DNA of 33,500 nt. Origin: Rhodoplanes elegans. Its GTDB lineage: Bacteria; Pseudomonadota; Alphaproteobacteria; Rhizobiales; Xanthobacteraceae. The position numbers and the translations under genes were made by a program. The notes under the pieces are model-generated. The model was not told the DNA's origin, made no database searches, and saw nothing but the letters and a program-made list of their open reading frames with translations. Shown in pieces: positions 1 through 33,500 of this stretch. Positions within the stretch are counted from its first letter, which is position 1; each line of letters begins with the position of its first letter. Where the stretch lies: NCBI RefSeq assembly GCF_016653355.1, contig NZ_NHSK01000081.1, positions 1 to 33,500 of the forward strand, read 5' to 3'.

Positions 1-169
1 GATCGGCCGGCGTCACGGCGAGCGGCGCCGGCTCGGTCGGCGGAACGGCGTCGAGCGCGGGTGCGGCCGGAGCGGCGGCCGGCGTGTCGGGTGCGGACTG
101 GGCGTTTGCGGTGCCGAGGGCGAGAACCAGCGCGAGGGCCGTTCCGGCGAGCAGACGATCGAAGCGCAT
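1..169 (-). CDS. Exported protein, N-terminal part (runs off the window)
   Basis: The reading frame starts at the ATG complementary to 167-169 and stays open to the window edge, so only about 56 residues are visible. They begin MRFDRLLAGTALALVLALG and continue TANAQSAP. This is a basic start, a hydrophobic core and an Ala-x-Ala type cleavage site, as in a Sec signal peptide. The visible mature part is rich in Ala and Pro (repeated PAAAP and PTEPAP types), typical of a flexible linker after export. A good ribosome binding site (GGGAGGA on the minus strand, complement of 178-184) supports the start. The function cannot be told, because any folded domain lies outside the window. Confidence 0.7.
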   Translation of the reverse strand, partial: MRFDRLLAGTALALVLALGTANAQSAPDTPAAAPAAPALDAVPPTEPAPLAVTPAD

Positions 170-387
170 AGGCGATGTCCTCCCAGGGGCAAACGTCAGC
201 ACCACATCGAGTCCGCCGCACGACGCCGACGGGTCCGGATCGGCGGCGCCGCCCCTCCGGAGACTCGAATTCCTCCACAGCCGCCGCGAAGCGACGCACG
301 GCCACGGCATCGGGACTTCAACTTAGCTCAGCCGGTTGCGGCCGAGCCCCAGTTTTCGCGCCCGATGGCGCGGTTTTCGCGGCGCTG

Positions 388-1944
388 TCACCGGGCGGAC
401 ACGTCGACGGTAACGCCGTCCTCCGACGGCGTCAGCCCGAGCCCTTCCAGCTTGCGATACAAGGTCGACCGGCCGATCCGCAATTTGCGTGCGACCTCAG
501 ACATTTGCCCATTGTAATGAGCGATCGCGAAGCGGATCGCGCAGGCCTCGATCTCGTCGAGCGGCCGCACCTCGCCGTCCGGCCCGAGAAGCGGCATCAG
601 GTCGGCCGCGGGCGGCATCGTGTCGGTGAGCGAGACGGCGACCGGCCCGGTCTGCGGCAAATTCGTGGCGACGCGCCCTGTCGCCGAGAGCGGGCCGGAC
701 GCCGGCACCGTCGCGGCCGGGACCAGCGAGGGCGGCAGCTCCGCGGTCGGCATCGGCACGGCCGGGGCGGTGACGATCTGCGGGAACTCGGCGGCGCCGA
801 TCTCGTCGCCCTCGGCCAGCACGACGGCGCGGAACACGGCGTTCTCGAGCTGGCGCACATTGCCGGGCCAGGCGTGGCCGGCGAGCAGCGCCAGCGCCTC
901 GGCCGAGACGCGGCGCACCCGCCGCCCCTCCTCGGCCGCGAACCGCACCAGGAAGTGGCGCACGAGCTCCGGGATGTCCTCGGGCCGCGCCCGCAGCGGC
1001 GGCAGCGTGATCGGGAAGACGTGCAGGCGGTAGAACAGGTCCTCGCGGAAGCGACCGGCGCCGACGTCGGCGATCAGGTCGCGGTTGGTCGCCGAGATCA
1101 GCCGCACGTCGACCTTCACGGGCCTCCGCCCGCCGACCGGTTCGACCTCGCCCTCCTGGATGGCGCGCAGGAGCTTCACCTGGGCGGCCGGCGGCAGCTC
1201 GCCCACCTCGTCGAGGAACAGGGTGCCGCCGGAGGCCTCGACGAACTTGCCGACATGCCTCTCCGAGGCGCCCGTGAAGGCGCCCTTCTCGTGGCCGAAC
1301 AGGATCGACTCGACGAGCGTGTCGGGCAGCGCACCGCAGTTGACGGCGACGAAGGGCTTCGCCCGGCGCTCGCCGGACCCGTGGATGGCGCGGGCGAGCA
1401 GCTCCTTGCCGACGCCCGATTCGCCGCCGATCAACACCGGGATCGTCGACGCCGCCGCCTTTTCGGCGGCGCGCAGCACGGCCCGCATCGCCGGACTGCG
1501 GGTGACGATGTCCTTGATCGTCAGGGTGCCGGCGCGGCTGCGCTTGAGACGCGACAGCTCGCCTTCGAGCGCGCGCGCCTGCAGGGCGTTGCGCAGCGAC
1601 ACCAGGAGCCGCTCCGGCCCGACCGGCTTGACCACGAAGTCGACGGCGCCGGCCCGCATCGCCGAGACGACGTTGTCGATGCCGCCATGGGCGGTCTGGA
1701 CGATCACCGGGATCGCGTGGCCGAGGTCGCGCAGGCGCGAGAGCACACCGAGCCCGTCGAGATCCGGCATCACGAGATCGAGCACCACGGCGTCGACGGC
1801 CGGCGTGTCCGGATCGGCGAGCAGCGCCACGGCGGCGTCGCCGCCCGGGGCCGACACCGCCTCGAAGCCGAACTTCTGGACGAGCCCCTCCAGCAGGCGC
1901 CGCTGCACCGGGTCGTCGTCCACGATGAGGATGCGCTCCGCCAT
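388..1944 (-). CDS. NtrC-family sigma-54-dependent response regulator
   Basis: A 518-residue activator with three parts. Residues 1-120 are a receiver with the acidic pair D10/D11, the phosphoacceptor D56 (VVLDLVMP) and K107. Residues 145-385 are an AAA+ sigma-54 interaction domain with Walker A GGESGVGK (173-180), the sigma-54 contact loop GAFTGA (221-226), Walker B TLFLDE (241-246) and the WPGNVRQLEN motif near 359. Residues 463-503 are a Fis-type helix-turn-helix (ARKLRIGRSTLYRKLEGLG). The linker between AAA+ and helix-turn-helix (about 392-455) is unusually long and rich in Pro, Ala, Val and Thr. No sensor kinase is adjacent. It lies downstream of pncB on the same strand with a 234-base gap holding a palindromic repeat, so it is probably transcribed separately. 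Its target genes are unknown; the sigma-54 promoter at 3845 is one candidate, but the PrpR-type activator at 13056-15164 is the better one. Confidence 0.93.
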   Translation of the reverse strand: MAERILIVDDDPVQRRLLEGLVQKFGFEAVSAPGGDAAVALLADPDTPAVDAVVLDLVMPDLDGLGVLSRLRDLGHAIPVIVQTAHGGIDNVVSAMRAGAVDFVVKPVGPERLLVSLRNALQARALEGELSRLKRSRAGTLTIKDIVTRSPAMRAVLRAAEKAAASTIPVLIGGESGVGKELLARAIHGSGERRAKPFVAVNCGALPDTLVESILFGHEKGAFTGASERHVGKFVEASGGTLFLDEVGELPPAAQVKLLRAIQEGEVEPVGGRRPVKVDVRLISATNRDLIADVGAGRFREDLFYRLHVFPITLPPLRARPEDIPELVRHFLVRFAAEEGRRVRRVSAEALALLAGHAWPGNVRQLENAVFRAVVLAEGDEIGAAEFPQIVTAPAVPMPTAELPPSLVPAATVPASGPLSATGRVATNLPQTGPVAVSLTDTMPPAADLMPLLGPDGEVRPLDEIEACAIRFAIAHYNGQMSEVARKLRIGRSTLYRKLEGLGLTPSEDGVTVDVSAR

Positions 1945-2038
1945 GGCGGCCCCGGTCCGGATCGGATGTCCCGAATTGGGGCATTAATCCAGATCAGGCT
2001 TAACGGGGGCTTACCGAGGCGGCGCCGGAGGCCGCGAC

Positions 2039-2170
2039 CTCGTGTCCCGGGCGCGGCGCGCAGCGCCGCGACCCAGGACCCAGGGCGACCGGGCGAACCG
2101 CTCGTCGAACCGCCCCTGGGCCCCGGCTTGCCGCACGGCGCGATGCGCCGCGCGGCGTCCGGGGCACGAG
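2039..2170. repeat. Composite palindromic intergenic repeat
   Basis: The outer arms 2039-2050 (CTCGTGTCCCGG) and 2159-2170 (CCGGGGCACGAG) pair over 12 positions with one G.U. Inside are two further hairpins. The first is CGCGGCGC/GCGCCGCG (2052-2059 with 2063-2070). The second is a long stem, 2120-2165, made of GCCCCGG/CCGGGGC and an inner 12-bp stem with one mismatch. The whole can fold as a multi-arm junction. It resembles the dispersed palindromic elements between genes of Rhizobiales; that likeness is from memory, while the pairing is seen directly. It sits just past the pncB stop and may also end or protect that transcript. Confidence 0.7.
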
Positions 2171-2178
2171 GCGGAATA

Positions 2179-3525
2179 TCACCCGTGCGCGGCGATGCGG
2201 CGGTCGACCGCCTCGGTGAGGTCGTGCAGGGCGGTGCCGATCTCGACCCGGTAGGGGCCGGGATGCAGCGGGTCGCGCAGCGCTTTCGGCAGCGCGGCGA
2301 GCTCGGCGGCGGCGCGCGCCCGGATCTCGGCGAGCGTCGGATCGCGACGCACCCGCTCGCCCGCCCGCATCACCGGCGCCAGCAGCGTCGCGCCCGGCAG
2401 CGTCTCGCCATCGAGCGAGATGACGTCGCCCGCGATCGTCCCGTCGGCGGCATGCGCTCGCCACACCTGCTTGCGGCCCGGAAACGTCTGCTTCGCGGCC
2501 GAGCGCTTGCGCCGCGCCACGCCCTCGTACTCCTGCAGCTTGTAGACGATGTCGAGCACCGGCTGGTCCTGCGAGGTGGTGAGCGCGGTGCCGACCCCGT
2601 AGCCGTCGATCGGCGCGCCCGACTCGACGATCGCGGCGATCTGCCCCTCCTCGAGGCCTCCCGAGACGAAGATCTTGATGTCCGGGCAGCCGCCGGCGTC
2701 GAGAATGGCGCGCACCCGCCGCGACAGGCCGACGAGGTCTCCACTGTCGATGCGCACCGAGCGGATCACGATGCCTTCACGCGCGAGCTTGGGCGCGAGG
2801 GCGACGACCTTCCGGGCCGCGGCCTCGGGATCGTAGGTGTCGATCAGCAGCGTGAGATTGTCCGGTCGCGCGCGGGCGAAGCTCTCGAAGGCGACGCTCT
2901 CGTCCTCGTGCGCCTGCACGTAGGAGTGCGCCATGGTGCCGTAGATCGGGATGCCCCACAGCATCTCGGCCAGCACGGTCGCGGTGCCGGCGAAGCCGGA
3001 GACGTAGGACGCGCGCGCCGCCATCAACCCGGCCTCGGCCCCGTGCGCCCGGCGGAAGCCGAAGTCGACCAGCACCTTGCCGGGCGCCGCCAGCATCACG
3101 CGCGCGGCCTTGGTGGCGACCAGGCTCTGCATCTGGATCAGGTTGATGAGCCGCGACTCCAGAAGCTGCGCCAGCGGCAGCGGCGCCGTGACGCGCAGAA
3201 TCGGCTCGTGCGGGAAGAACACGGTGCCCTCCGGCATGGCGTCGATGTCGCCTTCGAACCGCAGCCCGGCCAGGTAATCGAGCATCCCGGCGTCGAACCG
3301 GCCGCTCTTTTCCAGATAGGCGAGTTCGTCGGGCGAGAAGTGAAACCCGGCGAGCCAGTCGACCGCCTGCTCGAGCCCGGCGGTCATCAGGAAGGACCGC
3401 CCCGGCGGCAGCCGCCGCACGAACAGCTCGAACGACGCCGTCCCGGTCATCCCGTTGGCGAGATAGGCCTGCATCATGTTGAGCTGGTAGAGGTCCGTCA
3501 GCAGCGGACTGTCACCGATGTTCAT
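2179..3525 (-). CDS. pncB: Nicotinate phosphoribosyltransferase
   Basis: A 448-residue cytoplasmic enzyme of NAD salvage that joins nicotinate and PRPP to give nicotinate mononucleotide, coupled to ATP hydrolysis. The family N-terminus is clear (SPLLTDLYQLNMMQAYL), followed by FELFVRRLPPGRSFLMTAGL, the core strand FPHEPILRVTAPLP and the phosphate-binding region VRIDSGDL...KIFVSGGLEEG. I start it at the ATG complementary to 3523-3525, because the family alignment begins there; the upstream open frame (to 3840) encodes Arg-rich low-complexity residues typical of GC-rich non-coding DNA. It is divergent from the SLC13 transporter across a 457-base regulatory region. Nothing ties it functionally to the catabolic cluster beyond position. 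Confidence 0.92.
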   Translation of the reverse strand: MNIGDSPLLTDLYQLNMMQAYLANGMTGTASFELFVRRLPPGRSFLMTAGLEQAVDWLAGFHFSPDELAYLEKSGRFDAGMLDYLAGLRFEGDIDAMPEGTVFFPHEPILRVTAPLPLAQLLESRLINLIQMQSLVATKAARVMLAAPGKVLVDFGFRRAHGAEAGLMAARASYVSGFAGTATVLAEMLWGIPIYGTMAHSYVQAHEDESVAFESFARARPDNLTLLIDTYDPEAAARKVVALAPKLAREGIVIRSVRIDSGDLVGLSRRVRAILDAGGCPDIKIFVSGGLEEGQIAAIVESGAPIDGYGVGTALTTSQDQPVLDIVYKLQEYEGVARRKRSAAKQTFPGRKQVWRAHAADGTIAGDVISLDGETLPGATLLAPVMRAGERVRRDPTLAEIRARAAAELAALPKALRDPLHPGPYRVEIGTALHDLTEAVDRRIAAHG

Positions 3526-3630
3526 GTTTTGGGTCCGTGGATTTTTCCCGGGCCGGCCCCTGGCCAGCACACCCTCGCGGGCGGTGTAGCACGGCGGCGC
3601 GGGACGGGGGAGCCCGTGCCGCCGAGGGGC

Positions 3631-3678
3631 GAACGGCGGGGCGTTCATTTTTTTGACGGCGTTGAAAGTTTGAACGCC
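3631..3678. promoter_or_regulatory. Candidate enhancer (UAS): two inverted repeats of GAACG/GCGTT half-sites
   Basis: Two nearby inverted repeats share the same half-site. They are GAACG-N6-CGTTC (3631-3646) and GGCGTT-N9-AACGCC (3658-3678). Their centres are about 30 bases apart, close to three helical turns, and lie roughly 200-230 bases upstream of the predicted sigma-54 start. That is the usual place for paired dimer sites of a sigma-54 activator. The linked PrpR-type protein (13056-15164) is the obvious candidate to bind here. The different spacers (6 and 9) are a weakness, and a role at pncB is possible. Confidence 0.45.
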
Positions 3679-3844
3679 GAGCGACGTCGACGACCGCCCT
3701 GGCCGTGCGCCCGGCGCGTCGCTCGCGACTCCGCAGATCACCTTACGGGTTGTCCGCAGGCGGACCGCAATTCTCTGATTCGACAAATTAAAGAGTAGCC
3801 GCCCCGCACCCCGGGTCGGCCGTCCTCGCCCCCGCCGCACCCAC

Positions 3845-3860
3845 TGGCACCTCGGTTGCT
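3845..3860 (+). promoter_or_regulatory. Sigma-54 (-24/-12) promoter
   Basis: TGGCAC-CTCGG-TTGCT matches the RpoN consensus (TGGCAC, five bases, TTGC) at every conserved base, with the required GG (3846-3847) to GC (3858-3859) spacing. The predicted start is near 3871, giving a leader of about 110 bases before the transporter ATG at 3983. Its downstream cluster ends next to a convergent sigma-54 activator gene, which supports a real function. Confidence 0.85.
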
Positions 3861-3952
3861 AACTCGCTCGGGAGCGCCTCCCCCCGTGGGCGTCCGCAGA
3901 GGCTTTTCGCCTCTTCTGCCGGTTCTTCCGCAGCCGCGGTCGAACCTCTCCA

Positions 3953-3962
3953 GAACATGTTC
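3953..3962. promoter_or_regulatory. Perfect palindrome GAACATGTTC in the operon leader
   Basis: This 10-base perfect palindrome lies 20 bases before the transporter start, inside the predicted 5' leader. The same 10-mer recurs at 8078-8087, over the start of the GltD-like gene of the same cluster (there extended to CGAACATGTTCG). It could be an operator or a chance repeat. Confidence 0.25.
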
Positions 3963-3982
3963 ATAAGTTTCAGGAGCGGACG

Positions 3983-5404
3983 ATGGGAGCTGACAAAGAA
4001 AAGCTCGACGTCATCAAGATCATCAGGATCGTCGGATCGCTGGCGGCGATCGCGATCGGCGTCTATGTCGGGACCCTGCCACCGCCCGACGGCCTGACCA
4101 CACAGGCCATGTACGCGCTCGGCATCACGATCTGCGCGGTCGGCTGGTGGATGACCCAGCTCGTGCCGGAATACGTCACCGGCCTGATGATGTGCACGCT
4201 GTGGGTGGCGTTCGGCGCCGTGCCGTTCCCGCGCGCCTTCTACAACTTCTCGACGCCCGGCTGGTGGATCATGGTCGGCGCGTTCGGTCTCGGCGCCGTC
4301 GCCGGCCGGGTCGGACTCCTCAAGCGGATCTCGCTGTGGGTGCTGTCGCTGGTGCCGCCGACCTTCAAGGGCCAGGTGCTGGGCCTCGTCGGCTCGGGCA
4401 TCATCATCAGCCCGCTAGTGCCCTCGATGAACGCCAAGGCGGCGCTCTCCTCGCCGATGGCGCTGGCGATCTCCGACTCGCTCGGCCTGCCGCGCAAGAG
4501 CGCCGCGGCCGCCGGCATGCTCGGCGCCTGCTATCTCGGCTACGTGATCATGGGCCACATCTTCCTCTCCGGCTCGTTCTCGCACTACGCCCTGATCGCC
4601 GCCCTGCCGAAGGAGTTCCAGAACGTCTCCTGGATGGACTGGCTCTTGTGGTCGCTGCCCTGGGGCCTGGTGGTCGGCGTCGGCATGACGGTCGCGATCC
4701 TGATCCTCTACGCGCCGAAGGAGAAGGTCGCGCTGCCGGCCAACTACGGCAAGGAGGCGCTCGCCAAGATCGGCCCGATGACCAAGGACGAGAAGATCGT
4801 CCTCGCCGTCCTGATCTGCGCGCTCCTGATGTGGATGACCGAGGGCTACCACAAGATCAACTCGGGCGTCGTCGCCGTCACGGCCATGTGCACGCTGCTC
4901 GGCGTCCGCACGATGACGGCCAACGACTTCAAGAACGGCATCGAGTGGCCGGCCGTGATGCTGATCGGCAGTGTCTTCAATATGGCCTCTGTGATCGGCT
5001 TCCTGAAGATCGACAAGTATCTCGGCTCGCTGCTCGGCCCGTTCCTCGACTCCGTGATCCGCCAGCCGGTGCTGTTCGTCGCCTTCATGGCCATCTCGGT
5101 CTACGGGCTGAAGTTCCTGCTCACCAACATGACGTCGATGTCAGTGATGTTCGCCATGATCCTCTCGCCGCTGCTGGTTCCGCTCGGCGTCAATCCGTGG
5201 ATCGTGATCTTCGTGACGTTCTGCGCCGGCGGCATCTGGGTCCTGCGCTACACCAACACGATCTACATGTGCGCCCAGTTCGGCACCAAGGACGAGATGG
5301 CGACCGACGGGCAGATGGTGAAGCTCACCTTCGTCTACATGGTCCTGATCGTGCTCGGCGCCGTCGTCAGCATTCCCTGGTGGAAGATGCTCGGCCTGAT
5401 GTGA
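3983..5404 (+). CDS. SLC13/DASS-family anion symporter
   Basis: A 473-residue inner-membrane protein with about 12 hydrophobic segments, typical in length for the divalent anion:sodium symporter family (CitT/SdcS-like). Family marks include the first hairpin-entry region SPLVPSMNAKAALSSPMALA (about 139-158), with an N-rich helical turn, and the symmetrical second-half region FLLTNMTSMSVMFAMILSPL near 375-395. These SNT/TNMT-like elements bind carboxylate and sodium in the family. It is first behind the sigma-54 promoter and has a ribosome binding site AGGAG seven bases from the ATG. The likely substrate is a di- or hydroxycarboxylate feeding the oxidoreductase genes downstream; the exact substrate cannot be read from sequence. 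A GC-rich hairpin follows the stop codon. Confidence 0.88.
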   Translation: MGADKEKLDVIKIIRIVGSLAAIAIGVYVGTLPPPDGLTTQAMYALGITICAVGWWMTQLVPEYVTGLMMCTLWVAFGAVPFPRAFYNFSTPGWWIMVGAFGLGAVAGRVGLLKRISLWVLSLVPPTFKGQVLGLVGSGIIISPLVPSMNAKAALSSPMALAISDSLGLPRKSAAAAGMLGACYLGYVIMGHIFLSGSFSHYALIAALPKEFQNVSWMDWLLWSLPWGLVVGVGMTVAILILYAPKEKVALPANYGKEALAKIGPMTKDEKIVLAVLICALLMWMTEGYHKINSGVVAVTAMCTLLGVRTMTANDFKNGIEWPAVMLIGSVFNMASVIGFLKIDKYLGSLLGPFLDSVIRQPVLFVAFMAISVYGLKFLLTNMTSMSVMFAMILSPLLVPLGVNPWIVIFVTFCAGGIWVLRYTNTIYMCAQFGTKDEMATDGQMVKLTFVYMVLIVLGAVVSIPWWKMLGLM

Positions 5405-5407
5405 CGC

Positions 5408-5426
5408 CCGGCGCGACGCGCGCCGG
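5408..5426 (+). other. GC-rich hairpin between transporter and OFOR genes
   Basis: CCGGCGCG-acg-CGCGCCGG is a perfect 8-bp stem with a 3-base loop, starting four bases after the transporter stop. It has no T run, so it is more likely an mRNA-stability or partial attenuation element than a full terminator. Confidence 0.5.
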
Positions 5427-5465
5427 CACTGGATGAACTCTGCCCGACACCATCGGGAGGAACTG

Positions 5466-6590
5466 ATGAAGAATCACGGACGATTGTTGCAGGGCAACGA
5501 AGCCATGGCACAGGGCGCGATCTACGCCGGTGCACGCTTCTATGCCGGATATCCGATCACGCCGTCGTCGGAGATCGCCCAGGAATGCTCCCGGGTGATG
5601 CCCAAGCTGGGCGGCGTCTACATGCAGATGGAGGACGAGATCGCCTCGATGGCGGCGATCATCGGGGCGTCGCTCACCGGCGCCAAGTCGTTCACGGCGA
5701 CGTCCGGACCCGGCTTCTCGCTGATGCAGGAGAATCTGGGTCTGGCGATCATGGGCGAGGTGCCCTGCGTCGTGATGAACGTGCAACGCTCCGGTCCGTC
5801 GACCGGACTCGCCACCAAGCCGGCCCAGTCCGACATCATGCAGATCCGCTGGGGCCGCCACGGCGACCAGGAGCTGATCGCGCTGTCACCGTCCTCGGTC
5901 GCCGAGTGCTTCAGCCTGACCGTCGAGGCCTTCAACCTCGCCGAGAAGCTGCGCACCCCGGTGATCCTCGCGGCCGACGAGATCGTCGCCCACATGCGCG
6001 AGAACATCGTGATCCCGGACGAGGGCGAGATCGAGGTGATCGATCGCGCCAAGCCGACCGGCGATCCGGCGGCCTATCGGCCGTTCGCGCCGGCACCGGA
6101 CGGCGTGCCGCCGATGTCCGCCTACGGCAGCGAGTACATCATGCACGTGTCGAGCTCGATGCACGGGCCCGACGGCTACTCCAACAACTCGCCGGACAAC
6201 GCCGCCCGGCAGATCGCTCGCAAGAACGCGAAGTTCGAGCATCACCGCGCCGAGATCGTGAAGACCAAGGCGTTCGAGGTCGACGACGCCGACATTCTGC
6301 TCGTCGCCTTCGGCACCGTGACGCGGGCGGCGCGCGCCGCCGCCGCGAAGCTGCGGGCCGAGGGCGTCAAGGCCGGCGTGCTGCAGCTCGTCACGGTGTG
6401 GCCGTTCCCGAGCGAGGCGGTCGCCGAGCTCGGCGGCCGCGCCCGCACCGTCGTCGTGCCGGAGATGAACTACCACGGCCAGATCGCCGGCGAGGTGAAG
6501 AAGGTGCTCGGCGCCGACAAGGACGTCCGGCGGGTGAACGGCTGGAACGGCCAGATCATCACGCCGCGCGACATCCTGAAGGCGATCTGA
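5466..6590 (+). CDS. 2-oxoacid:ferredoxin oxidoreductase, alpha subunit (KorA type)
   Basis: A 374-residue subunit of a thiamine-diphosphate enzyme that oxidatively decarboxylates a 2-oxoacid to acyl-CoA and reduces ferredoxin. It shows the N-terminal signature GNEAMAQGAIYAGARFYAGY with PITPSSEI (about 10-36), the conserved TATSGPGFSLMQENLGLA region (about 76-93), RSGPSTGLATKPAQSD (about 110-125), and the C-terminal transketolase-like domain VVPEMNYHGQIAGEVKKVLG. The length is that of an alpha chain without fused gamma domain, which agrees with a separate gamma gene downstream. I start at 5466, where GGGAGG (5455-5460) is well spaced; an in-frame ATG at 5433 lacks this support. The 2-oxoacid specificity cannot be read; the neighbouring acyl kinase genes suggest a short-chain product. 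Confidence 0.93.
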   Translation: MKNHGRLLQGNEAMAQGAIYAGARFYAGYPITPSSEIAQECSRVMPKLGGVYMQMEDEIASMAAIIGASLTGAKSFTATSGPGFSLMQENLGLAIMGEVPCVVMNVQRSGPSTGLATKPAQSDIMQIRWGRHGDQELIALSPSSVAECFSLTVEAFNLAEKLRTPVILAADEIVAHMRENIVIPDEGEIEVIDRAKPTGDPAAYRPFAPAPDGVPPMSAYGSEYIMHVSSSMHGPDGYSNNSPDNAARQIARKNAKFEHHRAEIVKTKAFEVDDADILLVAFGTVTRAARAAAAKLRAEGVKAGVLQLVTVWPFPSEAVAELGGRARTVVVPEMNYHGQIAGEVKKVLGADKDVRRVNGWNGQIITPRDILKAI

Positions 6591-6612
6591 GCGAGCGGCG
6601 AGGAGGTTTCTC

Positions 6613-7476
6613 ATGACTTGCGCCACCAAGAGCTGCGCTCCGCAGGCCGGCGCCGCCGCGCCCTACGCGACGGGCCAGCAGTATCTCAAGGACGGGGTGA
6701 TGCCGCACATGTGGTGCCCCGGATGCGGCATCGGCGTGATGCTGCGCGCCTGCCTGCGCTCCTTCGAGGAGCTCGGCTACGGCAACCAGGATACCGTCGT
6801 CGTCACCGGCATCGGCTGCACGGGCAAGCTCGACGACTATCTCGTCACCCACGCCCTGCACACCACACACGGCCGCGCACTCGCTTGCGCGACCGGCATC
6901 AAGGCGGCGAAGGACGATCTCCACGTCGTCGTCTTCATGGGCGACGGCGACAGCGTCACGATCGGCGGCAACCACTTCCTGCACGCCGCGCGGCGGAACA
7001 TGGATCTGACCGCCATCATCATCAACAACTTCAACTTCGGCATGACCGGCGGCCAGTTCTCGGGGACGACCTTCAGCGGGGCGATCACCCAGACCAGCGC
7101 CTACGGCAATCCCGAGCGGCAGGTCGACATCTGCGCGCTCGCCGAGGTGGCGGGCGCCAACTACGTGGCCCGCTCGACGCCCTGGCACGTCGACGACCTC
7201 AAGACACTGATCGGCGAGGCGCTCGGCCGCAAGGGCTTCTCGGTGGTCGAGGTGCTGAGCCCCTGCCCCACGCATTTCGGCTCCAACAACAAGATGAAGA
7301 AGGGCACCGAGATGCTCGCCTGGCTGCAGGAGAAGACCGTGCCGGTCGAGGCCTGGCGGACCATGACGCCGGAGGCCCGCGCCGGGCTGTTCCCGATCGG
7401 CCGTCTGGTCGACCGCAACGAGCCCGACTTCAACGCGCGCTACGCCGAGGTCGGCGCCCGGGCGACCGGCAACTGA
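6613..7476 (+). CDS. 2-oxoacid:ferredoxin oxidoreductase, beta subunit (KorB type)
   Basis: A 287-residue catalytic subunit that binds thiamine diphosphate and a [4Fe-4S] cluster. The cluster ligands expected for KorB are all present: C35 and C38 (WCPGCG), C69 (GIGCTGK) and C218 (SPCPTHFG). The thiamine-diphosphate/Mg motif is VVFMGDGDSVTIGGNHFLHA followed by INNFNFGMTGGQ. The start at 6613 has a strong ribosome binding site GAGGAGG (6599-6605). The gene follows the alpha subunit by 22 bases. The N-terminal 20 residues carry two additional cysteines (C3, C8) that I do not know as conserved in the family. Confidence 0.94.
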   Translation: MTCATKSCAPQAGAAAPYATGQQYLKDGVMPHMWCPGCGIGVMLRACLRSFEELGYGNQDTVVVTGIGCTGKLDDYLVTHALHTTHGRALACATGIKAAKDDLHVVVFMGDGDSVTIGGNHFLHAARRNMDLTAIIINNFNFGMTGGQFSGTTFSGAITQTSAYGNPERQVDICALAEVAGANYVARSTPWHVDDLKTLIGEALGRKGFSVVEVLSPCPTHFGSNNKMKKGTEMLAWLQEKTVPVEAWRTMTPEARAGLFPIGRLVDRNEPDFNARYAEVGARATGN

Positions 7477-7517
7477 AGGCGCGACACCATGTTCAAGCGA
7501 TTCACGAGGTGACCGAG

Positions 7518-8060
7518 ATGTCCAGGAGATCCGAGATCGTTCTCGCCGGATCCGGCGGGCAGGGCGTCCTTTTGGCCGGTACGCTGCTGGGCGAGGCCGC
7601 GATCCTGGAGGGCGCCAACGTCGTCCAGACCGTGTCCTACGGCATCGCCACCCGCGGCGGCACGTCGATGACCGAAGTGATCATCGACGACGCGGAGATC
7701 GTCTACCAGCAGGTGGAGACGCCGAACGTCGTCCTGGCGATGTCGCCGGAAGCGATGAAGAAATACGAGGGGAGCGCCGCCGAAGGCGCACTGGTGATCT
7801 ACGACACCACCTTCGTGCCGGAGCGCGAGGGCCGGAATCTCGCCGGCTTCCCGTTCACCGACACGGCGGCCAAGATGGGCAATCCCGGCCTCGCCAATCT
7901 CATCGCGCTCGGCTTCCTCTGCACGGCCGGCGGCATCCTGACCAAGGACGCGCTCGAGATGGCGATCTCCGAGCGCTTCTCCGACAAGAAGCGAGACGCC
8001 AACCTCGCAGCGCTGCGCGCCGGCGCGGCTGCGGCGGCGAACGTCCTCGCGGCAGCCTGA
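7518..8060 (+). CDS. 2-oxoacid:acceptor oxidoreductase, gamma subunit
   Basis: A 180-residue protein of the POR gamma family. It opens with EIVLAGSGGQGVLLAGTLLG (residues 6-25), the CoA/nucleotide-binding glycine-rich start of the family, and has the conserved VQTVSYGIATRGGTS segment (about 38-52). The ATG at 7518 is preceded by GAGGTGA (7506-7512). It completes an alpha-beta-gamma OFOR whose beta subunit carries the internal cluster. The delta-type ferredoxin subunit found in some OFORs is missing; the ferredoxin domain of the next gene may replace it. The same open frame continues upstream through korB as a non-coding shadow. Confidence 0.92.
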   Translation: MSRRSEIVLAGSGGQGVLLAGTLLGEAAILEGANVVQTVSYGIATRGGTSMTEVIIDDAEIVYQQVETPNVVLAMSPEAMKKYEGSAAEGALVIYDTTFVPEREGRNLAGFPFTDTAAKMGNPGLANLIALGFLCTAGGILTKDALEMAISERFSDKKRDANLAALRAGAAAAANVLAAA

Positions 8061-8071
8061 AAGAGCCAGCC

Positions 8072-9661
8072 ATGAACGAACATGTTCGTCTGGAACCGCG
8101 GGTCGCGCCCTGCCGGGCGGCCTGCCCGGCCGGGATCGACGTGCCGCGTTATGTCCGCGAGATCCGCGACGGCGACTTCGACGCGGCGCTCGCCACCATC
8201 CGCGAGAAGATCCCCTTCGCGGCGGTGTGCGGCTATGCCTGCTTCCATCCGTGCGAAGCGAAATGCGCGCGCCGCCAGTTCGACGAGCCGGTGGCGATCC
8301 GGCTCCTCAAGCGCGCCGCCGCCGATCTCGCCCACACGGTTCCGCCGCCCGCGCCGGCGGCGTCGACCGGCCGCAAGGTCGCGGTGGTCGGCTCCGGCCC
8401 GGCCGGCCTCACGGCCGCCTATTATCTCGCGCTGAAGGGCCACGCCGTCACGGTGCTGGAGGCCGCCTCGAGGCCCGGCGGCATGCTGCGCTGGGGCATC
8501 CCCGAGTATCGCCTGCCGAACGACGTGGTCGAGAACGAGATCGCCCACATCACGGCGACCGGCGTGACGATCACGACCGGCGCCGCGGTGCGCTCGCCCG
8601 AGGATCTGCTCGCCTCCGGCCACGACGCCGTGCTGGTGGCGACCGGCGCCTGGACGCCGGTGAAGCTCGGGGTCGACGGCGAGACCGCCGCCGGCGTCCT
8701 CGACGGCATCGACTTCCTCAAGCGCGCCAACGCGGGCGAGACGGTCGCGCTCGGCAAGACCGTGGCCGTGATCGGCGGCGGCAACACCGCGATCGACGCG
8801 GCCCGCACCGCGATCCGCCTCGGGGCGCAGACGACGCTCGTCTATCGGCGCGGCCGCATCGCCATGCCGGCCTCGGCCGAGGAGATCGCGGAGGCCGAGG
8901 AGGAGGGGCTCGGCTTCGTGTTCGAGGCGGCGCCCGTGACCATCGAGGCGGGGCGGCTCACCTGCGTCAAGCTCGCCCCGAAGGAGGGCGGCAGCGGTCG
9001 CGGCGCGACGCTGGTCGCGGTCGATGGCAGCGACTTCACGATCGCCTGCGACACCGTGATCGTCGCGGCCGGCCAGCAGGCCGACGCTGCGGCGCTGAAG
9101 CTGAAGGTCGCGCGCGGCGGCACCGTCGCGGTGGACGACAAGGCCGCCACCTCGGTGCCCGGCGTGTTCGCGGCCGGCGACGTCGTCAGCGGCCCGTCGA
9201 CCATCATCGACGCGATCGCCTCGGGCCGGACCTCGGCGAGCGCCGTCGACATCTTCCTCGGCGGCGACGGAAACATCGATCCGCCGCGCGTAGAACCGAT
9301 CGAAGCGGACGCGCCCCTCGGCGGCCCGCGTCGCCGCCGCCTCGCGTCGAAGAAAGCGGATCCGGCCGAGCGGGCGAAGAGCTTCGCCCTGGTGGAGGAC
9401 GGCTTTGACGCGGCGATGGCGCGGAGCGAGGCCGAGCGCTGCCTCGCCTGCCAGACGCACCATCACACGGTGGAGATCACGACCGACATCTGCAAGGCCT
9501 GCGGCTACTGCGGCGAGATCTGCACCATGGGCGTGTTCGGCATGTCCGACACGTTCAACGCGATCGGCTACCAGCCCGCCGTGGCGCTGCATCCCGAGCA
9601 GTGCATCGGCTGCCTGAAGTGCTTCGCGGTCTGCCCGGACTTCGCCATCGCGGTGCGCTGA
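8072..9661 (+). CDS. GltD-like FAD/NAD(P) oxidoreductase with C-terminal 2x[4Fe-4S] ferredoxin domain
   Basis: A 529-residue electron-transfer flavoprotein. The N-terminal iron-sulfur region has C14, C18, C53, C57, C61 and C65, as in the glutamate synthase small-subunit family. An FAD-binding Rossmann motif VAVVGSGPAGLTAAYYLAL follows near 103 and an NAD(P)-binding motif VAVIGGGNTAIDAARTA near 230. A second FAD contact is GVFAAGDVVSGPSTIIDAI. The C-terminus has two CxxCxxCxxxC clusters (C474/477/480/484 and C511/514/517/521). It starts 11 bases after the gamma subunit. The likely job is passing electrons between the OFOR and NAD(P), so that 2-oxoacid oxidation yields NAD(P)H. A role in flavin bifurcation is possible but not shown. 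There is no GltB partner nearby, so glutamate synthase function is unlikely. Confidence 0.88.
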   Translation: MNEHVRLEPRVAPCRAACPAGIDVPRYVREIRDGDFDAALATIREKIPFAAVCGYACFHPCEAKCARRQFDEPVAIRLLKRAAADLAHTVPPPAPAASTGRKVAVVGSGPAGLTAAYYLALKGHAVTVLEAASRPGGMLRWGIPEYRLPNDVVENEIAHITATGVTITTGAAVRSPEDLLASGHDAVLVATGAWTPVKLGVDGETAAGVLDGIDFLKRANAGETVALGKTVAVIGGGNTAIDAARTAIRLGAQTTLVYRRGRIAMPASAEEIAEAEEEGLGFVFEAAPVTIEAGRLTCVKLAPKEGGSGRGATLVAVDGSDFTIACDTVIVAAGQQADAAALKLKVARGGTVAVDDKAATSVPGVFAAGDVVSGPSTIIDAIASGRTSASAVDIFLGGDGNIDPPRVEPIEADAPLGGPRRRRLASKKADPAERAKSFALVEDGFDAAMARSEAERCLACQTHHHTVEITTDICKACGYCGEICTMGVFGMSDTFNAIGYQPAVALHPEQCIGCLKCFAVCPDFAIAVR

Positions 9662-9705
9662 CGGCGGACCGTTCGACGCGGTCGCGCTGACGCCATCTCA
9701 CGATC

Positions 9706-9808
9706 GCGACCGGACCTGCGGGTCCGGTCGCCCCGCTCTCCGCACCGGCCGCCCACGCGGCGGCCGGTCCCTGGACTGTGCCCTGACGACCGGCCTGGCA
9801 ACAGGCTG
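9706..9808 (+). other. Three consecutive stem-loops between the OFOR module and the acyltransferase gene
   Basis: Hairpin 1 is GCGACCGGACC-tgcg-GGTCCGGTCGC (9706-9731), a perfect 11-bp stem. Hairpin 2 is ACCGGCCGC paired with GCGGCCGGT (9744-9752 with 9760-9768). Hairpin 3 is CGGCCTG-gcaa-CAGGCTG (9791-9808), 7 bp with one G.U and a GNRA-type tetraloop. There is no T run after any of them. They divide the operon into an oxidoreductase part and an acyl-phosphate part, and may set relative mRNA levels by processing or partial termination. Confidence 0.55.
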
Positions 9809-9869
9809 CGGCGGGGCCCCGGTCCGACGCGGAGAGGCCGTGTTTCCTCGTGCTTTCGAAGGTGCTGCC

Positions 9870-10781
9870 TTGATCTATCCGAGTTTCGACACCCTGGTCG
9901 AGAAGGTCCGCGACGGTGCGGCGCGCCGCAAGGTGGTCGCCGTGGTCGCGGCCGAGGACGATCACACGCTCGAGGCCGTCGCGCAGGCCAGGCGGGACGG
10001 AATCCTGGACGCCTGCCTGATCGGCCGCGCCGACAAGATCCGCACGCTCCTCGCCGGGCTCGGCGAGGCCGCCGAAGACTTCCGCATCGTCGACGCCGAG
10101 GACCCGGTCGCCGCGGCCAAGCGCGCCGCCGAGCTGGTGCGCGAGCGCACCGTCGACTTCGTGATGAAGGGCAAGGTCCAGACCGCCGACCTCCTGCGCG
10201 CCATGCTGTCGTCGGAGAGCGGCATGCGCACCGGGCGGCTGCTGTCGCATTTCGCCCTCGTCCAGATCCCGAACTATCACAAGCTGATCGGCCTCACCGA
10301 CGTCGCCATCAACATCGCGCCCGACCTCGCGCAGAAGAAGGAGATCGTCGAGAACGCGGTCGCGACGATGCGGGCGATCGGCTTCGAGCCGCCCAAGGTC
10401 GCGCTCCTGTCCTCGGCCGAAACCGTCAATCCGAAGATGCCCGAGACCGCCGAGGCGGCGGCGCTGACGGAGCTCAACCGTGGCGGCTGGCTGCCCGGCT
10501 GTCACGTCGACGGGCCGATCTCCTACGACCTCGCGATCAGCGCCGAGTCCGCGCGCATCAAGGGCTACGACAGCCCGCTGCCCGGCGACGTCGATCTGCT
10601 CGTCGTCCCGCACATCTCGGTCGGCAACATCCTGCTCAAGGCGCTGCGCTACTCGGCCGGCGCGGCGAGCGCCGGCATCGTGGTCGGCGGCCGTGTGCCG
10701 ATCGTGCTGACCTCGCGCGCCGTGGAAGCACAGGACAAGTTCCTGCCGCTGGTGATCGCCGCCTCGGTGAGCGGCGACTGA
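9870..10781 (+). CDS. Phosphate acetyl/butyryltransferase family enzyme (Ptb-like)
   Basis: A protein of about 303 residues that would swap CoA for phosphate: acyl-CoA + Pi to acyl-phosphate + CoA. Family features are the VAVVAAEDDHTLEAVAQARR start, the DFVMKGKVQTADLLRAML segment with the conserved KG, SHFALVQIPNYHKLIGLTD, and the C-terminal DLLVVPHISVGNILLKAL and VPIVLTSRA phosphate-binding regions. The length fits phosphotransbutyrylase. The start is uncertain: a TTG at 9870 has GAAGG seven bases upstream and gives the family-like start MIYPSFDTLVEKV, while a GTG at 9840 adds ten residues but has poor spacing to GGAGAGG. The gene is separated from the OFOR genes by strong hairpins and from the acyl kinase by a palindromic repeat. 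Pairing with the kinase points to an ATP-forming role. Confidence 0.9.
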   Translation: MIYPSFDTLVEKVRDGAARRKVVAVVAAEDDHTLEAVAQARRDGILDACLIGRADKIRTLLAGLGEAAEDFRIVDAEDPVAAAKRAAELVRERTVDFVMKGKVQTADLLRAMLSSESGMRTGRLLSHFALVQIPNYHKLIGLTDVAINIAPDLAQKKEIVENAVATMRAIGFEPPKVALLSSAETVNPKMPETAEAAALTELNRGGWLPGCHVDGPISYDLAISAESARIKGYDSPLPGDVDLLVVPHISVGNILLKALRYSAGAASAGIVVGGRVPIVLTSRAVEAQDKFLPLVIAASVSGD

Positions 10782-10807
10782 GATCGTTCGCTCCGAATTC
10801 CGAACTC

Positions 10808-10899
10808 GTCATGCGCGGGCCCGACCCGCGCATCCATCCCTTCGAAACAAGAGCACGTCTCGTCGTCAGATGGATTGCCGGGTCGAGCCCGGCAATGAC
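10808..10899. repeat. Composite palindromic intergenic repeat (four-arm type)
   Basis: Outer arms GTCAT (10808-10812) and ATGAC (10895-10899) are complementary. Inside are two perfect 9-bp hairpins, ATGCGCGGG/CCCGCGCAT (10811-10819 with 10825-10833) and ATTGCCGGG/CCCGGCAAT (10874-10882 with 10888-10896), and the middle segments ATCCATC (10832-10838) and GATGGAT (10869-10875) pair with each other. I recognise the core from dispersed repeats of Bradyrhizobium-type genomes (recollection, not a search). It sits inside the operon between the acyltransferase and the kinase. Confidence 0.75.
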
Positions 10900-10952
10900 C
10901 AAGACGATCGAGGACCGCGAAGAGACCGCGCCCCGCTCCTGAAAGAACCGCC

Positions 10953-12083
10953 ATGACCGACCCAAAAAACATCCTGACCATCAATCCCGGCTCGACGTCG
11001 ACCAAGATCGCCGTCTTCGCCGATGAGACCCGCCTGTTCGAGCGCAAGGTCGACCATTCGGCCGCCGATCTCGCGCCGTTCGACACGATCGGCGACCAGT
11101 TCCAAATGCGCAAGGCGGCGATCGTCGCCGCGCTTCAGGCCGAGGGCTTCGACCTCGGCACGCTCGCCGCCGTCGCGGGCCGCGGCGGCAAGCTGCCGCC
11201 ATTGAAGCGCGGTGCCTATCTGGTCAACGACGACATGGTGGAGTTCCTGCGCCACCGACCGATCGACCAGCACGCCTCCAATCTCGGCGCCCTGATCGCC
11301 CACGACATCGCCGAGCCGCTCGGCATTCCCTCCTTCATCTACGACGCCGTGGTGGTCGACGAGATGGAGGACATCGCCCGCTTCTCCGGCGTTCCGGAGC
11401 TGACGCGGCGCGCCTCCTGTCACGTCCTCAACATGCGGGCGATGGCGATCAAGGTCCTCAAGCGCGGCGGGCTGCGGCTGGAGGATGCCAATGTCGTCGT
11501 CTGCCACATGGGCGGCGGCGTCACCGCGACCGTGATCTCGGGCGGCCGGATGATCGACGTCTTGACCGACGAGGAAGGACCGTTCTCGCCGGAGCGCGCC
11601 GGGCGAGTGCCGTGCCGGCAGCTCGTGGACCTGTGCTTCTCCGGCGAGCACGACCGCAAGTCGGCGACCAAGCTGATGCGCGGCGTCGGCGGCCTCGTCG
11701 CCTATCTGGGCACCAACAGCGCGCTCGAGGTCGAAGCCCGCATCGACGCCGGCGACGCCGAGGCGGACCTCGTCTATCGCGCCATGGCGTATCAGATCGC
11801 CAAGGGGATCGGCGAGCTCTCGACCGTGGTGATGGGCAAGGTCGATCGCATCGTCCTGACCGGCGCCATCGCGCATTCGAAGCGGATGACCGACATGGTC
11901 TCCGAGCGGGTGCGGTTCATCGCGCCGGTCGAGATCGTCCCGGGCGAGAACGAGCTGGAGGCGCTGGCCTCCGGAACGCTGCGCGTGCTGCGCGGCGAGG
12001 AGACGCCGAACGTCTTCGTCGCGCCGCCGCGCGCCCGCCCCGCGGCCGAGACCCGCCGCATCGAAGAGGTGGCGCGCGCATGA
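10953..12083 (+). CDS. Butyrate kinase-type acyl kinase (acetokinase family)
   Basis: A 376-residue enzyme that makes ATP from an acyl-phosphate and ADP. The ASKHA-fold phosphate loop is ILTINPGSTSTKIAVF (7-22). Later motifs are GRGGKLPPLKRGAYLVNDDM, SNLGALIAHDIAEPLGIPSF, the second phosphate motif VVCHMGGGVTATVISGGRMI (about 185-204) and the adenosine-region VLTGAIAHSKRM. It is closer to butyrate/branched-chain acid kinase than to acetate kinase by these motifs and by its length. Its stop overlaps the next start (ATGA, 12080-12083), so the two are translationally coupled. The acid released could be butyrate, isobutyrate or another short acid; the sequence does not decide. Confidence 0.92.
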   Translation: MTDPKNILTINPGSTSTKIAVFADETRLFERKVDHSAADLAPFDTIGDQFQMRKAAIVAALQAEGFDLGTLAAVAGRGGKLPPLKRGAYLVNDDMVEFLRHRPIDQHASNLGALIAHDIAEPLGIPSFIYDAVVVDEMEDIARFSGVPELTRRASCHVLNMRAMAIKVLKRGGLRLEDANVVVCHMGGGVTATVISGGRMIDVLTDEEGPFSPERAGRVPCRQLVDLCFSGEHDRKSATKLMRGVGGLVAYLGTNSALEVEARIDAGDAEADLVYRAMAYQIAKGIGELSTVVMGKVDRIVLTGAIAHSKRMTDMVSERVRFIAPVEIVPGENELEALASGTLRVLRGEETPNVFVAPPRARPAAETRRIEEVARA

Positions 12084-13055
12084 ACGTGATCGCCTATGCG
12101 GCGCGCGCTTACGAGAGCGACGCCTTCGACCGCTTCGCCGAGGAGCTCGGCATCTCGCTGACCCGGGTGCCGCAGAACCTGTCGCTCGACAACGCGCATC
12201 TGGCCAAGGGCTTCGAATGCGTGACGATCCTCAGCGCCTGCGACGCCAGCGCGCCGGTGCTGGAGATCCTCGCCGCCGGCGGCACCCGCTTCGTCGCCGC
12301 CCGCACGGCCGGCTACAACAACATCGACGCCGCGGCGGCGCGGCGGCTCGGTATCCGATTTTCCAACGCCGACTATTCGCCGAACTCGGTCGCCGACTTC
12401 GCCGTCATGCTGATCCTGATGTCGATCCGCAAGGCGAAGACCATCATCGCCCGCAACAACGCCCAGGACTACACGATCGTCGGCGCCCAGGGGCGCGAGA
12501 TGCGCAACCTGACGATCGGCATCGTCGGCACCGGCCGCATCGGTGCCGCGACGGCCAAGAACCTGTCGGGCTTCGACGCCTGCCTGATCGGCTACGACGT
12601 CGTTCCGAACCCGGCCCTGAAGGACCTCGTCACCTACGTTCCGTTCGACGAGCTTCTCGCCGAGAGCGACGTGATCTCGCTGCACGCGCCGCTGACCGCC
12701 GGGACCCGGCACCTGATCAACGCCGAGTCGATCAGGAAGATGAAGGACGGCGTGATCATCGTGAACTGCGCCCGCGGCGAGCTGATCGACACCGAGGCGC
12801 TGATCGAGGCGATCGAAGAGAAGAAGGTCTCGGCCGCCGCCCTCGACGTGCTGGAGAACGAGCGCGGCATCTTCCACGCCGACCACCGCGACGAGATCCT
12901 CAAGCACCGGCAGCTGGCGATCCTGCGCGCCTTCCCGAACGTCGTGGTGACCACCCACAACGCCTTCTTCACCGATCAGGCGGTGTGCGACATGGTCGAG
13001 GTCGGGCTGCGCTCGCTCGCGAGCTTCGTGCGCACCGGCGCGAGCCCGTGGGAGA

Positions 13056-13066
<11 letters not shown>
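12080..13066 (+). CDS. D-2-hydroxyacid dehydrogenase (D-lactate dehydrogenase type)
   Basis: A 328-residue NAD-dependent enzyme interconverting a 2-oxoacid and a D-2-hydroxyacid. The cofactor fold has [12 protein letters not shown] (about 148-159), with an Asp after the second strand (YDVVPN) that favours NAD over NADP. Catalytic residues of the family are present: R232 in NCARGELID, the Glu in DVLENERG (259 or 261) and H293 in TTHNAFFTD. The fermentative D-LDH-like insert [20 protein letters not shown] is also there. It overlaps the acyl kinase by four bases and is the last gene of the sigma-54 cluster, tail-to-tail with the regulator (11-base overlap). It could supply the OFOR with 2-oxoacid from an imported hydroxyacid, or drain excess 2-oxoacid. 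Confidence 0.9.
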
Positions 13067-15164
<2,098 letters not shown>

Positions 15165-15376
15165 CGACGTCCTCGACATGCTCCTCGGTGGACGACGGGG
15201 CGTCGTCACGTTCCGCTTCGTGAAATTCTACCAGATTTCCGTTGCGCCGGACCGGCGGGCAGTGAGCGTCGGGTATGCCGATTGCGACCGGATCGCTCGC
15301 GAAACGACAACACCCGCGGATCGAGACAATCGTCGGTGGCAGTCGCGTCGATGGGGCCGGTCCCGAAGGCAGGCGA

Positions 15377-15405
15377 TTGACAGCCGCGGCGAACGGTCGT
15401 TACCT
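15377..15405 (+). promoter_or_regulatory. Candidate sigma-70 promoter for the second cluster
   Basis: TTGACA (15377-15382), 17 bases, then TTACCT (15400-15405). The -35 hexamer is consensus and the -10 is moderate. The predicted start is near 15412, leaving a leader of about 200 bases before the DUF6282-type gene. No -24/-12 element is visible in the 447-base gap between the PrpR-type gene and 15612, so the two clusters seem to be controlled differently. The rest of that gap holds nothing I can name. Confidence 0.45.
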
Positions 15406-15611
15406 TGAAAAGAAAACAGCGTTTCGCCCTCGCGAACACGAGGGAGGCGCCAGGAGGATCGCCGGTTCGCCGCCCCGACACCCCCGCGCACCCACAGCGC
15501 GGTCGGTGCGGCCATCGCACGATCGCCCCTCACTCGACGTCCGCGGCCCCGCCGTGGACGTCCCTGCCGACGAGATCCCGTCGGCGACGACCATGGAGCC
15601 GAGTGCCGACG

Positions 15612-16538
15612 ATGACGCGCGACGACACCGAGGCCCGGATCGACCGGCTGCTGCGCGGCGCCGTCGATCCGCACGTCCACAGCGGCCCGTCGATCGCGCC
15701 GCGCGCGCTCGATCACGTCGCGCTGCTGCGCGCCGCGTCGGCCGCCGGCTTCGCCGCGGTGGTGACCAAGGATCACGACTATTCGAGCGCCATGACGACG
15801 GCGCTGATCCGCACCAACTTCCCCGAGCTGACGACGAAGATCTATCCGAGCATCGTGCTCAACAACGTGGTCGGCGGCTTCAACCCCTACGCGGTCGAGC
15901 ACACCGCCGCGATGGGCGGCAAGATCGTCTGGCTGCCGACCCTCGCGGCCGAGAACCATCTGCGCTGGCAGGCGCAGGCGCAGTGGAGCCACCCGGCCTC
16001 GACCGACCGGATGCGCCCGCCGGTCGGCATCCCGGTGCTCGACGCGGGCGGCGGCGTGCGCGACGAGGTGAAGGCGGTGCTCGACATCGTCGCCCGCTTC
16101 GACATGACGCTGGCGAGCGGGCATCTGCACATCAGCGAGACCTGGGTGGTGTTCGAGGAGGCCAAGCGGCGCGGCGTCACGCGGCTGATCCTCACGCATC
16201 CGGAGGAGATCGTCGGGGCGAGCCTCAACGACGTGAAGGGCATGGCCGCGATGGGCGCCTATGTGGAGCACTCGCTCGCCATGTTCATCGAGGGCTCGCG
16301 CTTCAAGATCGCGGGGGCCGAGGAGCTGCACCACCACATCGAGGCGGCCGGCGTCGAGAAGACGATCCTGTGCTCGGATCTGGGCCAGGTCGGTTCGGTC
16401 GATCCGATCGAGGGATTTCGGCGCGGCATCGCGATGTGCCTGGCGCTCGGCTACGACGACGACCAGATCCGCCACATGGTGTCGCTGAACGCGGCCCGGG
16501 TGCTGGGGCTGGAAGCGGATCTGCCGGCGGCGGCCTGA
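15612..16538 (+). CDS. DUF6282-type metal-dependent hydrolase
   Basis: A 308-residue protein resembling the DUF6282 group of amidohydrolase-like proteins; the family call is from memory. Metal-ligand-like motifs are spread as in that fold: DPHVHSGPS near 18, ASGHLHISE near 170, LILTHPEE near 195 and ILCSDLGQ near 254. The reaction is unknown; hydrolysis of an amide, lactone or ring is the usual chemistry. I start at the ATG 15612. A GTG at 15603 is a fair alternative, as GGAG (15595-15598) lies just before it. It is first in a plus-strand series with a cupin protein and an aldolase, and ends 63 bases before the cupin gene. Confidence 0.75.
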   Translation: MTRDDTEARIDRLLRGAVDPHVHSGPSIAPRALDHVALLRAASAAGFAAVVTKDHDYSSAMTTALIRTNFPELTTKIYPSIVLNNVVGGFNPYAVEHTAAMGGKIVWLPTLAAENHLRWQAQAQWSHPASTDRMRPPVGIPVLDAGGGVRDEVKAVLDIVARFDMTLASGHLHISETWVVFEEAKRRGVTRLILTHPEEIVGASLNDVKGMAAMGAYVEHSLAMFIEGSRFKIAGAEELHHHIEAAGVEKTILCSDLGQVGSVDPIEGFRRGIAMCLALGYDDDQIRHMVSLNAARVLGLEADLPAAA

Positions 16539-16601
16539 GCCGCGGCGAGTTTCAACGACGATCGAGGCGATCATCACGATCGTTACGATGACGAGGTGAC
16601 C

Positions 16602-17516
16602 ATGTACGACGTCAGCGACCCCCGCGCCGCCCTCGCACCGGCGGCTCCCGCCAAGTCGGCCGGCGCCGGCGCGGCCGCAGGCCCGTTCGGCGGCGCCGAG
16701 TATGTCCGCTTCTATGCCGAGCCGGCGCAGGAGGACGGCCCCGCCGGGAAGACCTGGTACGCCCGCGGCCAGAACTTCGTCATCGCCTATTCCGAGCCGA
16801 CCGCAGGCGCCGTGCTGGCCCGCGCGACGCAGGACGACGAGTACGCCGTCCTGATGCCGGACCGGCAGAGCGTGGTCGAGATCACCGCGCGCGGCGGCAC
16901 CACGCGGGTCGAGGGCAACTCGCTCGCCTTCGTGCCGCCGGGACCGTCGGAGATCAAGGTGATCGTGCCGGGCCGCATCATCCGCATGATCACGACGCGG
17001 GCCGCCGATCTCGTCGCCAAGTGCAGCAACGCCGCATCTTACGCGGACGCGAAGCCGCTCGTCGCATCGCTCGAACCGTGGCCGGCGCCGAAAGGTGGCT
17101 ACAAGCTGCACGTCTACGGGCTCGACGTGCCGCCCGAGAAGGGCCGCTTCGGCCGCATCTGGCGCGGCAGTACCTTCATGGTGAACTTCCTCGATTCCTA
17201 TCAGGGGCCGCGCGACGCGACCCGGCTCTCGCCGCATCACCACGACGACTTCGAGCAGTGCTCGCTGGCCATCGAGGGCGAGTTCGTCCACCACCTGCGC
17301 TGGCCCTGGACCGTCAACAAGACGTTCTGGCGGAACGACGATCACGAGCTGTGCGGCAGCCCGTCGATCGCCGTCATCCCGCCGCCCGCGATCCACACGA
17401 CCGAGGCGGTCGGCCCCGGCCTCAATCAGCTCGTCGACATCTTCTGCCCGCCGCGGCTCGACTTCTCGCAGAAGCCCGGCTGGGTGCTCAATGCCGACGA
17501 TTATCCGATGCCGTGA
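16602..17516 (+). CDS. Two-domain cupin-like protein of unknown function
   Basis: About 304 residues with no name I recognise. The first half (about 40-130) reads as a beta-rich cupin-like barrel without clear metal ligands ([20 protein letters not shown]). The second half has a metal-type cupin motif: [19 protein letters not shown] (HxHxxxE-like spacing), then later [17 protein letters not shown] with the second His. The pattern suggests a bicupin with one metal site, for example an isomerase, dioxygenase-like or lyase enzyme. The ATG at 16602 has GAGG five bases upstream; the in-frame GTG at 16596 overlaps that site. The N-terminus (5-30) is Ala/Gly/Pro-rich and likely disordered. It lies between the hydrolase and the aldolase, so it probably acts on the same compound. 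Confidence 0.7.
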
Positions 17517-17568
17517 CGGAGCGGCGCATCGGCCTGCAGCAAACGATTGGCACAGCGGACGCGCGACC

Positions 17569-18345
17569 ATGACCTCTTCCACCCGGACGTTCCGCCAGCG
17601 CGTGCTCGCCCGCGAGCCGTTGATCGGCACGTTCCTGAAGACGCCGACCGGCCACGCCACCGAGATCGTCGCCGACGCAGGCTTCGACTTCGTCGTCATC
17701 GACCAGGAGCACGCGGCATTCGATCGCGGCACCACCGACATCGCCATGATGGCGGCGCGCGCCGCCGGCGTGCCGGCGCTGGTGCGCGTGCCGGGGCCGG
17801 ACGCGATCCTCTCGGTGCTCGACAGCGGCGGGATGGGCGTGCTCGTCCCGCACGTGTCGAGCGCGGATTACGCCCGCAAGGCCGCGGCGCTGTGCCGCTA
17901 CCGCGGCGGCAAGCGCGGCTTCGCCACCTCGACGCCGGCCGGCCGCTACACGGCCGTACCCATGTGGCGCCACATCGCGCAGTCCGACGCCGACATCGTG
18001 ATGGTGGCGCAGATCGAGGACCCCGAGGCGCTCGACGAGATCGACGCGATCGCGGCCGTCGAGGGTGTCGACTCGCTGTTCATCGGCCGCGGCGACCTCA
18101 CCGCCGCCTTCGGCGACGAGACGCCCGATCCGCCGGCGGTGCGTCGCGCCGTCGAGCGCATCACGGCGGCGGCGCGCGCCGCCGGCAAGTCGATCAGCGT
18201 GTACGCGGCCAACGGCACCGAGGCGGCCTGGCTGAAGGAGCTCGGCGCCAGCACGTTCGTGGTGTCGTCCGACCAGGGCTTTCTGCGGGCCGGCGCCCTC
18301 GCCGGCCTCGCCGACGTCAAGGCCCGGATCACGACGCCGGCCTGA
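17569..18345 (+). CDS. HpcH/HpaI-family class II aldolase
   Basis: A 258-residue enzyme of the HpcH/HpaI family, which cleaves 4-hydroxy-2-oxoacids to pyruvate (or another 2-oxoacid) and an aldehyde using a divalent metal. The expected residues are present: H48 in VIDQEHAAFD, R73 in LVRVPGP, metal ligand E150 in AQIEDPEAL and metal ligand D176 in FIGRGDLTAAFG. The length is normal for the family. The ATG at 17569 matches the conserved start of relatives (RQRVLAREPLIGTFLKTP). It follows the cupin gene by 52 bases. A pyruvate or longer 2-oxoacid product could feed the OFOR of the first cluster; that link is inference. Confidence 0.9.
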   Translation: MTSSTRTFRQRVLAREPLIGTFLKTPTGHATEIVADAGFDFVVIDQEHAAFDRGTTDIAMMAARAAGVPALVRVPGPDAILSVLDSGGMGVLVPHVSSADYARKAAALCRYRGGKRGFATSTPAGRYTAVPMWRHIAQSDADIVMVAQIEDPEALDEIDAIAAVEGVDSLFIGRGDLTAAFGDETPDPPAVRRAVERITAAARAAGKSISVYAANGTEAAWLKELGASTFVVSSDQGFLRAGALAGLADVKARITTPA

Positions 18346-18385
18346 GCGCCGGCACGGGACCTCGGCCCGGCCCGCGCGAAGAGCT

Positions 18386-18432
18386 GCTCGATCGAGAAGG
18401 CAGATCGAGCGAGCCGATCCGGCAAAGCCGGA
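18386..18432 (+). other. Two hairpins before the ABC transporter genes
   Basis: GCTCGATC paired with GATCGAGC (18386-18393 and 18403-18410, 9-base loop) is followed by TCCGGC-aaa-GCCGGA (18418-18432). An A/T-rich stretch and a clear GGAGG (18474-18478) then lead into the binding-protein start. They may partly end the upstream transcript, act as an operator, or stabilise the abundant binding-protein mRNA, as is common before livK-type genes. Confidence 0.4.
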
Positions 18433-18485
18433 CGGCTGTCGCTATATAAAAAGAAACGATCAAAAGAACCAACGGAGGAAACGCG

Positions 18486-19649
18486 ATGACGTCTCGTCAC
18501 GTCCTTGTTCTCGCGGCCCTGCTCGCGACGACGCCCGTCGTCCCGGCCGCCGCGCAAGACACGATCAAGATCGGCTCCTCGCTCGGCCTCACCGGCTACG
18601 GGTCGATCACCGACGGCCACTGGCGCGAAGGGCTGGAGCTCGCCGTCGAGGCGCTCAACGCCAAGGGCGGCGTGCTCGGCAAGAAGCTGCAGCTCGTACA
18701 CGAGGACAACAAGTCGATCCCGCAGCAGGCCGTCCTCGTCTATCGGAAGATGATGACCGAGGACAAGGTCGTCGCCTTCGACAGCGGCTGCATCTCGGCC
18801 GGGAACTTCGCCGCCGCGAGCTTCGTCACGCGCGCCAAGCTGCCGATGATGCTCTGCTCGATCCTGCCGCAGCAGCCGGAGGAGCAGAAGTGGGCGTTCA
18901 GCTTCCTGCCGCCGCCCAAGTTCGAGGTCGACTCGCGCTACGAGTTCCTGAAGAGCAAGACCGACATCCGCAAGGTCGGCATTCTCGGCGATCCGAGCCC
19001 CTACGGCTCGCTGATGCGCAAGTTCGCGCTGGAGGACGCCAAGGAGTTCGGGCTCGAGGTGGTGGCGAACGAGTCCTACCAGCAGGAGGACGCCGACTTC
19101 AGCGTCCAGATCGGCCGCATCAACGCCGCCGGCGCCGGCGCCATCATCATGATCGGCCAGGGCAACGCGGTGATCACGGTGGCCAAGAACATCAAGAGCC
19201 TCGGGCTCGACAAGATGCTTCTCCTCGGCAGCGTCAACGAGCGCGACCTGCTCGTCGAGGCCGGCCGGGTGCTGGGCGATCGTTATCTGTTCCCCTCGCC
19301 CATCATCCAGGTGGCGATCGACGACCTCGCCCTGATCACCGATCCCAAGGCGCGCGCCGCGGCGGAGGCCTTCATCACGCCCCTGAAGGCGAAGCACGGC
19401 GGCAAGATCGACACCTCGATGTCGTCGCGCGCCTGGGATTCGCTCCTGATGCTGGCGCAGGCCATGGAGGCTGCCAAGACGACCGAGGGGACGGCGGTGC
19501 GCGACGCCTTCGAGAAGATCGGCCCCTATGTGGGCGCCGGCGCCCCTTACGAGTTCTCGCCGACCCAGCATGTGGGCATCACCAAGAACCCCTACGTGAT
19601 CGCCTATGTGAAGGACGGCAAGCTGGCCATCAATCATGACGGCCGCTGA
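18486..19649 (+). CDS. ABC transporter periplasmic substrate-binding protein (LivK type)
   Basis: A 387-residue type I periplasmic binding protein. The signal peptide MTSRHVLVLAALLATTPVVP ends with a likely cut after AAA (before QDTIKIG). The mature start IKIGSSLGLTGYGSITDGHW, the VLGKKLQLVHEDNKSIPQQA region and the DFSVQIGRINAAGAGAIIMI segment are typical of the LIV/amide/aromatic-acid binding group. Its start has the strongest ribosome binding site of the cluster. Binding proteins of this type take amino acids, amides, urea or aromatic acids; context with hydrolase and aldolase genes suggests a non-amino-acid carbon source. It overlaps the next gene by 14 bases. Confidence 0.92.
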   Translation: MTSRHVLVLAALLATTPVVPAAAQDTIKIGSSLGLTGYGSITDGHWREGLELAVEALNAKGGVLGKKLQLVHEDNKSIPQQAVLVYRKMMTEDKVVAFDSGCISAGNFAAASFVTRAKLPMMLCSILPQQPEEQKWAFSFLPPPKFEVDSRYEFLKSKTDIRKVGILGDPSPYGSLMRKFALEDAKEFGLEVVANESYQQEDADFSVQIGRINAAGAGAIIMIGQGNAVITVAKNIKSLGLDKMLLLGSVNERDLLVEAGRVLGDRYLFPSPIIQVAIDDLALITDPKARAAAEAFITPLKAKHGGKIDTSMSSRAWDSLLMLAQAMEAAKTTEGTAVRDAFEKIGPYVGAGAPYEFSPTQHVGITKNPYVIAYVKDGKLAINHDGR

Positions 19650-20397
19650 CGCGACGCTCGTCGATGCGCGGCCGGCCGCCGACGGGCGGCCGCCGCTGAT
19701 CGAGGTCGCCGGCCTGTCTGCCAGCTACGGCCGCGTCGCGGCCCTGAAGCCGGTCGACCTGCGGGTCGGCGAAGGCGAGTTCGTCACCGTGCTGGGGCCG
19801 AACGGCGCCGGCAAGACGACGCTCCTGCGCGCCATCGCCCGGCTGGTGCCGGGCGCCGGGCGGATCAGCTTTCGCGGGCAGGACATCTCGGCACTGCCGA
19901 CCCACAAGGTCGCGCGGCTCGGTATCGTGATGGTGCAGGAGGGGCGCGGCCTGTTCGGCGAGATGACGGTGCGCGAGAACCTGCTGCTCGGCGCCTACGG
20001 CCTCGGCGGTGCCGGCGAGGAGATCGAGCGGCGCTTCGCGACGGTGTTCGAATTGTTCCCGAAGCTGCGGCTGCGCGCCGACCAGATCGCCGCCTCGATG
20101 TCGGGCGGCGAGCAGCAGATGCTCGCCGTCGGCCGCGCCCTGATGGCGGGGCCGCAGCTCCTGATGCTCGACGAGCCCTCGCTCGGCCTCGCCCCACGGG
20201 TCGCCTCCGGCATTCTCGACACGCTCGGCGAGCTCAACCGCAACGGCCTCGGCATCCTGCTGGTCGAGCAGAAGGCGCCGCTCGCGCTCAAGCTGGCGAA
20301 GCGCGTCTATGTCCTCGCCTCGGGCAGCGTCCGGGCCGAGCTTCCGGCGGACCAGATCGGATCGCACCATGACCTTGCCCGCTACTATTTCCACTAG
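19636..20397 (+). CDS. Branched-chain-type ABC transporter ATPase (LivF type)
   Basis: A 253-residue ATPase with Walker A GPNGAGKTT (about 56-64), Q-loop VMVQEGRGLFGEMTVRENLL (the QEGR form seen in LivF), signature SGGEQQMLAVGRALM and Walker B LLMLDEPSLGLAP. The VEQKAPLAL region takes the place of the H-loop as in other LivF proteins. The ATG lies inside the end of the binding-protein gene and the 3' end overlaps the permease by 29 bases, so translation is coupled. A 15-20-residue N-terminal extension precedes the domain. Confidence 0.93.
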   Translation: MTAADATLVDARPAADGRPPLIEVAGLSASYGRVAALKPVDLRVGEGEFVTVLGPNGAGKTTLLRAIARLVPGAGRISFRGQDISALPTHKVARLGIVMVQEGRGLFGEMTVRENLLLGAYGLGGAGEEIERRFATVFELFPKLRLRADQIAASMSGGEQQMLAVGRALMAGPQLLMLDEPSLGLAPRVASGILDTLGELNRNGLGILLVEQKAPLALKLAKRVYVLASGSVRAELPADQIGSHHDLARYYFH

Positions 20398-21355
20398 GCT
20401 CGGCCGCGTCGGCTGGGTCGGGATCGGCGCCGCCGTCCTGATCGCGCTGCTGTTCGGCTTCGTGTTCCTGCGCGGCGGCTATCTGCTCACCGTGATGCAG
20501 CTCGCGATGATCTACGGCCTGTTTTGCGTCGGGCTGAACTTCTTCATGGGCTACACGGGCCAGGCGTCGTTCGGGCAGAACGCCTTCGCGGCGATCGGCG
20601 GCTACGGCTCGGCCATCCTGTGCGTCCAGTACGGCCTCCCGCCGATCCTGGCGCTCGTCGTCGCGATGGCGATCGCCGGCGTCGCGGCCCTGGTCGTCGG
20701 TTGGCCGACACTGCGGCTGCGCGGCCACTATCTGGCGATGGCCACCTTCGCGCTCGGCCTGATCACCTACGACGTCTCGGTGCAGTGGGAGAGCCTGACC
20801 AAAGGCTACATGGGCTACGCGGGCATTCCGCCGCTCGGCATCGGCCCCTACGAGATCGACGACGAACGGGCGAAGCTCGTCTGCCTGATGGTGATCCTGC
20901 TCTTCGGTCTGTGGATCTCCAACCGGCTGCGCGACTCCCGCTTCGGCCGCGCGCTGCGGGCGATCTCGACCAGCGAGCCCGGCGCCGCCGCGCTCGGCAT
21001 CCGCATCCCGCGCTACAAGCTCGCCGCCTTCGTCATCGCCGCGCTCTACGCCTCTGCGGCCGGCTCGCTGTTCGCCCACGTCGTCGGCTTCATCAGCCCG
21101 GAGGTGTTCGGGCTGCAGATGGTCGTCGTCACCTTCACGATGCTCTATGTCGGCGGCATCGGCACCGTGCTCGGCCCGGCGATCGGCGCCGTCGTCGCCT
21201 CGCTGCTGCCCGAGGTGGTGCGTGGCACCGGCCGCTTCCAGGACATCGCCTATGCGCTCGTCCTGCTGGTGCTGCTCGTCTACGCCCCCAAGGGCCTTTC
21301 GGCGCTGTCCGGCCTCGGCCGGCCGCGCGCTGCCACGCCGCAGGCGGGGAGCTGA
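20369..21355 (+). CDS. Branched-chain-type ABC transporter permease (LivM type)
   Basis: A 328-residue inner-membrane permease with about nine hydrophobic segments. The LivM signature GLFCVGLNFFMGYTGQASFG (about 50-69) and the EAA-like cytoplasmic loop SRFGRALRAISTSEPGAAAL with GIRIPRYKLAAF are present. The ATG at 20369 lies within the LivF gene. The gene ends three bases before the next start. Confidence 0.93.
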   Translation: MTLPATISTRLGRVGWVGIGAAVLIALLFGFVFLRGGYLLTVMQLAMIYGLFCVGLNFFMGYTGQASFGQNAFAAIGGYGSAILCVQYGLPPILALVVAMAIAGVAALVVGWPTLRLRGHYLAMATFALGLITYDVSVQWESLTKGYMGYAGIPPLGIGPYEIDDERAKLVCLMVILLFGLWISNRLRDSRFGRALRAISTSEPGAAALGIRIPRYKLAAFVIAALYASAAGSLFAHVVGFISPEVFGLQMVVVTFTMLYVGGIGTVLGPAIGAVVASLLPEVVRGTGRFQDIAYALVLLVLLVYAPKGLSALSGLGRPRAATPQAGS

Positions 21356-21358
21356 GCC

Positions 21359-22141
21359 ATGGCGCTGCTCTCGGTGCGCGGCCTGACCAAGCGCTTCGCC
21401 GGCCTCACCGCCGTCAACGCCATCGATCTCGACGTGCCGGAGGGCAGCCTGTTCGCCGTCATCGGCCCGAACGGTGCCGGCAAGACGACGTTCTTCAACA
21501 TGGTGTCGGGCTTCCTGCCGCCGACCGAAGGCACCATCGCGTTCGCCGGCGCGGACATCACGAGGTTGCGCCAGGACCGCATCGCCGCCGCCGGCCTGGT
21601 GCGCACCTTCCAGCTCGTCCAGCTGTTCAAGGGGCTCACGGTCGCCGAGAACGTCGAGGTCGGCTTCCATCTCGCGACCCGCGGCGGCGTCACGGCCGCG
21701 CTCTTGCGCCCGTCCTGGTTCCGCCGCCAGGAGGCCGACGTGCACGCGCGGGCACGCGAGCTGCTCGCCTTCGTCGGCCTCGGCGCCGTCGCCGACCAGG
21801 ACGCCGAGCTCCTGCCCTACGGCCAGCAGCGTCTGCTCGAGGTCGCCCGTGCCCTCGCCGCGAAGCCGCGGCTCCTCCTGCTCGACGAGCCCGCCGCCGG
21901 CCTCAACGCGCACGAAACCGATGCGCTCGCCGAGGTCATCCAGGAGCTGAACCGCAAAGGAACCACCGTGCTGTTGATCGAACACGACATGGCCCTGGTG
22001 ACGCGCATCGCGCACCGCATCGCCGTGCTCGACTTCGGCTGCAAGATCGCCGAGGGCACGCCCGACGAGATCAAGCGCCACCCCGACGTGATCGCCGCCT
22101 ATCTGGGCGCCGAGGAGACCCCGGAGGCCGCCCATGCCTAG
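21359..22141 (+). CDS. Branched-chain-type ABC transporter ATPase (LivG type)
   Basis: A 260-residue ATPase with Walker A GPNGAGKTT (about 38-46), Q-loop LVRTFQLVQLFKGLTVAENV, the modified signature LPYGQQRLLEVARALA usual for LivG, Walker B LLLLDEPAAGLN and H-loop LLIEHDM. It works with the LivF-type ATPase on the same permease pair. It overlaps the LivH-type gene by eight bases. Confidence 0.93.
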   Translation: MALLSVRGLTKRFAGLTAVNAIDLDVPEGSLFAVIGPNGAGKTTFFNMVSGFLPPTEGTIAFAGADITRLRQDRIAAAGLVRTFQLVQLFKGLTVAENVEVGFHLATRGGVTAALLRPSWFRRQEADVHARARELLAFVGLGAVADQDAELLPYGQQRLLEVARALAAKPRLLLLDEPAAGLNAHETDALAEVIQELNRKGTTVLLIEHDMALVTRIAHRIAVLDFGCKIAEGTPDEIKRHPDVIAAYLGAEETPEAAHA

Positions 22142-23021
22142 CCTCGTCGAGCTGGTCCAGAGCCTCGTCAACGGCGTCGGCATCGGCCTCGTCTACGGGC
22201 TGATCGCCATCGGGTTCTGCGTCATCTACAACGCCAGCGGCATCGTCAACTTCGCCCAGGGCGTGTTCGTGATGCTGGGCGGCATGTTCACCCATGCGTT
22301 CCTGATCAAGCTCGGCTGGCCGCTCGCCGTGGCGGCGCTGGTCAGCATCGTGGCGGTCGCCGCCATCGGCGTCGTCGTGCACGTCGCCGTGGTGCGGCCG
22401 ATGTGGAACCGCAAGGCACCGCTGTTCGCCATCATCCTCGCGACGCTCGCGGTTCAGCTGCTGATCGAGCAGATCGTGATCCTCACCATGGGCGACCAGC
22501 CGCGCACCTATCCGGATTTCACGCCCGGCGGCCCCCTGAAGCTGGGCGACATCGCGATCAGCTACCAGCTGTTCTGGATTCTCGGCTGCGGTGCCTTGAT
22601 GGTGGCGCTGCTCACCCTGTTCTTCACCCGCACCCGGGCCGGGCGGGCGCTGCGCGCCTGCTCGCAGAACCGCGAGGCGGCGGCCCTGCTCGGCATCCCG
22701 GTCGACGCCATGCTGATGCTGTCCTTCGCGCTCTCGGCGGCGCTCGGAGCGGCCGCCGGCATCCTGATCACGCCGACCCAGTACACGGCCTACGGGGTCG
22801 GCGCGCCGTTCGGCACCAACGGCTTCATCGCGGCGATCATCGGCGGCTTCGGCAGCGCGCCGGCGGCGCTGCTCGGCGGCGTGCTGCTCGGCGTCGTGCA
22901 ATCCGCCGCCATCGTGGTGGTCGGCGCCGGCTACAAGAACGTCGTCGCCCTCACGGTGCTGCTGATCGTCCTGTTGTTCTTCCCGCAGGGCCTCTTCGGC
23001 GGCCGCGGCAAGAAGGCGTGA
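22134..23021 (+). CDS. Branched-chain-type ABC transporter permease (LivH type)
   Basis: A 295-residue inner-membrane permease with about eight hydrophobic segments. The LivH-type start SLVNGVGIGLVYGLIAIGFC with VIYNASGIVNFAQGVFVMLG (about 10-49) is clear, as is the EAA-like loop TRAGRALRACSQNREAAALL. It completes a five-gene importer in the order K-F-M-G-H. Order and overlaps indicate one transcript with the upstream binding protein. Confidence 0.93.
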   Translation: MPSLVELVQSLVNGVGIGLVYGLIAIGFCVIYNASGIVNFAQGVFVMLGGMFTHAFLIKLGWPLAVAALVSIVAVAAIGVVVHVAVVRPMWNRKAPLFAIILATLAVQLLIEQIVILTMGDQPRTYPDFTPGGPLKLGDIAISYQLFWILGCGALMVALLTLFFTRTRAGRALRACSQNREAAALLGIPVDAMLMLSFALSAALGAAAGILITPTQYTAYGVGAPFGTNGFIAAIIGGFGSAPAALLGGVLLGVVQSAAIVVVGAGYKNVVALTVLLIVLLFFPQGLFGGRGKKA

Positions 23022-23064
23022 CGGCCGCGACCACCGCGGCTGCCCTCGTCAGGAGAGCTCAGGA

Positions 23065-23751
23065 ATGCATGTCCTTCTCGTCACCGCCCATCCCGAGCCG
23101 ACCTCGTTCACGGCCGCCCTCACCGCGACGGCGGCCGACGCGCTGCGCGAGGCCGGCCACACCGTGGAGGTGTCGGATCTCTACGGCGAAGGCTTCGACC
23201 CGGTCGCCGGGCGGCACGACTTCGTCGAGACCGCCGAACCGGCGCGGTTCCACTATCAGACCGAGCAGGGCCACGCCCACGCGACCGGCACCTTCGCGCC
23301 CGACATCGCGCGCGAGCAGGAGCGCTTCCTGCGCGCCGATCTGGTCGTGTGGCTCTATCCGATCTGGTGGGGCAACGTGCCGGCGATCGTGAAGGGCTGG
23401 TTCGACCGCGTGCTCGCCTTCGGCTTCGCCTATGCGGACGGAAAGCGCTTCGACACCGGCTTCTTTCCTCAAAAGAAGGGCCTGCTGTGCCTGACCACGG
23501 GCGGCACGCGCGAGCGCTTCTCGCGCGACGGGGTCTACGGCGAGCTCGATCAGGTGCTGTGGCCGGTGCAGCGGCTGGTGATCGAGTATCTCGGCATGCA
23601 GGCGCAGGAGCCCTTCGTCGCCTATGCGGCGCCCCGCGTCGACCAGGCGACGCGCGAAAACTATCTCGCGGCGTGGCGCGACCGCATCCTGGCGGTCGCC
23701 GGGCCGGCGCCGGCCACCGCATCGCTCGAAGCCGAGGCGTCGCCACAATGA
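23065..23751 (+). CDS. Flavodoxin-fold NAD(P)H dehydrogenase (quinone) family protein
   Basis: A 228-residue protein of the NQO/MdaB/Flavodoxin_2 group, which carries FMN or FAD and reduces quinones or related acceptors with two electrons. The N-terminal flavin phosphate loop is VLLVTAHPEPTSFTAAL, the family core is LVVWLYPIWWGNVPAIVKGW with FDRVLAFGFAY (about 92-121), followed by LCLTTGGTRERFSRDG. Start supported by GGAG 43-58 bases after the permease gene. It may detoxify quinones or reduce an intermediate of the pathway; context alone cannot decide. Confidence 0.88.
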   Translation: MHVLLVTAHPEPTSFTAALTATAADALREAGHTVEVSDLYGEGFDPVAGRHDFVETAEPARFHYQTEQGHAHATGTFAPDIAREQERFLRADLVVWLYPIWWGNVPAIVKGWFDRVLAFGFAYADGKRFDTGFFPQKKGLLCLTTGGTRERFSRDGVYGELDQVLWPVQRLVIEYLGMQAQEPFVAYAAPRVDQATRENYLAAWRDRILAVAGPAPATASLEAEASPQ

Positions 23752-23803
23752 TTCCCCGGCCGAGCGGCCGGGATCGACGGATTGCAATGAAAGGAACTCG
23801 ATC

Positions 23804-24553
23804 GTGACGGACGACACCTCGTTGCGCGGCAAGGCCGCGCTCATCACGGGCGGCTCGCGCGGCATCGGCGCCGGCATCGCCCGGCGGCTCGCCGGCGCCG
23901 GCGCCGCGGTGGCGATCAACTACAAGTCCCGCCGCGACGCGGCCGACGCACTGGTCGCCGAGATCGCGGCGGCGGGCGGGCAGGCCGTCGCGGTCGGGGG
24001 CGACATCGCCGACCAGAACGCGGTGCAAAGACTGGTCGACGACACCGTCGCCCGGCTCGGCCGTCTCGACATCCTGGTCAACTGCGCCGGCATCGGGATC
24101 TACAAGCCGCTCGGCGCCATGGACGCCGCCTTCGTGCGCGACACCCTCGACGCCAACGTGCTGGGTCCCGTGCTGGTCGCCCAGGCCGCGCTGCCGCACC
24201 TCCCCTCGCCGGGCGGCCGCATCGTCAACATCGCCTCGGCGCTCGCCTACCGGCCGATCCCGACCACCTCGGTCTACTCGGCCTCCAAGGCCGCCGTGAT
24301 CACGCTGACCCACGCCTGGGCCAAGGAGCTCGGCCCGAAGGGCATCACGGTCAACGCCATCGCGCCCGGCGTGATCGAGACCGACATGACCACGGCGATC
24401 ATCGCCGAGCGCGGCGCCGGGATCGTCGCGACGACGCCGCTCGGCCGCATCGGCCAGCCCGACGACATCGCCGGCATCGCGCTCTTCCTGTGCTCCGCCG
24501 CGGCTGGCTGGGTCACCGGCCGCACCATCGTGGCCGACGGCGGCGTGACCTGA
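23804..24553 (+). CDS. Short-chain dehydrogenase/reductase (SDR)
   Basis: A 249-residue classical SDR. Residues seen are the cofactor motif TGGSRGIGAGIA (about 14-25), NAG as NCAGIG (about 89), the catalytic Ser in NIASALAY and the YSASK motif in SVYSASKAAV, and IAPGVIETDM. The sequence NYKSRRD after the second strand suggests NADP preference. I start at GTG 23804 with AAGGA (23791-23795) upstream; the upstream open frame is a shadow of the previous gene. A six-codon ORF (23787-23807) overlaps this start and may only be chance. It is the last gene of the second cluster and could reduce or oxidise an alcohol or keto intermediate. Confidence 0.9.
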   Translation: MTDDTSLRGKAALITGGSRGIGAGIARRLAGAGAAVAINYKSRRDAADALVAEIAAAGGQAVAVGGDIADQNAVQRLVDDTVARLGRLDILVNCAGIGIYKPLGAMDAAFVRDTLDANVLGPVLVAQAALPHLPSPGGRIVNIASALAYRPIPTTSVYSASKAAVITLTHAWAKELGPKGITVNAIAPGVIETDMTTAIIAERGAGIVATTPLGRIGQPDDIAGIALFLCSAAAGWVTGRTIVADGGVT

Positions 24554-24561
24554 GGCGAGAC

Positions 24562-24588
24562 GCCGGCGCCTCGCCCGCCGGCTTGTGT
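24562..24588 (+). terminator. Likely terminator of the second cluster
   Basis: GCCGGCG-cctcgcc-CGCCGGC is a perfect 7-bp stem with a 7-base loop, followed by TTGTGT. It lies nine bases after the SDR stop. The T tract is weak, so efficiency is uncertain. Confidence 0.5.
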
Positions 24589-24748
24589 CGGCCAGCGGAC
24601 TCGGACGCCACGGCGGCGACGTAACGCCGCGAAGCTAGACGAAGGAACCCCTCGAAGGCAGTCGGCCACCGTCCTATGATCTGGACGGCCGATGCCGCGG
24701 CGTGCGACGACCGGATCGAGGCCGAGCGGCATCGGCGAAGGGCTCGCC

Positions 24749-27766
<3,018 letters not shown>

Positions 27767-28518
27767 CCGACGCCGCGCACGCTCTTGATGAGGGTCGGCG
27801 CCTCGCCGGGCGGCTCGATCTTGCGGCGAAGCCGCGCCACGTGCCCGTCGACGGTGCGGTCGAGCGGCTCCCAGCGCCGACCGACGATCGCGAGCGAGAT
27901 CTCGTCGCGGCTCAGCACCCGGTTCGGGCAGCGCAGGAACAGATCGAGCAGGCGGATCTCGGTGTCGGTCAGCTCGAGCGCCGACCCCGCCGGATCGCGC
28001 AGCTCGCGCCGGCCCATGTCGAGAACGCCGGCGGCGAAGCGATGCCGGCGGTTCGTCGGCCCGTCGTGCTCCGGGGAGGTCTGCAGGCCGGTGTAGTGGC
28101 GCAGCACGGTGCGGATGCGCAGCACCACCTCGCGAATGTGGAACGGCTTGGTGATGTAGTCGTCGGCGCCGTGCTCGAGCCCGGTGACCCGGTCGACCGG
28201 CTCACCGCGCGCCGTGATCATCACGATCGGCAGGTTCCGGCGCGCGCGGATCTCGTTGGCGAGCGACAGCCCGTCGTCGCGGCCGAGCCCGAGATCGAGC
28301 GTGATGAGACGGATCGGCTCGGCGTCGAGGGCCTCGAGCAGCGACTTCTTGCCGGCCGCCTCGCGCACCGCGAATCCCTCGGCCTCGAGCCCCTTGCGCA
28401 GGACCTCGCGCACCGCCTCGTCGTCGTCGACGACCAGGATGGCTGGCGTTCCGCTCATTCTTGTCGTGCCTTCGCGCACGCCTGCCGGCCGATGATGCCC
28501 GCTTTCGGTGAGGATCCC

Positions 28519-28547
28519 GTTTAAGCGAACCGTGCGGGCGCACGCAA
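28519..28547 (-). promoter_or_regulatory. Possible sigma-70 promoter of the OmpR-type regulator
   Basis: On the minus strand TTGCGT (complement of 28542-28547), 17 bases, then TTAAAC (complement of 28519-28524) lie about 60 bases before the regulator start. The match to consensus is partial. The 444-base gap 28459-28902 shows nothing else that I can support. Confidence 0.25.
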
Positions 28548-28902
28548 GACATCCCGGCGATCCGTACAAATCTGCACAAACCCGGTCTTCCACCGGAGCG
28601 CCCCGGCATGGTCAATTACCGTCGACACGCTCGCGTCGGATGCCGCCAGGGTCCGTTCGACAGGCGCCGGTCCGTCTCCGGATGATCCGCGGTTCGGATC
28701 GTCCGTTTTTCGAGGCCCTGGGACCACCCGAGTCTCGGTCGAGATCGGCGCCTCCGCGCGAGCAGCCGCGCCGTCTTTTCGATGGCGCCGCGCAGCCCGG
28801 CGGCCGCGACGTGCATGCGGAACTTCCGCCGGCGAGAGCCTCCGTCGGCGAGTTCCGAACGATACGCCTCTGCGGACCGAACAGGGACATGGAGCAGCCG
28901 TC

Positions 28903-29148
28903 ATGGACAGAGTGGTCGCTCTCGGAAAGGTCGATGCGTTCGAGCCCGAAGTGATCGACGCGATGTCGGTCGCCATCGACCGCGTCTGCGGATCCCTGCA
29001 TGTCCCTCATTCGGCGGTCGGAGCGCGCGGCCTGATCGCCCGGCGCGTGATGGAGCTCGCGCGCCACGGGGAACGCGACGCCATCCGGCTGAGCGAGGCC
29101 GTGCTCGGCGAGCTGAAGCGGCAGTTCGAGGAACTTCCGCACGATTGA
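28903..29148 (+). CDS. Small protein of unknown function
   Basis: An 81-residue soluble protein that I do not recognise as a named family. It is largely helical, with a middle stretch ARGLIARRVMELARHGERDA and an end LSEAVLGELKRQFEELP. Similar short acidic-basic helical proteins are common as uncharacterised genes in Rhizobiales. The ATG at 28903 has GGAG about nine bases upstream. Codon use matches the host genes, which supports a real gene. It stands alone between the OmpR-type regulator and the Crp/Fnr-type gene. Confidence 0.65.
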   Translation: MDRVVALGKVDAFEPEVIDAMSVAIDRVCGSLHVPHSAVGARGLIARRVMELARHGERDAIRLSEAVLGELKRQFEELPHD

Positions 29149-29232
29149 GCGATTGACGTCGAGGGCCCACCCGCGAACCCGTTCGCATCGGCGCCGGTCC
29201 CTCGGGCGACGACCAAGTCGAGGAGCGCGAGA

Positions 29233-30039
29233 GTGGCGAGCATGATCAACGATTTCAGCGGCCCGGCCTCGATCTCGGGGCTAGCGTTGCGGCGGCAGTC
29301 CGTACAGACGGACGACGTGGCGGCGAACCGCATTCTCGGCGGCCTCTCGGCCACGGCTCGCGACCGTCTCGCCCCGCATGTCAGGGTCCGGGCGGCCCGC
29401 GAAGGCGCGACGCTGTGGGAGACCGGGACGCGGTCCGATCGCGTCCACTTCCCCCTCACGGCCATGGTGTCGCTCGTTCTGCGGGCGGGCAGCGGTGCGG
29501 ATCTCGAGGTCGGCAGCGTCGGCCTTGAGGGCGCCTGTGGCTTCGACACCGATCTGTTCCCCGGCGCCGTACGCCCGGTCGTGCGGATCGGCGGCCTGAT
29601 CGCCAGCCTGCCGGCGCGGGAGTTCGACGCCGCCGCGCGGGATTGCCCCGAGCTCTGCCGCATCGCCCCGGCCTGCACGGCCTGGCTGCTCGCCCAGGCG
29701 CAGCAGATCGCGGTGTGCAACGCGACCCACACGGCCGAGCAGCGCTTCGCCCGCTGGCTCGCCCGCGCCGCCCAGGCGACCGGCCGCGACACCGTCGCGG
29801 TGACGCAGGAGACGGTCGCCGAGCTCCTCGGCCTGCGGCGGACGACCGTCACGCTGATCGCCCAGACCCTGCAGACGGCCGGGATCATCCGCTACCGGCG
29901 CGGCATCATCGCGATCATCGATCCCGCAGGCCTGCAGGCCGCCGCCTGTCCGTGCGGCGAGACGCTCGGTCCGGCGTTCCAGCCGGCCGATCTCCTCGCG
30001 GCGGCGAGCCATCCGATCGGTCCCGAAGCCTGCGCCTGA
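29233..30039 (+). CDS. Crp/Fnr-family transcription regulator
   Basis: A 268-residue regulator. The N-terminal half (about 30-150) is a cyclic-nucleotide-binding-like barrel (GATLWETGTRSDRVHFPLTA, VGSVGLEGACGFDTD) without the residues needed to bind cAMP. The C-terminal winged helix-turn-helix is VTQETVAELLGLRRTTVTLI, followed by AGIIRYRRGIIAIID. No Fnr-type N-terminal cysteine cluster is present; three cysteines near 130-150 and two near the end (CPCGE) are noted. The GTG at 29233 follows GAGGAG (29219-29225 region); an ATG at 29242 would remove three residues. It is the last host gene before the integrated element. Confidence 0.88.
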   Translation: MASMINDFSGPASISGLALRRQSVQTDDVAANRILGGLSATARDRLAPHVRVRAAREGATLWETGTRSDRVHFPLTAMVSLVLRAGSGADLEVGSVGLEGACGFDTDLFPGAVRPVVRIGGLIASLPAREFDAAARDCPELCRIAPACTAWLLAQAQQIAVCNATHTAEQRFARWLARAAQATGRDTVAVTQETVAELLGLRRTTVTLIAQTLQTAGIIRYRRGIIAIIDPAGLQAAACPCGETLGPAFQPADLLAAASHPIGPEACA

Positions 30040-30109
30040 GGAATCTTCTCGCGAGACGGCGGGCGGCCGTCGCCCGCGTCGCCGAACCGAGCCGAAGCGC
30101 CCGGCGCTA

Positions 30110-30145
30110 CGGCATCGGTCCGCGGCGCGGCATCGCTCCGCGGCG
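30110..30145. repeat. Short tandem repeat, two 18-base units
   Basis: CGGCATCGGTCCGCGGCG (30110-30127) is followed directly by a copy with one change (30128-30145). It lies in the 155-base gap between the Crp/Fnr-type gene and the tRNA fragment. No function is apparent. Confidence 0.55.
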
Positions 30146-30194
30146 CACCGCCGCGTCCGCCCGCTCTGCCGCCGGTCTCATGTCATTGATTTTC

Positions 30195-30240
30195 TGGCGC
30201 GCCCGACACGATTCGAACGTGTGACCTTTGCCTTCGGAGC
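30195..30240 (-). other. tRNA-Arg(CCG) 3' fragment: integration site (att)
   Basis: On the minus strand this reads as the 3' part of tRNA-Arg. It has the anticodon loop CTCCGAA with anticodon CCG (complement of 30235-30237), the T-arm ACACG-TTCGAAT-CGTGT, the acceptor strand CGGGCGC, discriminator G and encoded CCA (complement of 30195-30197). Bases beyond the anticodon loop (30241 on) do not restore the 5' half: the expected anticodon stem does not pair. This is the duplicated 3' end left by an integrase that uses a tRNA gene. The intact tRNA should lie at the far end of the element, to the right of the window. Confidence 0.85.
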
Positions 30241-30419
30241 AATTTAGGCTGCCTATCCGAAAAACGCGATAGGGCACGCCATGATACGCCATACACTTGA
30301 AGCTGCTGGATTTTTTGAAACGGCGGCACGACACATGTATCCGAATGTTTGCCCTGGCTTTCCTCCTGCTGCTTACGTGATGCTTACGCGGGAGCGACCG
30401 CTCATCCGGGAGGAGTGCC

Positions 30420-31775
30420 TTGCCTAAACTCACGAAGAGAGTCGTAGACGCGGCAGAGGTACGCGAAAAGGACTACGTCATCTGGGATGACGAACTGCCC
30501 GGCTTTGGGCTGCGATTGTTCACCACCGGCAAGCGAAGCTACGTCATTCAGTATCGCGCTGCAGGCCGTTCGCGCCGCTACACGATTGGACTCCATGGCG
30601 TCTGGACGCCCGAGACAGCGAGGCAGGAGGCGAAGGTCCAACTCGGCCGCGTGGCGAAGGGAGATAATCCCGCTGAGGAGCGCGAGCTTGACCACAGGGC
30701 CATCACGGTCAAAGAACTGTGCAATTTATATCTAAATGACCTCAGCGCCGGCCTGATTTTGGGTAAGCGAGGACGTCCGAAGAAGCCAACGACAATCGTA
30801 ACTGACACAGGGCGTATCCATCGGCACATCGTCCCGCTCATCGGAACGCGGCGAGTCAAGGACCTGACCAAAGCTGACGTCGGTAAGGTCTTAAAGGACA
30901 TCATGGCTGGAAAGACACGCACCACAGTCAAAACAAAGAAGCTGCGGGGTAAGTCCATCGTACGCGGAGGGGTCGGCACGGCAACTCGAACTGTCGGTCT
31001 GCTCGGAGGCATCCTGACGTATGCCGTCGAGGCCGGCATTATCGAGACCAACCCGGCTCACGGTATCCGCAAGCCTAAAGACAGGGTACGAACGCGCCGC
31101 TTGTCGGAGGCGGAGTACCGGACTCTTGGCCAGCTCTTGCGAGAGAAAGGCGAGCAAGAGAAGTATACGACGACCGTGGACATTGTTCGTCAAATCGCGC
31201 TGACGGGATGCCGGCGCAGCGAGATCATTCAGCTGAGATGGTCGGAGGTCGATACCGAGGCAAGCTGCTTGCGGCTCGAGGACAGCAAGGAAGGCGAATC
31301 GATCCGGGCTATCGGCTTGCTCGTCGTGGAATATCTCGAACGTCGGCGTGCATGCGCGGTCGGCACATACGTTTTCCCTGGGCAAGGCGAGGACAACGCA
31401 TTCGGCAGCTTTCCGAACCATTGGAAGCAAATCTTCAAGAAGTCGCCGCTTGCCGACATTACGCCGCACGTTCTGCGCCATAGCTTCGCGAGCATCGCAA
31501 ATGATCTGGGCTTCACCGAAGTGACGATAGCCGCGCTCGTAGGGCACGCCAAAGGATCCGTTACGAGCAAGTACATTCACACACTAGATACGGCGCTGAT
31601 CATGGCTGCGGACACCATCGCAGGCTATATCCAAGGCCTCCTGGACGGGGTGACTTTCAAGCAGACGGCTTACGCAATCGATCGTGATTCCCGGAAGGCG
31701 TCGCTTGCGCGCTTCTTCCATGCGGCTGTAGGCGATTGTCGGATGAAGAATGAGGAAGCGCCCCTGGCGGCGTAA
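30420..31775 (+). CDS. Tyrosine-type site-specific integrase (P4-like, DUF4102 N-terminus)
   Basis: A 451-residue recombinase. The N-terminus is the arm-binding domain typical of island integrases (LTKRVVDAAEVREKDYVIWD, GFGLRLFTTGKRSYVIQY). A core-binding region follows (about 95-215). The catalytic domain has the first Arg in ALTGCRRSEIIQLRW, HVLRHSF (His and second Arg), LVGHAKGS and the nucleophile Tyr in SKYIHTLD. All active-site residues are present, so it may be active. The start is TTG 30420 behind a very strong site GGGAGGAG (30408-30415). Codon use is more A/T-tolerant than in the genes to the left, as expected for acquired DNA. It is transcribed away from the att fragment 180 bases to its left. 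A C-terminal tail of about 50 residues follows the Tyr. Confidence 0.93.
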   Translation: MPKLTKRVVDAAEVREKDYVIWDDELPGFGLRLFTTGKRSYVIQYRAAGRSRRYTIGLHGVWTPETARQEAKVQLGRVAKGDNPAEERELDHRAITVKELCNLYLNDLSAGLILGKRGRPKKPTTIVTDTGRIHRHIVPLIGTRRVKDLTKADVGKVLKDIMAGKTRTTVKTKKLRGKSIVRGGVGTATRTVGLLGGILTYAVEAGIIETNPAHGIRKPKDRVRTRRLSEAEYRTLGQLLREKGEQEKYTTTVDIVRQIALTGCRRSEIIQLRWSEVDTEASCLRLEDSKEGESIRAIGLLVVEYLERRRACAVGTYVFPGQGEDNAFGSFPNHWKQIFKKSPLADITPHVLRHSFASIANDLGFTEVTIAALVGHAKGSVTSKYIHTLDTALIMAADTIAGYIQGLLDGVTFKQTAYAIDRDSRKASLARFFHAAVGDCRMKNEEAPLAA

Positions 31776-32075
31776 GGTGAATGATGGCGAGCTTGTGGGG
31801 CCGGTCTAGCTAGTCGCCGCTCGCATTTCTCGAATTGGACCAGAGCAGCGAGCCGTTGCCGCTCTCAATAGCACTGCATCAGTTTCCAGCAGCGGACAAA
31901 ATGCCGTGCGGCAAAAGTCGTTGCCGCACGTCGGCATACGCTATCAGTTCGGGATCCACCTTTGCCGGGTAATCGAAAGTACCCTGACAGGCGTCTCCGT
32001 GAGCGGCGAGCGTGACTTTGCCTAACCCCGATATGGTTCAAGCGCGAGGTGAGCGGGGGGGCCTAGGGTTCATGC
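31776..32075. other. Non-coding stretch after the integrase, with one strong hairpin
   Basis: No gene is supported here. CGTGCGGCA-aaagtcgt-TGCCGCACG (31905-31930) is a perfect 9-bp stem, and flanking ATGCC (31901-31905) and GGCAT (31932-31936) can lengthen it around a small bulge. There is no T run. It may be a remnant of element control DNA or an IS end. Confidence 0.45.
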
Positions 32076-32289
32076 TTAGGCCGCCAGCAGCTTGGGTATA
32101 CGGATGAGGTTGTAGGCAAGGATTGAGAAGATAAAGATGCGAATCGATCTCGTTAAATCGAGCCGACAACGTGCCGAGCACCTTATTCACCAGCACCAGG
32201 ATCGCCCTCAATGGGTGATCCAGCGCGAACCGCTCCTCCAGCCGAATATACGAAAAAAGCCCCTCCGACCTTCGTTGCTCGCCCCGCAT
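32076..32289 (-). pseudogene. IS5-type transposase remnant with an internal deletion
   Basis: The N-terminus is intact from the ATG complementary to 32287-32289: MRGEQRRSEGLFSYIRLEER and then DHPLRAI...LSARFNEI, as in a common IS5-type transposase. At about residue 50 it jumps directly to the normal C-terminus read in another frame, IFIFSILAYNLIRIPKLLAA and stop (complement of 32076-32078). The DDE catalytic core of about 250-300 residues is missing and the join is out of frame. The deletion thus left both ends of the gene. Confidence 0.8.
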
Positions 32290-32617
32290 CGAAAATCACC
32301 CCGTCGTTTCAAACAACGGAATCAGGATCAGCCCTCGCAGTCGAGACAGTTTTTTCAGCAGCCTGCTAGTGCAAATGCGAGCCCTGAACTAACATTCCAA
32401 CCGGACCCCTCCACTGGAGGCCGGTCAAAATCAAATCCGCGCTCCTCTGAAAAAGTGGATTGGTAAGTCAAGAGCGCCGCACTCCTTTGCCGTTTGTCGC
32501 CTCTGGTGGTCATGTTGCTCATGGGGCGGTATGCTTATGATAACTAGGGTCAAAACTCATTAATTCTTGTGCGCTGACAATACGAGCCTGATTCGAATTT
32601 GAAAGGGGATCGGGATC
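32290..32617. other. IS-derived non-coding DNA between two transposase genes
   Basis: The first part (32290-32360) is the outer flank of the deleted IS5-type element. A small palindrome CCTCCA-c-TGGAGG lies at 32408-32420. Near 32543-32560, CTAG followed by GGGTCAAAACTCATTA may be the left end of the next IS element. The ribosome binding site AAAGGGG of that transposase is at its right. No gene is supported. Confidence 0.4.
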
Positions 32618-33396
32618 ATGCGCGGCAATCCTTTTTGGCTGAGCGACGAGCAGTGGAAGCGGATCGCCCCCTGTCTGCCGACAGATGTGCGGGGTGTTGA
32701 ACGCGAAGATAATCTCCGTGTCATCAGCGGTATTGTGCATGTGCTGAAAAGCGGCTGCCGCTGGTGCGATTGCCCGCCCGAGTACGGCCCTTCGACGACG
32801 ATCTATAATCGCTTTGTGCGCTGGGCCCGGCGGGGCATCTGGGAAAACATGTTCCGGGAGCTTGCTGCGAGCGGACGTTCCGCCGACACGCAGATGATCG
32901 ATTCCACGCACATCAAGGCGGATCGCTCGGCGGTGGACGGAAAAGGGGGGAGCAGAAGCAGGCTATTGGCCGCTCGCGCGGAGGGCGCAACACGAAGATT
33001 CATGCACTCGCTGATACTAAAGGACGCCTTCTCGCCATCCTCCTGACGGGAGGCGAAGCGCACGATTGTCCGGTTGCGGAACGCCTGATCCGCCGCGTGA
33101 AGCCACCCAAACGGATGCTCGGCGACAAGGCCTATGACAGTGCCGAGCTGCGCGAAGAGCTGGACGAGCACGGAACCAGGCCGGTCATCCCCAATCGCTG
33201 CAACAGAAAGCAGCCATTCAGCTTCAGCAAACGGCTCTACAAGCTTCGCTGGCGCATCGAGAGCGCCTTCAACAGGCTGAAGGACTTCAGACGCATCGCA
33301 ACCCGCTACGACAGGCTGGCCAGAAATTATCTGGCATATGTATGCCTCGCTGCAGCTCTTGTATGCTGGATTTATACCAACGGCCTCGGCTCCTGA
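32618..33396 (+). CDS. IS5-family transposase in two frames joined by -1 slippage
   Basis: Frame 1 (32618-33046) begins MRGNPFWLSDEQWKRIAPCL and carries the first catalytic Asp in MIDSTHIKAD. The protein continues in the -1 frame from the A4G6 run at 32941-32950, giving EQKQAIGRSRGGRNTKIHAL, then the second Asp in MLGDKAYDS and the Glu in WRIESAFNRLKDFRRIATRY, ending at 33396. Together the two frames give a complete DDE transposase of about 260 residues. This organisation with slippage is known for the IS427-type group of the IS5 family. The last residues (after CWIY) look unlike the family and may be read from the neighbouring IS630-type end. Otherwise the element looks intact at protein level. 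Confidence 0.85.
32941..32950 (+). promoter_or_regulatory. Slippery run A4G6 for -1 frameshift
   Basis: AAAAGGGGGG lies in frame as GGA-AAA-GGG-GGG-AGC. A -1 slip here by ribosome or RNA polymerase joins the two transposase frames exactly where family homology continues. Confidence 0.7.
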
Positions 33397-33500
33397 CTCG
33401 CCGGGGATTCCGGGGAGCGGCCGATTGTGATTCGCTTGGCGCGGGAGGATTCGCGCCATGGCGACAGCGGTTGCTCTGCGGACGGATTTCTCGGCGGCCG
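33375..33500 (+). mobile_element. Start of an IS630-type element (runs off the window)
   Basis: Sequence after the TA at about 33373-33374 no longer matches the expected end of the IS5-family transposase and leads into an IS630-type transposase start. IS630 elements insert at TA. The left boundary is a guess from the break in homology; the other end is not in the window. Confidence 0.4.
33458..33500 (+). CDS. IS630-type transposase, first 14 residues
   Basis: The ATG at 33458 opens MATAVALRTDFSAA, which matches the usual start of IS630-family transposases of alphaproteobacteria. GGGAGGA (33443-33449) is a strong ribosome binding site nine bases upstream. The gene is cut by the window edge. 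Confidence 0.6.
   Translation, partial: MATAVALRTDFSAA

Follow-up and report, generated by a model that had tools for sequence, protein, structure and literature searches.

A putative sigma-54-controlled cassette for ATP formation from an organic acid in Rhodoplanes elegans

Why should an alphaproteobacterium carry, in one run, an anion carrier, a 2-oxoacid oxidoreductase of the OFOR family and a butyrate-type kinase? Here, we address this question for a 33.5-kb stretch of DNA from Rhodoplanes elegans (the window), in which eight genes on a single strand encode a DASS carrier, OFOR alpha, beta and gamma subunits, a flavoprotein, Ptb, Buk and a D-2-hydroxyacid dehydrogenase (Table 1). Our preferred reading, to which we give a probability of about 0.7, is that these genes are a horizontally acquired catabolic operon, which would take an imported organic acid through acyl-CoA and acyl phosphate to ATP. 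At the level of predicted proteins an acid-to-ATP pathway is well supported by the anatomy of the locus, while the substrate, the direction of the reactions, the electron route and the direction of transfer are what we infer.

Families were assigned with Pfam and NCBIfam profile models, scores being judged against the model cut-offs, and all the genes listed by the initial annotation were borne out, in the same order. Several of the proteins fall below narrower models: the carrier scores 112.3 bits with TIGR00785 (cut-off 198.6), residues 460-529 of the flavoprotein score 48.9 bits with NF042987 OGOR_delta (cut-off 125), and Ptb reaches 302.9 with the curated equivalog TIGR02706 (cut-off 410.5), passing the wider NF006045 (290.3 against 282). 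The dehydrogenase is VanH-like and likewise below equivalog cut-offs.

Table 1. Features of the locus, with positions counted from the first nucleotide of the window.
Feature	Position	Strand	Details
Predicted sigma-54 (-24/-12) promoter	3845..3860	+	TGGCAC-N5-TTGCT; 138 nt before DASS start
DASS/SLC13-type carrier, organic anion	3983..5404	+	PF00939 118 bits, PF03600
OFOR alpha, KOR side of family	5433..6590	+	NF006412 518.7 bits, above cut-off 411; tree
OFOR beta (TPP)	6613..7476	+	PF02775; Lys72 at StOFOR1 Lys49 position
OFOR gamma	7518..8060	+	PF01558
GltD-like NAD(P)/FAD flavoprotein	8072..9661	+	N-terminal Fer4_20, C-terminal KorD-like 2x[4Fe-4S] ferredoxin; PF14691, PF07992, PF13187
Strong hairpin, flavoprotein-ptb gap	9706..9731	+	no T tract; 9662-9800 folds with z -3.26
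Ptb, phosphate acyl (butyryl-type) transferase	9840..10781	+	PF01515 156.9 bits, above cut-off 24
Host dispersed repeat between ptb and buk	10807..10899	+	
Buk, butyrate-type acyl kinase, predicted ATP-forming step	10953..12083	+	TIGR02707 442.3 bits, above cut-off 289.1
NAD-type D-2-hydroxyacid dehydrogenase	12080..13066	+	PF02826/PF00389; ATG overlaps buk stop
Sigma-54 activator, PrpR_N-PAS-AAA-HTH_8	13056..15209	-	convergent; 11-nt end overlap with dehydrogenase gene

In the pathway that we propose, the PrpR_N activator would sense a small acid and turn on the predicted promoter, the DASS carrier, to judge by its family, would bring in an organic anion, and the dehydrogenase would oxidize a D-2-hydroxyacid to the 2-oxoacid, or else reduce surplus 2-oxoacid. 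The OFOR, placed on the KOR side by family and residues, would then convert the 2-oxoacid to acyl-CoA by oxidative decarboxylation, its electrons reaching NAD(P) by way of the ferredoxin-flavoprotein fusion, at a point where most relatives in the class surveyed below have a separate small ferredoxin. Finally, again by family, Ptb would form the acyl phosphate and Buk would yield ATP and the free acid, which could be exported or used further.

The cassette itself is conserved across loci, its other carriers being mainly kin of sulfate-reducing anaerobes. Among 247 genomes surveyed from the class to which L016, a Desulfovibrionales MAG, belongs, 11 have DASS (relatives at 43-63%), OFOR, Ptb and Buk in one place; each of the 11 loci inspected groups the genes for OFOR alpha, beta and gamma, DASS, Ptb and Buk. 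A small KorD-like ferredoxin is a separate gene in ten of these loci, and eight hold a GlcD/GlcF hydroxyacid dehydrogenase pair, of which there is none in the Rhodoplanes window, its D-2-hydroxyacid dehydrogenase being of a different family. In the host's own order Buk is rare (3 of 397, the host's included), and in the three other cases found in the class the OFORs are of VOR/IOR type.

The sigma-54 site put forward by the initial annotation is a perfect match (TGGCACCTCGGTTGCT), and rpoN is present in the host genome. Two sites with at most one mismatch occur in the 33.5-kb window against 1.6 expected, so that this match, taken alone, is within chance; it is carried beyond chance by its recurrence, since 11 of 12 loci have a site of the same kind (again with at most one mismatch) upstream of their cassette, against 0.15 expected. 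The convergent activator contains a PrpR_N sensor, AAA and a Fis-type HTH, which is the make-up of PrpR/PrdR activators, and scores below the equivalog cut-offs of both PrpR (353.8 against 499.2) and PrdR (388.1 against 795). Matches to it (38-50%) adjoin the cassette in 10 of the 11 class loci, and PrpR_N was confirmed in both of the cassette-side activators checked (L016 and L133).

The nature of the acid can be approached through the OFOR. In the tree, the alpha subunits of the window, of a further locus, L168, and of the 11 class loci group in a single clade (100/100). Its neighbours are H. pylori OorA, Pyrococcus and L020 (92/88), and 13 sequences of VOR type make up a separate clade (100/100); the M. 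marinus OGOR, on a long branch, is placed at another point of the tree. The window OFOR stays below the cut-offs of the VorB model NF005507 (282.6 against 399) and the IOR model (72.9 against 650.9), and its alpha and beta subunits align well with H. pylori OorAB. The basic residue seen in HpOor and MmOGOR at the position of StOFOR1 Lys49 is present in the window as Lys; this position is Lys in 11 of the 13 clade members (Thr in L134 and L135), Arg in two 2-oxoglutarate enzymes and L/F in all 13 of the VOR type. Replacement of this residue in StOFOR1 (K49I) abolished 2-oxoglutarate activity with pyruvate activity retained, while two points of the same study count against the lysine as a pointer, namely that the K49R mutant prefers pyruvate and that Hydrogenobacter KorAB is highly 2-oxoglutarate-specific without a residue of this kind (PMC5020499).

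Because the OFOR appears to lie on the 2-oxoglutarate side, the lysine is kept and the carrier is of DASS type, the sequence favours, without deciding the matter, a 2-oxoacid whose side chain carries a charge, and a second charged or polar group on the substrate is probable. Against this, the acyl groups for which Buk-type kinases are best known are uncharged. Position 80 of Buk is Lys in 11 of 12 cassette Buks and in all four of Selenomonadales/Sporomusa type, and L/M/I in 75 of 80 others. Given the DASS carrier, the OFOR lysine, Buk Lys80 and the RGG motif of the amino-acid dehydrogenase in L168, we tentatively raise the possibility that a KOR-side OFOR with Ptb-Buk may draw ATP from an acyl-CoA with a second negative charge, for instance one derived from a dicarboxylic or sulfonated 2-hydroxyacid, with ferredoxin as a free protein in Desulfovibrionales-type genomes and a version adapted to NAD(P) in the Rhizobiales genome. 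A plainer explanation, unlikely but of some weight, is the use of 2-oxoglutarate or of C4/C5 dicarboxylates, in which the carrier would import 2-oxoglutarate or 2-hydroxyglutarate, the OFOR would form succinyl-CoA and Ptb-Buk would double for succinyl-CoA synthetase. The place of the OFOR beside OorA and its lysine agree with this, as does the carrier, whose best solved relative is a chloroplast dicarboxylate transporter (E 3e-11). A second route from succinyl-CoA to ATP would, however, be surprising in a cell that presumably has succinyl-CoA synthetase, and in L168 the amino-acid dehydrogenase encoded next to the same OFOR has two pocket motifs that differ from those of glutamate dehydrogenase.

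L168 is the closest relative of the window OFOR and flavoprotein, a full-length homologue of the latter (51%) adjoining the same OFOR there; its activator has PAS domains without PrpR_N. The two changes in its amino-acid dehydrogenase are KGG to RGG and VSYFE to VAHFE, and the Arg for Lys sits in the side-chain pocket motif. Neither Ptb, Buk nor the D-hydroxyacid dehydrogenase found a match at E 0.01 in L168/L176 (31 kb read), so that the OFOR module appears to have no need of Ptb-Buk. The OFOR-flavoprotein part also occurs in a Bacillota lineage. The Buks most like that of the window (69-70%) are of Selenomonadales/Sporomusa type (L012-L015) and have beside them, of the window's proteins, only Ptb, plus a generic SDR match in three of the four; read by eye, the neighbours of the L013 Buk include thiolase and CoA-transferase genes. 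Ptb is also closest to loci of this type (52-57%; 51% in L016).

These separate affinities would suit a joining of two transcription units, carrier-OFOR-flavoprotein as in L168 and ptb-buk-dehydrogenase from another source, without one shared flow, and so would the gaps around ptb (178 nt after the flavoprotein gene, 171 nt before buk), both of which hold strong hairpins. We consider this improbable, since OFOR adjoins Ptb-Buk in all 11 class loci and neither a sigma-70-like site nor a T-tailed terminator-like site was found in either gap. The repeat between ptb and buk recurs at 37 or more further places in the host genome once same-place duplicates are removed, five of them 30-35-nt pieces (40 of 122 candidates scored). 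On our preferred reading, all eight genes would be co-transcribed from one promoter.

Less probable still is a reverse, assimilatory use, in which Buk and Ptb would activate an imported acid and the OFOR would carboxylate the product to a 2-oxoacid, then reduced to a hydroxyacid. The electron partner is an NAD(P)-type flavoprotein, whose redox potential would make it, bifurcation apart, a poor donor for reductive carboxylation, and the GlcD/GlcF genes of eight of the 11 relatives are for hydroxyacid oxidation. In favour of reverse use, every step of the related Hpd trio is reported to be reversible (PMC13285125). Oxidation of branched-chain or aromatic 2-oxoacids, the usual Stickland-type role of Ptb-Buk, with an OFOR of the kind documented as its partner (PMC13285125) and present in two other loci of the same class (L153 and L156), is very unlikely for an OFOR that lies outside the VOR clade, lacks Leu/Phe at the diagnostic place and has a DASS anion carrier as an odd partner.

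The combination of enzymes and the probable charged substrate seem new to the literature, while acid-to-ATP chemistry is known from fermenting anaerobes. With the 2-oxoglutarate:ferredoxin oxidoreductase KorABCD/OorDABC the window shares subunit make-up and a KorD-like ferredoxin, differing in the fusion of this ferredoxin to a GltD-like flavoprotein, in Lys rather than Arg at the StOFOR1 Lys49 position and in its Ptb-Buk partner. Phenylglyoxylate:NAD oxidoreductase (PadEFGHI) also ties an OFOR to an NAD-linked flavoprotein, PadH, although the window's scores with Pad-family models fall well short of the cut-offs (PadG 81.6 against 700). Closer in logic is HpdDEFG-HpdJ-HpdK of Clostridium scatologenes, which converts hydroxyphenylpyruvate to hydroxyphenylacetate and ATP (PMC13285125): both systems have a four-part OFOR, OFOR subunits with Ptb and Buk homologues in one contiguous cluster and, as a prediction for the window, the route from 2-oxoacid through acyl-CoA and acyl phosphate to ATP. 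The Hpd OFOR uses ferredoxin and belongs to that paper's VOR cluster, whereas ours is on the KOR side; in that study, many members of clusters 2 (IOR) and 3 (VOR) have transferase and kinase genes of this kind, or a ligase gene, in their vicinity (PMC13285125). The window adds the DASS carrier, the sigma-54 site and the ferredoxin-flavoprotein fusion. The lactate utilisation operon luo of Desulfovibrio vulgaris, DVU3025-3033 (PMC4481167; PMC6456213), likewise combines a predicted sigma-54 promoter with genes for a transporter, a hydroxyacid dehydrogenase, a 2-oxoacid:ferredoxin oxidoreductase, a phosphotransacylase and a kinase, all in an ATP-producing unit (for the window, a prediction). Where luo has a lactate permease, a one-gene PFOR, Pta, Ack and the response regulator LurR (PMC4481167), the window has DASS, a KOR-side OFOR, Ptb, Buk and a PrpR_N activator, and in having an FAD/Fe-S hydroxyacid dehydrogenase of GlcD/GlcF type, eight of the 11 relatives, but not the window, resemble luo. 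Butyrate kinase is also listed in a predicted sigma-54 regulon of Clostridia, another bacterial class, the passage concerned naming no OFOR or DASS partner (PMC12316311).

The ATP-forming logic proposed at the outset fits the gene set and has parallels in Hpd and luo (PMC13285125; PMC4481167). Its attribution to amino-acid-fermenting anaerobes is only half right: the genomes that have the cassette are of a Desulfovibrionales-type class, most of them with a hydroxyacid dehydrogenase in it, and its OFOR is not of the VOR/IOR type that accompanies Ptb-Buk in amino-acid fermenters. Our searches of an open-licence library yielded no description of such an operon in Rhizobiales, in line with the initial annotation, or of the conserved sigma-54 cassette of Desulfovibrionales-type genomes.

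If our reading is right, an alphaproteobacterium possesses a complete, regulated device for substrate-level ATP formation from a hydroxy- or oxoacid, a trait usually credited to anaerobes, refitted here by fusion of the ferredoxin to an NAD(P)-linked flavoprotein. Should the charged-substrate reading also prove true, the range of butyrate-type kinases would extend to a new class of substrates, and the pathway would be new among those that yield energy.

The initial annotation had proposed a sigma-54-controlled operon that leads from a 2-oxoacid through an acyl phosphate to ATP and is not known as a described operon in the Rhizobiales. Gene calls, together with the Pfam and NCBIfam families found, bear out the genes, their order and their coordinates (see table). 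The operon lies on contig C81 of the 6.54 Mb host genome, on the + strand throughout, with short gaps from the DASS carrier gene to the 2-oxoacid:ferredoxin oxidoreductase (OFOR) alpha gene (28 nt), from alpha to beta (22 nt), from beta to gamma (41 nt) and from gamma to the flavoprotein gene (11 nt). Two larger gaps follow, of 178 nt between the flavoprotein gene and ptb and of 171 nt between ptb and buk, while buk and the dehydrogenase gene share an ATGA overlap.

Genes of the acid-to-ATP operon and the sigma-54 activator gene in the window
Feature	Coordinates	Strand	Basis
DASS carrier	3983-5404	+	Pfam/NCBIfam
OFOR alpha	5433-6590	+	Pfam/NCBIfam
OFOR beta	6613-7476	+	Pfam/NCBIfam
OFOR gamma	7518-8060	+	Pfam/NCBIfam
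Flavoprotein-ferredoxin	8072-9661	+	Pfam/NCBIfam
Ptb	9840-10781	+	Pfam/NCBIfam
Buk	10953-12083	+	Pfam/NCBIfam
D-2-hydroxyacid dehydrogenase	12080-13066	+	Pfam/NCBIfam
PrpR_N-PAS-AAA-HTH_8 sigma-54 activator	13056-15209	opposite strand (-)	

That these genes are a one-off assembly was rejected, as the cassette of DASS carrier, OFOR, Ptb and Buk is conserved. Among the best 80 of 584 loci from a Buk scan of GTDB species genomes, one has the same cassette, L016 from a Desulfovibrionales MAG. Searching 24 genomes behind these Buk loci with the DASS carrier gave three matches (61%, 32% and 26%), and within the class of L016 the carrier is matched in 11 of the 247 genomes, with identities of 43-63%. 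In all eleven class loci (L016 and L126-L135), a group termed Desulfovibrionales-type from L016 and the search of its class, with the other ten genomes placed by class, the genes for DASS, OFOR alpha, beta and gamma, Ptb and Buk fall within the stretch read and OFOR adjoins Ptb-Buk, the DASS gene of L135 standing about 4 kb off. A near-full-length match to the activator (38-50%) is present in ten of the eleven, and PrpR_N was found in both of the class-locus activators checked (L016 and L133). A GlcD/GlcF pair occurs in eight of the eleven (in L127 about 8 kb from the DASS gene); none was seen in L016, L126 and L135, of which the last two were read to the contig end or for 20 kb only. Beyond the class, the carrier's other eight matches in the window's phylum sample (398 genomes, own included) reach 24-29%, the wider phylum of L016 gave 5 of 228 (four already found, one at 27%), and the phylum of the Sporomusa genome 11 of 239 at 26-45%, where one of eight neighbourhoods fetched holds the OFOR, namely L168 of the Bacillota genome G1762. 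Plasmid searches found no DASS match at E 1e-20, with best identities of at most 47% for OFOR alpha and at most 56% for Buk. With the LIV binding protein and NAPRT as queries, the top plasmid matches include Bosea and Azospirillum, in keeping with an alphaproteobacterial host but no proof of one.

A perfect sigma-54 site, TGGCACCTCGGTTGCT (3845-3860), lies 138 nt 5' of the DASS start, and rpoN is present in the host. On its own this site is weak proof of control, since two matches with at most one mismatch are observed in the 33.5 kb window vs 1.6 expected. Across the 12 loci, the window among them, such a site lies within 350 nt 5' of the chosen start in 11, vs 0.15 expected from 300 shuffles per locus, the starts having been picked one per locus after scanning ahead of 23 gene starts. 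In each locus the start taken was that of the gene opening the OFOR run, except in L135, where the DASS start was used; this is the sole miss, with a two-mismatch site ahead of DASS and a one-mismatch site ahead of ptb, the gene with which its OFOR run opens. Among the other DASS starts scanned, that of L130 is without a site and that of L128 has one with two mismatches. The pattern scan detected neither a sigma-70-like site anywhere in 3600-13300 nor, within the 178-nt and 171-nt gaps, a terminator-like site with a T tail; strong hairpins do occur in both gaps (z -3.3 and -4.5). The inverted repeats 5' of the sigma-54 promoter were too undistinctive to designate an activator site. Divergent from the activator gene is a second operon-like run (15600-24553), encoding a DUF6282 protein, a Pfam-less protein (cupin-like by eye), an HpcH/HpaI aldolase, five LIV-type ABC transporter genes, a flavodoxin-like reductase and an SDR. 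No sigma-54 site with at most one mismatch lies ahead of this run, which is possibly another catabolic pathway under the same activator.

The electron acceptor side of the operon differs between the window and its class relatives. In the latter, a separate small frame between gamma and ptb matches only the ferredoxin tail of the window flavoprotein (10 of 11 loci, the stretch of L135 being cut between gamma and ptb, where the frame sits in the other ten), whereas the window has its ferredoxin fused as a tail onto a flavoprotein that is GltD-like and has folds for binding NAD(P) and FAD (Pfam/NCBIfam); we infer that OFOR electrons pass to NAD(P). The same fusion is found in L168, 51% identical across query residues 10-528. 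The OFOR of this locus is also the closest to that of the window (alpha 70%, beta 60%, gamma 51%), and although the two are joined weakly in the tree (86/58), their pairing is supported by the shared fusion. L168 further holds a DASS gene (44%) and a sigma-54 activator of a different sensor type; the 31 kb read there gave no match to Ptb, Buk or the D-hydroxyacid dehydrogenase. The gene 5' of its OFOR encodes a glutamate-dehydrogenase-family protein in which RGG replaces KGG and VAHFE replaces VSYFE, motifs that we take, after C. symbiosum GDH, to be side-chain pocket sites. As an observation in its own right, this Bacillota operon (L168:18175-19419 (-), and L176) combines the odd glutamate-dehydrogenase-family enzyme and the same OFOR-flavoprotein with an EutA/arylmalonate-decarboxylase-like gene and an MFS carrier, and perhaps serves to break down an unusual acidic amino acid.

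What acid the pathway uses was approached through the OFOR tree and residue patterns, on which a branched-chain or aromatic substrate was rejected as first choice. All 13 OFOR alphas from cassette-type loci group together (100/100), next to H. pylori OorA, Pyrococcus and L020 (92/88); the 13 VOR-type alphas found near Buk elsewhere make up a separate clade (100/100), and M. marinus OGOR and StOFOR1 lie outside on long branches. The position of StOFOR1 Lys49, a substrate-specificity position, is Lys in 11 of the 13 members of the cassette clade (Thr in L134 and L135), Arg in two 2-oxoglutarate enzymes and Leu or Phe in 13/13 VOR-type betas, the L020 row being left out of the count because its alignment there is doubtful. 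In StOFOR1, the K49I mutant loses 2-oxoglutarate activity and keeps pyruvate activity. Three facts count against a simple Lys49 rule: K49R favours pyruvate, L123N favours 2-oxoglutarate, and KorAB of Hydrogenobacter is without the Lys49 residue despite its high specificity for 2-oxoglutarate (PMC5020499). Position 80 of Buk, three residues past an invariant Arg, carries a Lys in 11 of the 12 Buks from cassettes and in all four Selenomonadales/Sporomusa-type Buks, against L, M or I in 75 of 80 others; of five alignments compared, only those of butyrate kinases span this region. Since the rows are related by descent, these residue and tree counts are not independent events. The DASS carrier has only remote relatives among solved proteins, and these transport dicarboxylates and anions. 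An Arg at Ptb position 270 was rejected as a pointer to a charged acid, the acetyl-type Pta 1r5j, the sole one compared, also having Arg. No pointer is decisive by itself; taken together, and with the pocket motifs of the L168 dehydrogenase, they speak for a 2-oxoacid whose side chain is charged rather than for the branched or aromatic acids reported with Ptb-Buk. Separately, a Sporomusa silvacetica locus (L013:2489-12581) holds one of the four buk genes most similar to that of the window among the matches listed, with neighbours that by eye resemble a beta-keto-acid cleavage enzyme, a 3-hydroxyacyl-CoA dehydrogenase, thiolases and a CoA transferase, perhaps for anaerobic degradation of carnitine or a beta-keto-diacid.

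Within the host's own lineage Buk is rare. In partly overlapping samples, a full Buk gene was found in the host only among 60 relatives (own included), in the host and G061 (44%) among 385 genomes of its class, and in the host, G1277 (55%) and G1237 (44%) among 397 of its order, where the remaining 26 genomes with a match reach 25-33% identity only. Beside Buk, G1277 and G061 have all three OFOR subunits (31-34%), and G1237 has an OFOR-alpha match of 25%. The best NCBIfam model is VorB for the G1277 alpha (426.6, cut-off 399) and IorA for that of G1237 (703.2, cut-off 650.9), and the tree places the G061 alpha among the VOR-type sequences; OFOR-Ptb-Buk groups are thus sporadic in the host class, in at least three forms. 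An OFOR-Ptb-Buk cluster in the host's order that differs from that of the window is L154:6139-13394, in which IorAB adjoins Ptb, Buk and a ferredoxin plus FAD protein of AprBA-like type by eye.

A contaminant contig was rejected as the origin of the operon, because a host dispersed repeat lies between ptb and buk and the adjoining NAPRT gene is conserved in sisters. The repeat, hairpin-forming and of about 93 nt (10807-10899), recurs at 37 further places in the host genome, five of them short pieces, and the NAPRT gene, left of the operon, has relatives of 76-88% in four of five sister genomes. Those four sister regions, two on contigs ending within 2 kb, contain no operon gene except a remnant in G002 and weak generic-family matches, and at E 0.001 they give no match to the D-hydroxyacid dehydrogenase. 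Whole-genome searches found a full Buk gene in none of the five sisters, one of them 58% complete. The G002 remnant (L092:11395-11478) is 84 bp long, preceded by a stop and 83% identical to 3' buk sequence, and lies directly behind a gene that is enoate-reductase-like by eye; as G002 keeps this 3' piece, the genus probably once had buk, which was then lost there. With Buk as query, no second acetokinase-family gene was found in the host at E 0.001, and weak acetokinase-family genes of other genomes do answer that query (E 1e-7 to 1e-11). Elsewhere in the window, a 46-nt stretch (30194-30239) next to a tyrosine recombinase gene (30420-31775) is identical in sister G004, where it overlaps the 3' part of a tRNA-Arg(CCG) gene (L099:13274-13350), and GC falls from about 0.70 to 0.57-0.60 past it; this resembles the boundary of a genomic island inserted at a tRNA-Arg gene.

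In Clostridium scatologenes, an OFOR with Ptb and Buk homologues was demonstrated in vitro for hydroxyphenylpyruvate; the same study reports many IOR- and VOR-cluster enzymes near Ptb/Buk-type genes, similar trios widespread in anaerobic Firmicutes, and a different route for arylacetates in Proteobacteria (PMC13285125). A paper on acetogens treats the related topic of OFOR-driven amino-acid oxidation (PMC13290082). A functional parallel is the Desulfovibrio vulgaris luo operon, which comprises a permease, lactate dehydrogenases, PFOR, Pta and Ack with predicted sigma-54 and sigma-70 promoters (PMC4481167), its regulator being LurR (PMC6456213). Butyrate kinase is named for Clostridia in a sigma-54 survey (PMC12316311), and the term is absent from the text of the D. 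vulgaris sigma-54 regulome paper (PMC4641369) and of a Clostridiales sigma-54 paper (PMC6615313). As to novelty, searches of the open-licence literature yielded no paper that joins Rhizobiales with butyrate kinase and ferredoxin oxidoreductase, and none that describes the cassette in its title or abstract opening; a previous account published elsewhere is possible. On sequence evidence, the proposed route from a 2-oxoacid through an acyl phosphate to ATP stands as the best-supported reading of the operon, and for its substrate the evidence leans toward a charged one.
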